Source of the DNA: Phytophthora colocasiae
Lineage: Eukaryota > Oomycota > Peronosporomycetes > Peronosporales > Peronosporaceae
Length of the DNA: 64,000 nt
NCBI GenBank assembly: GCA_018806915.1
Contig: JAGKQI010000098.1
Coordinates: 806,001 to 870,000 of the forward strand
Reading direction: 5' to 3'
The position numbers and the translations under genes were made by a program. Under the pieces are notes generated by a model that ran no database searches, was not told the DNA's origin, and was given only the letters and a program-made list of their open reading frames with translations. Positions 1-64,000 of the stretch are shown here, piece by piece; position 1 is the first letter of the stretch; each line of letters starts with the position of its first letter.

Positions 1-603
1 GGACGAAACCAACTTCAATTTGTGGTGTTCACGTGGGACTGGATGGAGCGCACGCGGCACCCGTGCCGTACAGACTGTCGTCGCTAGCAAAGGCAGAAAC
101 ATTCACGTAATTGCAGTGATATCGAGTACTGGGATTGCTTACCAAGAGTCGCAGTTTGGCTCCTTCACTGCCGACCTAGCCAACGAGTTCATCCGGCGCT
201 TCTTGCGTCACATCAGAGTGACACATTCGCTGGACAATGTGGTGGTGGTGTCGACAATGCGCCGTGTCACGCTCGCGCCGATGCCGTTTTCGATGAAGAA
301 GAATTCGAGGGTGCAGAAATGCTAAAACTTGGGCCTTACTCGCCAATGTTGAACCCAATTGAGAACGTTTTTTCCGTCTACAAAAGTGCAGTCAAGCGTT
401 TTCTTGCACGGCAACGACCTGCCATCATACGTGTACCGGCAGGAACAACGATTACAGAGCACCGCTCTGAATTTCTTAAGATGGCTGCTGACCCTCTCTT
501 TGCGGAGGTGGTAACACCAGAGCTGTGCAACCGCGCCTTTTGCCACTCACTGGTTCATCATCAACGTGCATTAGGCATGCTTGACATGGAAGTTGGTACA
601 TAA
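1..603 (+). pseudogene. IS630/Tc1-type DDE transposase, C-terminal fragment
   Basis: The window opens inside a DDE_3-type transposase. The first in-frame residues read DETNFNLWC, the usual first catalytic Asp context. The next blocks encode a VVVDNAPCH-like second Asp region and GPYSPMLNPIENVFSVYK, which contains the third catalytic residue (Glu of NPIEN). The two halves lie in different frames: frame 2 carries the protein to about 240 and another frame continues from about 245 to 603, so one single-base shift separates them. The N-terminal DNA-binding half lies outside the window. It directly precedes a 5'-truncated carboxypeptidase, so the insertion probably helped destroy that gene. Family assignment is from motif order only. 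Confidence 0.8.
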
Positions 604-663
604 TAATTCCAATTAGATTTGACAATCAATGTTCTTTAAAAGGTATAAAGTATAACAGGTGTT

Positions 664-733
664 TTTGATTTTCAGCGCGCGCTTTGTGAATTTGAGTGCG
701 CATTGTTTGATTTCCAGTGCGCACTTTGTGAAT
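664..733. repeat. Two-copy direct repeat, period 42 bp
   Basis: A 28-bp unit at 664-691 recurs at 706-733 with three mismatches (TTTGATTTTCAG... and TTTGATTTCCAG...). It lies between the transposase fragment and the truncated carboxypeptidase. It may be a remnant of the transposon end; no function is apparent. Confidence 0.6.
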
Positions 734-1400
734 AACGCCGTGCAATGGTGTAGAAAAGGCTAAAATCGCAGAGAAGGAATGTACTGCCTTAGTGACGGCC
801 TGCCAAACGAACTCAAGTGTGTGTATCGACGCCGCGGAGTTCTGCCAAAGCAAGGTTATGGATGCGTACGCTGCTGCAGGTCGCAACACGATGGATATCC
901 GCATGAAATGCACAGAGGCAGATCCAGCTTTTTGCTACGGCGACATGATGGAGCGAATCACGGGATACCTGAACTCGGACGCTGTTCGCTCATATTTGAA
1001 CGTTTCTCACATTCACCCTGCGCCATGGCAGCCAGTAGCAGCGGACGTTGAGATTGCATTTGCTGCAGATTTGATGAAGACATTCGAGCAGGACGTCGAG
1101 GAGCTACTGAGCGACAGTTCGATCCGCTTGTTGATCTATCACGGTGACGCTGATCTGGTGTGCAATTGGTACGGTGGACTCGCGTGGGTGAAAGCGCTGC
1201 AATGGCCTTATCAACGGGAATTCAATGCAGTCAAGGAGCACACGTTCGAGGTGAACGCCAGGGATGCTGGCAGCGTCTGGACGTACGCCAAAAGACTTAC
1301 GTTTCTGCGTGTGTTTAATGCTGGTCACATGGCGCCCATGGACCAGCCGGAAATCGCACTCGAGATGATCAACAGGTTCCTGCGCAATGAGGAGTTGTAG
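732..1400 (+). pseudogene. Serine carboxypeptidase (S10), 3' fragment
   Basis: This frame matches the C-terminal 40 percent of the intact paralogue at 6888-8375, starting at about residue 280 of that protein. It keeps the Asp region (YHGDADLVCNW) and the catalytic His region (FNAGHMAPMDQP), and ends with the same NEEL/NEEF terminus. The N-terminal part, including the oxyanion GGPGCSS and nucleophile GESYGG motifs, is absent. The frame is open from 732, but homology begins at about 747, and no ATG precedes the conserved block. It is therefore a 5'-truncated gene, cut off next to the transposase fragment. The remaining frame has no stop, so truncation is recent or the fragment is still read from another start. 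Catalysis is impossible without the Ser domain. Confidence 0.85.
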
Positions 1401-2047
1401 ATTGATACATGTACGATCAAGTTGAAGCATTTTTGGTCGTCAAGAAAAAGATACACCTGATTCGTACTGGTCTTTCTATAACCCACTGACGTGGCCGACT
1501 CAGCCAGAGTCTCAGGTGCTTGTCAACAGCGTTGTGTCTTTGCCAGTGCTGCAGTCGTCAAGCAAACCAATGCAGATACACTGTCTTGAGCTCCTACGAT
1601 GAGCTCCTACGATTCCTACATCGGTACTGGCAGGAACTGGTGTATCGGCGTTTCATGATCGTCAGGTCAACCCCCGCTCTTGAAAGCCAGCAAGTTGCTG
1701 TTGTACAGTACGGATCATTGCGCATTCCAAGAACTCGCCACTAAATGTGAGACTGCAATTCGCCGCCGATAACTTAGTAGTACATGTATAGGCCAAAACC
1801 TCGAGGTTACTGCTTCTGCTGCTGCCGCGGCCATGCCCAAATGTGGCTTCACGATCACGGCTGGGCAGCTCCAATCTCGCGTTGACAATCCAACCTTGGT
1901 CCGACGCAGCAGACCAAGCAGCGGCCATCCATACGCACTGGGCTTCCATATTTGCGTGGATGTGCTTACGCCGCGCTGTCAGCGGCCTTGGATTCCACTC
2001 CTCTGCCATGGGTGAGAACGAAGCAGGTGCGCAACGGATCCAGTCGC
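1401..2047. other. Intergenic, no supported gene
   Basis: Only short overlapping ORFs without recognisable motifs occur here. A 13-bp direct repeat (GAGCTCCTACGAT) is present near 1588-1613. The 3' part must contain the promoter of the gene starting at 2100. Confidence 0.5.
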
Positions 2048-2054
2048 TCATTCC
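2048..2054 (+). promoter_or_regulatory. Oomycete Initiator (TCATTCC)
   Basis: TCATTCC matches the oomycete Initiator consensus TCAYTYY and lies 45 nt upstream of the ATG at 2100, the usual distance. Supports transcription of the downstream ORF from here. Confidence 0.5.
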
Positions 2055-2099
2055 TCGATTGTCATCGCGTGGAACACTCCGTAGTAGAAATCCGACAGA

Positions 2100-2717
2100 A
2101 TGGCCACTGAAACCACCCCTCTACGCGGCGAGCAATATGCCTCGGACGCTCAAAAGCGTAAGCGCATCGTCGCCATCACCGGTGCCGTCGTGGTGCTCGC
2201 AGCCATCATCGTTGTGCTATGGCTCACGCTCAGTGGTCACAGCTCGAAGTCCACTGAGGTGACGACGCAAACGACGCCCGAGCCGACCCCTGCGCTCCGA
2301 ACGGAAGCTCCCGTCATTACTGAGCTCCCGACTGAGGCCCCCACTGAAGCTCCAGCCCAGGGTGTCACTGAGGCACCAGTTGAGCCTGAAACGGAAGCTC
2401 CAGCCACAGAAGCTCCTGCTCCTGAGGAACCAGTTGAGGAGGAGACCGCTGCTCCTGCTGCCCCTGCTGATCAGGAACAACCTCCTGCTGCTGCTGAGCA
2501 ACCTGTGCCCGCCGCTGAGTCTGCCCCTGTTGATCCTGTGCCTGCTGCTCAACCTGTTCCTGCTGCAGAACCAGCTCCGGTGGCCCCTGAGCAACCTGCA
2601 GCTGAAGCACAACCTGCCGAAGCTGCTCCTGCCCAGCCTGCTGAGGCTTCCCCTGAACAACCTGCCGAAGCTACTCCTACGGACCCCCAGGACCAGCCCG
2701 CTCAACCGACCCAGTAA
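2100..2717 (+). CDS. Pro/Ala/Glu-rich single-pass membrane protein
   Basis: This 205-aa ORF begins MATETTPLRGEQ. A basic stretch (QKRKR, residues 18-22) is followed by a hydrophobic segment at about residues 23-44, as expected for a signal anchor. The remaining 160 residues are low complexity, built from repeats such as TEAP, PAAEPAP, EQPAE and PVPAA, with no Cys and few hydrophobics; this predicts an extended, possibly O-glycosylated wall- or stalk-like domain outside the membrane. The start is supported by the Initiator 45 nt upstream. The first residues resemble the N-terminus of the neighbouring dead carboxypeptidase (MATEATPIRDGE at 3185), so the two genes may share an ancestral anchor exon. 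The reverse strand is also open, but this reflects the repeat composition. No enzyme domain is present; the function is unknown. Confidence 0.75.
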   Translation: MATETTPLRGEQYASDAQKRKRIVAITGAVVVLAAIIVVLWLTLSGHSSKSTEVTTQTTPEPTPALRTEAPVITELPTEAPTEAPAQGVTEAPVEPETEAPATEAPAPEEPVEEETAAPAAPADQEQPPAAAEQPVPAAESAPVDPVPAAQPVPAAEPAPVAPEQPAAEAQPAEAAPAQPAEASPEQPAEATPTDPQDQPAQPTQ

Positions 2718-3184
2718 CTTTTACATCGCTGAAGGCGCCTGCCTCCGCAGATCGTTTCTTGGTTTAGTTCGCAGCTCAATTGCATCCAATTATAATGCCA
2801 TTTTTGCCGTGCTTCCGTGTTGTTTCCCTCATCGAGTCGCCTACAATGTACATGCAAAATACAGAAACGTCAGCAACCTGTACCAGAATCAGATCGCTGA
2901 CTCGTATCCTATGCGACAGGTCCGCGTGCGTGTCAAACCAAGCAGAAAACTGAAGATCGGCGATCATGATGTGAACATGTTGCTGACAAGTTGTCAGTGA
3001 CAACCGCAGCGAGGGAGCGCGGACGAGCCTTGTGACGTGGTGACACCTCTAGAGTAGCCTTCTCCGAGAAGAAGACCTCGCTCGCCCTGAATCCAGCGAG
3101 GAAGTCCCACAGATTCACAGAGTTCCAGCACCGCACTTTTGTACGCCAACGCACTTCCATTCTTCTAGAGTTTAGTTCAAGACC

Positions 3185-3932
3185 ATGGCTACTGAGGCGA
3201 CCCCAATACGCGATGGTGAGTTGCGAGTGCTTCCACCACCCCAGCAGCATAAGAAACGTATTGCTGATTCGGCTCTGTCCTGATAGCAATCGCTGTGTTG
3301 ACCACCACAACTATCGGTAGAGATACACACCGGAGGCGTTGAGTGTTGTCTCGTAGCGTTCAATGGCGCTGTACCCGGTTCGTGTGCAACCTTGATAGGT
3401 CGCTGCGGAATCGCCTGCTGCACCATCGTCCAAGAACTGGTTCGTCTGTGGAACTGAGAACAACGAGGCCGGCTACATCACAATGCCTTTTGAAGTGAAA
3501 AATCATCTTTTCTATTGGTTCTTTGAGTCTCGTAAATCTCCAACTATCGATCCCTTAGTGCTGTGGATGACAGGAGGAGGGTCTGGCTGCTCTAGTCTGG
3601 ACGTACTACTGACGGAGAATGGGCCTTGTCGAATTAACGGAGATGCAACGACTTCAGTAAATCCTAACTCGTGGACGTCTGAAGCGAACGTTATTTGGTT
3701 GGACCAGCCTGTCAACTTTGGATTCTCGTATGGAAACAACTCTAGCACCGATCTCAATGCGAAAGACGTGCAGGCGAATGTGTGTTGGTTTCTGCAAGGG
3801 TTTCTGGACATACACTCGGAGTTTGAAGAGAGACCTCTGTACCTGGCTGGCTACGTTCCCGCAGCAGCACATTATATCTGGAGTGAAAACCTTGCAGTGA
3901 CCAACCAGCAATATGATCAACCAGATTCCTGA
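3185..3932 (+). pseudogene. Serine carboxypeptidase (S10), inactive N-terminal half
   Basis: ATG at 3185 opens MATEATPIRDGE, then hits adjacent TGA and TAG codons at about 3281. A hydrophobic anchor-like segment continues in another frame (VLIAIAVLTTTT). Homology to the intact paralogue resumes at about 3422: NWFVCGTENNEAGYI, FYWFFESR, PLVLWMTGGGSGCSS, ENGPC and NVIWLDQP all align. The oxyanion loop has an inserted residue (GGGSGCSS instead of GGPGCSS). Where the paralogue reads TGESYGGHYVPAAA, this copy reads LAGYVPAAA, so the block with the nucleophilic Ser is deleted in frame. The frame then stops at 3930-3932, well before the Asp and His motifs. Three independent lesions make it a clear pseudogene. 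Confidence 0.85.
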
Positions 3933-4228
3933 AACACCAAAACCTCCACCTCGTGAATTATACAACTTGTTGCTCAACATAGCGTTTGTTTCTTGCCGGC
4001 AGGACTTCGTCGATATAGTTGTCGTTGGCGCTAGAGTGAATGGACTAACTCCAACTTTTCACATATCACCACACCCGGACGATTCGTCGTTAGAACGATT
4101 TGTAGAAGAAGAAGAAAATACTAGTTAGTGGATTTCTCGTCTGTTGGAACGATATGATTAAGCGCAAGTGCAAGTGCAGACAAGTAAAATTAAAAAAAAT
4201 GCCACCTAACATGGCCTCGGATAGTTAA
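3933..4228. other. Gap between dead peptidase and oxygenase gene
   Basis: No further carboxypeptidase homology is visible. A short ORF (3913-4128) encodes a non-matching acidic tail and is probably chance. AT-rich sequence near 4180-4200 could hold the 3' end of the minus-strand oxygenase transcript. Confidence 0.4.
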
Positions 4229-6660
4229 TCACTCATTAAGACGCGTCCGTTTCTTGCCTCCATTGTCCGCGTCGAGATCATCTTGGAACTTCTCTTTTAA
4301 AAGACGCAATTCGGCCTGGTACAGCACCACATTATTCTGCTGCGTCAAGAACCAGTCACGAGTCTTGGTGATCGTCACGAGCACCTCGCCATCAGTTGCT
4401 GTGACTTTCATCTCAAAAGAGCACTGATCTTGCTCACGCAAATACTTAGCAGCAAAGTTTTGGGCATCCTGGAGCTCCGTGAACTTTTTAACACCTTTCG
4501 TCGTCATGGAGGTTTCACCACCTCTTAGGAATGTTTGGATTTTATCCAGCACCTCAGTCTCATCCGTCTCTTTCTTTGTCTTCTTCTCACTTGGAACTGG
4601 TAAACGTGCATCTGGCATTTCCCACGAGAATGTCTTGTCCAAAGCTTCGATCTGGCCCTCCAACCACTTAACACGTTTCACTACAATGGGGACTAACTCG
4701 TCACGCTTCTCCTTTCCAATTTCACTCAGGTACTGCAAAAAATACTGGATGGATGGCCCAACAAGACTCGTGTCAGCATTTGAGACTTTCTTGACAAAGG
4801 TATCGAAGATGCTTTTATCTTCACAACGAATAACCCGTTTCAATAGAAGTCCGATCGAATCCAATGCGAACAGAGTCGAATCCTCCATTGCAACTGCTTT
4901 CTCAACGGCCATTTTCAGCAGAGCTTGTCGAGCTGCACCTTCGTCCAGACCGTCAAGCAGAGACAAAACCATGTCCATGGGTGAAAGACCACCCACTGGG
5001 TACTCCTGTATTCTTCCGTACTTACCAACTTTCACTTCCATGCACGCCAACATTGGTTCACCAATTTCAGACCAGTCAAAGACGCGTGCGATTTTTGTCA
5101 ATAATGGAATGAAAGCTTCGTTTCCTTCTACTTCACCAAGTTGTGGGCAATACTCCTTGAAGAACAAGACGACGATGTCCGAGTCGCCAGGCTGAAGTCT
5201 AGCTAAAAGCTCACAAGCCAGACAAAAAAACTCCATCGAGAGTTTGACTTTCTTATTACCGTAGTCGTCTTCGCTTATTTTGTTTTCGGAAGCAATTCTT
5301 GTCACTGCTGCCTCCAACAATTGCCGCATCAAAGTCCCGTCCAGAGTGCTACTAGAGCTCAGAGCTAATGCCGCACCTTCAGATGCCATCAATTTCATCG
5401 CTTTTTCTGGATGTTTAACCTTTTGCCACGCCACAACAGCACACATTTTGTATGTCGTGATTCTCGTGGAGCCTTCATTACCCATATAGCCTCCTTCTTT
5501 AGTTACCTCGCCATTTCCATAACTGGTCCAGAGTTTCTTGGCTCGGGTTCAGGAAATTGACTTTCTCTTTCACATTACCTGCAGTACCAAGTAATTCTCC
5601 TGCCTGTGTACCAAGTAATCGAATCAGCATGTCCAGTTTTTTCACAATCGTCACCACCGCCCCAGTAGAAGACGTTATGATGAAGTTGGACAATGAAGAA
5701 CATCAATTCTTTCTCTTTAGAAACCATCCCATTTGCTCCAACAAGTGCGTGAAACCTTGCGCTGTCAACCCCCTTTAATGCCCCACAACCCAAGTTCCGA
5801 ATACTGTTTTCCGTATACTCGTGGGACAACAGCAGCGCAAAAGAATCATCGTCACCCTCCATCTTCGAGATAGCACCCGCCAAAGATTCGGTCAGAGATT
5901 GATCGTAAGGTCTTTCCAAGTGACGCATTGTCGGCGGCAAACAAATCGAGTACACTAGAGCAAGACGAAATCCCTTCGTCACTTCCTCCAACGCATGTTC
6001 AGCATCCGCGAAATGCACAGCGTAGTGTGGAAAGAAGGCAGCCTTGCCGTCGCTCTTGCCAAAATCATGACGGAACTTCAGCTCCCCATTCTGGTACACC
6101 ACCAAATCACCTCCCTCATGGAGACTTGGGGGCTGCACCACCAACGTTGCAATCATCCCGTTTTCCTTCTCCGTGTCCTGGTGTTTCACGAAATGACCTC
6201 CTTCGCCATACACTAGAAGCTTGTAGAGAGGACACTCAATAGGAACTTCCTGGTAGCCCAGTCGGTCAGCGATGACTTTGCTGAGTGCCTCGATGCCCGT
6301 TTGCCACGACGGTTTTTGGAATTGGACGAGACTGGGCTCCAGTTGCCAGCTTTTGCGCACGTTGTCGTCCATCTTGGTGTCCATGTTGTGGCCGAACGGG
6401 GACTTTTCACACAAGGCGATCAGTTTCTCAGCTTGCTCTGTGGACAACGGAGTTGAAATAGTCCCCAACCCATTAACAAATAATCCTGATGCCACTGGTA
6501 GAGTGTCAGCACGCCCTCCAAATGAATACTCTACGGCATGGCCATCTGCACGAGCAAGTAGCTTGCTAACTTCAGTAGAACCGACCCCAGAAGGAGTTGG
6601 AACATCTTCGTCGTCCCCTTGAAAACCGAAAGGCCATTCATCTTCGAAATCTTCCTCCAT
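4229..6660 (-). pseudogene. 2OG-Fe(II) oxygenase with large C-terminal extension, frame-broken
   Basis: The N-terminal part (from MEEDFEDEWPF, ATG at 6660-6658) is a prolyl-4-hydroxylase-like dioxygenase: HxD iron ligands in HFVKHQD (H160, D162), then AEHALEEVTKGFRLAL with the distal His (about H222) and the 2OG-binding Arg (about R232). A 418-residue all-alpha-looking C-terminal region follows (5485 to 4229), ending in a Lys/Arg-rich tail. The parts lie in three frames. The first frame stops near 5572, a second is coherent over 5693-5530 (NVKEKVNFLNPSQETLD), and the third opens at about 5548 and continues (KLWTSYGNGE). Two single-base shifts, or sequence errors, would rejoin them. A 24-bp imperfect tandem duplication (ATTACTTGGTAC twice) lies at the first break. 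An alternative upstream ATG at 6771 exists, but the Initiator at 6691-6697 favours 6660. Confidence 0.75.
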
Positions 6661-6690
6661 TGTTGCTGGGAACAGTTCTCGAGTTGATCG

Positions 6691-6697
6691 AAAATGA
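6691..6697 (-). promoter_or_regulatory. Oomycete Initiator for the oxygenase gene
   Basis: On the minus strand this reads TCATTTT, matching TCAYTYY, 31 nt upstream of the ATG at 6660. It shares a divergent intergenic region with the carboxypeptidase promoter. Confidence 0.5.
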
Positions 6698-6869
6698 GAA
6701 TGGATTCTATCCACCTCTCGCTGAGGTTTGGAGGCAGGTATTGTTACATCATTCAGTTGAAATTGCATCAATCAAATCTTGGTCAGCAAAGTTGAAGTGC
6801 TGTGGGTAGGTTAGTTTATCCAATCAGATCCATACTCAGATCTGATGCTGATTAAATGGGGTGAAAAAT

Positions 6870-6876
6870 CACTTTA
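6870..6876 (+). promoter_or_regulatory. Oomycete Initiator for the carboxypeptidase gene
   Basis: TCACTTT fits TCAYTYY and lies 11 nt before the ATG at 6888. A short 5' leader is common in oomycetes. It argues for the ATG at 6888 rather than the in-frame GTG at 6861. Confidence 0.5.
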
Positions 6877-6887
6877 GGATCTCCAGG

Positions 6888-8375
6888 ATGCGGCGTAATT
6901 CGGAGTTGACGCCGCTTGTGGCTGAAGATGCAAGCCCTTCTCGCCCTCTGAGCGTCGTTCACTCTATTCGTCGCACTTCCTTCCGTTATCATCTTCTTGT
7001 AGTAGTTGGTGTGGCTCTTGTGCTGGTGTTCGCATTCGTCGTTCACCAGGATTCATCATTATCAAATGTGAAGAACCTCAAGGGCGTCACTAACAACTTT
7101 GAAGGACCCCAGGAAGACTTTTTCTGCGGAATAACAAACCATGAGACTGGATATATCAAGTTACCGAATAAGGACGACGACCATTACTTTTATTGGTTTG
7201 TGGAGTCTCGTAGCGAACCACAGAAGGACCCTTTAGTCCTCTGGCTAACAGGAGGACCTGGCTGTTCCAGTATGATGGCGCTATTAGCTGAGAATGGTCC
7301 ATGCCACGTACAAGTGGATATGTCCACCAAGACCAACCCGTACTCGTGGAATGGACAAGCTAACGTCATTTGGTTGGACCAACCCACTGGAGTTGGATAC
7401 TCTTACGGCCCCAAAGTGGACTACGACTCGGGAGAGCTCAATGTAGCTGAGAATATCTACTGGTTCCTGCAAGAATTCTTAAAGAAACACCCGGATTTAG
7501 CAGACAGGGAGTTCTTCGTGACTGGCGAGAGCTACGGCGGACACTATGTGCCGGCAGCGGCTAGACACATCTTGAAGGCAAACATGCTCCGATACTCGAG
7601 TTCCAATACAGTGCACATCAATTTGGCCGGTATTGCAGTTGGAAATGGGCTAACGGATCCAGCGGTGCAGTATCAACACAGTGTCGACATGGCGTTCAAC
7701 TCGTACAACGTCTCGCTGCTGGATGAAAAAGCCATTGAAGACATGCGCAAGGCCCAGCCTGTGTGTCACGAGTTGATTCAACAGTGCCAGAAGGAAAGAT
7801 TGACGTGTCTTGACGCCATGGAATTCTGCTTTGGAGCACTGGAAGGACCTTATTACCAATCGGGACGCAACCCGTACGATATCCGGGAGCCGTGCACAGA
7901 GGAGAACGTGATGAAGTGTTTCCATTTTGAGCATATTGATGAGTACTTGAACGCACCATCTGTGCTGGAGAAGCTTGGTGTCGACACCCGCAAGTCAAAG
8001 CCGTGGCGAGAGTGTGATGCGACAGTGGGGGCGGGTTTTGTGTTTGACGAGATGGTGTCATCGGCCGAAGATGTCAAAATTTTACTGGATGCGGGTGTGC
8101 GAGTCCTCATTTATGCTGGTGATGCAGACCTCATGTGCAATTGGGTGGGTAACCAGGCATGGGTCTTAGCATTGGAGTGGAACGGCAAAGAGGCATTCAG
8201 CAGCGCCCTTAACCGCGTGTTCGTCACTTCGGACGCCCCAGCCGCCGGTCATGTTCGCTCTTTTGAAAACTTGGCGTTCATTCGTGTGTTTAACTCGGGC
8301 CACATGGTGCCAATGGATCAGCCAGCAGTCTCTTTCGAAATGATCAACAAGTTCTTTCACAATGAAGAGTTCTGA
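6888..8375 (+). CDS. Serine carboxypeptidase, S10 family, signal-anchored
   Basis: This 495-aa intact enzyme belongs to the carboxypeptidase Y / cathepsin A family, which removes C-terminal residues from peptides in acidic vacuoles or outside the cell. Residues 1-34 are a basic cytoplasmic tail, 35-52 a hydrophobic signal anchor, and the catalytic domain runs from about 75 to the end. Visible motifs are the oxyanion loop GGPGCSS (122-128), the nucleophile Ser215 in TGESYGGHYVP, the Asp motif AGDADLMCNW (410-419) and His472 in NSGHMVPMDQP. Several paired Cys (C80, C293, C300, C307, C314, C336, C344) suggest disulfides. Length is normal for the family. It is the only working copy of a local cluster that also holds fragments at 732-1400 and 3185-3932, and it lies head to head with the oxygenase gene. 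Confidence 0.95.
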   Translation: MRRNSELTPLVAEDASPSRPLSVVHSIRRTSFRYHLLVVVGVALVLVFAFVVHQDSSLSNVKNLKGVTNNFEGPQEDFFCGITNHETGYIKLPNKDDDHYFYWFVESRSEPQKDPLVLWLTGGPGCSSMMALLAENGPCHVQVDMSTKTNPYSWNGQANVIWLDQPTGVGYSYGPKVDYDSGELNVAENIYWFLQEFLKKHPDLADREFFVTGESYGGHYVPAAARHILKANMLRYSSSNTVHINLAGIAVGNGLTDPAVQYQHSVDMAFNSYNVSLLDEKAIEDMRKAQPVCHELIQQCQKERLTCLDAMEFCFGALEGPYYQSGRNPYDIREPCTEENVMKCFHFEHIDEYLNAPSVLEKLGVDTRKSKPWRECDATVGAGFVFDEMVSSAEDVKILLDAGVRVLIYAGDADLMCNWVGNQAWVLALEWNGKEAFSSALNRVFVTSDAPAAGHVRSFENLAFIRVFNSGHMVPMDQPAVSFEMINKFFHNEEF

Positions 8376-8400
8376 GCTAGATGAGACCAAGAATGTTGTG

Positions 8401-8406
8401 AATAAA
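8401..8406 (+). terminator. Polyadenylation signal AATAAA
   Basis: AATAAA lies 26 nt after the carboxypeptidase stop codon; a second AATAAA follows at 8453-8458. Confidence 0.5.
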
Positions 8407-8429
8407 GAAATACTAAACAAAACTTGATT

Positions 8430-8984
8430 GGGATTGAGTGTGCTTTACGTAGAATAAATGAACCTCGACATGTTTGGTCCGCCTTCGACCAGGCGACGAT
8501 AGCGTTAGCGCTCGTATCGGCTATCTTTCGTCAGACCTTCGTTGCCCATATAACCGTGCATATCACTGCTTCCAAATGGCTTCATCCACGGGATTGAGGA
8601 AATTCAGCTTCACGGAGCACTACCACCCAAACGAAGTCCGATTTCCAATCATCACTGCCATCTCTCCGTCTTCTGATCTGGGGGTATTTGCCAGCTTTTG
8701 CGGCTTTTGCGGCCACTCTGCGGAAGACCAAAGTCTTATCAAGGTCTGGGTCCTGATCAAGGAGTTCTTCTCTTTCTCCAACTGACATTTTTGTGGTCTG
8801 TGGGAACAGAAGTGATATTAATTGATGGATGAATTAGTACTATTACTATGGTGGTGACCTGACTGCAGTCCCGACAGCGAGCTGATAGTTCCTGTACAGC
8901 TTTCAGAACTCAATTTGCATTCTCAACAGTAAACCGCGCTTGTCAATCATTAGAGTTCTGGAAAAGATGGATTTAGGAGCACAG
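8430..8984. other. Unassigned region; possible minus-strand ORF 8582-8788
   Basis: A 68-aa minus-strand ORF (8788-8582, starting MSVGEREELLDQDPDLDK) has protein-like composition with an Arg-rich middle, but no recognisable family and no clear promoter. It overlaps a plus-strand ORF of similar length, so neither can be chosen with confidence. Nothing else is seen. Confidence 0.25.
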
Positions 8985-8988
8985 CGTA

Positions 8989-9310
8989 GTGGGTGCACAG
9001 AATCAACATCCCGAAAAAATCTGGCAAATCGATGGCGTTTTAACGGATTATCAAAGATGGACAATATACCGAATATGCATCAGGACATTGAATTTATACC
9101 ATGAAGGTTGGCCGGAGAATCGTCAGTGTACATATCAGTTGTGTACCACGAACAAAGAGACAATTGAACACATAGTCTGGGAATGCCTAAGAGCCCAAGA
9201 TGTTTGGCAAGAATGGCTCCCTAAATGGCTTGGCCATTATCCTCATCGAGAGGTCCGGCATTTGCGAATCCGTTTAGATCGACTTTTACGAATGGTTTGT
9301 CGGAGTTTAC
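8989..9310 (+). pseudogene. LINE 3'-end fragment (zf-RVT), inverted
   Basis: The translation contains NLYHEGWPENRQCTYQLC followed by TIEHIVWEC, the Cys/His pattern of the zinc-binding region that ends many non-LTR reverse transcriptase proteins (zf-RVT). It is on the plus strand, whereas the adjoining LINE parts from about 9,600 upward are on the minus strand. In the intact protein this domain follows the part encoded at 9700-10230, so the terminal segment appears to have been flipped. The frame degrades after about 9,310. Confidence 0.7.
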
Positions 9311-9599
9311 TTGATCTGGTTTCGCGGGTTGCTGTCCATGGTGTCGGATGTAGCAGAGGTGTTGGTTCAAATGCTAGACCAGTCGTTCGTTGCTCAAATT
9401 TCAATTGTTGTGCGTCTTCATCAAATTGTGGATCAGGATCCCGATTTACCACAGACCAAGTCCAACTGCGTGCGTCCTGTTCTAACAAAAAAAGGATAGT
9501 TTGGACGCGTGGTGAGCGTGGCGATAACCATTCTATCACTCTTGGCCTGCCATGTATATAGGTGTTTCAATAATGGGAAATTGCGAGGTCGAATCGGTT

Positions 9600-10230
9600 C
9601 GATAATTGTTGTCCATACTTTGTCTGGAACGCAGGCAAATAAACTCGCACACCAGCGCCGTAATTGACCATAATGCCGAATAGTAAAGGGACGTGTGCTT
9701 CAAGGTGGTGTCAGCAAATAAACCCCTGGAGATTCCATTCGAACTCTCAATTTTATCAGTGTACTCGGTTCAAACAAGGGGAAATCCTTCTCGCGGAGCG
9801 GTTTACCATTACCATCAATAACGTACGCATTTTCAGCCCATTTACTCGTTCTCCAATAGTCTGTTGTCAACGAATCACGACTAAAAGTTGATCTTCCTTT
9901 GAGTATGCATTTGATCGTGCCGGTGCCCTCCCAGAAGCAAACAATTGTCTCTCTCATAGCTCGCACTTGGCTCTTTAATTTCTGGGCCAGTATATCATTC
10001 TTGTTTTGCTCAGTGAGATCTGTCCAAAGCTCCAGTCGTCCAATTCCTTGTACTGTTGAAATTGTCTTCCTTGAGCTTTGTCGTTGAGCGTTCTTAAGCT
10101 GCTCTTCCGTGGTAGGAGTAAAAGCACAGCAATCACGAGAAGTGGCAACCGCAGGATGGGCTAAAAAATGCCATGCCGCCTGGTAATGATCAGGTGTACA
10201 CTGTATTCATTGCTCAGCCTGGTTGATTCG
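9600..10230 (-). pseudogene. LINE ORF2, region after the reverse transcriptase
   Basis: Reading leftwards from the element C boundary, the frame continues from the LINE part at 34212: LLIT joins RINQAEQ, followed by an in-frame TGA, then AAWHFLAHPAVATSRDC, LWTDLTEQNKND and VRAMRETIVCFWEGTGTIK down to about 9,700. This is the region between the reverse transcriptase and the C-terminal zinc finger in L1-like LINEs. Removing element C and one copy of its TGTTA duplication restores the frame. Below 9,700 the frame breaks and the orientation switches (see the inverted zinc-finger fragment). Confidence 0.7.
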
Positions 10231-10804
10231 TGTTATGTGACGTTCTCAGGCCAGCCAAACGGAGGAAGCAGTCGTTGGCGGCCTTGACGAAGAGTTGAGG
10301 TCGGAGGCGGTGGCGAGTCGGAGGCGAAGTCGAGTGGGCAGCGGCGGCGCTGCAGTCGTGGTCTTGTTGGAGGAGTTGACTTGAACAGTAGAATGGAAAT
10401 TGAGAAGTGATTGATTGAGTTAGTTTTGTTGGTGCTAGCTAGTAATTGCCTCGCAACCAACGATCCTGGGTGACTAGGCACGCACCCAAGTATCCAGGTC
10501 CTATCCTAAAAACTATCTTTCTCAAATCCTGCTACTATCTTTCTCTGCCAATGAAATCCTGCGAAGCCTCGGCGTGGCTGAGCCAGAATTTTCCCATAGC
10601 GTCCCATAATCAAAATATCCGGATGGTAACTGGAATGTTGCCAATCCTGAGGATTTACATCCAATGAAAAGACGTATAAGAACTGTTGAATTGGAAACTG
10701 CAACCACATATAGCCAATAGACTCGTAGACATATGAAAATGTGAAAATTCAAGATTACGCTGAGCCAGAATAATCCGGCCAGCTGATCTCAAACTCTTGG
10801 CGTA

Positions 10805-11539
10805 CCGTAGTATCGGTGTCAAGTGTCCGCATTTGTCAAGTGTCACCCCCCTATATTGACCAATGAAAGCTGTGTATTGGGGGTTGGACAAGTAGGATTT
10901 GCACCGTTTTGTTAAGTGTCAGCCCCGAGTTCCTTGAAGCCAGTGCAGCATAACCAGAACAACCGCAGAATAGAGAAGAAGCCGGCGAACAAGGACTCGA
11001 ATGCGGGTGTCGTGGCGAGGCGGAGGCCGGAAACCTACGCAGCTCAAGCTGACGTCGGAGACTTTCGCTTTCAAGGCTGCTGCACTCCGTCTGTACGAAA
11101 CCCGAGAAATGCGGGTCGTGATTCGGACGTTGTGGCCTGGAATCGACCCAGCTAGCACGACATATCAGTCTAAAGCACGTGTTATTAGACGCTGGAAGTC
11201 AAAGAAGGTTGACATTTTGGAAATGGCTGCTAAAACTAAGACTGCGCAACTAAAACGCTACCGACGTGTTCGACGAGCGCACGGACTTTTCAAACGAAGA
11301 TGTAGGGGCAGACAAAATCGACGAAGAGCTGGCTAATGCCTTACAAGCTTTGTCGTGGCTAGATGACAGCGCAGGAGAAGTTTCCTGGGACGACGACGTC
11401 GTTGATAGACACATTCACAAAGATTAGAGTCAGCATTAGTAGCGCAATCGTTGTCCCATCCATAACCAGCACCTTGCACTTTTCCTTATCATTTGATTTG
11501 GCGACCCGAGGGGGGTGACACTTGACACCGATACTACGG
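10805..11539 (+). mobile_element. Element D: pogo-derived deletion element (735 bp)
   Basis: Perfect terminal inverted repeats begin CCGTAGTATCGGTGTC and run 23 bp. The insertion duplicated TA (10803-10804 and 11540-11541), as in the Tc1/mariner-pogo group. The uninterrupted site is seen in the other LTR of C. Inside, an ORF encodes a basic N-terminal DNA-binding-type region (11001-11285), and another frame encodes a short acidic tail ending at 11428 (ALQALSWLDDSAGE, then WDDDVVDRHIHKD). The central DDE catalytic domain is missing. It is thus a non-autonomous derivative that kept both ends of a transposase gene. The left end carries an extra 17-bp stretch after the inverted repeat that duplicates part of it (TGTCAAGTGTC again). 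Confidence 0.85.
11001..11336 (+). pseudogene. N-terminal remnant of a pogo-like transposase in element D
   Basis: 111 residues, strongly basic, with KPTQLKLTSETFAFKAAALR, LYETREMRVVIRTLWPG and STTYQSKARVIRRWKSKK, resembling the helix-turn-helix start of oomycete pogo-type transposases. The last residues (after about 11,285) run in a wrong frame through what is the acidic C-terminal tail in the +1 frame. No catalytic residues remain. It could still bind element ends, but expression is unproven. Confidence 0.5.
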
Positions 11540-11594
11540 TAGTGGCTGTTGAACCACTACGTCACATGACCTCCTTTTGAGAAAGGGCCACCAC

Positions 11595-13113
11595 TTACAA
11601 GGGCTTGTCTCTCTTCTTGGACTTCCAATAGAGGTCGATGAGGCCTGGAATTTGTTTCAGTTTCTCCACTGGCTCCCACGTTGCGTCCTTCTTGGTTTCA
11701 CCAAGCCACCAAATTTTGTACTGCGTTTTCCCTTTGTACTTACGGTGGTTAACCACAGCTTCAACCAGTTGCCCTTTTGTTCCGTCGGCTAGCACAACCT
11801 TGTTCACCTTCTGCCTGCGCTTGGAGTCTTTGCGGTACGGCTTCAGCAGTGAAGTATGGAAGACTAAGTGCAGTTTCAGACTCTTTGATAATCCCAATTC
11901 ATACGAGTCGCGAGACACCATCTTTTGAACTGGAAAAGGTCCAATGAATCGAGGAGCAAACTTCTTTGATTGCGCGTACCCCTTGTGACGGATCTCCTCG
12001 GATATAGTCTCCGATAAAACGGTTTGTACGTTCCGTTTGTCCATCCGTCTGCGGTCTAAATGCTGATGACAGGTTATGCTGCCGATCAGACACAATCGTC
12101 TTCGGAAGGCCATGATCTCTTACATAACTCTTCATGAAAACATTCGCAGTTCTCTCTGCGCTGTCTGTCGTCTGCGTAGCAATAAACTTTGCACGCTTGG
12201 TCAATCGATCCACGATGACCATGATGGCATTCGAGCCATCCTTGCTGGGAGGTAGAGACATCGAAATGTCGACCCATCTACCTCGCGGTATCTCCAGCGG
12301 TTGAAGTAATCCCGGAGGCTTCGTCTGCCTCGCCTTGTTGCGCTGACACATTTCACAAGTGTTCACGTAGCGCTGGATATACTTCATCATCTTCGGCTAA
12401 TAGTACTTCTCACGTACTGCGACATAGGTCTTTTAATATCCTGGGTGGCCTGCCGTAACTGCATCGTGGTTCTCACAAATGACTCGATTCTTCAGATCTT
12501 CGTCATCGGGAATGTACAATCTAGGACTCTCATCTTCACGCGTCTGATAATACAGCACGCCATGATTTAGCGAGTAATGCTGAACCTTTTCTCCAAGCTT
12601 CAGCTTCTTGACAAGTCCCTGCAAGTCCTTGTTCCACGAGTACATCTTCTGTGCGGTCTGTGCCACGGTCATATTGTTCGCGACCATGGTTGCCACAATT
12701 TCACGATTTTGAGCTGTGTCCAGAAGTTCTTTCAAGCTCACTTGAGCTGCCTTGTGCTCGAATTCCGGGTTTCTCGACATAGCATCGGCGACTACATTCG
12801 TCTCACCTGGAATCCACTTAAACATGGGGTGAAACTCCGCAAGTTCATTAAACCACCGCGCAATGCGTCGATTCGTTGTTTTCTGCGTAAGAATCATCTC
12901 GATGCTCTTGTGATCCGTTTCCACCATGAACGGTTTGTCGAGTAGGTATACGCGCCATGTCTTCAGTGCGTGCATAATCGCAAGTAACTCTTGTTCGCGC
13001 ACAGGATAATTCAGCTCCGCAGACTTCATCTTTCGGCCGGTGAAGGCGATTGGATGTTCCAACTCTCCCTCCTTTTGAAACAAGAGTCCCCCAATAGCAA
13101 AATTTGAGGCGTC
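11595..13113 (-). pseudogene. Element C pol, 3' part: RNase H, integrase, chromodomain
   Basis: The RNase H part (13083-12433) includes EGELEHPIAFTGRKMKSAE, METDHKSIE-like VETDHKS and NVVADAMSRN. The integrase follows with zinc-finger Cys (CEMCQRNKA), the first Asp (WVDISMSLP), a second Asp (IVSDR) and Glu (QTDGQTERTNR). About 35 residues between the second Asp and the Glu are deleted. Two stops (TAA and TAG) separate RNase H from the integrase, and a frameshift near 12,110 leads into the integrase tail and chromodomain (YKIWWLGETKKDATWEPVEKL). The right edge is the insertion point of A: codons for IRMD (right of A) join ASNFAIGGLLFQKEG (left of A) once A and one CGTC are removed. Confidence 0.88.
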
Positions 13114-14799
13114 TGTCGCGAAGTCGGTGAAACTTTGGTCGCGGAGCAGGGGGCGTATAGTGAACCCTAGTTATACGACTACTAAAAAGGGGTTTTCAGA
13201 GCCGTACAACGGTAGGTTGGCGTGTGGTACCTTGCGGTATCCTCGTGGGTTCGTTGTCTTCAGAAATATGACCCTCGCCGGAGTCTGAGAATGTGTTGTG
13301 AAGAGAAGTTGGGGTTCCCTCGGAGTCTGGTGTCGGTATTCAGGAAATCCTTCCAGGAGCGTTCGGGAGTCGGAATCTCTGGGAACCAAGATGGTTTCCA
13401 GGAAGTCGGCGGTCGAAAAGAGGTTAATATACCAGAGAAAGTCTGAAATCGGTGTCTGAATATCACAAATCCAGAACCGAGATACCTGATTTTCAGAGAT
13501 AAACAACCAATATACAGAGTTCGAAAATATACAAATATATACAGCCGTTCTTATTCTTTCTAGGCCCTTGAACGGTGGGCTAACACTCCAGGTCAACTAG
13601 GGACTTGCTACCAGACACCTGGTCTGTCTGGTATCCCTTTACGTTCGCGCACCACCCTCTAGTATAGAGGGAAAATATAAACCAATACAATCGGCTATAT
13701 ATAACAGTCTACCTTGCACTCTGAAAACGACTGTCTAGTTTCCAGAGCCTGTCCAAACGAGCAATATGAAATGGGCTACCGCTAGAGACAAAACAAACGA
13801 CCCAACTAGGATATGGAATAGGCGGGTCCTTTCAGGTCTCTACGTTACCTGATCTCCACCTAAGGGGATTGAATTTGGTGGAGATCACACGACGTACGTG
13901 ATGACGCAGTGGCTTGAATACCTCTCAAGCGGACTTGTGCAGTAGCAAGCAAATTGAACTCTGTTTATCGTTTATCTTCCTCATAACTATCATATATCTC
14001 TGGTAACTCTCTCCTTCTTGTCGTCTTTTGCGTCCTTTATGCAGTCAGTCTTCATATCTCAGGTACTCTTGGTCTTTGTATACATCTGGTACTTTGACTT
14101 GGTCTCAGTATGCAGTCTGTGCAGCCGATCTCGATGGGTTGACAGGTAGAGACGTCATTACGGGGGATGTGCAGGTCAGTAATCACTTGAATGCGTGACT
14201 TGAACTTGGGTTCACTTGGTTTCAGTATGGTCTTGGATCTTCGGTGGTTTCAGAGTTCGGTATCCTGGTTTTCAGAGTCTGATATCACTTGGTTTTCAGA
14301 GTCTTAGTCACTCAGAGTTAGAGATACCAGAGTCTTGAGTACGAAACCAGAGTACGGAGCACTAATGCTTCAACGTACATGAAGATCTTGAGGGTTGCGC
14401 GGGTGCGCGGCGTCCGGCGCGCGATACTTGGTCTCTGCGGGTATATATTGTGAATCCTTGAACCATCCATCGTCGCGCTGGACGGTAACGGGATGAGGTC
14501 TCTCAGAGATACGTTATTCTGAGAGACTTTCCGCCAGAACTTAGGCACTCATCGTCGGGGAAAGTCCGGTGACCAGACAGAGTGTAGTTGACCTTCAGAG
14601 TTGTGCACACTCTGAAGTACACTTCTGGTCCTTTGGGCCCCTTTACAGTCAGGCGAAGGTTTATCCACAATCTTCCACAGATGTCGCACGGGTGCGGCCG
14701 CGTCCCAAAGTCCCTTTCGCTTATAACCCATAGTATAACCAATCACATCGTAACGTAATATCCACCTGTCGCTCGAAAATCGGAATTAACATCATGTCA
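13114..14799 (-). repeat. 3' LTR of element A
   Basis: On the minus strand it starts TGACATGATG and ends CGCGACA. It is nearly identical to 28571-30256 except for a block at 13890-13949 whose sequence is unrelated to the corresponding 29349-29406. The words TTTTCAGAG and CAGAGTC recur, for example at 14265-14330. Short ORFs in the LTR occur in both copies, but nothing suggests they are translated. Confidence 0.95.
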
Positions 14800-14812
14800 A
14801 CCGCCCCTCCTG
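14800..14812 (-). promoter_or_regulatory. Polypurine tract of element A
   Basis: On the minus strand the sequence just before the 3' LTR reads AGGAGGGGCGGT, a purine-rich run in the position where plus-strand DNA synthesis is primed. Confidence 0.6.
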
Positions 14813-15012
14813 GTCACGATCCATCAGTGCGGAACTTTCTCCAAGCTGTGTATCATGACCAGGCCTATCAAACATTCTGATAGACGGTTTTCAGAGCGTA
14901 GCGTAGCTGCAACTCTTTGCCAGTTGCCTGGTTTTCAGAGTCTCTGGTGTCCCGTCGCACAATCTGATTCTCTCAGACTCAGAAACTTGAATTTGACTTG
15001 CCTAACAGGCGA

Positions 15013-15019
15013 TCATTTC
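15013..15019 (+). promoter_or_regulatory. Initiator in front of the antisense ORF of element A
   Basis: GATCATTTCC contains TCATTTC, a match to TCAYTYY, with its last base 22 nt upstream of the ATG at 15041. The corresponding place in element B has TCATTTC followed by ACCATTTCC, close to the full Initiator plus flanking-element consensus. This suggests that the antisense gene has its own promoter inside the element. Confidence 0.5.
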
Positions 15020-15040
15020 CAAAACTCCGTCCTTTCACTC

Positions 15041-18000
15041 ATGACTGAGGAAACGAACACTTCCCTGAGCTCAAACGCCCCAGCGAGTGGGGTGGCAGGC
15101 GACGCCACAGGCACTTGTCCTTCTTCGGCAACTGCCGGTATATCGCAGGGTGGAGATGTTGGTTCAGCCACATCGCCAGGTGGCAGCCCTAGCGCCCCAG
15201 CCCATGCATCCAAACCTACCGACTCACAGGTCGATGGTCCGATTGAGGACCTCCCTGGTAATGACATGAACTCGGCCGGTGCTGGTGATCTCTCGCCACC
15301 GGTGGCTTCACGTGGGGAATCTCACTCTGAATTCTCTGAGGGAACTCCTGGTATCTTCAGACCGCGAGCCTTTGGTGCTCCACGGCTTTTGTCCACAGAA
15401 GAGGTCGATCGGCTGTTTCGTCAGGGTCTGGTGACGTCCACAGAAGACCAAGTCACGGCGTTGGGGGACTCTGACGTTCCCCAGAATTATATTGCTCCCA
15501 TCGTCAAACCAGAGGGACGTGCCTTTCTGGTGAGTACTCCTGCACGGGCTGAAGATTTCAGAAGAGGGCGCCACATAGCGAACGCGTACGGTGGCCCCTG
15601 TGTACTCGTGGGTTACGAGGCACTCACTGATGAAGACCTCCGGGAGCTGGAGCGGGTGATCCCAAGCTTTGATCCTGACGAAGTTGTGTCTCCGTGTGCT
15701 CAGACTCCAGACGTGCGCACTCTGGATGCTCTGACGTCGTCTGTGGAGGTTCGCCGGGAACTGGGGTCTCTGGATTCTCACGTCTCCCCCACTCGGCTTG
15801 CCGAGAAAGTTTTTCGGACGGCCGGATGCCTAAAACTTATGACTGCTGCTCACCGTCGCCTTCGGGAACGTGTTGGTTCTCAGAACGGTGTCGCCTTGAT
15901 TGATGCTGCAGCAGCGCGCTCTGAATGCGAAGAAATCAAGCGTGAGTGGGTACTGCACTGTCAATACTGGAAACACGAGCTTAAGTGTGCCCAGCAAGAC
16001 GCCGGTGTGGTAGAAGAACGCATGACTTCGGAGATTCAGGATCTCAAGGCTCACTACCAGGACCAAGTGGAAGCTCTGAAGTCGGACAAGGCTGCTCTGA
16101 AATCCCAAGTCGCTGATCTTCAAGCGCAGGTCTCGATTCTGAAATCGCGTCCTGAAGTCAAACCCACAGATCCATGGGGATTCTCAGAGTTCTTACAAGA
16201 GAACTCTGAAATCTCCGGTAATTGGGATCGGCTCCATGACCTTCTGGTGTCGTTTCAGGAGAATACTATCGTTCCTGATAACTGGACGACTGTCATCAGT
16301 GTGACAGCTTTGGACGCACGGAAGAAGCCTGTTCCTGATTTCAAGAAACGGCTTTCTGAAGAACGAGCTCGTTGGGCTGCTGAGAAGGCTGCGAAGACCA
16401 CCAGAGTTCTGGATCTTACTCGTCCAAGTGCTGAAACCTCAGAGTTCAAGAGCGAGAGCCCACGGTACCTGTCATATCCACCGAAGTCCCAGACTCTGAA
16501 ATTATCTCCGAAGCGACCGTTCAAGTGGGACTCCAAGAATTTGCAGCGTCGCCCGTCCGGACACAAGCCCGTTGAAGAGTCGGCGCTTCCGGCGAATGCA
16601 GATTCTAAGGTGGCAAAGTCTGAGGTCCACAAGAGGCTCCCTGGTGACGTGGTCTGGAAGGAAGTTCGACCCGACCTCCGCCAAGCCCTGCTATCTGGGA
16701 TCAAGTATGATAAAGCCATGGAGTGGTTAGCGTCAGACAAAGAGGCTCACAGTCTCTTTAGCAGTCCGGTTCTCATTCAGATGTTGGTGAGCCTGGTATT
16801 CTCTCGTCGCCTGGATTCCACTCTCTGGGCCAAGTACGTCCCTGAAGTGTACTACCAGATGGCCGACGAGGTGGTGGATCGTCACATCTCAGCTGGTACC
16901 GAGCCTGCAGCCTGGGGTGATCTGGATGGTCACGTAAATTATCCAGAAAGTGATGTCGAGTCCACCGCCGACAACCCCAAGGATGATCCGGATTACAAGG
17001 ATTCTGGTGTGATCGAGTCTGGAGACGGAGACGACGACGAGAGCTCTGATGACGGTGCGTCTGACGACAGCGATTCCGAGAGCGACAAGTCTGAAGACAA
17101 GAAGTCTGAAGACAAGAAGTCTGGGAGCAAGAAGTCTGGGGACAAGAAGTCTGATGACCACCCGCGTCCTGGTTCCAAACGTCCCCGGGACTCTGATGAC
17201 GACTCAGACTCTGATGATGGACCTATCATCCCCACCAAGAAGTCCAAGAGAAGTATCGCATCCGTAAAGGCCCATACCAGTCCCAAGTCTCGCCCGAAGT
17301 CCACCAGTGGAAGTGGATCGAAGCCCAAAAGTTCTTCTGGGAAAGCGCGTAGTCTGGTGTCCAAGCCCTATAACTCCCTGACGGTCAAGGAGCTCCAGGT
17401 GGTGGAAACACCAGACTGTGAGGCATCCTCCTGGTTGTACTATGGTATCAGGGTACAACGAGTGAGCTCTACCAAGACCACCACTGGCCAGACATTGGGT
17501 TTCCCAGACTACGAGGTGCACAAACACTCATGTGCCATCCTCAAGAAGCGCTGGGACTCTGAGCGGTACTGTGCAGTCCTCCGCAAGAAGCGCGCCCCTT
17601 GGAAAGTCATGTTCGACAACCGATTCTCAGAGTTTTATTTCCACAAGCGGGAGGAGCTGGGGCCCATGGTGTTGGCTGACGTGGAAGACATCGTGCGCAG
17701 CATGAAGAAGCATGCTCAAGCCTTCTGGGAGCGTACGCATTGGGTGACCATGGATGTTGAGGCTGACGACAAGCCTGCGGAACTTCACAAGTACCGGTCC
17801 ATGCGTCGAGCCGCCATGATTCGTCAGCACAACGCCCTCATCCGTAAGGTCCTGGGGCACAAAGATTTCCCAGAGTCGCTGCTTTCAGAGCCTGGCATCT
17901 GGGTTGTCCCAGACAAGTCCTGCCCTTGGATCTGGCAAGATCCCAGAGTCGCAGAGCTCGGGGGTCCCAAGTGTCTGAGTCTGGAGACGCAACTGGGTGA

Positions 18001-18145
18001 CTTGGACGCTATTGAGCCTGCTCGGATGCAATGGGCCACGGTGAATGTGGACGAAGAGTGGCTCCAGTACGTCCCCGCTGACATCAAGAAGGATCATATG
18101 ACACCTACGGAGCGTTCCGAGAACCCGATCTCCCTTCACTACTGA
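15041..18145 (+). CDS. Antisense ORF of element A (1,034 aa), unknown protein
   Basis: This uninterrupted ORF is opposite in direction to gag-pol and lies between the chromodomain end and the 3' LTR. The frame is open upstream to 14855, but the ATG at 15041 follows an Initiator and aligns with the likely start in element B. Numbered from the 14855 ATG: 63-170 low-complexity Ser/Ala/Gly; 170-350 a conserved region; 355-435 coiled coil (EEIKREW...VEALKSDKAALKSQV); 440-480 conserved (WDRLHDLLVSFQ); 600-690 conserved (AMEWLASDKEAH, LWAKYVPEVYYQMAD); 715-835 acidic then Lys/Ser-rich with nuclear-signal-like KRPRD and TKKSKR; 840-1096 a compact C-terminal domain. No known family is recognised. Element B encodes a homologue in the same place. 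A nuclear, nucleic-acid-associated role is only an inference from composition. Confidence 0.7.
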   Translation: MTEETNTSLSSNAPASGVAGDATGTCPSSATAGISQGGDVGSATSPGGSPSAPAHASKPTDSQVDGPIEDLPGNDMNSAGAGDLSPPVASRGESHSEFSEGTPGIFRPRAFGAPRLLSTEEVDRLFRQGLVTSTEDQVTALGDSDVPQNYIAPIVKPEGRAFLVSTPARAEDFRRGRHIANAYGGPCVLVGYEALTDEDLRELERVIPSFDPDEVVSPCAQTPDVRTLDALTSSVEVRRELGSLDSHVSPTRLAEKVFRTAGCLKLMTAAHRRLRERVGSQNGVALIDAAAARSECEEIKREWVLHCQYWKHELKCAQQDAGVVEERMTSEIQDLKAHYQDQVEALKSDKAALKSQVADLQAQVSILKSRPEVKPTDPWGFSEFLQENSEISGNWDRLHDLLVSFQENTIVPDNWTTVISVTALDARKKPVPDFKKRLSEERARWAAEKAAKTTRVLDLTRPSAETSEFKSESPRYLSYPPKSQTLKLSPKRPFKWDSKNLQRRPSGHKPVEESALPANADSKVAKSEVHKRLPGDVVWKEVRPDLRQALLSGIKYDKAMEWLASDKEAHSLFSSPVLIQMLVSLVFSRRLDSTLWAKYVPEVYYQMADEVVDRHISAGTEPAAWGDLDGHVNYPESDVESTADNPKDDPDYKDSGVIESGDGDDDESSDDGASDDSDSESDKSEDKKSEDKKSGSKKSGDKKSDDHPRPGSKRPRDSDDDSDSDDGPIIPTKKSKRSIASVKAHTSPKSRPKSTSGSGSKPKSSSGKARSLVSKPYNSLTVKELQVVETPDCEASSWLYYGIRVQRVSSTKTTTGQTLGFPDYEVHKHSCAILKKRWDSERYCAVLRKKRAPWKVMFDNRFSEFYFHKREELGPMVLADVEDIVRSMKKHAQAFWERTHWVTMDVEADDKPAELHKYRSMRRAAMIRQHNALIRKVLGHKDFPESLLSEPGIWVVPDKSCPWIWQDPRVAELGGPKCLSLETQLGDLDAIEPARMQWATVNVDEEWLQYVPADIKKDHMTPTERSENPISLHY

Positions 18146-18530
18146 AGCTCAGGTGTCCACCATGGTGCCCACGGGAAGGCTGCATTTTCGAGAAGCCAAA
18201 TAGTTGTCTGCATTTGTGCCGTAAACCCCTGGCCTCAGTGTAGCTTCCTAATCCCTTAATCTTTCAATATCATTCCACGTAATCACACTTCTTCTCATCA
18301 TCTCATTGTTCATGACCTCGTATTCTCCAGTACTTAATTCTCCACAAACTCACTTCCATATTCACATTCACACAGTCGTTTTATATAAGCAGTAACATGG
18401 TCGATCACATATCCAAACGCACGAAGTTCAGAAATAGGTCTCTGAAAACACGCACTCGGACTACCACACTCTAAAAGTCAATGTCTGAAATCCTTCAGAT
18501 ATCAGACTTCCAGATGTGTTTTCAGAGTTA
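18146..18530. other. Convergent gap between antisense ORF and pol
   Basis: The antisense ORF (rightward) and pol (leftward) end tail to tail here. No ORF or clear poly(A) signal is seen. Sense transcripts must cross the whole antisense gene to reach the 3' LTR, so the two RNAs would be complementary over about 3 kb. Confidence 0.5.
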
Positions 18531-19625
18531 TTAGACTCTGGGGTGATCGTCTCCAGCCTGCATCGCCTGAAAACGGGCTCGTGCTCGTGCACTCTGGTTG
18601 AATTCGTAAAGTAATGCTCCACAGTTCAACTTCGATAACGGCAACCACTCAGTTTCATCGTAACCTTTCCACTTAATCAGATATTCGCGCAGGCGTCTGG
18701 ACGTCCTGGTACGCTTGTTCCAGTGGGTATCCAGAATCTTCTCCACTTCATACTCGTCGTTTTCAGTATCAGGTTCCCAACTATCTTCTGGTAACAGGGC
18801 GGCGTCAAAATCATCATCTTCTGGAATCTGGAGTTCCACCGTGGGTCGTCTGGGGAACAGAGCCCTTGGCTTCAGACGGCTCACATGCACCCAGGGGTTC
18901 ACGCGATAGCCGGTATCTTCAACCTTGAGTCGTACTCTGAAATCGACCAGCATCTCCTCGATCCTGAAGGGTCCGTGCCACATGTGTGCTAGTTTTCTGC
19001 TCAGTCCCGTTTGTACCTTAGGGATGTAGAGCCATACGGCGTCGCCTATAGCGAAACCTGACTTCAGACGCTCTGATAACTCGTTCCACTTTCTGGTCTG
19101 TTCTTCAGATCGGTCACGCTTTGCCTTCTTCTGGAGATCTTCGGCACATGCCAGAGCATAGCTATAGTCTCGTTGCATCTTCCTTCTCCATTCGTACGCA
19201 GTTCGCTCCTGAGTCGTCGATGGCTTGGGTCCAAGCGTAGCGGACACCGTCCCGTGAGCATCCCAACCATGTACCAGGTAGAAAGGCGTTTCCAGACGGG
19301 TGGCATCGAAGGACGTATTCAGGGCAAACATCAGACGTTCGGCGTGATCATCCTAGTCACTTTGATCAGCTTCAGAGATATATGCCTTAATCGCGCGCAC
19401 CACAGTCTGTACTGATCTCTCTTGCTGGCCGTTGGCTTGAGGCCGGTATCCTAGAGTAGCTCGTTGTCTGCTACCCAAAAGTTCCCTGAAACACTTGAAC
19501 ACCTCACTCATAAAGCGAGGATCTTGATCATGACGAATCAGAGAGCTAGCACCAAAGTTTCTGAAAACGCGTTCCTCATAGCCTCTGCTACATCCTGAGC
19601 AGTGGTGACACTCATTGGCTTGCAC
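18531..19625 (-). pseudogene. Element A pol: integrase C-terminal part and chromodomain
   Basis: The segment from 19625 contains the second catalytic Asp (LIRHDQDPRFMSEVF) and the Glu (YRPQANGQQERSVQ) of the integrase core. An in-frame TAG at 19353-19355 replaces what should be a Trp codon (SD-stop-DDHAERLMFALN). The tail continues to 18531 with the GPFRIEEML integrase C-terminal fold and a chromodomain (YEVEKILDTHW, YLIKWKGYDETEWLP), which in related elements binds modified histones. It ends QAGDDHPRV, a terminus shared with element B. A frameshift near 19,560 separates it from the upstream integrase half. Confidence 0.88.
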
Positions 19626-21493
19626 ATCACGTATCCTGAAAACATATCCTGGAACAGCAAGAGAAATGTGTTTCCACGTGCTGATTTCGGCATGTGGGTC
19701 ACAAAATCCATAGACACCACTTCAAATGGCCGGCTGGGCTCAATATTTCCAGGGGACGGTCCAGGATTTGGGGGTCGCCCCTTGCCACTGGCACAGTCTA
19801 CGCATTCCTTCACAAATCTCTCCACATCGGCATACATGCCCAACCAGTAAAATTCCGAACTCAGCTTCTCAAAGGTTCTCCTGATTCCTTGATGTCCACC
19901 TTGGTAGTCTTCATGAGCATAGTGTAACAGGTCTGGATACAAGTCTCTGGGAACCACCAGTCTGAGTTCGTCAACATTGTCCCGGGGCCGCTCTCGAGTA
20001 GCGCGACTCAGGCGATATAGTACATCTCTAGAATCCAGAACGAAATCCTCAGCAACTCTGGCAAGCTTCCTGACTCGGGGTCGTGGTAAACCTCCCACGT
20101 CACCTTTCAGAAACTTCATGAGTTCAACCAAGTACGGGTCCTGGCTCTGATGCGCCTTGATCCGTCGCCAGCGTTCTGCCTGGAACTCCAAAGGCCCCAA
20201 AGGTTCTCGTTCGTCATCATCCTCAGGCAGATCAGCGTCAGGCGGAGCTTGGGCACGGGTTACAGCAATCAATACTCTAACCGATCGAGGTAGGGGTGCG
20301 GATTCCGGATCAAAAACATTCTCAGACTCTGGTAACGCATTATGATTTTCAGAGTCTGGTATTTTTGACTCTTGAACTTCCATGTCCGGGTTTGAACAAG
20401 GCTTCATCAGTTTCTCATGAACTTTGGATACCAATTGCAGGTGCATAAGTTCTTCCTCGTCTCGCACCTGCCAAACTTCCCCAAGGGTCAAAGTCTTCGA
20501 GGTCAGGTAATCCGCCGCTTGGTTAAACTCGCGCTTCACATGCACCAACTTCAGAGTCCGAAACTTGGTTTTCAGAGACTCAAATTCGGCCAACCTCCGT
20601 TGCAAGTTAGGCTGATTGCAGTTGATTAGTCCCTGAGCCTGTTGTATCGCGATGCGCGAATCTCCCAAAACCACCAACTCCTGTATTCCGTGGTCGAGTG
20701 CCATCTTCAGACCATAATTCAGGCCACAGTATTCCGAGTCATTCACCGTGACATCCGTCAGGGGAAACCCTCGGGCTTCCAGAACGCTCCACCCCGGGAG
20801 TTCCCAGAGTATACACCCACAGCTTCCCAGACGGGTAGACGTCTTTGCGGCACCATCAAAACTCAGAACATAGCCCTGATAATCTGCTTCCAGCATTTCC
20901 ACACTGATAGGAACTGGCGGCTTGACTCGCCCCTTGACTGGGATCAGATTTTCAGAGACTTCGTCCAGATGCTCCCTGGGGGTGATGCCCGCACCGAGTA
21001 TAGCTGGGAGTCCATCTTCATCACGCTGAACCCTGCGGATCTCCAAGTTCCACTGCGACAACTTCAGACCCCACCTGACGTTTCTGCCGTCGGTGGAATT
21101 CGATGTTAGCAGCCATTTCAGAACAGAGTATCTAGTATAGACCACAATCACCGGACTTGACTCCACCAGAGCTCTGAAGTTTTCCAAAACTCTGAGGATC
21201 GCAATCACCTCCTTCTCAGCGATATGATACCTGAGTTCGGCGTCGTTCAGGACACGACCCGTGAACCGGACCGGGTGTATTATTCCCTCATATTCTTGTC
21301 CCAAGACTGCTGAAGCAGCCCAAGGGTTCGCATGCGGAATGACAACAAACGGTCTGGTTCGGTCTGGATGTCTGAGTAGTGGGGTAGAGACTATCTTGCG
21401 TTTCAGAATCTCGAATGCCTCCTTTGCACGAGTTAGGTCTCGTCCAGCACGAATCTGCTCGTCGGTCAGCTCATAGAGAGTAGCAGCGATCAC
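19538..21493 (-). pseudogene. Element A pol: RNase H, second RNase H, integrase N-terminal half
   Basis: The first RNase H (RPFVVIPHANPWAASAVLG, AEKEVIAILRVLE) is the Ty3 type that follows the reverse transcriptase. A second RNase H follows at about 20,900-20,480, of plant/archaeal type with the acidic residues SFDGAAK, NDSEYCGL, LGDSRIAIQ and NQAADYL all present. Then come the integrase zinc finger (HYAHEDYQGGHQG, CVDCASGK) and the first catalytic Asp (VSMDFVTH). At about 21,535 a single-base shift cuts it from the reverse transcriptase (SLNYYNKYIEDLPV lies in this frame upstream of 21493). At about 19,560 a second shift cuts it from the rest of the integrase. Confidence 0.88.
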
Positions 21494-21503
21494 TGGTAAA
21501 TCC

Positions 21504-22322
21504 TCAATATACTTGTTGTAATAGTTGAGGCTCCATGAAACTCTGAACTCCCTTCAACGTAGACGGAAATGGCAGTTCTTCAACTCCTTTGACAATCTTA
21601 GGTGTTGCCGTCAGACCCTCGGCACTGATTTCGTGGGATAGGTACGGTATCGACAACTTCCCGAACTCGCTCTTGGGCAAACTCACAGAAATGTTCCAAT
21701 AGCGAAGCCTGAAAAGCAGGGCGTTCAAATCGTCACATAATTGGTCCCAAGTCGGTGCTCCATGTGCGATGTCGTCGATGTATGAACTCCTCCCCAGGAC
21801 TGGGCCCATGCATGTGGGGACGGGAATATTCCTCTGAAAGACGGTCATCTGACTTGTGAGTGTTGGCATCTCTGAAATCGGAGTATGGTTCTCAGAGTCT
21901 GAAAGATGTTTTTCAGAGTCCTGAGGCTGGAGTTGTAGAAATTCCAGAACCTCCGCATCAACTTCGGCTTCTTCTTCTGGTGACAGTCTCACGAATCCCC
22001 ACAGGCAATTGTCTAACATAGCCTGATACACAAGAGGGGCGTTCTTCAGACCAAACGGCATCCTTACCCACTGAAAATGCCCAAACGGGCAAATGAAAGC
22101 TGATATCAGTCGTGCGCGCTCCGTCATCCTGATCGCCCAGAAACCGCTAGCCATATCCAGGCTCATGAACCACATGGCAGCCTCAAAACCAATTAGGAGA
22201 TCGTCAATAAGAGGTAGAGGGTAACGCGACAGTTGAATGAAGCCATTCACAATGCGATAGTCGATGCACATTCGTATGTCAACACCATTCTTCTTAAAAC
22301 GATCACAATAGGAGATGCCCAC
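21504..22322 (-). pseudogene. Element A reverse transcriptase core
   Basis: Contains the conserved blocks IDYRIVNGFI, PLPLIDDLL, MSLDMASGFWAI, MPFGLKNAPLVYQ and the catalytic YIDDIA (near 21,775). An insertion of about 55 residues rich in Ser, Glu and Asp lies between the LKNAP and YIDD blocks and is unusual for Ty3 enzymes. The upstream part (ETGLIEYSNSPWASPIVIV) is in another frame, and loss of one A near 22,290 explains the break. The downstream break near 21,535 is another one-base shift. Confidence 0.88.
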
Positions 22323-24238
22323 GGGGAGTTAGAGTACTCGATCAAACCAGTTTCCAGGAGTTTCTTTAGAAGCTCGTACACCTTCAGCATGAGATGAGGA
22401 GCGACGGATCTCGGACGTTGAGCCACCGGTTTGGCATCTCCCACATCCAGATCACAGACCACGCCCCCTGCCGGTGCGGGTGCTGCATTGCCATCTCCCA
22501 GGAATATTTTCCTGTGGTACCTCAGAATATCACGCAGTTTCTTCTCCATTTCTGGGGTCGTCTTTCCTGGTTCTCCAACATCAGCGTTATCGATATCACA
22601 TTCTGGTGTCAACTCTCCCAGCTCAGGCAACATGACCAGTTGGTCGCGTAATTGAGCGAGGAGTTCCGTGCCTTCTCGCATATATACACCTGGCTCCAGG
22701 TCCAATTCTTCATTCGAAACATTCATGCACCGCTCGTATTCCACTCGTAATTTTTCCACAGGCGTTCCAGGCATCCCCTGAATGGGGATATCCCAGGATT
22801 CATCCATTAAGTCGAAATCATCCGCGGGTAACTCAGGGGTCTGAGAGTCACCTAAGAGACACTCAGGCTTTGAGTCAAGGACGTCACCGTCAATAACAAC
22901 GGACGAGTCACCAGGGTCTGTATATGGAGTACTTTCAGAGGATGTTTCCAAATCTCTGGTATCTGTACTGATGTCCGCACTTCCCGTTGATTCACCGTAG
23001 CAACCATCCTCCGTCTGGGTGAATGCATCCAGGGCGAAGCGTACTCGTTTCACGGTCGGTGGTGACTCTGGTTTCACGAACTGCACTCGAGCGTTGTCAA
23101 ACCTTGGACGTTGCAATATTTCAGTCGGCCACGGGTAGTCCGGGCGATCTACACACGGGGGTTGCGGCATCAGAGCCTCTAACTCCGCCTCTCTCTTCAT
23201 ACGTTTCTTAGTCTCTGGTGACGGGGTGCTTTCCAGAATCAGAACTTCCCAATCACGATAAGCAGCGGAACCTGGACGCACGAAACGTCCATGCCTTGGG
23301 AAGAAACCATATTCCACGATCCTCGCGACATCAGAAAGTTCATTGACCCACGTGTTTTTATCAGAGATGTTTACCACGCGAACGGCCACAGGCCAAGATC
23401 GAGCCGCATAGATCAGCTGGGTAACCCAGCGGTCACCGCGTCCGGCCCACACGACTTCCCTTTGGGGATTCGTTGGCCCATAGTCAATTCGGACAATAAA
23501 TTCTTCGCCTGGACTCAGAAGAACAGCCTCACATGGTCTAACCGACCTGTTACGACCAATGTGATCACCAGGTTCCCAATTGCACATCATCACCACTACC
23601 TCGTCTGGTAACGATACCAGACCTTCACGAGCGCTAATTCTCATTCCGGCGGCAAACATAAAACCCATTCCCAGAAGCACGTCAATTCCTTCACCGATAT
23701 TCGCGACCCAAACATCTACAATATATACCACTCTTGGCCCAAGTGTCAACTTGATCTCAGCGCTGGCACCGATATATGTTGGAACACCACCCATTCCCGA
23801 CACTTTGGTCTGCTTGTGCGACTTGAGTCTGAGTCCGAGCTTACGCGCAAAGTCGTAACTCAGAATATTTATGGTCGCACCAGTGTCCAGAAGAATCTTG
23901 GTTCGATGGTCATTCACAGCACCATACACCATCACCACATCCCTCTTTGAACGGTCAGGATAGTTGTCTTCCCACCAGCCATAACACTCGCCATCCTTCA
24001 ACCTGAACGACACTGAGTCGTCTGGTGTCGGATCGGTGTCGTCGGCGATCTCAGGTAACTCGTTCCCTGAGTTTCCAGAAGGTATGGTCGATTCTTGGGC
24101 AAAAGTAGTCATGCATTGTTGAGTGTTATCGTGAATCTTTCTCAGCTCTGGTCCTACACACACTAGAACACACAACTCAGGGGTAACGCCATGCCCGGCG
24201 CGTTTCGGATCCCCATCCGACGGGCATATTAGTTTAAC
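22247..24238 (-). pseudogene. Element A protease and reverse transcriptase N-terminus
   Basis: In the -1 frame relative to gag, this ORF starts at the frameshift site (VKLICPSDGDP...) and contains a retropepsin active site KILLDTGATINILS near 23,885 and the flap-side VLLGMGF. A long linker follows, and then the start of the reverse transcriptase (LLKKLLETGLIEYSNSPWASP). It ends at 22247 because of the one-base deletion near 22,290. Retropepsin processes the Gag-Pol polyprotein. Element B keeps the equivalent of this part only. Confidence 0.88.
24229..24238 (-). promoter_or_regulatory. -1 ribosomal frameshift signal at the gag stop, element A
   Basis: The minus strand reads GTTAAAC immediately followed by the gag stop TAA, with zero-frame codons TTA AAC TAA. 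GTTAAAC has the N-NNW-WWH form of known -1 slippery heptamers. The -1 frame continues without a stop into protease. Element B has the identical arrangement at 57184-57193. Confidence 0.7.
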
Positions 24239-26634
24239 GGCTTCCCAGAGTCTGCCTCATCACTCAGGAGTTTCTCCCGTAGGTGGTTCGGCATGTCCTT
24301 GAGTGCACCTTGTCGAGCGAGTTGCTTGAGTGCTTCCAGAGTTTTCAGATCTTCACAGGGTTTTCCAGGGTGTACTCTTCCACATACTTCACAAGGTGGC
24401 ATCCGACACATTCGACTCGGGTGTCCCTTTTCCTGACATCGGTCACACGTGACGTCTCTCCAGCAATCTTCTTCTGAGTGTCCTGAGCGTTGAAATTTTT
24501 CACAGAACTTGTTTCAGTAGCCACTATTCTCATGACGCCTTTGGTGGAACCCTTGACCTGACGATCCAGACGGGGACTGGGGCGGCGGACGCCATCCCAT
24601 GTTATCCATCACTCGATATACCTCATTTGTCAGAGTCTGCGTCCAATCTGCACTTGGTGGAGCCTTTGAATTGTTCGAAGATGCCTGTGCAGTACTTTCA
24701 TCACGGGTAGACTCTGAAGTCGCACTTGGAGTTCTAGAATCACCCGTCTGATCTCTGGTATCCTGATTGGATTTCAGAGATTCCTTAGGATTTTCTGAGT
24801 TTTCAGAGTCATAGTCTTCAGAATCCATATCTCTTGCGACATAAGTCCGATGCACACGCTTGGGCTTGAACTGTCCTCGCGGAATATTGTCAGCCCGGAA
24901 ATCTCGAGACTTGGCAGGGGTCATTTCTTGGTCACCAGTTCGCCACACATCTTCATCTTGCTGCAACGCATATTCCAAGTCTGAAATCCGTCGAAATCTC
25001 TGACCTTGCAGCGACGTTTTCAGGCGCGCATCCTTAAGCTTCGTGATGAATCGTAGTACATGCTTCTCAAGACGCTTGGACGATTTTCGGAAATCGATGT
25101 CAGCTTTTCCGGCGGCAGAATTAAGTCGGTAGAAAAATTCAAGCGGGGTCTCAGAGTCTTTCATAGCCATAGTGAAGTATCTCTCAGAATACGAGGACCG
25201 AGCTTTGCAATAACGTTTCTTGAACTCTGAGGACAGCTCTTTCCAGTCACGGGATACACTTTTGGGAAGCTGGTTAAACCAGTCTCGCGCAGACACAGGG
25301 AGCTTCAACTTGAGTTCCTGGATGCGCGTCTTGGTCGACCATCCTCCTTGAGAAGCCATATTTGTAAACCGCTCCCACCAGTGGACACGTTCCCTGAGGG
25401 TAGCTCTGGGGTCGAATTCCCCAAGGTTGTTCAAGTTCATGAACGGCCTTAGCGTCAGAAGTGTGGTTCCGGCTTGCGCTTGAGCTGCTGCCGTCAAATT
25501 CACCACTTCACCTGGCTCTGAGTTCTCCGATGACGAGCTCGCAGAGTCTGAACTTGAATCGTCAGAGTCTCCACCAGAGTCTGGCGCTCTATCATGACGC
25601 TTCGCTCTGCGAGACGCTCTTCGATCGCCATTAGGCCGTCTAGCTTCAGTTCTCTGCGGCGGATCTCGCCTCGGAGTAGGCGCACGTCTGGTATCACCCT
25701 TGGTTTCTGTCACCGAAGTCGCTTGAGTCACCTGGGGGGCCGTAGCAGTAGTAGTGCTGCCATTCCTCTCGGCCTTCACTCGCTTCGTCCCCGCGCTTCG
25801 TGCAGGGGTGCCTTGCTGGAAGGTTGCAACCTCTCGAGATTCCGTCTTGAGAGCCGGTGAATGTGACATGGGTTCAACCCCAACCCTTCTTGCGTCACTT
25901 CTGATTTCCAACCCTGATACTGGATACATAGTTGCAACTTCAGGGTTGCCTGTTTGTAACGCTTGGTTTGAAGTTGCTGAATCAGGGTGACCGACCCTTC
26001 GCGCCTCTTGAACTTTAGATAATGTCGCTCGAAGGTTTCTCAACTGACCGGCTTGGAACCGTTGCATGTTCTGAGAACTTTCTTTCTCCCTGTCGCGCTC
26101 GGCTTCCATGACATTCATTCGCTGCTGTAAGGCTTCCATTTGAGAAATCCAGTCTCGTTTCATCTCGTCAGTCGCACGCGCACGTTCGGCTTCGGTCTCG
26201 GCCTCTCTCTGTCGCCAGCGTTCAGCAAACTCTGATTCCCGACGTTGGTTTTCAGAGTTCTGGAGCTCCGTTTTCAGAGTTTCCAACTCTGTCGCGCTGC
26301 GATTCCTGAGCTTGCTTTCAGATACCAGACTTCTGCGTTCTTCAGCGTCGTCGGCACGTCTCTCTGCCTCCAGCCTCGCGTTTTCCGACTTCAACAAGCG
26401 CTCGGTGAGCGTCTGAATTTCGCGCCTTGCCTCCAAGTCACGTTGCTCTCGACGACGATCGCGTTCCATGGACTCCAAGCGTTCTCGGGCCAAGAACTCC
26501 ATCTGCGCTTGCTCCATCCGGCTTTGCCACTCCTGCTGTTGCCTCATGACGTTCAACTCGATCTGGGCAGGTCCTGATCTCTGAGAACTTTGAGCTTCAG
26601 ACTTCGTACGACTCGACGCGATGGAACTCAAGCG
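24229..26634 (-). pseudogene. Element A Gag, coiled coil, capsid and zinc knuckles
   Basis: From the right: a long Glu/Arg-rich coiled coil (QQEWQSRMEQAQMEFLARE to EAERDREKESSQ), a basic/Ser-rich linker, the Retrotrans_gag-like capsid region (WWERFTNMASQGGW, FKKRYCKARSSYSERYF, SETPLEFFYRLNSAAGKA), then CCHC knuckles. A TGA at 24514-24516 interrupts the frame just before the knuckles; the same frame continues to the stop at 24229. The first knuckle lost a Cys (CEKFQRSGHSEEDC, where B has CENCRNFGHVKEDC); CDRCQEKGHPSRMC is intact. At the right edge a single TGA (26635-26637) separates it from the N-terminal Gag part in the same frame. B lacks that stop. Confidence 0.85.
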
Positions 26635-28477
26635 TCAGGACGGTGGTCTTGGAAGGTCTTCACTCTTCACACTTTGGCGGTGGCTCTGGTGACTTTTGCT
26701 TTGGGTGGAGACAGATACAGGCGGAATCTCCGGAGTCAATTGTCCGAAATCCCGTGAAGAACTTCCGACAGACACCTGGTTTCCAGACTTCGCGTCCGGC
26801 ACCTCTGGTTTCTCTTCCGGCATGTCGACATCTTCGATCTCTGGTTTCACTGGTAACAGCGTTAGCGTCACTTGGATCCCCATGCCCTCAGAGATTGCTC
26901 CTCCCACATCAGCGCCTTGAGCGATTAACGCCAGACTTCCTGTGGACAGCGACATATGTGATGCCGCCTCTCGACTCATGGATATCAAGGACGAGTCCGT
27001 AGAGCTTCCGCGTGAAGTCTGGAATCCCGTCGACTGGTCGTCTGAGGTCCCAATGACACTGGGAATTGGCACGTCCGAAATCCGAGTCTGAGAGGTGCTG
27101 TGATCTTCAGACATTGGATTTTCAGACTCCGGTCGCGTGTTATCAGAGCGACTCTCGTACTGCGGCAATAAAGACAGCGATGGGCGTCGATAAAGCTGAC
27201 GGTGTTGACGGGACTTGTGGGCGCGGCGGTCTATGCTGTAAGCGCTTGGACTGCGGTTGCTCGTCACTGCTGGAACCATTCGAACTGTGCGTCACTCGGA
27301 GTCCGGTCACCCGGAGTCGCATGATCAGTCGTTGTCCTTGTAGGTCAGCATCCTTGTCAGGTAATACACTGTCTGCTTCGTTCTTGCCAGCTGTGTCTTC
27401 TTGCTTCATGCTTTCTGGGAGTCGGCAAACTTGTAACCTGGCGGTCATTGTGGCCCACTCAACCAATTCCACTGCGAGTCGACTCTGAAGTTCGGACGCC
27501 ACACTGCGTACTTGGGACTCGAAGACAGCTGACGCCTTGGTCTGAGACCATCTTGGAAGCAGGTTCATGAATTCGAAACCCGCCTCGCACAACATTGTCT
27601 GAAGGATGGCCACACACTCTGGCGCTGTCAACGTGCTCATCGGGATCTCGACATAGGAAAGATCTTGGATTCTACCAAAACTGTGACGCCTCACGTGAAA
27701 CTCTGAAATCCACATATCCTCAGGGAAGACGGAGGAACATCGCCATTTGATGTAGTCGCCGGTCGCTGCAGCAGCCTTCTGGAAAGCATCAGCACTAGGC
27801 TTCATTGTCGGCCACATATACTCGACGCTTGGCGGGACAACCTTGCCTGTGTCCATATCTCTCCAGCGGCGGAACTCACGGCGCACATACCTCAGAGCTC
27901 GTTCCCCGTCAAGCGAATCAGCCCTCCCAGACTCATCAGACGGTGTCTTCAGAGACTCTTCAGACTTGATCGCCATGTCATCAGACATAGGTGCGTCTTC
28001 AGACTTTGGGGACCGTGGAACATGCTCTTCAGAGAGTCCGGGTTCTGGTTTCACTTCATCCACGGACTGGCCGGAAGTTGCCGAATCTGAACACAGATCG
28101 ATCACTTCCGGGGACTCAACCATATCGGCGCCTCCCTCAGACGCCTCATCACCACCCTCGCGGGCAGTGGTCACCTCGTCACCAGAAGCTTCAACTTCTG
28201 ACGGGCCTTCGGAACCTTGTTCACCAGGGACAGCAGGTGTCTCTTGAGCTTCTGGTTCCTCAGCAGGCTGGTCTTCGACCGCCGGTTCTGGGACGCTCAC
28301 ATTCTCAGCTGCCTTCTTCTCTCGCGCAGCTTTACTCTTCTCGCGGGCCGTCTTCTGGATAGCATCCAAGTCTGGTTGCTCCTCAGGCGACAAACCTTGT
28401 AGACGCTTGGATTGGCGTGTCGGAATACTCCGACCACGACCACGGCGTCCTCCTCTCGTAGATCCTGGTGTAGCCAT
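26635..28477 (-). pseudogene. Element A Gag N-terminal extension
   Basis: ATG at 28477 opens MATPGSTRGGRRGRGR, then RLQGLSPEEQPDLDAIQ (B has RLKGQLPEEHEDLDTI). An acidic Ser/Glu-rich region follows, then a conserved block around AILQTMLCEAGFEFMNLLP (B: AVLQTLLFEAGFGFVNLVP) and MTARLQ. The first frame stops at 27143; the second runs 27279-26635, so a one-base shift lies between. In B this region and the coiled coil are one frame, so the native protein is a very long Gag (over 1,200 residues). No domain is recognised in the conserved block. Confidence 0.75.
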
Positions 28478-28550
28478 CTTGAATATAGACGCTTGACAGG
28501 AAACTTTCTCTTCTTGTACTCTCAAATCCGGTGATATCACGATTCCAAAG

Positions 28551-28568
28551 ATCCGGGCACGCGCACCA
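28551..28568 (-). promoter_or_regulatory. Primer binding site of element A
   Basis: The plus strand reads ATCCGGGCACGCGCACCA and ends 2 nt from the 5' LTR. It has the form of a tRNA 3' end: T-stem CCGGG, acceptor strand CACGCGC, discriminator A, CCA. Reverse transcription would start from that tRNA. The matching tRNA gene is not in the window. Confidence 0.7.
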
Positions 28569-28570
28569 GT

Positions 28571-30256
28571 TGTCGCGAAGTCGGTGAAACTTTGGTCGCG
28601 GAGCAGGGGGCGTATAGTGAACCCTAGTTATACGACTACTAAAAAGGGGTTTTCAGAGCCGTACAACGGTAGGTTGGCGTGTGGTACCTTGCGGTATCCT
28701 CGTGGGTTCGTTGTCTTCAGAAATATGACCCTCGCCGGAGTCTGAGAATGTGTTGTGAAGAGAAGTTGGGGTTCCCTCGGAGTCTGGTGTCGGTATTCAG
28801 GAAATCCTTCCAGGAGCGTTCGGGAGTCGGAATCTCTGGGAACCAAGATGGTTTCCAGGAAGTCGGCGGTCGAAAAGAGGTTAATATACCAGAGAAAGTC
28901 TGAAATCGGTGTCTGAATATCACAAATCCAGAACCGAGATACCTGACTTTCAGAGATAAACAACCAATACACAGAGTTCGAAAATATACAAATATATACA
29001 GCCGTTCTTATTCTTTCTAGGCCCTTGAACGGTGGGCTAACACTCCAGGTCAACTAGGGACTTGCTACCAGACACCTGGTCTGTCTGGTATCCCTTTACG
29101 TTCGCGCACCACCCTCTAGTATAGAGGGAAAATATAAACCAATACAATCGGCTATATATAACAGTCTACCTTGCACTCTGAAAACGACTGTCTAGTTTCC
29201 AGAGCCTGTCCAAACGAGCAATATGAAATGGGCTACCGCTAGAGACAAAACAAACGACCCAACTAGGATATGGAATAGGCGGGTCCTCTCAGGTCTCTAC
29301 GTTACCTGATCTCCGCCTAAGGGGATTGAATAGGTGAGAGATCACACGGCAACAATCCTTGGCGTGGCCTTGTAAGCAGAAATGCAACGACTTCTGGGCT
29401 ACACGGCAAATTGAACTCTGTTTATCGTTTATCTTCCTCATAACTATCATATATCTCTGGTAACTCTCTCCTTCTTGTCGTCTTTTGCGTCCTTTATGCA
29501 GTCAGTCTTCATATCTCAGGTACTCTTGGTCTTTGTATACATCTGGTACTTTGACTTGGTCTCAGTATGCAGTCTGTGCAGCCGATCTCGATGGGTTGAC
29601 AGGTAGAGACGTCATTACGGGGGATGTGCAGGTCAGTAATCACTTGAATGCGTGACTTGAACTTGGGTTCACTTGGTTTCAGTATGGTCTTGGATCTTCG
29701 GTGGTTTCAGAGTTCGGTCTCCTGGTTTTCAGAGTCTGATATCACTTGGTTTTCAGAGTCTTAGTCACTCAGAGTTAGAGATACCAGAGTCTTGAGTACG
29801 AAACCAGAGTACGGAGCACTAATGCTTCAACGTACATGAAGATCTTGAGGGTTGCGCGGGTGCGCGGCGTCCGGCGCGCGATACTTGGTCTCTGCGGGTA
29901 TATATTGTGAATCCTTGAACCATCCATCGTCGCGCTGGACGGTAACGGGATGAGGTCTCTCAGAGATACGTTATTCTGAGAGACTTTCCGCCAGAACTTA
30001 GGCACTCATCGTCGGGGAAAGTCCGGTGACCAGACAGAGTGTAGTTGACCTTCAGAGTTGTGCACACTCTGAAGTACACTTCTGGTCCTTTGGGCCCCTT
30101 TACAGTCAGGCGAAGGTTTATCCACAACCTTCCACAGATGTCGCACGGGTGCGGCCGCGTCCCAAAGTCCCTTTCGCTTATAACCCATAGAATAACCAAT
30201 CACATCGTAACGTAATATCCACCTGTCGCTCGAAAATCGGAATTAACATCATGTCA
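28571..30256 (-). repeat. 5' LTR of element A
   Basis: Near-identical partner of 13114-14799. The replaced block is 29349-29406. Other visible differences are single bases (for example near 28,947 and 30,130). Confidence 0.95.
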
Positions 30257-31760
30257 CGTCCATCCGAATACCGAAAGGTTTCGAGAAGTCTGGAAGACTG
30301 AGAACCGGAGGTGATGACAAGCGCTTCTTCAGCTCGTCAAAACAGCGTAATTGGTTCTCATCGAGTTCGATAGCATCACGAGAACGTTTTCCCTTAATAC
30401 ATTCATGCAAAGGGCCTGCAAACTGGGCAAAATCCTTGCAGAATCTCGAAACGTAGACTGTAGTCCCCAAGAAGCTCTCCATCTGCTTCTTGGTCTTGGG
30501 GAGAGGCCACTGGGTGATAATCTTGATCTTGTCAGGATCCATCCGAACGTTATTGCGTCCGACAAAATCACCTAAGCATGGAATCTCATCCACGCAGAAT
30601 TGGCATTTGGATAGTTTGATGTAGAGCTTCTGCTCCTCACATCGTTTGAGTACTCTGTCCAAAGCGTTGATGTGGTCGTTCACATCTTCACCCTTCGTGT
30701 ACACGTAGATGTCGTCGAAGTAAATCCGCATCACGGATCCCTGAAAACATTCAAAAAGTAAACGATTAAAGGTTCCCGGACTACCACTAAGTCCCATGGG
30801 TGTGACGAGATATTCAAAAAGACCGTCTGGAGTTGAAAACGCCGTGAATGGTATGTCTGCTTCACGTAGCTTAACTTGGTAATAACCCCAGAGTAGATCC
30901 ATGCACGAGTACCAGTAGCTACCGGCCATCGCGTCGAAAGCGTCTTCTTTGCGAGGCATCGGGATAGCAGGCAAAATCGTGGCCAAGTTCAATTGGCGAT
31001 AGTCGTGCACAATACGCCATCCGACAGTTTTTTTCACACAGAAAGTCGGGGCGCAAAACGATGACGTACTGGGTCGAATGATACCGGCTTGAACCATCTC
31101 TTTGGTCCACTCCTGGATCGTTTTTCGCTGATCAGGACTTTGACGCCACTGCTTCACTGAAATCGGAGTAGTACCCGACTTGAGCAAAATCTCATGTTCA
31201 ATTCCTTTACGAACTGGCGGCGTCTCACTCGGTAGCTCCGTACGAAAGACCGTATCCGCATATTTCCGTAACGTCTCGTATGCCGGATTGTCCTTGAGGG
31301 CATCCCATCCTTGACTCTTGAAGCGTTCAGCCTTCTCCGAGTCGTGGGGATTGATGACAAATACTGCCTCAATATCCTTGTCTTTGCGCAACATGCGCTG
31401 GAACTGCTTTGTTGATATGAGCTTGGTACTTCCGTGCTTGCCCTTGTGTCCATGGTCTCGAGAGTAGTTAAAGATCTCACGGCTCTGCGCTACTCTTGCG
31501 CGGCGTTGTTCTGCAACCCATCTAGCAGGGCGGTTCTTCGGCAGTCTCAACGTTACGGCCTGAGTGTTCTCCATTTTGATACGTGGTACCATGTGTCCTG
31601 TAGTCCAATCAATATCCGGGCTCTGCTCACGCAACCACATCATGCCCAATACAACGTCCTTACCCTCTGGGACTGGCATGACTTGGAATGTTCCACTTGA
31701 TAATGGAAACCCTGGAAACTGTAGAGACATCTCTACAGTCCGTCGAGGACGATACACCAC
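30257..31760 (-). pseudogene. Element C pol, 5' part: protease end and reverse transcriptase
   Basis: The ORF carries a retropepsin C-terminal part (VMPVPEGKDVVLGMMWL), then reverse transcriptase blocks WRIVHDYRQLNLATILPAIP, YSCMDLLWGYYQVKL, FEYLVTPMGLSGSPGTFNRL, the catalytic YFDDIYVY, and the start of RNase H (PPVLSLPDFSKPFGIRMD). The coding frame is clean over its whole 500 residues and is cut only by the insertion of element A. An in-frame TAA (31761-31763) just upstream (YH-stop-) separates it from the protease start at 31827-31900. Confidence 0.9.
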
Positions 31761-31826
31761 TTAATCATAACCAAGATCAACTTGCATCATGTCACCTTCA
31801 GTGACATCTAAATCGAGCTTCTTCAC

Positions 31827-32900
31827 CTACTCCTCAGTTACGCCATTCAGGCTACTGCCGTTGTCAATGAATATCGTAACGGGTCTCTCTTGATCTTCCG
31901 TCTTGAATGCTCGAGCCTCAGCCTCTAGGATCGCATACACAGCGCCCTTTACGTAACGGTTCGCTTCCTTACGTTTCGGCTGGGTACATTGTGGAGAAAT
32001 ATGGCCAACTTTGCCACAGTTGTTGCAAGTAGCTGACTTAGTCCAATCATCTTTCTTTCCTTTCTTCTTCTCGGAACGCTTAGCATTCTGCAGTTGCGAC
32101 TTTGACGCTCGATTCCCCGATTCAGATGATCCCTGCGAAGGTTTCGACTGACTCCGAGGTGGTTTCCCCGAGAAGTGTGCAAACTCGAAGTTGGACGCAA
32201 TCTCAATAGCCTCTTGCAGCGTTGATGGACTTTTTTCCTTGATCTTCTTAGCTGTTTCTTCACGTAATCCGTTTTGGAAGAAGAACCGCTTCTCCAATTC
32301 GCTGATCGATAATTCAGTCTGCGATATCAAATCTTGAAACTTGGAGACGTACTCGTGAATCGTTTCTTTCTGTTTGAGACGAAACATTCTCTCACGAAGA
32401 TCATATTCGGTCGACAACGCGAACGAAGTTGTCGCTTGAAGAGCGACCACATAGGATGTACTTGTAATCTTTCGCAGTCCGCAATAAACGCACAGTACCA
32501 ATTCAACACTGACTTGCCTAAGTTACTTGAGATCAAAGTCTGATGAATCTGCTTCCATCAACTCGCGTCTGCTTGCATAGTACTGCTCGGTGGCAAAGTT
32601 CCACAACTCGATATCTTCGCCGTACTTGCCTTCATACGTCGGGGGGTCCTTCTTCTTCTGATCACCCCGCGCCGCCATCAAATACTCGAACCTTGCGTTA
32701 GCTTGCTGTATTTGTGCTTGCAGTTGAGCTTGCATCTGGGCTTGGGCGGCTTGCTGCTGTTGCGTTATAAACACTAGCAACTGCTGCATTGACATCGCAT
32801 CAGGGCCTGAAGCTTGGGTGGTCTGTGCAGCCGGAGCCGCAGTGTCCGCCTGTGCTTCTGTACTTGGTCGTGACGCATCTGCATCACTCGACGCATTCAT
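31827..32900 (-). pseudogene. Element C Gag and protease start
   Basis: 32900-32523 encodes a Gln/Ala-rich N-terminus with a coiled coil and the start of the capsid region (YGEDIELWNFATEQYY). The remainder (32501-31827) continues in another frame: YDLRERMFRLKQKETIHEYV, a knuckle CNNCGKVGHISPQC, and the first retropepsin motif (IFIDNGSSLNGV). Gag and protease lie in one frame here, unlike A. A break near 32,510 separates the two segments. Confidence 0.85.
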
Positions 32901-33042
32901 TCTGCTTTGCTGCCGAGTACGAGGGTTCGGGGACGGGCGCTCAGCGGCACGCCTTCATCTTTGAGCCATAACTGCTGGACTTCTCAGCGCGTATTGATAA
33001 GGTCTACCGAAACACCAATGAAGAAGAAGAAAAGAAAAGAAA

Positions 33043-33255
33043 CTACTTCTTTTGTTTCTTAAGTCTACGCTTCTTGTCGAGATGGATGGAGTGGTCGAAA
33101 GTTCCTTCCAGAATAGTCTGCGTCTGGCTTACGCGACGTTTTAGCAGTTCAGTCGTATTGTGCAAGACGTTCCTGGCGTCGGAGTCCTTGCAATCTGGAA
33201 TTTCGTTCCGGATGAGTTGAACGATCTTGAGCTGCTTCTGCGTCGTCAACCACAA
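33043..33255 (-). CDS. Small basic ORF in the 5' leader of element C
   Basis: 70 residues ending in KKRRLKKQKK, located between the 5' LTR and gag. It has a charged, helical composition (TELLKRRVSQTQTILEG). No family is recognised. It could be an upstream ORF or simply leader sequence; the start at 33255 is assumed. Confidence 0.3.
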   Translation of the reverse strand: MWLTTQKQLKIVQLIRNEIPDCKDSDARNVLHNTTELLKRRVSQTQTILEGTFDHSIHLDKKRRLKKQKK

Positions 33256-33629
33256 GTCCTGGCGTAGTTAGTCGAGCGTTTCACTGCGGGTCGTCAAGGA
33301 CTTTGTGTCGTTGATAAACGGTGCTTCGGGTTGGCGAGTCTTTCGCTTACCCATGCAAGAATGCAGGATAAATCAAGTTCAGTAGTAACGAGTGTAGATC
33401 AAGCGAAACCAAGTGTGAACTATTCAGAAGTTATTCTCCGCGGTAACCAAGGGGGGATTAGCCGAAGCGTTATACCCTTTAACCCAAGGAATGGAGTTCC
33501 GAATGTGCTGAACACACCTAGTACGCAACCACACCAACGAACCACCGAACGTTAAAGCTCGTGCTTAGAGGCAATACCAGTCTTCGACTCTTGAACTTGA
33601 ACCGAAGCTTGACACGTCAAGTGCTACTA
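33256..33629. other. 5' leader of element C
   Basis: Untranslated region between the 5' LTR and the small ORF. No tRNA-like primer site with a clear CCA could be placed next to the LTR at 33630. Confidence 0.4.
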
Positions 33630-34206
33630 TGTGACGTTCTCAGGCCAGCCAAACGGAGGAAGCAGTCGTTGGCGGCCTTGACGAAGAGTTGAGGTCGGAG
33701 GCGGTGGCGAGTGGGCAGCGGCGGCGCTGCAGTCGTGGTCTTGCTGGAGGAGTTGACTTGAACAGTAGAATGAAAATTGAGAAGTGATTGATTGAGTTAG
33801 TTTTGTTGGTGCTAGCTAGTAATTGCCTCGCAACCAACGATCCTGGGTGACTAGACACGCACCCAAGTATCCAGGTCCTATCCTAAAAACTATCTTTCTC
33901 AAATCCTGCTACTATCTTTCTCTGCCAATGAAATCCTGCGAAGCCTCGGCGTGGCTGAGCCAGAATTTTCCCATAGCGTCCCATAATCAAAATATCCGGA
34001 TGGTAACTGGAATGTTGCCAATCCTGAGGATTTACATCCAATGAAAAGACGTATAAGAACTGTTGAATTGGAAACTGCAACCACATATAGCCAATAGACT
34101 CGTAGACATATGAAAATGTGAAAATTCAAGATTACGCTGAGCCAGAATAATCCGGCCAGCTGATCTCAAACTCTTGGCGTAGTGACTGTTGAACCACTAC
34201 GTCACA
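33630..34206 (-). repeat. 5' LTR of element C
   Basis: 577 bp, ends TGTGACG and CGTCACA. It carries the intact TA site (GGCGTAGTGACTG) where element D sits in the other copy. Confidence 0.92.
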
Positions 34207-34211
34207 TGTTA

Positions 34212-34390
34212 TCAATAGAGCTTGGTCTATACTTTGTAAACCGAGTCCACCTTGATCTTCTGGAGCAAACACCAATCCTGGAGTTATCCTATGTCGCGTA
34301 ATAACGTCTCTTGTAGTCCCTTTCCAGATAAATCGCTTTTGGAGCTGTTCCAGTTGCCGCAATATCGACTACGAAACAGGAATATGCATC
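34212..34390 (-). pseudogene. LINE ORF2 segment between solo LTR and element C
   Basis: Encodes ILRQLEQLQKRFIWKGTT and LVFAPEDQGGLGLQSI, the post-reverse-transcriptase region of an L1-like LINE. The frame joins the part beyond the solo LTR (AILFTG + MHIPVS) after a TAG, and the part left of element C (LLIT + RINQ). Confidence 0.75.
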
Positions 34391-35119
34391 CCAGTGACAT
34401 GATGTAACTTCAGATTTTCTGGCGTCATGCTGCTGTTACCCAGTGATGTACCTGGTTACATTTGGTTTTGGAGAGGGAGTATGTGGGACGTGGCTGCACC
34501 CGTGTGATATCTGTGGAAGATTGTGGACAAACCTTCGCCTGACTGTAAAGGGGCCCAAAGGACCAGAAGTGTACTTCAGAGTGTGCACAACTCTGAAGGT
34601 CAACTATACTCTGTCTGGTCACCGGACTTTCCCCGACGATGAGTGCCTAAGTTCTGGCGGAAAGTCTCTCAGAAGAACGTATCTCTGAGAGACCTCATCC
34701 CGTTACCGTCCAGCGCGACGATGGATGGTTCAAGGATTCACAATATATACCCGCAGAGACCAAGTATCGCGCGCCGGACGCCGCGCACCCGCGCACCCCT
34801 CAAGATCTTCATGTACGTTGAAGCATTAGTGCTCCGTACTCTGGTTTCGTACTCAAGACTCTGGTATCTCTAACTCTGAGTGACTAAGACTCTGAAAACC
34901 AAGTGATATCAGACTCTGAAAACCAGGATACCGAACTCTGAAACCACCGAAGATCCAAGACCATACTGAAACCAAGTGAACCCAAGTTCAAGTCACGCAT
35001 TCAAGTGATTACTGACCTGCACATCCCCCATAATGACGCCTTTTCAGTAGTCGTATAACTAGGGTTCACTATACGCCCCCTGCTCCGCGACCAAAGTTTC
35101 ACCGACTTCGCGACACCAG
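34391..35119 (+). mobile_element. Solo LTR of the element A family, internally deleted
   Basis: 34395-35115 reads TGACATGATG... to CGCGACA, the reverse complement of the LTRs of A, with 4-bp target duplication CCAG on each side. About 960 bp are missing from the middle: ACTACTGAAAA joins directly to the sequence equivalent to GACGTCATTACGGG (about 13,190 to 14,150 in A). The outer left end is more diverged than the rest. It interrupts the LINE, whose reading frame rejoins across it. Confidence 0.9.
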
Positions 35120-36520
35120 TGAATAATATTGCGGGCAGCACTACCGCATTGAACAACATAACTCGCTGTTTAACGGAATTTGTAACACTTGTAGCCACTT
35201 GTAGTCGTTTTTTGATATTCTGAACCCGAACATCCCAATTATGTTGCGTTGTATCATGCGTCCCCAATTGGTAGCCTAAGATGCTTGTCACTCCTCCTTT
35301 TGCTAATCCTGGGTATCCATGGCATCTTCCTTGATCACATGCAGCGTTAAGGGGTATCACTATACTCTTTTGAGGTTGAACGTTTAGTCCAGATAATTCA
35401 CCGAAACGTTTAAGAAGGTGGTTTAACGGTTCAATCTGTCGTGATGCCGATAGAAATACAGTACAGTCATCAACAAACCCATTGAAGACATGCCTACATC
35501 CTCCGGATCCAGGTATTTCCAAGCCTGTAATTTCCGGATGGTCAACGATAGCACTCCCAAGAAAATCGATAGCCAAAAAAAATAACAACGGCACTAGTGG
35601 GCACCCTTGCCGGATCCCAGAGTTTACCACCCATTTCGAAGATTCCTCTCCATTTACCATGTAGCTGGCTCTGGTTCCGGAATGTAAATTGTGGAGAACA
35701 TCAAGAAACGCTTGTGGAAATCCAAATTCCGCTAGTGAAGTTAACATGAAGCTCCGATCCAATGTGTCGTACGCCTTTTTCTCATCTAAACACACGATAA
35801 CTGGAGAATCAGCCCAATCTAACTCTGGATCATCAATGAGTCTCTTGAGCATTGCTTGAACCATAGTAACACTCTTTGTCATTAGTCTACCCCTTACAAA
35901 TCCTTGTTGGGCTGAGCTAATTATCCTTGGTAAAAAGCGATGTATCCTTTCAGCGTAAATTCTCCCAAGAATTTTTTATGCAGTGTTGAGAAGTGAGATT
36001 GGCCGGTAATCCATAGCGTTTGGAGAGTTACCTTTCTTCCTGAGTGGAACCACGACCGCTTCAAGAAACGTGCTAGGCACTTCCGCACTTTTTGGATTGC
36101 TCGGTAAACCAACGTAAAACTTTCTGCCATTTCCACTTTGAAGTCTTTAAAAAATCGTGGGAAAGCCCAGTTGTACCTCCAGATTTGCCTCTAGGTAGTT
36201 GATTAATTGCGGATAGGACCTCATCGTCCAGAATAGGGTTGACAAGCGAACTTTTTTCGTCAGGTGAAAGCCTCTGTGCTTCTGGGACGGTATGAAACTT
36301 ACGGAGTTCTTCTTCCATCGCCGATGGGTCTACTTTTGCATGAGACCCTCCCATAATTCCATTCCATTCACTTGCCTTTTTTTCTGCAATCGACATATCC
36401 TCTGGGTAAAAATGACCTGGGGATGGTACAATATTCGAGATAGTTTGATCGCGTTGCCAGTCCGCATGCCTTTTATAAAATCCCTTTTTTTTGGTTGGAA
36501 AGAGGTCATGTATTTGTGTT
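35120..36520 (-). pseudogene. LINE reverse transcriptase
   Basis: Reading leftwards: IHDLFPTKKKGFYKRHADWQ, LDDEVLSAINQLPRGKSGG, PNAMDYRPISLLN, then QQGFVRGR, SPVIVCLDEKKAYDTLDR, GIRQGCPLVPLLFFLAID, and the catalytic FVDDCTVFLS near 35,465. These are the ordered blocks of a non-LTR reverse transcriptase. Frame changes near 36,070 and 35,900 and a stop in the LNTA-stop-KILGRIY region show decay. It is the central part of the LINE that hosts elements C and F. Confidence 0.88.
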
Positions 36521-37440
36521 AGAATTTCTAACTATACACTCCTGAAATCGCTGGGGGCTTGAAGCCCAGAATATACTCAGTGGTCGGTTGATCCGACGAT
36601 GCGAGGGCTACGGGGCCCAGAAGCTGAACATGGCGAAACTGGACACATGAGGGCCGCCAAATCCTCTGTGCTTGGTGCTAACGTGACATATCCAGGCTCA
36701 CCAGACCTGGGTCGCAATGTTGAACAGAGTGCTTGCTCCTTGATGAACTTTGAAGTCTTCTTTCCCCCTTCCTATCGAGGTCGACACGCTTCGACGAAGT
36801 CGCCCGAAGCTGGGGCACTGGGGGAAACGCGGGTCTACTGGACGAGCGCCCGGGATGAGTTTATGTACCTGGAAAATGGGTAGGGCGGTTGCTGCTTATC
36901 AGCTAACTCACGCCACGCGGGGACAGGGGGCAGAGGTCCCGGAGGCCGGCACCGGTCACCAGTCGGGTATTACCCGGTCTAGAACGAGACTTGAAGGGTC
37001 CTGACACCTTCCGATTGCCAAAGCTGACAAAACTTGGCTCTCTTGTCGAACTAGGAGAAGACGTCGTAGCGCAGAACTGATCCATTCCAGCCAAGAGCAA
37101 AGCTGGGGACAGAAAGAAGCCGGAGACGAGCGCAGCAGATCCATAATCTCCGCCCAGTTCACTGTTGCCGAACAACACCGCCTCAGCGGCCGCCGCGACA
37201 GAGCGAAGGGAAAGAAGTTCTTAGACAACCACGGAGCTATAACCGAACGTGAGGGTGCACAGTGTCCTCAGTGAGGACTCCTCACGCCTTGGTAGGATTA
37301 CTTGAACACAAGAGGGTTACCAGGTCCTCTGTGCCTTGGCAACGAGATCTTTGATCGTGAAGGGTCGCCAGGCCCTCCCCGCCTTGGTGTTGGTCTTGAA
37401 TACACATGAGGGTCACCGGGTCCCATGTGCTGCAGCGTAG
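36521..37440. other. Interruption within the LINE, about 0.9 kb, unidentified
   Basis: LINE protein stops matching at about 36,525, where a 15-bp palindrome GTTAGAATTTCTAAC occurs, and resumes at about 37,650. The middle holds no convincing ORF. A degenerate tandem repeat of about 48 bp (GAGGGTYACCRGGTCC...CTTGG) covers 37,272-37,436, and a lone copy lies at 36,649. The start looks LTR-like, but no matching CA end or target duplication was found. Confidence 0.4.
37272..37436. repeat. Degenerate tandem repeat, about 48 bp period
   Basis: Units begin at 37312 (GAGGGTTACCAGGTCCTC), 37359 (GAAGGGTCGCCAGGCCCTC) and 37408 (GAGGGTCACCGGGTCCC), preceded by a partial unit. The minus strand reads a repeated GPGDP-like peptide, but coding is unlikely. 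Confidence 0.55.
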
Positions 37441-37443
37441 TTG

Positions 37444-37830
37444 TTACATCTTTGTGGCAATCGCACAGGCGCGGCGCTGCTTCCGCACTAGGCGTACTGG
37501 GACACCCCTTCTCTGATAATCGGACCCACACGGGGGACTTCGCACCGATTTAAGAAAGATCCTCTTCCGGAAGAGGCGCTGGAGGTGTCCCTTGATCCAC
37601 TTGTGCCAAACGGCGCGAATTGCGAAGTGATAAAACCCCTTCAAATTGGTGAGGGTCGGTTGCAGCATCCTTCCAAAAGAGGTTTGACTATGACGAGTTC
37701 TGGCGTTATTGTAAGTCTGTCTATAGTCATCTCGATTTTTATGCTGACGATTCAAACTTGCCCTGAGGTTGTTGTAGTAAACTGATGTTCTATCAGAATC
37801 CTGTCGCGCAACTTCCTTTAGCATCACCGA
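37444..37830 (-). pseudogene. LINE linker region between endonuclease and RT
   Basis: Minus-strand translation MMLKEVARQDSDRTSVYYNN and HKNRDDYRQTYNNARTRH is charged and of the kind found between endonuclease and reverse transcriptase in LINEs. It is assigned by position; the C-terminal half (after about 37,660) probably belongs to the unidentified insertion. Confidence 0.4.
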
Positions 37831-37999
37831 TATTTGCGTCGCAAATGTATCCCATACCCGGGCTGGGCAACTTTGTTGTTGGAAAACAACCTTCAGCTTC
37901 TGTGTCGTTTTCGAATTTGTTGGTTCACCCTATCTGGAGACGCAGTTTGGATAGGATAGTTCGACCTATTTGATCTAGTTCGTCTTGGATTTTGTAATG

Positions 38000-38745
38000 T
38001 TAGCCATACACGAATTTCTTGATGATCTGACTTCGAAACCGGGAGGCGGGCTTCTCCCATTGCACTACTCCCGCTATGTTGTTGCTGAGATAAAAACGAT
38101 CAATTCTACTCGCGCTGTGGTCTCTCCAAAAGCTAAAATGAGTCAATAGATCTGGGACACTGTCTTCCTCGGCGTGAGTAGTCAAATGAACGGCATCTAG
38201 TAAATCTAAATGTTCAACGAGATTGTTCAACTCATAACTTTCACATGACTTCCCGCTCCGCATTCCTTTTGTGATACGATCGAGAGAAGGCTGCAGAACC
38301 GCGTTAAAATCTCCACCTAGAAGCATATTTTCTGCGTTTTCGACCCATACTTCGAGATCTTCATAGAAGTGTTTGCGTTTATCTGTACTAGCAGGAGCGT
38401 AAATGTTGATCAGTGTCCTATCATTAAACCGCAGCGCCAATCGTCTGCCTGTCCACTCTTCTTGCTTCCAGAACTTAACTTTTTCTGCGTGATGGGGTTG
38501 CATGAGTATACCTACGCCTCCAGAAGATTCATCCATCACTGTCCAATAGCTAGTCGGGTGATTTGGTTTTTTAATGCCCAAAACCAAATTCCACATAGCC
38601 ATGACCTCTTCAATTTCTTTTTCTGTTCTTATATGTGTATCTTGTACGAAAATTACGTCTGCAGGAGCAGTATCGGTCCGTTGTTTCCGTCCACGTAACA
38701 ACCCCGACGCTCTTTAGCAAATCCTTGTAAGTTTTGTGTAATCAC
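38000..38745 (-). pseudogene. LINE apurinic/apyrimidinic-type endonuclease domain
   Basis: The order VITQNLQGF, DVIFVQDTHIR, RTLINIYAPA, LLGGDFNAVL and SRIDRFYLS is that of the endonuclease/exonuclease/phosphatase domain at the start of LINE ORF2; it nicks the target DNA. A one-base shift near 38,705 separates the first 15 residues (frame ending ...AKERRG) from the rest. The domain is otherwise complete, but the linked reverse transcriptase is broken. Confidence 0.88.
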
Positions 38746-38974
38746 CTGTAATTAAGCTCGATACTTCCAGCTATCCTCGATCCGGAACCGTAACACAACC
38801 CTCCATGGTGTTGTAACTCGGTATATATTGTCAATCCCGTCCAATTTTGACGATGTGGGGCGATTTCGAGAAAGGACGACCCAGGCGATGAAATCAACAA
38901 AGCGATGGGACTGGTCAAAAATAACAAAATAGCGTCACTATTGGTCAATTTTAAACGAATCGGATGTAATATTT
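38746..38974. other. Spacer between LINE and IS630-like element
   Basis: No ORF. It must contain the left end of the IS630-like transposon, but no inverted repeat could be paired with the right side. Confidence 0.4.
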
Positions 38975-40093
38975 ATGTTGAAGTTGTTCATGCAGTGCAC
39001 GATGGAGGAAGCGGCTACGCGGCAGCACGCTCACGTTAATACGATCTATCATTGCTTGTACGCGTATTACAAGCTTGGCTACTCACGAGTCCACCTTTCA
39101 CACATCTTCAACAAGTCTGAAAGTACCGTTCGCAACTGGATCAAGGTTTACGAGACTTCAGGGACATTTCAGCGTGTCATCATCGGTGCAAAACGACAGT
39201 ACACAAGCACGCAGCGTCAATGGCCGTTCGAGTACTATCAGGAAAACCCTCTTGCATACCTAGATGAGACCCAAGACGCGTTTAAGCGAGCACATTCCTT
39301 AGACATTTCCAAGTCGTCTGTCTGGAGAATTATTCACGATTATGGTCTCACTTGGAAAGTTTTAGAGCGTCGCGCGATGCATATTAAAGAACGTGATGTT
39401 TTTCGTTTCGTGGAGGAGGTGAGCAACATTAATTGGAACCATCAGAACCTTGTATTCCTGGATGAAGTAAGTTTTGACAACCGAGGAATGGTGCGGAAAC
39501 GTGGCTACGCTTTACGCGGACAAAAAGTGGCGATTCGCGGCGACTTCTAGCGAAAACCGCGTGTGTCGATCTTGGCATTCATTGGCGCGAACGGGGTGCT
39601 CGACTACTTTAGTACTGAGGGAACATTTGATCGTTTGGAGTTTACGAAATGCTGCCAGGATTTTATTCATTGTCCGACAGGTCCAGTTCGCCAATATCCA
39701 GGTCAAAGCTCAGTCTGAATTTTGGATGGAGCTAGCATCCACAGGCATTCCGAAATAATTCACTACCTACGAAGTGTTGGAGTCGAGCCCATTTTCCTGC
39801 CAGCGTACTGTCCATTCGTCAATCCGATTGAATTCCTGTTTGGCTATGTCAAGCGCTCATTCCAAAGACATTATCTTGAGTCCAGCGGGAGAGATCTGTT
39901 GCCTTTCGTGCAGACATTCCGCAAATTTCAGCATTTCAACATGCAGAAGGTATTTGAGCACTGCGGCTGGAAGATCCAAGGGTACTTTGATCCCGTCGGG
40001 CCTCTTTCAGAAAGACGAACGCAATTTGAAGACAACACATCTGAGTCGAATGAAGACGAGTTAGGTTTTGCCGAGATTGAATCGGAGTCGTAG
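38975..40093 (+). pseudogene. IS630/Tc1-like transposase with two nonsense codons
   Basis: One frame spans the whole region (373 codons) with a TAG at 39548-39550 and a TGA at 39716-39718 (in a SSVWILDG-like context). An N-terminal helix-turn-helix (LSHIFNKSESTVRNWIKVY) precedes a DDE core: Asp in LVFLDEVSFDN, Asp in ILDGASIHRH, Glu in NPIEFLFGYVKR. The acidic tail ends at 40093. No frameshift is needed, so the copy died by point mutation only. It is of another subfamily than the fragment at position 1. Confidence 0.85.
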
Positions 40094-40289
40094 GCAAGAG
40101 CTTGACTATCGGCCTTGACCTCGTCCACCGCAGATTATAAACGAAAATATTAGTGAGATCAGCCCCATTACTCCGCATGTTCCGTGTCCTCAATGTTGTC
40201 AATCAGAGACAGCGGATCTACAATCGAGCCAGGAGACGGAGGCACGAGATCACGAATCATCCCCTCGATAATGGCCTCACGACCCAGCA
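40094..40289. other. Downstream of IS630-like element, no gene
   Basis: No supported feature. The right end of the IS630-like transposon should lie here, but no inverted repeat was recognised. Confidence 0.35.
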
Positions 40290-40780
40290 AGCGCTGCTAA
40301 GACTTCGTGTTGCAGCCTCTAAGTAGCGTCGCATTTGCTGACAGTCTGCAAGCGAAGCCCTTACACAGTCAAGCGCCACGTTTGCTGATTGCGCCACGCT
40401 TGGTCAGATTGGAGGAGTCCACAACACGCTTCTTCGCCTTGAACTGCATTAGCTTAGGCCGCTCACCAAACACCGGCGTCTCAACACTCCACTCGCCACC
40501 GTTTTTTTACCGCTTGTTTCTTGATGCGAGGAGAGAACCGCTCCCATAGAGCCTCCATAATAGAGCCAAACGAGCACCCATTGAAAACAGCATCACCAAG
40601 TGTTTCAGCTGAAGTATCACGTTGATTGATCGACGCCTTCACGATCGGCCGCACGAGGAGCTGGTACAGATCACCAGGGCCTGCTGCAGACGCGGATGCA
40701 TCCGTTGTGCCTTCTTCCGTCTCCAAAATGGCTATAGGAGCAGCTGCAACACACATTGATGCAGCTTTAGGTATTACCAA
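40290..40780 (-). pseudogene. Unknown protein, frame-broken
   Basis: The minus-strand ORF 40780-40481 encodes protein-like sequence (DLYQLLVRPIVKASINQRD, SFGSIMEALWERFSPRIKKQ), and after a one-base shift the text continues as VFGERPKLMQFKAKKRVVDS and NLTKRGAISKRG to about 40,370. The composition suggests a real but decayed coding region, possibly part of an old transposon. No family was recognised. Confidence 0.4.
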
Positions 40781-40799
40781 CTATCCTTGAAGAGCACAC

Positions 40800-41219
40800 A
40801 TCAATACATACTTTCACTTGGTAGGGACTGTACTCGCTGGGGAGTAGCTCGGTTTTCTTGCGGGCTGTGGCTCTGCAGGACATACGGGGATGCGCGTGGG
40901 TGACTTCTCCTGATAGGGGATCGCAACGGGGTCGACACGCTCTCGTCGTGAGTCATCATAGGCGTTCGAGGCGTCTGCTTTTGCGGTTCCGCACGGAAGT
41001 GAGGCATTCCGCACGCAGAGAGCGAGTAAGCCAAACAGAAGTTTATTCGATATAGTAGGTTATGGCATTGCGTGCGCGATTGGCCTGCTCGTTTCACTCA
41101 CACGATCTCCGCAGTTTCGAATCGAACGCACAATAGATCGGTGGTTGACGTTTCAGCTTGGTCGACCATCATATTCTTATTTAGGCCCTACTTGTCTCCT
41201 CCACATCGTCATGCCATAG
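40800..41219. other. No supported gene
   Basis: Short ORFs on both strands without motif or promoter support. Confidence 0.35.
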
Positions 41220-41234
41220 CGCAAGAAGTGGCTC

Positions 41235-41402
41235 TAAAGCTGTTCAGTCACCATCAGAATTACTGCCATAGAACGCTTTCTTCAAACGTGGATGACGTTG
41301 AAAAGCTCGAACCAGACAATCCAACACACTCGCCGTAGCAAATTGTACTGAATCTGATTCCCCAATCGTCCGTCCCAATTCAGGAGCATAAGCAAATGCG
41401 GC
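41235..41402 (-). pseudogene. Orphan coding-like fragment
   Basis: On the minus strand an open stretch without its own start reads LLAAFAYAPELGRTIG, VLDCLVRAFQRHPRLKKAF and ends GSNSDGD then stop. The alternating helical pattern looks like a real protein C-terminus, but the family is not recognised and it does not connect to the ORF at 41413. Confidence 0.3.
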
Positions 41403-41412
41403 TAACAGTTTC

Positions 41413-41661
41413 CTAGACAATATGTCTGCTTTTCCTTTTTTTTCGGCAAAGCTGTAGTAACTTGACTCGATGGGGTTTCAGTTTTTTCAGCACTCCCCAT
41501 AGCTCGGCGGAATGTACAAACCCATCGTCCTCCATGGTATCACGTTTATCCCTAAAGAACGTAATCCATGAGAGCATCGAATCCAATGCTTCAGTGTCAA
41601 CTTTTCCTCCGTTGGCTAGTTGCTCTTCCACTACGGATTTTAGGTCATTTAACCCCATTAA
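41413..41661 (-). pseudogene. LINE-associated ORF, 3' end (left of piggyBac)
   Basis: Encodes LMGLNDLKSVVEEQLANGG ... LLQLCRKKRKSRHIV and stops at 41413. Deleting the piggyBac element and one TTAA joins it in frame to RTILDWTKQSRIDCL at 45192 and above, so it is the end of the ORF that lies downstream of the OTU peptidase. Function unknown. Confidence 0.65.
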
Positions 41662-41689
41662 CACCTTGTCTCCGAACGGTACTCGCCTC

Positions 41690-41865
41690 TGACGCGTAAG
41701 CGTATGTCGTCAGTTACGACGTACAGAAAGACTTGGTATTTGTATTGACCATGTGTTTTAGGTCGGGATAGGTGTATAAATTGTCAACAGGTTTTCCGGT
41801 CAATGTCGTCAGTGATCCGGCATTGTTAGAAAGAAATCGCTCCGCAATGTCGTAACTTACTCTAC
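41690..41865. repeat. Left subterminal palindromic sites of piggyBac
   Basis: One degenerate palindrome (ATGTCGTCAGTTACGACGT) lies near 41,704-41,724 and a half-matching copy (ATGTCGTAACTTAC) at 41847-41860. Similar sites are at the right end and in the intron. Confidence 0.6.
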
Positions 41866-42003
41866 TTGCAGGCAACAGATGGCCGAGGAGGTGCACTGAT
41901 CTGCAGCTCATTTCAGAAAACGCATGAAAGAAGGTACGTTGGCTCAACAAACTTTTCATTCAACCACACGAAGCTCACCACTCATCAACTGAAACCTACA
42001 CGC

Positions 42004-44943
42004 TCACTCGTCATTGCTGTCAGAGTTAGAGTTGCCGCCATCGCTTCCTTTTTCGTGGACGAGCTGCAGTTCCCGCTGTGTCTTTTTGCGCTTCCCTGCG
42101 TTCTTGCCGGGCCGGCGCAGCACGACGCGCTTCCCCAGGCCGGTCGGAATGTCCTGTCCGGCGCCGAAGTCGTCGTGCCAGATCTCAAAGCAGGTCTTGG
42201 CAACGCCCTTGTAGTCACGGCGAATCTTGTTGCAGAGCCAACACTTGGCATTGTCGATCGAGCAGCGCTCGCAGAAGAACGTCGTCGCGAAGGACTTCTT
42301 CTTCTCAGTGCGAAGGAGCGCGCAAACCTTGCAGGACCGTTGGCGTCGCTTCTGAACGCCGGTGACGGTGACCCAGTCTTCCGACTGCTCGAGTGCGTGC
42401 GCAAGGCGGACTGGTGTTCGCCTACGCTTCTGGCGGGAGGGAGGTGGCGTCGTTTCGACCCCTGCAAAGTCCTCGGCCTTCAGTTGCAGGAGCTGATTCT
42501 GCAGGACTGTGAACCACTCCGAGCGCTTCATCGAGACGGTGCCCTTGATCTTGGCCGCCTCCTTGTGGCTCAGGAACGCGTTCACTAGCGCCAGATCGAG
42601 GAACCCTAAGAACAAGCCCTTGTAGTACTTGGTGAACCGAGTTGACATTTGCAGAGAGAAGCTCTGGAGACGGAGTTGATCGTGGCGATCTACTCCGCCC
42701 ATCCAGTTCTGGTAGTCCTTCACCGACTTAGGACATCCAACTTGAATGGCGCCCACCTGCTTGACCTTCCTCTCGAGCGTAGACGGCGTCATAGCGGAGC
42801 CCGTGCAGAGGTAGTAGACCGGCTTGCGGTCCCACCAGAGGCACGAGATCATTGAGGGGATCGAAATAGAGCGCGTGAAGACAAAAGAACCCCTTGGGAT
42901 GCTTGCAGGGCGGGTCTTGTGCTCGGACTTAATGGACTTGTCGAAGCCCAAGCGGTTTGTCATGATCGTTCCGACGACGTATACCTTCATCTTGAGCAGC
43001 TCAACGGCGAGAAGAACCGAGGTGTAGTATCGGTCGATGATCACAGCATGCCAGTTGTGGCGCGATCGAAGAGTGAATGCAGCCTTTAGGTTCCGCAAGA
43101 CAGCCACTGCTCCAGTCTTGGCGTCAATTCCACTATCTCCTCCATCGTTGTTCCGCTTGCCCACGTAAACTTCGAATCTAGATCATTTACGACATAGAGA
43201 TGTGTTAGCATTCATTGCATGCCGTAAGTTACGACATAGTAAAAAGATCAAAAAAAAATACCTGTGGCAGTACGCTGTCTTAGCTCCACACAGCATAAAT
43301 AGTTTTGATCCGTATCGGTGCGGCTTGTCTGACATGAACATGCGCGTCGTGTTGCGCTTTGACGTGGCAGGAAGAACGCCTTCATCAAAAGAAAATATGG
43401 CTGGAAGCGACCAACCAGCCAAGAAGCGTTCTTGGATCTTGTCCACTACAGGACGCAGCTTCCACAGTTTATCGCGACCGTGGTCGGCGGTGTTGTCGAC
43501 AAAGTGAAGGTCACGCAGGATGTTTTGGCAGCGATCGCGTGACATGTACCGCCCGAAAAGTCCGGCCGGAATGGCGCCGTCCTCGACCATGGACCAATGC
43601 GCAGCAAAGCTCCTCTTCTGAGGACACAGCATGCGCGCCACTAAAAGCCCAATCACATGCAAAATCTCGTGGGCACCATACTCCTCGGGTGCTTTCAAGC
43701 GCCGTGCAATCTGCGCGGCGGTCTCACGTTGACGTCCGGTCTGTCGCGCCGCCATCCTTTCTGCCCGCTTCTCAACCTGCTGCAAAAAGTAGCGGTTAGT
43801 TTCCTTCGCAATCGAAACCCACACGGTTTTCGGTACAAAAAAAAATAGTGTCAGGAGTGGCGATCGCCAAACATCCAGCAGCTCTCCAACAGGTCGGCCC
43901 TCGCCTTCACCCAACCCAGGGTAGGCAGGTGTATCGGTGTCGAACTCTGTCATGGCTGGGGTCCACTGCATTGCCCGAAGCGCTGCCACGCGCTGTTCGA
44001 GAGCTGCTTTGCTCAGTTCACCGTTGCCCTCAATATGCAGCGATGCCAGAAAAGCCTCGTCCATCTCGGCGGCGTCGCTGTCAGAGATTTCATCGCTCCC
44101 CTCCTCTTCGAACCCGTCGCTTGTAGAGTCACCGTCGTCGTCGCAAATGCCAACACTATCGCCGTCATCAGAGCTGAAGTCGTCATACTCACTGCTGCTC
44201 TCCCCGTCCTGCAACACGTTCACATCAGCGTCAAGTTTCAGCGGAATCCGTGTTCGACGTGTTCGCCGTGTTCGCCGTGTTCGCCGTGGAGGAGCAATAG
44301 GAGAAGTGACAGCACGTTTGTCCTCTCCCTCACTCTCCAGTCCCGACGCGTCCGACAGCATGCGCAAGCTGGCTGCTGCGTCTTGCTGCTCATCATAATC
44401 TTGCAGGTCCCTCTGGGAGATATCAAATGCTCTCGCTACCGCCGCCTGCGAAAGTTCGGTCTCCGACTCGGAGGAGCCGAACAACTGCTCGATCGTGTTC
44501 TGCGACAGCAGAACACCAGTGTCGATCTGAGAGGTTCTAATCGTGTCGTCCTCCTCTCCAACATGCTCACCGCCGCCTTCCTCATCTCCAACATGCTCAC
44601 CACCGCCTTCCTCCTCTCCAACATGCTCACCGCCGCCTTCCTCATCTCCAACATGCTCACCACCGCCTTCCTCCTCTCCAACATGCTCACCGCCGCCGCC
44701 GTCCTCTCCAACATGCTCATCGTCCTCCACCAGCAATCCCGACTCAAAGGCATACTCCACAACGGCACGCTCACCCACCAGCACGTTCTCGCCCTCCGGG
44801 CTTTTGTATGCCCACTCCGTCTGAATGCCGGTCGGCCGCTTCGACGTCCACCCCGCCGCCCTGAGCTGCCGCCACAGGTGTCTGAAGTCAATGTCGTGTT
44901 GTGCGGCGGGGGCGGCGGGTTTTTCTCGGCGACCAGACCGCAT
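42004..44943 (-). CDS. piggyBac transposase, DDE_Tnp_1_7, one intron
   Basis: Exons 44943-43262 and 43177-42004 give 951 aa. ATG at 44943 (MRSGRREK) follows an Initiator-like GCTCATTCAAGAATTT 22 nt upstream. The N-terminal third is acidic, with an 11-residue repeat (EGGGEHVGEEE type, about six copies) and RRTRRTRRTRR. The DDD catalytic residues are all present: FSFDEG, VIIDRYYTS and GGVDRHDQ. The C-terminal Cys/His-rich domain (CKVC, FFCERC, KCWLCNK, CFEIWHDDF) is the kind used to bind the transposon ends. The protein excises and inserts the element at TTAA. The frame is clean apart from the intron, and the splice restores CHRFEVYVGKR. Intron-containing, longer than insect piggyBac (about 594 aa) because of the acidic extension. 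Confidence 0.93.
43178..43261 (-). other. Intron of the piggyBac transposase (84 nt)
   Basis: Begins GTATTTTTTTTTGATC and ends ATGATCTAG on the minus strand. Removing it keeps the frame (split Arg codon AG|A). It contains one near-perfect palindromic site (TGTCGTAACTTACGGCA) and a half site, the same sequences found near the transposon ends. Confidence 0.85.
44545..44725. repeat. 33-bp minisatellite in the transposase coding region
   Basis: Tandem units with core TCCAACATGCTCACC repeat about six times with alternating CTC/ATC variants. It encodes an acidic Gly/Glu-rich repeat in the transposase and opens long but meaningless ORFs in other frames. Confidence 0.85.
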
Positions 44944-44964
44944 GCTCGCCAGCACGCAAATTCT

Positions 44965-44971
44965 TGAATGA
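44965..44971 (-). promoter_or_regulatory. Initiator-like element of the piggyBac transposase
   Basis: The minus strand reads GCTCATTCAAGAATTTGC, matching the oomycete Initiator plus flanking consensus GCTCATTYYNCAWTTTT at most positions, 22 nt before the ATG. Confidence 0.5.
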
Positions 44972-45121
44972 GCGGTCTGGACCAGTCATTACCCATCCGA
45001 GCCCATCCTCTGACCCGGTTTTGTGAACTTGTCGCAGAGACCTCTCGCAGCTTATATTCTGCGGAACACTTGATTAAAGTATGGGAAAATCGTGATCTTA
45101 CTTTAATCAAATGTAACTGAT

Positions 45122-45144
45122 CTATGTCGTAACTTACGACATAG
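45122..45144. repeat. Right subterminal perfect palindrome of piggyBac
   Basis: 11-bp arms around one central base; core TGTCGTAACTTACGACA. A partial copy (TATCTTACGACG) follows at 45161-45172. Likely a transposase-binding site. Confidence 0.65.
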
Positions 45145-45191
45145 CAAAAACGATATGGCGTATCTTACGACGTTAGGAGACAAGGTGTTAA

Positions 45192-45747
45192 GAGACAATC
45201 AATTCGACTTTGTTTTGTCCAGTCCAGAATGGTCCGGGCTTTGAGTGTTCTCAGGATAAATTCAGGCGAGTCTACTTGCTGCATCCACTCCATTAAAACA
45301 GTTGGATGGGCTGTGACAGCTCTTTGCCATGTGGCTTCATCCCCGGGGAGTTTGGGGAACCCAGTCTTACTAAAGTTGTTCCAGGTTGACTAAAATGCAT
45401 TCCACTCCTCCCTTTTCTGCTTGTCACCTTGTTTACCCTCAGTAACAAACCGTTTCCCATAGCCATCCGGAGGTTCCTTCTTCTCCTCTAAGCCCAGGTC
45501 AGGATTCTGACGATATTAGTTCAAATGAATCAATGCTCCATGTGGAATCTCGTGAACCCATCTCAACATCTCCATCGTCAAGTGGTGAGAGACTAATACT
45601 TTCTTCCTCCCGCAACCGATGCTGCCAATTTCTCATAACCCTCGTGAGCAACTGAACTTGAGATTGTTCTTCCCAATCCAAACCAATAAGTATCTTTTGA
45701 AGTCCTGGGGTAAGGCCGTGAGGGCCTTGAGTCGGTACGGCTAGCAA
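45192..45747 (-). pseudogene. LINE-associated ORF downstream of OTU peptidase
   Basis: The minus-strand frame starting LAVPTQGPHGLTPGLQKIL overlaps the end of the OTU ORF and could be reached from it by a -1 shift on eight A residues. It continues to FELISSES and then, after a one-base shift, EEKKEPPDGYGKRFVTEG, WNAF-stop-STWNNFSKTG (TAG in place of a Trp codon) and RTILDWTKQSRIDCL, up to the piggyBac insertion. No family is recognised. It is most likely part of a retroelement polyprotein. Confidence 0.5.
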
Positions 45748-46652
45748 TTCCCTTTTTTTTCTCCACCCTGGATCAGAATATCAGCTAACTCTTCGCGCTC
45801 TTTTTTCGCCAAGCAAGATTCCTGGATAGCTGCTACTACATCTTCGAGCTTCTCACTGTCCTCTTTTTTAGCGTCTGCTGTGCCCTTATCAGTAGGTTCT
45901 ACCATTTCACTCCCTCCGGAGTTTGTGAACTCGCCGTTGTCCTTTTTGTCACTGTCAGTCAAGAAGAAATTGCTCAATTCTGTCTCGGTTGAAGGCGCTC
46001 CAAATCTTAACCAAGTATAGTGAACTCCTCCAAAATGTAGTACTACGGGGAATTGCCCTGATTTGGCTGCCTCTTTCCTGTCTTTTTCCAATTCAGTGAT
46101 CCATTTCTCGGCTTCTTCGGGTCTGAAGTTGAATTCTCCAGCAGAATCCAGCTTATGCGTCTTTGTGGTCTTCTGCATTGGTCGGAAGATCTGATAGCTG
46201 GCTTTGTTCAAAACTTCTCGTCCGACCACAATATAAATCGGTTTCATCAGCAATTTCGCTATCATCAACAGTGTCAACTCCGATCCCCAATATGAACGCG
46301 AAAGAAACGCGTTCGACTTTGAACTTGAGCTGCCAATGTCCTGGAGGTACTCCTGGAGACGTTCCTTTGATTCATTAATGGTGAGTTCGCCTGCTCTTGT
46401 CATATTTGAGCTTAGTAACGCCTTTCGGGTCTCATGCGGAAACTCCACCTCAAATCCATGCTGTGCCGCCATCACTAGTCCCTTCTTCACCTTTGCGGTA
46501 ATATTCTCGATAGCAGTCTTAGTTGTAGTTTCAAACTTGCTATTTAGCAGAGCAATAGCAATACCGTAGAACTGACAGTTTCCTGTGGCTGGTGTAGATA
46601 CAGGCAGGGTTTGGTAATTTTCCGTAACTATTGCCGATATTGGCAATGTCAT
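45741..46652 (-). CDS. OTU-like cysteine peptidase, mobile-element associated
   Basis: 303 aa. TPATGNCQFYGIAIALL carries the nucleophile Cys26 of the OTU fold (family motif DGNCLF-like), RSYWGSELTLLMIAKLL (119-135) is the helix that usually follows the conserved Trp, and FPVVLHFGGVHYTWLRFG holds the catalytic His (about H211). The last third is Glu/Lys-rich. OTU peptidases cleave ubiquitin chains or viral and retroelement polyproteins. It is on the same strand as the LINE-type ORF1 fragments (47232-48569) and is followed by an overlapping ORF after a run of eight A, so a polyprotein protease role in a non-LTR element is likelier than a host deubiquitinase. The frame is intact, and the ATG at 46652 is the first possible. 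Confidence 0.7.
   Translation of the reverse strand: MTLPISAIVTENYQTLPVSTPATGNCQFYGIAIALLNSKFETTTKTAIENITAKVKKGLVMAAQHGFEVEFPHETRKALLSSNMTRAGELTINESKERLQEYLQDIGSSSSKSNAFLSRSYWGSELTLLMIAKLLMKPIYIVVGREVLNKASYQIFRPMQKTTKTHKLDSAGEFNFRPEEAEKWITELEKDRKEAAKSGQFPVVLHFGGVHYTWLRFGAPSTETELSNFFLTDSDKKDNGEFTNSGGSEMVEPTDKGTADAKKEDSEKLEDVVAAIQESCLAKKEREELADILIQGGEKKGNC
45753..45760 (-). promoter_or_regulatory. Possible -1 frameshift site (A8) at the OTU ORF end
   Basis: The minus strand reads GGA GAA AAA AAA GGG in the OTU frame, containing the slippery heptamer A-AAA-AAA. A -1 slip leads to AAA AGG GAA TTG CTA, which is the frame of the next ORF. A simple indel in a homopolymer is the alternative. Confidence 0.4.
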
Positions 46653-47231
46653 ATTGCAATAATTTATTGCTCCTCAACCCCAATAACATGCAATTTTTTA
46701 TACAGGTCAATCTTGGCCATAGCCAAATGTCGTTGACATGTGTGGTTGCTTTGCCAATGGATGGTAGCGAGAACTATCGCCAAACGGGTGGTGTGGCCAC
46801 GTTTGCACACAGGGCACACGGGTTATTACAGTTGCTTGTCATTTCCTAACTGAATTATATTATATCAGTTGATTTGTGTGTTGTATGTATGATGTCGAGG
46901 AATTCGGACTATGACTTGTGTGTGTTGGTTGGAGAGGTTGGACGCGGTGGGAGGGTTCTCGAGGTAACCCCTCCTGAATCCAGGCGCATCGACAGCAACC
47001 AACTCGTTCAAAAACTCATGAGAAAAGACGACATAGTGTCACATATTCATGTGACCTACTGACTTGGTTGACATTGTCGAAAAAATTGGCAATAACTCAA
47101 TTATTTATTGGCTTGGATGAAGGCCTCCAATCCGTATGATATTGTATTTTTCCTATCCCTGGATACAGGATTGAGCCCGCAGTATCGGAGTACATCATAT
47201 CCAGTTAGAGTTTCCTTGAATTCCAATTCAT
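46653..47231. other. Spacer with a possible plus-strand ORF 46874-47062
   Basis: The 62-aa ORF reads SRNSDYDLCVLVGEVGRGG and RRIDSNQLVQKLMRKDD, which looks protein-like, but it has no family or promoter support and is opposite to the neighbouring ORFs. The rest is AT-rich without features. Confidence 0.3.
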
Positions 47232-48569
47232 CTAGTTCCATAAATCCTGTTGGTCCGTCTGCGGATTTATCTTACTCTTTTTAACGGCTTCTTCAATCAG
47301 CCGTGTTTGCTTGGATAACACTTCAGGCCTTTTTAACTCCACAATTCTTGTTGATTCCGCGTTGTCCTCAGTATCTTCCTCGTCTGTTGTGGGACTACAA
47401 ACATCAATGAGGTCACTCGGAATGGTTTCCTGTTGCCTGTCTCGTTCTTCTCGTATGGCCTCTTGGATCAATCTACCCGGTCGAAAACTTTTCTTCCTTG
47501 AAGGAGTTTTCCATTCATCAGTTTGCTTGGCTGAGCCAGGCTGGCTAGGTTGTCCCTCCTTGCTCAGTTTTGGTGCTTTCTGCCCCAAATTATTTTCCTT
47601 TGAAGAAACTACGCTCTGTTCCTGTATCTTTACTTCTGCTTGTGCCTCCCACATTTGTTCAAGTTCCTGAATGCTTGTGATGGTTGATTTGTGCCGGTCA
47701 AGACTCATAACTTCCTCTGTTGTAACTGTGATACATCCATTTCCACGTTTCCACGCACAACAGTGTGAAAGGTGGAGCTGGATCTGCGTGATGAACTAGT
47801 ATCTTCTTTCCCATCCAGTCAATGAACCTTATCTTCTCCAGAAACGCTGGGCATCCAGGAGAAAATCTCCCAAGCCCCCCGTTTGAAATGTCTGCCTCCC
47901 ATATTTTGGTTCTTGGAATGTTGCGTAGGTGCCACTGAATTATGAGCAAATATACGCATCCAGTGCTGCTTCATCCATGAATCGGGACACATTTAAAAAC
48001 TTCACCCGGTATCTGTCATGCCGTTTTTCATTTGTCATCCCATCTACTCCAACTTGACGTTGCCACATTCGTTTGCTGCGCAGCTCGGGGGTATCACTCG
48101 GGTGATCTTCTTCTGGACGGGCATTTCTAAGAACAAACTGCCTATTTCGAAAAGGAATAAAGCCAAACACTTTTGCCCATCGAGTTCCAGCTTCTCTTGT
48201 CCAGAAGAACAAATGCACAGTATGCTGTTGCGTATTATAACAGACTTGTTTTGTTTCTCCCAGCATTTGAGTTAACTTTTCTGTGTCAAATTCCAACCTC
48301 TTGGCACCCATGAGGATAGCGTGAATCAAGCGTTCACGAGTTTGAAAATCTGGGTATATGGGAAAATCTGTCGAGAAGTTGAAGTACAGTTCTCCTTCTA
48401 GCGTAGATTGTGTTCTGGATGGCTCCCTTCTAACCCGAGCCGTTATTCTGTATCCTACAGAATAAGCAATTATCTTGATTAAAGTATGAACGAGAACCTG
48501 CGAAAAGTATGCCTTTGGAAGCCCTTTCGTGGTCGGTGTGGCATATTCTATACATAAAGTGTACATCAT
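47232..48569 (-). pseudogene. LINE-type ORF1, C-terminal part, two frameshifts
   Basis: Three overlapping frames (48569-47940, 47949-47698, 47708-47232) join at 10- to 11-nt overlaps, each consistent with a one-base shift. Motifs include GLPKAYFSQVLVHTLIKIIA, HLFFWTREAGTRWAKVFGF, KFLNVSRFMDEAALDAYI and QWHLRNIPRTKIWEADI, then a low-complexity acidic/basic tail with RLIQEAIREERDRQQ. This resembles RNA-binding ORF1 proteins of oomycete L1-like LINEs. It precedes the OTU peptidase on the same strand, suggesting ORF1-OTU order in one element. Confidence 0.55.
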
Positions 48570-48733
48570 CGGCTATAGCATGCACAATGTATCCAACATC
48601 TGCGAAACTGGCGATCTCCTATTGGCTCCCTGGCAGACAAAACATGTTCAAAACCTCTCACTCGGCAACCCCCGTCAAATTTGAAACGACTCCGTACTGT
48701 GCGGCACTCTTGGCGCCAACCAACCATCCGCCA

Positions 48734-48779
48734 AAAGCGCGCGAAGTGCAAAGCGCGCGAAGTGCAAAGCGCGCGAAGA
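48734..48779. repeat. 16-bp tandem repeat, three copies
   Basis: AAAGCGCGCGAAGTGC at 48734, 48750 and 48766 (the last copy diverges at its end). It lies at the 5' side of the LINE-type ORF1, next to a long hairpin. Confidence 0.8.
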
Positions 48780-48785
48780 GGAAGA

Positions 48786-48834
48786 ATTTGCCCAGTTCCT
48801 AACTAACGGAGTAGTGAGGAGGAACTGGGCAAAT
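48786..48834. repeat. Inverted repeat, 15-bp perfect arms, 19-nt loop
   Basis: Arms ATTTGCCCAGTTCCT and AGGAACTGGGCAAAT. It could form a stable hairpin in RNA or be a target site scar between two mobile elements. It directly follows the 16-bp repeats. Confidence 0.8.
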
Positions 48835-48884
48835 ACTTCTCTGCAGGCTCCAGCAAGACCTACTGCAAAGTACGTGGTGCTAAC

Positions 48885-49190
48885 TAGTTGTCTTTCTTAT
48901 TCCTCGCCTTTACTTTCTTTCTTACGTTTGCAGAATCTAATCATCGTTTTAGGCTCGGTGGAATGCTCTTCCCGTCACCCGAGGTATCGTGCCATTTCTG
49001 AGAGCACGTGAGCGTGTTGCTGCTCTCAACGCGGCGAACGTGGCGGCAGAGCGGTACACGACCGCCGAAACCATCGCTACATTGCTGACAGAAGGTGCTC
49101 GTCTTGAACGACTTGGTCTTTAGGTCGGCAAAGGCGGAACGCACCTTACACAACTACTGCCTGCGTTTGTTCTGCTTGGTGATCCGATGT
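48885..49190 (-). pseudogene. Second piggyBac remnant: C-terminal Cys-rich domain
   Basis: Minus-strand translation KQNKRRQ-stop-LCKVRSAFADLKTKSF, TSTFCQQCSDGFGG, CRHVRRVESSN, CSQKWHDTSGDGKSIPPSL aligns position by position with the zinc-binding end of the transposase at 42004-44943 (KRRQRSCKVCALLRTEKKKSF, FFCERC, CFEIWHDDFGAGQDIPTGL). A basic tail follows in another frame (MIRFCKRKKESKGEE). The catalytic core is absent. Confidence 0.75.
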
Positions 49191-49293
49191 GTTCACTAAC
49201 GTGTGCTTCTAGCGTGATATGACAAACACCAGGTCCTCGGCGTTGATATGAGTCTAACGTTGATTCTGCGCAGCGCCAGTAGCTGGATGTGTC

Positions 49294-49578
49294 GAATTAT
49301 TCTGTAGCATCCTGGCATACGGCTGTGGGAAATTCCCTGTGCGGGCAACATCCAGAATTAGTAAAGCACCACTCGAGTTATTCTGTAGCATCCTGACTTA
49401 CGGCTATGGGAAATTCCGTGTGCACACGCAACATCCAGAATTAGTAAAGCACCACTCGAGTTATTCTGTAGCATCCTGACTTACGGCTATGGGAAATTCC
49501 GTGTGCACACGCAACATCCAGAATTAGTAAAGCACCACTCGAGTTATTCTGTAGCATCCCGACTTACGGCTGTGCTCC
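49294..49578. repeat. 83-bp tandem repeat, about 3.5 copies
   Basis: Units start at 49294 (diverged, 81 bp), 49375, 49458 and 49541 (partial). Each begins GAGTTATTCTGTAGCATCC and ends AGTAAAGCACCACTC. The middle units are nearly identical. It lies between the two ends of the second piggyBac remnant, where the catalytic core should be. Confidence 0.9.
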
Positions 49579-49599
49579 TCATTGTATGTGATCTATCCA

Positions 49600-50085
49600 T
49601 ACTCTGGGATATCGCAGAGATCGTCACCTGTCAAGTCAAAGTTACTAGTTTCCGGAACGTTGTCATTTATTTCCAGGTCTTCTACATCTTCTTCTACGTG
49701 TAGAGACCACCTCGTTGTCTGCCATAATGTCTTCTTCGTCGGCGTTGGAATCGGAATCGCTGACATCAGCGGTCTCCACGAGATTCACGTCATCGATAGC
49801 TGTAGAGCCAAACTGTCGCTACTTTCGGAGCCTCTCCATGAAATTGCCGCTACCAAACACGTCCGAGTCGATGAGGCCGTCGGCTCCGTTTGGTTCATCG
49901 GTCTCGCTCTTTTCTTCTTCATCAGCAGCCATGCACTCACTTGAATCGAATTCTGGATCATCCGGAATAGCATTGGTCGCGCCGTCTTGCTCCGTATCAT
50001 CCGGTATAGCTGCTGGTAGTTCACCTGTAGCGCCCACCTCTTCTGTGTCGACAACTGTGGTGGCACAAAAATATGGCCACTAACC
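49600..50085 (-). pseudogene. Acidic ORF remnant, probably piggyBac N-terminal region
   Basis: Minus-strand sequence is rich in Asp, Glu and Ser (PDDTEQDGATNAIPDD, DEEEKSETDEPNGADG, DSDSNADEEDIMADNE), with stops. Acidic tracts of this kind follow the N-terminal domain in the intact transposase. Assigned by position and composition. Confidence 0.4.
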
Positions 50086-50089
50086 TTCA

Positions 50090-50285
50090 AAGAAGTTTAT
50101 GCCACGTCTGGCTTCGTCGAGACGGCCCTTCACCCCCGGCTTCACGTAGCGTTGATTCTAGGCCATCCCTGTCGGCTTGCAAGCCTTCCAGCCTTCCTCG
50201 CAGATCGCAATAGTTGCTTGAACGACTTCTCTGCTGGGCCGTTCGTTTTTTCGAATGACAATGTGAGGTAGCTTCTGACACGTGA
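50090..50285 (-). pseudogene. Second piggyBac remnant: N-terminal domain
   Basis: Mixed frames read EGWKACKPTGMA, then NQRYVKPGVKGRLDE, matching the GWTSKRPTGIQTEWAYKSPEG region near the start of the intact transposase. The lesions include a TAG/TGA and frame changes. Together with 48885-49190 it marks an old piggyBac copy that lost its centre. Confidence 0.5.
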
Positions 50286-50367
50286 ACCGATGGGCTTTCG
50301 ACGGAATTTTCAAACCTGTTGGGGATTTATATGCGTCTTTCTATCCTCCTTGAATAATACCCGTCTA

Positions 50368-51447
50368 TCATCCCATCGCCAATCTGTTAGGAAAGTGGAC
50401 TAATCCAGACACCATACAATAATCTTCATGCGGAGTTTTGGAGCGCTGATGAGTTTGCTGGATATTAAATCCTGTACAATATATTATTCTGTAGGATACA
50501 GAATACTGGGTTAGAGGGGTTAACATGTCATTATCGCATGTACGCTTGAGAAATTGCGGTAGACCTTGAGCCAGTATATTACCTTCCAAAATACCTTTAG
50601 TAATTTTCTTCTCCATCTCGGTGGGCAGTCTCAATTCGGTTGGAAAGCCATGGGGCTCCGTAAAAACTTCTCGCATTTCATTAATTTCTGTGTACGTGTT
50701 CACGTCGTTTCTGAAGCGAACTTCCTTCCATCGATTTGTCATCCTGTTCCTGTTCTGTCTGCACCACTGGATTACGAGTTCAAGGGTTATTTGCCGTCGC
50801 CAATCTCACTTTGATTTCGTTTTCACGCAGTTCAATGCAATCCAGGAGATATTTTCTAGATCGGTATACAGCTTTCGTGAGGTCTCTCAGCCTATTCTTC
50901 CACTGCTGGCAGGTTACTTCTCCTTCATCAACCTCAGCCTAGTATAGACGCATAAGACCCTCTTTTTCCTCTTGCTGAAGAATTGGTAAATGTTGATTGT
51001 CAACGGGTAGGTTTTCTTTGCTGTTCTGCTCGAACACTAGCGTAAACATTTGTTGCATCCACTCTTCATCTGTGTCCTGCCCACGACCTCCGTGCGGAGG
51101 CTCAGCATTGGACACCGTAGCATTAATTCGTGCAGTGAACATATCAAACAGCTCGGAAAATGATAACTGCTCCCCTGAATCGTCCTCCCATTCGTTTGAC
51201 GAGCTCTCTTTCGGTTCCGGCTGTGGTTCAGACATGCTACTGGTAGCTTCACGATCCTTAAAAGAGACATGTCGAGATTTTTCTTCATTTTTCTTGTTTT
51301 TCTTCTCGTAGATCTCCGTCTTCGGCATCGCTTTTTCACTGTGATTAAACTTCTCTGTTTTCACTATTAGCTGATCCCCCAAGTTTACCAAAGGTCGTCT
51401 TGATGAATCGTATCCTCCTCTTTCTCCGCTTTTGTCCGGTAGATCTC
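50368..51447 (-). pseudogene. LINE-type ORF1, N-terminal part, interrupted by element B
   Basis: 51447-50939 (continuing the ATG at 63000-63002 across element B) encodes GDLPDKSGERGGYDSSRR, an acidic region (NEWEDDSGEQLSFSELFDMF) and QQMFTLVFEQNSKEN, ending at 50939. A further ORF (50742-50368) encodes MREVFTEPHGFPTELRL, ILAQGLPQFLKRTC and YSVSYRI. The latter resembles the GLP...YSVGYR part of 47940-48569, so both belong to the same type of element. Frame breaks and stops lie between the two ORFs (50743-50938). Confidence 0.5.
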
Positions 51448-51451
51448 CTTG

Positions 51452-52942
51452 TGTGGCGAAGTGGGTGAACACTTTTCGGCTTCCGGACTGGAAGTCGGTC
51501 GCCCAGAGTGTATAGTGCGTGGCCAGGTGGATTCTGGAATAAAACGTCCAGATGCCAAGTGGGGTCAGTCTCAACCTTCCGGGATCCTATGGGTATCCAG
51601 AAGGCAGAGTTGGCGTGTGACCTTGTGGTATCCTCTTGGGTGTCGTTTGTCTTCGCGTATCCGGTGTAGTCACCAATGAGTTACTTCTGGATGCCGATCA
51701 GGTCCAGATGTACAAATGCCAGGTACTTTCCAGATGCAGTCGTCTGGAATCAGTGAAAGACTATTAGCAAAGTCTTCCCCTAGCGGTTAACCAATACAAT
51801 ACAGAGAGTTAATATGCAAATATACAGCCGCTCTTATTCTTTGTGGCCCTTGAGCGGTGGGCACTCCAGATGCCAGTCGACGGAGTCTGATTCCGGAACA
51901 CTGGCTCGGTTCCGGGACTCTTACAAGCGCACCACTTCCGGATAACCACTTGGTTTCCGGAAGACAATAATCAAATGGAGTCCGGAATCACTAGAAAGTA
52001 ATCCGGATAACCCTCAATATACAATCCTATCACACAGTAGTTAATTCAATACAGTTCCAAGGGGCTAACTACTAACAACCTCCTAAAAACGCAGTTATAA
52101 TATGAAATGGGTATCCGGAGTCCGGAATACCAACTGGAATATGAAATAGGAAGCTCACTTCCGGATGCGCCTTCCGAATCCCTTACCTAACTTGGTCTTG
52201 ACCTTTGTGGAGAATCCCGCGGCGGTGTACGCTGTCGTCGCGGCCTAACGCTGGCGGAGGTGACCCCGAGCCCTCTTCTTGAGGCTGGTCGGCGGTTCTC
52301 GGCAGTGGTGGCTTGTTGGAACCTCCCGCACACTCACTTGCGTCCTTGGTGGCAAATTGAACTCTCTGTTATTTATGTATAAGTATTTTGCTAAAGTCTC
52401 TGCTAAACATCTTGATTTCACTATAGAAAGGGGCAGGGGGCGCGTGTCTCTGTCGCCGAAGCCCTAAGAATTCCGGCTGGTGCCGAGCACATCCTGGTCG
52501 GTCGTCTTGGTCGGTCGGTAATCACTTGACTTGAGTATGCTTGGAGCTTCAACTGGATACTGGGTACAAATTCAGGATTTCAACTGGACACTGGGTACAA
52601 ATCAGGATTTCCCCGGATGCCAGTCCTTTCCAAATGCCCTTGGTGTTCAGATTCCACGTGACCTTCTTGGCTGGCATCTGGAGCTCTTTTCACAGGAAAT
52701 ACTTGGATACTGTATGCGCACCTGGTTCAGCTGTATCAGAGCTTTGGATGCAGTTGGTCGACTCGGGATTCCGGATCGGACATGGATTCCGGAGATTATC
52801 GAAGGTATTCCTGAAGCGCAACGCTTACATCTTCCCAGATTCCCGTCCCAAGGTTGTAAAATATCAGCCAATCAGCTTCCAGATCAATGGATGATCCTGG
52901 GAGGCGGCTTCTGGTCGAAAATTCAAACCCACAGCTTCATAA
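51452..52942 (-). repeat. 3' LTR of element B
   Basis: Partner of 61504-62989 (a few small indels and substitutions). It starts TGTGGCGAAGTGGG on the plus strand and ends CTTCATAA. Shares short blocks with the LTR of A: TTCTTATTCTTT, GGCCCTTGAGCGGTGGGC, GCAAATTGAACTC. The word TCCGGA is frequent. Confidence 0.93.
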
Positions 52943-52953
52943 CCGTCCCTCTC
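52943..52953 (-). promoter_or_regulatory. Polypurine tract of element B
   Basis: The minus strand reads GAGAGGGACGG just before the 3' LTR; same position as in A. Confidence 0.5.
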
Positions 52954-53383
52954 ATCAAGAGCTCTCATTGAGAGATTTACTTTCGAGCTGATAGATCATG
53001 ATGAGACGAAGCGCGAATCAGTCTCGCCAGAGGCCACATCACATCTGGCATCCGGAGTTCAGATCTACGTTCCCAGATTCCACTCGTGGTCACGACAACG
53101 GTTTCGGTTCCAATCAATATCCAGATCAAGACTTCACTCATCCACTCGCAGATCGCAGCTGGTCCAGCTATCCAAGAGACACGCATCTCAGGTCGGCCCG
53201 TCCACATCCAGGTGTCATACATCCGTATTCACTATATCCAAGTTCCCGATTTCCAAATGACGCAGTCCCTGGGTGCGAATCCATCCATCGGTTGGCTGAC
53301 GTGGCTTCTTTTCTGCGTCGTGTCCCCGATCGCCCGTTCCCAGCATACGACAGAACCTCGAAGAACTTCCGCTTAATTCGCGG

Positions 53384-53390
53384 TCATTTC
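53384..53390 (+). promoter_or_regulatory. Initiator in front of the antisense ORF of element B
   Basis: GGTCATTTCACCATTTCC matches the oomycete Initiator plus flanking-element consensus at 14 of 17 positions; TCATTTC ends 28 nt before the ATG at 53418. Confidence 0.55.
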
Positions 53391-53417
53391 ACCATTTCCC
53401 AGCTTCCGACCACTCCA

Positions 53418-55259
53418 ATGACGACGGCAAGCGGCACTACAGCGTAGCCAGACGCTTCTTCTGGACCCTCGGCGCCTCCCCCAGGCTACACCTCAGCAGA
53501 GGGCGACACTGGTGGTGATGGCAGCCCCAAGGAGGGTCCTTCATCTAATTTTGGAGCGACGTCGACGGTCGCAAGTAGTGTTACGACCCCAGAAGCTTCT
53601 GCAGACGTCAAGAATTCTGGAAATACGGCGAACGCCAGCTTCCTCTCGCCTACAGATGCTGCTGTGCATGGGATCTCGACGACTATAACACCAGCAAGCG
53701 ACCCGTCCGTTCCAAGCTATCTAGAAGCTCCTCCAGTTCACGATGGTGATAACAACATCCACCTGGTCGGGGTTCCAGCAACTCTTCGTCATCTGGAAAG
53801 TGGTGCCTTTACAAGAGACGGCTACGGTGGTCTGGAAGTCCTGATGCCGGTGGAAAGTCTGACAACGCGAGAGAAGGCAGCTTTGAATGACTGTGTCGGA
53901 GACAATGTGGACCTTTACACTCGCATTTTGACGCCCCGTGTGGCTCCTCTTGAGAGTACAGATCTGGAGGGCCTTCTGGACAGCGTCCCAGTCCGTCGTG
54001 AAGTTGCAAGTCTACTGACAGAATTTGGACACAAGCGACTCGTGGAACGAGTATTTGGAACGGTCTCGTCGCTTCGGAAGGTCATCCAGAGAGACATTCG
54101 AACGCAGGCGCTCCTACAGGCAGGTGACATGGCGCTTCAAGGTGTCGAGCAAGTCCACGCGGAGTTCGCACAGCTCAAGCGCGACTACCAGCTCGTGACC
54201 AGCCATTGGGATCAGCGACTGTTTCAAGCGGGTATCGAGAAGGAGGCGACGCTCCAGGATGCTCGTGATGACATCCGTCATCTCATGGAGGAACACGATC
54301 GAGATAATCGAGGCCTCCGAAAGCAGGTGAAGAACCTTTCAATGCAGTTGGAAGACGCGAGAATCCAGATTCGGCTGCTTGAAGAGCGGCTTCGAACGTC
54401 TGGATTCAGTCCCATCGACCTAATGAACTTCTTGGGAGGTGGCCAAGGTGGATCAGTGATTAACGCCCACTGGCAACGCCTTTTGGATCTTCTGGTTCAC
54501 TTCAAAGATGGATCTGCTGTCGACCCTGCTTGACGTACCATGATCACGGTCATCGCCGCAGATGATCCAGGTCTCGTGTCGACTCCTTTCGTCTCATTGA
54601 GTCGCCCTCGGGATCCGGATGGGGAGGAGTCCAAGCGGTCGGAGCCTCCTCGGCGTTTGGATCTCACTCGGACGCATACGTCCACACCATCAAACACATC
54701 ATCATCCAAGCGCAAGAGGCCGTCGGGAAGTCCAAAATACAAGAAACACCGTCGCGCTCCGGACACCATCCAGAGTCGTCCGTCGGACTGGATCAAGCAC
54801 TCGTCCCACGATTGTCGCACGGACAAGTGCCTTTCCGTGCAGGCAAAGCAGCAAGTGTTGACGTCCCTGACTGACTACCCGGTTACTTGAAGCGACCTTC
54901 GTTTGGACCTCCAATCACTCATGCTGTCTGGAGCCCAGTACCCGGACGCCCTCGAGTGGCTCAGTGACGATCGGGAAGCCCACGTCACCTTCCGTCTGGG
55001 TGCACTGGCTTATATGCTTGTCCGGATGATATACTGGAATTCTCTAGATGACGTCCACTGGACCAAGTACGTCCCGCATCGATACTTCACGATGGCTGAA
55101 AGGGCTCTCGACGGCCTCCAAGATCAAGGAGTGGAACCTGAATACTGGGGTCCACACTTAACCACTCGAAATACATCTCACTTATTGTTGCCATCCAGAA
55201 TACGTTCTGTAGTAAGTCTATCCAGGTTTCGAAATGGTCATCGCTTCCAAAGTCCATAG
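53418..55259 (+). pseudogene. Antisense ORF of element B, homologue of the ORF in A
   Basis: A single frame runs from ATG 53418 (MTTASGTTA) to 55259, interrupted only by TAG 53445-53447, TGA 54531-54533 and TGA 54888-54890, with no frameshift. It aligns with the A protein: WQRLLDLLVHFK to WDRLHDLLVSFQ, ALEWLSDDREAH to AMEWLASDKEAH, HWTKYVPHRYFTMAE to LWAKYVPEVYYQMAD, plus the Ser/Ala-rich start and the coiled coil (QAGIEKEATLQDARDD). The acidic/basic tail and C-terminal domain of A are missing; homology ends at about 55,190. The deletion that removed pol probably reached into this ORF. Confidence 0.75.
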
Positions 55260-55363
55260 CAATCCAAAACATCAATAATCCAATTGTAATCAAAACAAAA
55301 TTCAGTCGTAGTCGCAATCCAAAAGTTCCATCGTCCAGACATCCAAAGTCGGCATCTGGGTGA

Positions 55364-57193
55364 TTAAACTCGTGGATGGTCGTCCCCGGCTTGAGTCAAC
55401 GAAGTATCTGGAGCCTTTAGTCGTCCGTGTAACTTGACTGTCACAGGACCCGAGATCACGTCGTTCCCCCTTTGAAAAAAGTCACTTTCACGGTACTGGA
55501 TATTCGGAGGTTCCCGTTCGTCTTCCGGAGAAATCATTCCGGATTCTGCATCAGCGACACATTGGTTGTCACACCTCGGACTCCGTTCCTGTACTTTCGG
55601 ACGCATAAGCATGATAGATTGCCGACACAAACCTTCCGCGTTTCGATGCAGGTATCGGATGAGTTTTGTTTCCAGCTTCCGAATGGCATTGTTCACCATG
55701 TTGACCTTGGATAGAATTCCATTCAGCACGCTTGTCAGCGCTTCCGGATTCTCATCGCTTGGCACACCCTCGATCGCATCGTAAAACTCTTCGTCCTCCG
55801 AGTCATCTGGGGTCTGGAATTCCGGATTCACTGGGGGTTCATCTCGACAGGGGCTTTCTTCACCCGAATATTCTGGAGTCTTACTCGCCTCCGGCAGGCC
55901 TTCCCCGATTTCCTCCAAAACGTCAGTAATTGTCTGGAGCCCGTTTGGATTCTTGACATCTGGCCGTACGGCATCTGGATCCGAGACGGATTCTGGATTC
56001 AAACGTGGCGGGTCTTGTAAACAAACCATGTGGACTCCAGGACCTCCTCGAGGTGGCCTTGTTAATAACTTCTTCGGCCATGTGTATTCCGGCTTCTGGA
56101 CGCTTGGAGGTTGCGATGCTTGAATTGTTTGAAGGTATCTTCGTTGGCGAAGATGTTCCTGACGAGAGTTCGTGTTCTCGTAAATCAGGACTTCCCATTC
56201 ACGATACCTCCAGAGTCCAGGTCGCACAAATCTTCCAAAAGGATAGCATCCGAATTCCACGATCTGGGCGACGGGAGTGTTCGTGCCTATCCAAACATCT
56301 TTTTCGGAAATGTTGACGACCTTCACCGCGATTGCCCAAGACTTCGCACCATATATTAGCTGGGTCACCCAGCGATCACCTCGTCCAGCCCAGACTACTT
56401 CACGTTGCGGATTACTTTGTCCATAATTGATCCGGATGACCGCTTGTTCCCCTGGCCCCAAATAGAGGGTTTCCCGGACTTCCAGGCGCAATCCTTTGCG
56501 TTGTTGATCGAAAGTTCTTCCTGAAAGCATGTCGTTTTCTTCGTCCGGAAGTTGCACCAATCCTTCACGAATACACAGTCGTACTCCAGCAGAGTACATG
56601 AAGTCCATTCCCAGCAACACGTCAACACCTTCTCCGATGTTGGCCACCCAGAGTTCCAGAACGTAAACTACATTCAGACCCAAGGTGACTTTAACTTCGG
56701 TTCGGGCAGCGATGTACGTCGGGACACCTCCTAGTCCAGATACCCGGAGCTGCTTCCGGAAGTCCAACTTGAGCTTGAGCCTACGCGCAAGATCCAAACT
56801 CAGCATACTGACCGACGCTCCGGAATCCAAAAGGATATCTGTCCGAACATTATTCACTGCACCATGTACCATTGCAACCCGTTTAGACGTCTCCGATCGG
56901 TGTTCTTCCCACCATCCGTAACTCTCTCCGGGTTTCAGTCTGAATTCCACCGGGGTGTCGTTCAAATTGTCAGGATTCCAATTATCGTCCAGAACTCCAG
57001 AATCACCATCTGGAGAAAGTTCGCAACCGGAACCCGGAACCCGAGAGCCGTCATCTTGGGTTAAAGTCATGCATTGATGGCTGACTTGTCGTCTCTTCAA
57101 CTCAGGACCGACGTACGCTAACACACACAATTCCGGGGATTTCTTGAGCCCGACGCGTTCTGGATCCCCATCCAGCGGGCTTCTTAGTTTAAC
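55364..57193 (-). pseudogene. Element B protease ORF fused to pol terminus
   Basis: In the -1 frame from gag: retropepsin DILLDSGASVSMLS, VLLGMDFMYSAG, and the same flanking text as in A (GGVPTYIAARTEVKVTLG, WVTQLIYGAKSW). After a linker with a predicted coiled coil (NMVNNAIRKLETKLIRYL) the ORF ends KAPDTSLTQAGDDHPRV. The last nine residues equal the end of the integrase-chromodomain protein of A, so an internal deletion joined protease to the pol terminus. The ORF itself has no stop. Confidence 0.88.
57184..57193 (-). promoter_or_regulatory. -1 ribosomal frameshift signal at the gag stop, element B
   Basis: Minus strand GTTAAAC directly followed by TAA, codons TTA AAC TAA; the -1 frame continues VKLRSPLDGDPERVG into protease. 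Identical in form to A at 24229-24238. Confidence 0.7.
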
Positions 57194-59060
57194 CGTTGTT
57201 CCTTAGAATCGGCGTCCGGATCCAGAAGTTTCTTCCGGATGGCGGTTGGTACTTCCAAAGTTCCTTGTCGGATAAGGTTTTCCAGATCTTGGATTGCCTC
57301 ATGTTTTCCACAGTGTCCCTCGTGGTACTTCCTACAGTAATCACACTGCCGCATCCGACAGAATCGTACCGGATGACCCTTCCGATGACAGCGTTCACAC
57401 TCGATGTCTGCCCAGCAGTCTTCCTTGACATGTCCAAAGTTCCTGCAGTTTTCACAGTATCGAGCGGAATAATTGGGATTCCGGAAACCTTGGCGTCTGG
57501 AATCCTGTTGCTCCGGATGTCTTCTGGAATCTGGACGATCCGTCGAAGATTGTGGCCTCCATCCTCCTTCTTGAAGAATCTTGTAGACTGCTTCCGAAAG
57601 ATTTTCCATGTTAAGGAATCTGGATTCCGGATCATCGGACCTGCCCGTCGAGGTTTCTGGAGCCATCTTTTCTTCTTCATCTTCAAACTTCACATGGCGG
57701 TCTTCTTCATCCGAATCATCTTCACTTTTGGCCAGATATGCTCGTCCAGAACGCTTCATCCGGAACTTGTCTCGAGGGACGTTGCCCGCTCTGAAATCCC
57801 GCTTCGGAGGAGGGGTGTCGTAGTCGTCTTCCAGAGTCAGATCTTCATGCTGCTTCAGGACGTACTCAACATCTTTCAAACTCCGAAGGCGTTGACCTTG
57901 AAGGGTCGTCTGGAGTCGGGAATCCGAAAGCTTCTTAGTGAATGCCTTCAGATGCTGCTCCCGGTACTTGGATGACCCGTCAATCCGGATGCAAGCTCTA
58001 TCCGCCACCTTGTTCAGACGGTAATAGAATTCCAAAGGTGTCTCAGACTTCTTCTGGAACATCGTGTAGTATCTCTCGGCAGCTGTGGTCTTCGCCTTAC
58101 AGTAGCGTTCCTTGAATGCCTTCAGAAAGTCCTTCCACTTCCTCCGGACTTTCGGACTCAGGTTGGCTCGCCAGTTCCGGACTGCCGGGGATAACTTCAG
58201 CTTCATCTCATAAATCTTCACATTATCCGCCCAGCCGCCTTGCACCGACATGCTCTGGAATCTCTCCAGCCAACGCATCCGGGTGGCCAAAGGCGCCTTC
58301 TCATCGAAGTCTTCCAGAGTACTCGCATTGACAAATGGCTTGAACATATATGTTGTTGTCCCGCCTGCCGTCTTAGTCGTCACTCCAGAGGCCTTGCCCT
58401 CAATGAAGCTACTGTCTGAGCTTCCAGAATCATCACTCGACCCACTTGAGTCGAAGCTTGAGTCAGATGAACTTGGATCGTCGGACAGTATTCGCTTTCG
58501 GGACGTCGCCTTCCGGATACGTTTGGACGATGAGTTTAGCCTCCTCGAGTCGGTTCTTCTGGACGCGCTCTTTCTGGCAGCATCCTCCGACGAGCGCTTC
58601 CGAACATCTCGACCCCTGCTTTCAGATGCACTCTTCTTCCTTGTCGTCGGTTCCTTCTTCACCACTAGAGTCTGAGGCGTTGATGTCTTGGACACTTGTG
58701 CCCTAGGCGCTTTAGAATCAAGAGTGACGACTTGAAGAGCTGCTGCAAGCTGTGCAGCAAAGGCTTCGTCCGGGTTCCGAACAGCTGTTTTCTGGGAATC
58801 CAAATCAGATATATTTGGGGATGGGCCACTGGATACTGGGTGCAAAGTTGCTGGATCAGGTGATGGGTGACCTTGAGTTGCACTTGTCTCAGTCGGTTTG
58901 GTGGCTGCTGATCGCAGGTCGCGTACCTGTGTAGCCAGAAACCGTTGGACAGCCTTCGCTGCCTCTCCTTCTCGCTTCCGCGCGGTCTCTAATGCTTGGA
59001 GCTGTCTTCGCAGCTCCAACACCTTCTCGTCTTCAGCGGGACGTGCCTTGGTACGTGCAT
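57184..59060 (-). CDS. Element B Gag: coiled coil, capsid, zinc knuckles
   Basis: Over 610 residues in one frame: coiled coil (DEKVLELRRQLQALETARKR), Ser-rich basic linker, capsid (RFQSMSVQGGW, KAFKERYCKAKTTAAERYY, SETPLEFYYRLNKVA), acidic stretch, then three Cys/His knuckles CENCRNFGHVKEDC, CERCHRKGHPVRFC and CDYCRKYHEGHC. It ends at TAA 57184, overlapped by the frameshift signal. This part of Gag is undamaged, so particles could still be formed if the upstream frame shift near 59,060 were bypassed. Confidence 0.85.
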
Positions 59061-61345
59061 CCCGAACACCTTCCGAGCGCCTCTTGTGTGGTGGTCGTCT
59101 CGATGTATGTCCAGATTCCGGACTTCGCCCAAGGCTTCCTGACCGCGAACAAGGTCTGGGTCCTGATTCAGTTCCTTCATCGGGAACATCGCTTGGAACT
59201 TGGACTGATCTTCCATCCTGGCCATGACCTCTTGGAGTTGATACATGGTATTCAGGGCAACTTGTGTGGATCCTGAGCCAGCAGACTTAGACGATCGTTC
59301 CGAACGGGGAGGAGTTTCAGAGGTCCTTCGGCGGCGGCTTTCAGACTTTCGGACACTTCGTGATACAGATTCCTCAGTTGGCAGGGACCGTCGACCCGCT
59401 TCGCGCCGTCTGGAAGACGACTTGCTACGTCTCTTGTTGGATCCATCTCGCTTCTGCTCTCCTGAATCCTCGTCATCCTGAACACCAGGAGTACGAGGTA
59501 CTTGGTGGGTAACCTGGAACGTGATTCCAGATTCCGCAGTCGCTCCACTTCCAGATTCCCGGGCGGTCATTGCCATCGAGTTGAAACCTGAATGGGGCAT
59601 GTGTGTCCTAGCACTCCGACTCATTCCAAATCCGGATGACTCCGATGTACTTTCCCGAGATGTCCGGGTTCCGGAGGTGGCACTTGCCATCGACTCACTT
59701 GATCCTCCAGAAGTTCCAAACATGCTAGATGACTGAACTGAACTCCCGTGTTCCGGAATACTCCGGTGTGAAGACAAGTTGCTTCGGGACGACGTGAATT
59801 CCAGATCGGCTTCCAGATTCCGGATGACAGTAGACGGCACGGATGGCATCGACGAAGGCTCTGGTGACGGAATCGACGACTGTGGCGGCCGAGGCATTAC
59901 GCGTTGGAGGCGTTTCGCCTGGACATCCTGGTGGACAGGATCCCTTGGACTTCTCAACTTCCGGAATCCGGATGTCACGAGGAGCCCAGTGAAGTCACGT
60001 CCCAGTAGAGAAGCTTCGTAATCCGAAATGAATATGCTTCCACCTTGATAAGCGGCTTCTGGATGTACTTGATAGAGTCTTTCCTTTCCAAAGTCCGCAA
60101 GGGTCTGGGCATACTCCTGCATCCGGACCATTAACTGTCTCCACTCGATCATCTCCACAGTCAATAACTGTATCACTTCACCGACGACTTGTCGGACGAG
60201 ATCCGGATGCACCTTGAAGACACGCGTCCGGAACCATCCTGGTACCAAGTTCACGAAACCAAACCCGGCTTCAAAAAGTAGGGTCTGAAGGACGGCAATA
60301 CATTCTCGAGCTGAGAATTCCATTGGCGGGATCAAGCCTGCTTGTAGATCTTGGGCCGTTCCAAAAGTGTGACGCTGGATCTGGAGTTCCGAAATCCAAG
60401 CGTCTGTCTGTACCGGCATCAACATCCGACGATTAAGGAATTCGGAAGTCTTCGAAGCCGCACGGAGGAAGGCTTCGGAATCCGGACGCACGGGAGGCCA
60501 GTCGTATCTGACATCAGATGGAATGTCCCTTTCGGAACTATCGCTCTCCCAGCGTCTCACCTGCTCGGCCACAAATGCCTTCGCGCGACCTTCGGTCATC
60601 TGGACTTCGGACGCCGTAGATGGGACATCTTGAAGCTCCTCCATTTCAGAATCGGGAATGTCGAATCCACTTGGTTCTTGCAGAGACACCTCAGAGAGCA
60701 TCTGGAACGGCGGCTGGTCCGGATGCAGTGTTGGTATCCGGAGTTCTGGAATCACTGGCGATGACATGTTATTGTCTTCAAGCACAGTATCTTCCTGAAC
60801 CGGCGACAGCGGGCGATCTTCCTGCTTCACGCGTGGTGACTCTTCTCGAATTCCAGATACGGCATCTGGATCCACTCTTTTCGGCGGAGAAGAATACGGA
60901 ACTCGATCCTCAGCGGGGGCTTCAATCTTGACATCTTCATCTTCAGATGCCTCTTTTCCGGAATCTTCAGCATCACTCCCGACAACTTCAGACTCCTCAC
61001 CTTCGGACTCCTCCTGATCGGACTCGTCCAAAACTCCTTCGTCTTCCAGATCACCTCCGATCCAGAATCCTCTTCCTCCGAACCCGACTCGGATCCGGAC
61101 TCTTCTTGCTCTGGGTCGCCTTCTCGATCCGAAGTTTCTTCCCGATCACTTCCGTCCAGACTTGCGTGGTGCGCATCCTCAACGGCAGATTCGGAACCCT
61201 CCTCCTGGAGATCCGGCAACTCCTTTGCTTCCTGGGCAGCCTTTAGCTTCGCAGCGTTGGCCTGACGAGCTCTTCTCATAATTGTATCTAAATCTTCGTG
61301 CTCTTCAGGCAGCTGCCCCTTCAACCGACGCGACGATCTGGATGC
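58989..61345 (-). pseudogene. Element B Gag N-terminal extension
   Basis: ATG at 61345 gives MASRSSRRLKGQLPEEHEDL and an acidic tract. A one-base shift at about 61,060 leads into 61031-58989: conserved AVLQTLLFEAGFGFVNLVP, TVEMIEWRQLMVRMQEYAQT, a long Ser-rich region and STQVALNTMYQLQEVMARM (A: AQIELNVMRQQQEWQSRM). Another shift near 59,060-59,090 separates it from the Gag coiled coil. It shows that the extension and the capsid part were one ORF. Confidence 0.75.
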
Positions 61346-61479
61346 CATACCGGATCCAGAATCCGCGTCTCTCCCTTTGCGCGCGCTTTCACACAACCAC
61401 GATTAGAAAGTTAGTTAGCACTCAGTTCCCCTGAAACTAATCGAATCAAATATAAAGTAACTCGGTTATACACTCGGTA

Positions 61480-61500
61480 TCGAATCCGGGCACGCGCACA
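61480..61500 (-). promoter_or_regulatory. Primer binding site of element B
   Basis: Plus strand TCGAATCCGGGCACGCGCAC, four to five bases from the 5' LTR: T-loop TCGAAT, T-stem CCGGG, acceptor CACGCGC. The same tRNA 3' end as in A, but the CCA is altered here (CACAAGC). Confidence 0.6.
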
Positions 61501-61503
61501 AGC

Positions 61504-62989
61504 TGTGGCGAAGTGGGTGAACACTTTTCGGCTTCCGGACTGGAAGTCGGTCGCCCAGAGTGTATAGTGCGTGGCCAGGTGGATTCTGGAATAAAACGTC
61601 CAGATGCCAAGTGGGGTCAGTCTCAACCTTCCGGGATCCTATGGGTATCCAGAAGGCAGAGTTGGCGTGTGACCTTGTGGTATCCTCTTGGGTGTCGTTT
61701 GTCTTCGCGTATCCGGTGTAGTCACCAATGAGTTACTTCTGGATGCCGATCAGGTCCAGATGTACAAATGCCAGGTACTTTCCAGATGCAGTCGTCTGGA
61801 ATCAGTGAAAGACTATTAGCAAAGTCTTCCCCTAGCGGTTAACCAATACAATACAGAGAGTTAATATGCAAATATACAGCCGCTCTTATTCTTTGTGGCC
61901 CTTGAGCGGTGGGCACTCCAGATGCCAGTCGACGGAGTCTGATTCCGGAACACTGGCTCGGTTCCGGGACTCTTACAAGCGCACCACTTCCGGATAACCA
62001 CTTGGTTTCCGGAAGACAATAATCAAATGGAGTCCGGAATCACTAGAAAGTAATCCGGATAACCCTCAATATACAATCCTATCACACAGTAGTTAATTCA
62101 ATACAGTTCCAAGGGGCTAACTACTAACAACCTCCTAAAAACGCAGTTATAATATGAAATGGGTATCCGGAGTCCGGAATACCAACTGGAATATGAAATA
62201 GGAAGCTCACTTCCGGATGCGCCTTCCGAATCCCTTACCTAACTTGGTCTTGACCTTTGTGGAGAATCCCGCGGCGGTGTACGCTGTCGTCGCGGCCTAA
62301 CGCTGGCGGAGGTGATCCCGAGCCCTCTTCTTCAGGCTGGTCGGCGGTTCTCGGCAGTGATGGCTTGTGGGAACCTCCCGCACACTCACTTGCGTCCTTG
62401 GTGGCAAATTGAACTCTCTGTTATTTATGTATAAGTATTTTGCTAAAGTCTCTGCTAAACATCTTGATTTCACTATAGAAAGGGGCAGGGGGCGCGTGTC
62501 TCTGTCGCCGAAGCCCTAAGAATTCCGGCTGGTGTCGAGCACATCCTGGTCGGTCGTCTTGTTGGTCGGTAATCACTTGACTTGAGTATGCTTGGAGCTT
62601 CAACTGGATACTGGGTACAAATCAGGATTTCAACTGGACACTGGGTACAAATCAGGATTTCCCCCGATGCCAGTCCTTTCCAAATGCCCTTGGTGTTCAG
62701 ATTCCACGTGACCTTGGCTGGCATCTGGAGCTCTTTTCACAGGAAATACTTGGATACTGTATGCGCACCTGGTTCAGCTGTATCAGAGCTCCGGATGCAG
62801 TTGGTCGACTCGGGATTCCGGATCGGACATGGATTCCGGAGATTATCGAAGGTATTCCTGAAGCGCAACGCTTACATCTTCCCAGATTCCCGTCCCAATG
62901 TTGTAAAATATCAGCCAATCAGCTTCCAGATCAATGGATGATCCTGGGAGGCGGCTTCTGGTCGAAAATTCAAACCCACAGCTTCACAA
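61504..62989 (-). repeat. 5' LTR of element B
   Basis: Partner of 51452-52942; outer end CTTCACAA followed by target duplication CTTG. Confidence 0.93.
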
Positions 62990-63002
62990 CTTGTCCCTCC
63001 AT
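62990..63002 (-). pseudogene. Start of the ORF interrupted by element B
   Basis: Minus strand ATGGAGGGACAAG: Met-Glu-Gly-Gln, then the duplicated CAAG. Joined to 51447 and below it reads MEGQGDLPDKSGERGG without a break, so B landed four codons after the ATG. Confidence 0.75.
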
Positions 63003-63222
63003 TAGACCGTCACTACGAGAGCCGTAGTACGTTCGACAGGAGAAACTCCACGTGTTGCAAGGGAAAGTTTTCCTAGGTAGCTTTGCTGTTTAATGTGGGT
63101 CACTCCCAGTTCTCACTGGTTTTCTTCGCCTCCGATCGCTCTGAGGGGTCGGCTGCTGATTTGGAAGTGATGATGATTTTTCCAGTCAAACTTTCCGAAG
63201 AATTTTTAACGCATCATTTCCG

Positions 63223-63292
63223 GGTCAACACAAACGGGTCAACGCCTACGTCAGCACGGGTCAAAGATTTGGTCAAAAATCGTTGGTTGACC
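63223..63292. promoter_or_regulatory. Cluster of GGTCAA hexamers
   Basis: GGTCAA at 63223, 63237, 63259 and 63271 and its complement TTGACC at 63287. Five copies in 70 bp, 180-250 bp upstream of the RS-rich ORF. Possibly a transcription-factor site array (the core TTGAC of WRKY-type boxes is contained); unproven in oomycetes. Confidence 0.35.
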
Positions 63293-63475
63293 TGCCCTGT
63301 CCTGCCATTAGACAGTCAACGCCGCAAAGCACTAGCCCCAGCTCACATGTCTTCATCACACTCCCCTTCCTCGGTCTCGACGCAGTCGTTCCCGTCCTCA
63401 TCTCTACCATTACTACCGAGCCAAATCCCTCATTGTCTTCGCGGCAGCTCACCCCATCCAGGCCCTAAGTAGTCC

Positions 63476-63982
63476 ATGTCGCGGTCGCCCAGAGCAAGCT
63501 CTAGTCTTTGGCGAGGAAGGCAATCGAAACGGAGTAACAATTTGCGGCTAGAGCGGCACTTTCAACGCAACCGGAGTCCACGGAATAGTAGGAGATTTCG
63601 CCGAAGCCTCAGCTCACGTCGTAGTCGGACAAGACAAAGTAGAAGCCGCAGCCCCGAGCGTCGCCGTCGGGCAAGTCGAAGCCGCAGTCCGAGGCTCAGA
63701 CCTTCACGAAGTAGGAGCCACAGTTCGAGACGCAGCCAGCGTTCCCGTCGGGGTAGCAGCCCTGGGCGCAAGCAATCATATAGCTCGAATCAAAGCCTAA
63801 ATCGCAGTACCGGTACGACACGGCAACGAGAACTCGTTGAAGGTGCAGTTGTACAAGCCGTCACACCTACGCGACCTGGCTCTGCGTGCAGGTATCCCGC
63901 TGCAGGACCCGGAGGTTTTGCAGTTCCACCCCACGGGTATCTACGGCGCTGGTTGTCTGATCACGAAGGGATCCCGTGGTGA
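63476..63982 (+). CDS. RS-rich protein (SR-like), possibly chimeric
   Basis: ATG at 63476 ([11 protein letters not shown]) is preceded by in-frame stops. Residues 20-125 are dense in RS, SR and RR dipeptides ([21 protein letters not shown] and similar), as in the RS domains of splicing factors. No RNA-recognition domain is present before it. From about residue 125 (63,845) the frame reads meaningless sequence, because a succinate dehydrogenase fragment lies there in another frame. The true C-terminus is therefore uncertain: either an intron starts near 63,840 or the ORF is a fusion of unrelated pieces. Confidence 0.45.
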
Positions 63983-64000
63983 GGGAGGCATCTTGAGTAA
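63848..64000 (+). pseudogene. Succinate dehydrogenase flavoprotein (SDHA) fragment
   Basis: In the +1 frame relative to the RS-rich [23 protein letters not shown], then [20 protein letters not shown], running off the window. This is the strongly conserved FAD-domain/active-site stretch of the flavoprotein subunit of mitochondrial complex II (families read [29 protein letters not shown]). The PLQDPEVL variant and the missing upstream CTGDGNA part suggest a fragment. A continuing gene or a pseudogene outside the window cannot be told apart. Confidence 0.75.

What the first reader, a model, noticed from the sequence alone, without database searches (positions are those of the whole stretch)
15041..18145. 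Conserved antisense gene in two diverged Chronos-like retrotransposons
Elements A and B both carry, between the end of pol and the 3' LTR, a long ORF on the strand opposite to gag-pol. The proteins are homologous along most of their length (AMEWLASDKEAH / ALEWLSDDREAH; LWAKYVPEVYYQMAD / HWTKYVPHRYFTMAE; WDRLHDLLVSFQ / WQRLLDLLVHFK), although the LTRs of the two elements barely align. An oomycete Initiator precedes the start in both. The protein has a coiled coil, an acidic then basic tract with nuclear-signal-like motifs, and a C-terminal domain of unknown type. Antisense accessory ORFs are known in some plant LTR elements and in HTLV-1, but I know of no described one in oomycete Ty3 elements. 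Its mRNA would be complementary to about 3 kb of the genomic RNA.
Basis: partly seen in the sequence, partly recalled or inferred. Interest (0 to 1): 0.92.

Follow-up and report, generated by a model that had tools for sequence, protein, structure and literature searches.

The report
Antisense gene in Phytophthora retrotransposon families
Copies of a family of jumping genes in a Phytophthora-like genome carry a conserved, backwards-facing extra gene for a large, probably nuclear protein, and families are also peppered with their own short DNA tags that this protein may recognise.

Summary
The finding is real. In 22 of 22 fetched family-A copies the antisense ORF (or its remains) lies tail-to-tail with pol; in 20 of 22 the LTR is about 56 bp upstream. 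Twelve intact copies give dN/dS 0.135. Three other families read (51-25% identity) have the same layout; predicted relatives occur in seven Phytophthora species. Element B's copy is broken and truncated. No known domain matched; AlphaFold was poor. The protein has a coiled coil, NLS-like clusters and a SUMO-interaction-like motif (22 of 26 proteins).

New observation: families carry short motifs on both strands throughout. A: CTCTGAAA, 27 in 15.5 kb versus 1.3 expected, 0 in 25.5 kb of control. F uses TCTGGTGAACA; B and C share ATCCGGA. Specificity is graded, not absolute.

Best reading: a nuclear accessory protein in the style of plant GENE23/TRP28 antisense ORFs, possibly binding its family's motif like Arabidopsis VANC. 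Selection on the protein is shown; expression, nuclear location and DNA binding are inferred. The class is known in plants and fungi; this protein and the element-wide motif appear new.

The parts
13114..30256 (-). Element A: Chronos-like Ty3 element (sense = minus strand) with matching CGTC flanks (13110-13113, 30257-30260)
13114..14799 (-). 3' LTR of element A (TG...CA)
   Evidence: boundary read
28571..30256 (-). 5' LTR of element A
14739..14743 (+). CCAAT box inside the LTR, same position (-61 from LTR edge) in family F; -72/-73 in B/C; none in D
14855..18145 (+). Antisense ORF from the LTR-proximal ATG (1,096 aa)
   Evidence: ATG position similar in five families; third-position excess in A-F leader 18/15/33 of 59 codons
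15041..18145 (+).
15013..15019 (+). Initiator-like TCATTTC 28 nt before the second ATG
   Evidence: P=0.17 for the 16-nt match
15887..16144 (+). Coiled coil (residues 283-368 of the 1,034-aa form)
   Evidence: block pLDDT up to 87; weak coiled-coil Pfam matches below cut-off
16406..16420 (+). VLDLT, SUMO-interaction-like motif in a variable linker
   Evidence: SIM reading recalled
16643..16975 (+). Conserved, mostly helical region (residues ~535-645)
   Evidence: dN/dS 0.052 in the overlapping segment
17177..17251 (+). NLS-like KRPR...KKSKR cluster in the acidic/basic tract
17363..18142 (+). Conserved C-terminal region of unknown fold (residues ~775-1034)
   Evidence: poor model
18146..18530 (.). 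Gap between the antisense ORF end and pol end; median 392 bp over 75 places
18531..19331 (-). pol C-terminus with chromodomain
19538..20896 (-). pol: RNase H (RVT_3), H2C2 and rve integrase
21504..24112 (-). pol: RT and protease frames (split in this copy)
24514..28477 (-). gag-region ORFs, no Pfam match
13114..28570 (.). Dispersed family-A motif CTCTGAAA/TTTCAGAG: 27 exact copies in one LTR plus internal region; 144 weight-matrix sites
51452..62990 (-). Element B: deletion derivative with LTRs, protease and gag-region frames, no match to A's RT, RNase H-integrase or chromodomain
53448..54533 (+). N-terminal part of the broken antisense frame of element B
54891..55259 (+). Further fragment of the broken antisense frame of element B
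51452..61503 (.). Dispersed family-B motif ATCCGGA (35 exact copies)

Best explanation
The ORF is a genuine protein-coding accessory gene of Chronos-like Ty3 elements, carried on the strand opposite to gag-pol between pol and the 3' LTR, and inherited together with pol. Shown by sequence: fixed position and orientation, purifying selection on the protein, near-saturated synonymous divergence between families. Inferred: it is transcribed from a promoter at or just inside the edge of the 3' LTR; the product enters the nucleus (basic NLS-like clusters, no clear membrane segment), multimerises through its coiled coil, may contact SUMO or SUMO-modified chromatin proteins, and associates with the element's own DNA by recognising a short motif that its family carries on both strands along its length. 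By marking its own copies in this way it would control their expression or counter their silencing, as VANC proteins do for VANDAL transposons.
For: Position: 22 of 22 fetched copies have the chromodomain antisense and tail-to-tail, 20 of 22 have the LTR adjacent. Of 82 listed pol C-termini at 95% identity or more, 75 have an ORF hit within 800 bp, all 75 tail-to-tail, median gap 392 bp; two of the other seven were read and both hold part of the ORF, one with an internal deletion. Coding: dN/dS 0.135 (12 copies), 95% 0.118-0.166; variable columns by codon position 161/124/469. Age: A versus F synonymous differences are near saturation in the ORF (pS 0.73) and in pol (0.74), so the ORF has travelled with pol; protein identity is 51% for the ORF, 78% for RNase H-integrase, 93% for the chromodomain. 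Nuclear style: K[KR]x[KR] clusters in 9 of 9 proteins checked; VLDLT-like motif in 22 of 26 proteins. DNA tag: CTCTGAAA 27 copies versus 1.34 expected; per 10 kb 17.5 in A, 1.3 in F, 2.0 in B, 0 in C, 1.4 in D, 0 in two controls, while F and B/C are rich in other motifs. A matrix trained only on A's non-coding parts finds 48-97 sites per 10 kb in gag, pol and the ORF, against 0 and 3 in controls. Both strands are used (A 79/65, F 34/44, B 82/55, C 41/39, D 22/24), which argues for duplex DNA rather than RNA. Inference: the chromodomain seems too conserved between A and F to explain a change of motif.
Against: No transcript, protein, localisation or binding evidence. No fold was obtained (mean pLDDT 42.8). 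Specificity is graded: A's matrix also finds 59 sites per 10 kb in F and 24 in B (self 93), F's finds 26.5 in A (self 100), B's finds 28.5 in A and 129 in C; TACCAGA is rich in both A (16) and F (11). The motif occurs in coding regions too, unlike VANC targets. Training on A's gag region alone gave another k-mer and did not recover the motif. Family D's motif is weak (seed z 7.4, below the best shuffle, 8.7). Motif sites are only slightly better conserved than flanks among copies (0.035 versus 0.041; lower in 16 of 21).
Confidence: 0.45

Rival explanations
1. Nuclear accessory protein that acts on transcription, export or integration through protein contacts (HBZ- or GENE23-like), with no specific binding to the dispersed motif; the motif is read by something else.
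For: An antisense gene in the same place with a nuclear product is reported for maize Grande (passages); coiled coil, acidic and basic tracts and SUMO-like motif suggest protein contacts.
Against: Leaves the family-related, two-strand motif unexplained.
Confidence: 0.3
2. The antisense RNA rather than the protein is what matters: it pairs with about 3 kb of genomic RNA and feeds small-RNA control.
For: The geometry would give such pairing; proposed for plant elements (passages).
Against: dN/dS 0.135 over 12 open copies, and full-length homology at 25-51% protein identity, need selection on the protein. It could be an added effect.
Confidence: 0.08
3. The protein is a second structural or packaging protein (gag- or envelope-like) made from an unusual strand.
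For: A long coiled coil and multimer-like design.
Against: Highest 19-residue mean hydropathy 0.7-1.6 in 9 proteins, so no clear membrane segment; no profile similarity to two of the element's gag-region ORFs (hhalign probability 0.3% each); NLS-like clusters.
Confidence: 0.07
4. Host-gene capture or a nested foreign element that rides along without function for the retroelement.
For: No homologue outside Phytophthora was listed in three protein searches, so the origin is unknown.
Against: Same position and strand in the families examined, under purifying selection in A; every A copy that I fetched lies beside pol.
Confidence: 0.03

Closest known systems
Antisense additional ORFs (aORF-3R) of plant Ty3 elements: maize Grande GENE23, rice RIRE2, Silene Retand, with the TRP28 domain (PF04195)
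   Same: Antisense, between pol and 3' LTR, kept in most copies; for Grande a nuclear product and its own promoter are reported (passages read in PMC7264820 and PMC11963269).
   Different: No PF04195 match in six antisense proteins and two B fragments, none above cut-off in this genome; different host kingdom; the element has a chromodomain.
VANC anti-silencing proteins of Arabidopsis VANDAL transposons
   Same: Related families each have their own enriched short motif; the encoded protein diverges between families (passages of PMC5735166; abstract and outline of PMC10398659).
   Different: VANDALs are DNA transposons (recalled); VANC motifs lie in tandem repeats of non-coding regions, here they are dispersed and also in coding DNA; binding is unproven here.
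HBZ of HTLV-1 and related antisense retroviral genes
   Same: Antisense gene near the 3' LTR, possible LTR-edge promoter, nuclear-type protein (passages; other HBZ details recalled).
   Different: No bZIP family match; about 1,000 aa; no sequence comparison with HBZ was made.
Chronos elements of oomycetes (Ustyantsev et al. 2017, PMC5348765)
   Same: Ty3 pol with integrase plus chromodomain and an extra RNase H, in Peronosporales and Pythiales (abstract, outline and passages).
   Different: The main text has no occurrence of 'antisense'; supplements were not read.
Boty of Botrytis and Sclerotinia
   Same: Listed as a non-plant element with an antisense ORF between pol and 3' LTR (passage).
   Different: Fungal; no sequence comparison was made.

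Membership tests
Antisense additional ORFs (aORF-3R) | Antisense to gag-pol, between pol and 3' LTR | tested here: met
Antisense additional ORFs (aORF-3R) | Present in most copies of the family with selection on the protein | tested here: met
   (75 of 82 listed A-type pol ends; lists are capped)
Antisense additional ORFs (aORF-3R) | Own antisense transcript | not testable with these tools
   No RNA data held; sequence signals only
Retand/TRP28 proteins | Transposase_28 domain PF04195 | tested here: not met
   not listed at E<=10 and E<=1; one match in the genome, E 0.6, below cut-off
Chronos | Integrase followed by chromodomain | tested here: met
   (PF00385, 32.2 bits; PF17921, 67 bits)
Chronos | Dual RNase H | tested here: inconclusive
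   RVT_3 found; no Ty3-type RNase H was reported in the broken frames of this copy
Chronos | RT phylogeny within the Chronos clade | not tested
   No tree made; called Chronos-like for this reason
VANC-type systems | Family-specific motif enriched in own element | tested here: met
   graded rather than absolute between A and F, shared by B and C, weak in D
VANC-type systems | Motif confined to non-coding tandem repeats | tested here: not met
   dispersed, about 1.2-1.4 exact copies per kb in coding parts of A, 3.6-8.3 in LTR, leader and gap; few tandem arrays
VANC-type systems | Element protein binds the motif and removes silent marks | not testable with these tools
   needs binding and chromatin assays
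HBZ-like antisense retroviral proteins | bZIP domain | tested here: not met
   only weak coiled-coil or leucine-zipper matches below cut-off
Envelope-like ORFs | Transmembrane segment | tested here: not met
   (hydropathy only; highest window 1.58)

The most novel reading that the evidence does not exclude
Chronos-like retrotransposons run a self-recognition system: an antisense-encoded nuclear protein reads a short DNA tag that its own family has accumulated on both strands, in coding and non-coding DNA alike, at roughly one site per 75-150 bp; protein and tag diverge together, so each family marks and controls chiefly its own copies.
Probability: 0.35. Interest if true: 0.93.

Novelty: new variant of a known kind. 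Interest (0 to 1): 0.82.

Why it matters
Antisense accessory genes of LTR elements are known but unexplained. Here the gene comes with a concrete, family-related candidate DNA target, so the question of what such proteins do becomes testable by one in-vitro binding experiment. If the pairing is right, retroelements in a lineage unrelated to plants have evolved a self-recognition system like VANC, and the whole body of the element, coding sequence included, has been shaped by it.

Tried and rejected
Structure: AlphaFold2 on a 20-sequence alignment gave mean pLDDT 42.8 and pTM 0.23; only 101 of 1,034 residues reach 70, in the coiled coil and short stretches near 501-510, 581-620 and 921-940. I made no fold search, because a low-confidence model gives meaningless matches. 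A profile search against solved structures gave only weak matches, many of them coiled coils, best E 0.089.

Gag origin: no similarity of the antisense protein to two gag-region ORFs of the window copy.

'Elements without the gene': seven listed pol copies had no ORF hit; the two I could read both hold part of it, so I dropped the idea of an ORF-less subfamily; the other five were not read.

Insertion next to motif-rich DNA: 16 flanks of 150 bp gave 5 A-type, 1 F-type, 4 B-type, 7 C-type and 2 D-type sites (4-29 per 10 kb), too few to claim targeting.

Recombination between families: disfavoured for A and F, because synonymous differences are near saturation in both the ORF and pol.

Gag as strand-specific RNA reader of the motif: disfavoured by use of both strands, not excluded.

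Rows dropped: dN/dS used 12 of the 22 fetched copies, those with an uninterrupted full-length frame; L021 and L027 had frames over 1,000 codons but were left out because they end early. The 22 copies are the 20 best-scoring plus 2 lower ones out of 42 scored candidates (57 matches). The pol comparison used 9-10 of these 12, because pieces covering under 70% were dropped. F-type pol ends: 36 of 62 had an ORF hit within 800 bp, 35 tail-to-tail; the lists are capped, so misses are not absences.
Full report
What is there. Element A (13114-30256) is a minus-strand Ty3-type element with 1,686-bp LTRs (97.4-97.5% identical), matching CGTC flanks and pol domains of the Chronos type: protease, RT, RVT_3 RNase H, H2C2/rve integrase, chromodomain, split over several frames in this copy. 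On the opposite strand, between pol and the 3' LTR, lies a frame of 1,096 codons (14855-18145), or 1,034 from the second ATG at 15041.

It is a gene, not a chance frame. The genome search scored 42 candidates (of 1,253 in its first look) and listed 57 matches; 11 run over the whole ORF (the last of them from residue 1 or 2) without a stop. I read 22 copies: all 22 have the chromodomain on the other strand, tail-to-tail, and 20 have the LTR directly upstream. A wider coordinate check found the ORF within 800 bp of 75 of 82 A-type pol ends, all 75 tail-to-tail, with a median gap of 392 bp; for F-type pol ends 36 of 62, of which 35 tail-to-tail, the hit lists being capped. Over 12 intact copies dN/dS is 0.135 (bootstrap 0.118-0.166), against 0.06-0.19 for pol pieces. 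The other forward frames give 1.8-2.0 and two of the reverse frames 1.5-2.3. The third reverse frame gives 0.19, because its third positions coincide with those of the ORF; the reverse frames carry 18-43 stops each in the 4 copies counted. Constraint is strongest in 171-320, the coil 321-440, 601-690 and 691-850 (0.05-0.10), intermediate in 441-600 and the C-terminal part (0.13-0.24), and weak in the N-terminal linker 63-170 (0.62) (numbering from the first ATG).

It is old and shared by families. Searching with element B's fragment found further families at about 51%, 36-45% and 28% identity, many with frames over 1,000 codons. I read one copy each of F, C and D: homologous over most of their length (51%, 27% and 25% to A), with LTR-like sequence upstream and the chromodomain downstream on the other strand. 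Between A and F synonymous differences are near saturation in ORF and pol alike (pS 0.73-0.74), so the gene has been inherited with pol; its protein differs far more (51% identity) than RNase H-integrase (78%) or chromodomain (93%). Predicted proteins of this family are listed for P. citrophthora, P. palmivora, P. capsici, P. ramorum, P. megakarya, P. fragariae and P. sojae; none was listed outside Phytophthora, within the word-limited sensitivity of those three searches. None of the proteins scanned has a Pfam domain above cut-off.

The start. Two candidates remain. The second ATG (15041) has an Initiator-like site 28 nt upstream. The 16-nt match is significant in B and C (P=0.0025 and 0.0005), borderline in D (0.03) and not in A (0.17) or F (0.33). 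The first ATG lies 55, 55, 58/61, 62 and 61 bp from the LTR edge in A, F, B, C and D, with a CCAAT box inside the LTR at -61, -61, -72 and -73 in A, F, B and C and none in D. The published Phytophthora infestans medians, 83 nt from CCAAT to INR and 50 nt from TSS to ATG (passages of PMC3599244), would fit a start just inside the LTR edge, though no INR was seen there. The leader shows a third-position excess between A and F (18/15/33 of 59 codons) and dN/dS 0.28 with a wide interval, 0.09-1.0; one of the 12 copies lacks this ATG. In C the first ATG is out of frame and in B its frame ends after about 149 codons. Only RNA can settle this.

The protein. Mostly disordered-looking N-terminus; conserved region about 155-275; coiled coil 283-368; a VLDLT-like motif at 456 in a variable linker (the D and L columns are invariant in 10 representatives while flanks average 0.16-0.18; 22 of 26 proteins carry it; the search pattern was chosen after seeing the motif, and its SUMO reading is recalled knowledge); a mostly helical region 535-645; an acidic-then-basic tract with KRPR/KKSK clusters; and a conserved C-terminal region. 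No clear membrane segment. AlphaFold2 gave no usable fold.

The dispersed motif. Looking for possible target sites I found that element A holds TTTCAGAG/CTCTGAAA 33 times in 17,143 bp with both LTRs counted, against a mean of 0.9 and a maximum of 3 in 40 shuffles; the rest of the window (46.9 kb) has 5, of which 2 lie in element B and 3 in 33601-36000, where an A-LTR piece lies. With one LTR, A has 27 against 1.34 expected from trinucleotides. Exact-match density per 10 kb: A 17.5, F 1.3, B 2.0, C 0, D 1.4, and 0 in two controls of 10.2 and 15.3 kb that hold host genes, non-LTR and DNA-transposon frames. F has GGTGAACA (14.1; A 0.6). B and C share ATCCGGA (34.8 and 50.7; D 14.3; A 1.9). TACCAGA is rich in both A (10.4) and F (14.1). 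Weight matrices put 66-136 sites per 10 kb in each family, against means of 10-14 and maxima of 21-31 when trained on 12 shuffles each and 2-11 in the window controls. Specificity is graded: A's matrix finds 93 in A, 59 in F, 24 in B, 13 in C and 9 in D; F's finds 100 in F and 26.5 in A; B's finds 136 in B, 129 in C, 43 in D and 28.5 in A. A matrix trained on A's LTR, leader and gap finds the motif in gag (76), pol (48) and ORF (97) against 0 and 3 in controls; trained on pol it finds 117 in the non-coding part (controls 8 and 10); training on gag alone failed. The neighbouring RT-bearing stretch 30257-33600 has no CTCTGAAA. Exact density is highest in leader, gap and LTR (3.6-8.3 per kb) and still about 1.2-1.4 per kb in coding parts. 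Both strands are used. Genome-wide, GTTTTCAGAGT occurs 1,507 times against 121 for the reversed control word and 148 for a scrambled word, and TGTTCACCAGA 1,346 against 19; copy number inflates these counts. Of the first 100 listed GTTTTCAGAGT places 81 lie within 16 kb of a listed A-type pol or ORF hit. Motif sites differ among A copies slightly less than their flanks (16 of 21 sites; sign test P about 0.03, worked by hand).

How it may work. The tags differ between families, so a host factor shared by all families is an unlikely reader. They are on both strands, so RNA packaging is unlikely. The chromodomain is nearly the same in A and F, whose motifs differ although both keep a TCTG core. 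The antisense protein diverges faster than the pol parts compared and looks nuclear, so it is my first candidate reader. In Arabidopsis, VANC proteins bind family-specific 8-9-bp motifs and remove silencing marks from their own VANDAL copies (passages of PMC5735166). Here the step from protein to motif is inference; gag remains a possible alternative, since I had no F gag.

Known or new. Antisense ORFs in this position are known in plants (Grande, RIRE2, Retand with TRP28) and reported for the fungal element Boty (passages). The listings of paper searches showed no oomycete case; these cover only the held open-access library, and supplements were not read. I therefore call it a new variant of a known kind, with the element-wide tag as the surprising part.

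Noticed in passing
window 27143-28477 (-): The first gag-region ORF of element A has EVIDLCSDS near residue 125, another SUMO-interaction-like motif; two proteins of one element may share this feature.
   Followed up: no
window 51452-62990: Element B is a deletion derivative: protease and gag-region frames remain, no match to A's RT, RNase H-integrase or chromodomain, and the antisense frame ends close to the protease frame.
   Followed up: partly
window 30249-36000: Element A abuts an RT-bearing frame (30249-31730, RVT_1); inverted A-LTR pieces lie at 34484-35115, which suggests nested insertions.
   Followed up: no
window 49264-49593: 83-bp tandem repeat, about four copies.
   Followed up: no
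window 44519-44752: Repeat with 30-bp spacing inside overlapping ORFs beside DDE_Tnp_1_7 (piggyBac-like, recalled) transposase frames at 42004-44943.
   Followed up: no
L042: A copy beside a pol frame open for 1,909 codons has an internal deletion of about 930 bp in the antisense gene, so such copies may depend on the protein from others.
   Followed up: partly
L012, L016, L017: The chromodomain frame is split near residue 170-177 of 266 in these copies while the antisense frame is open.
   Followed up: no
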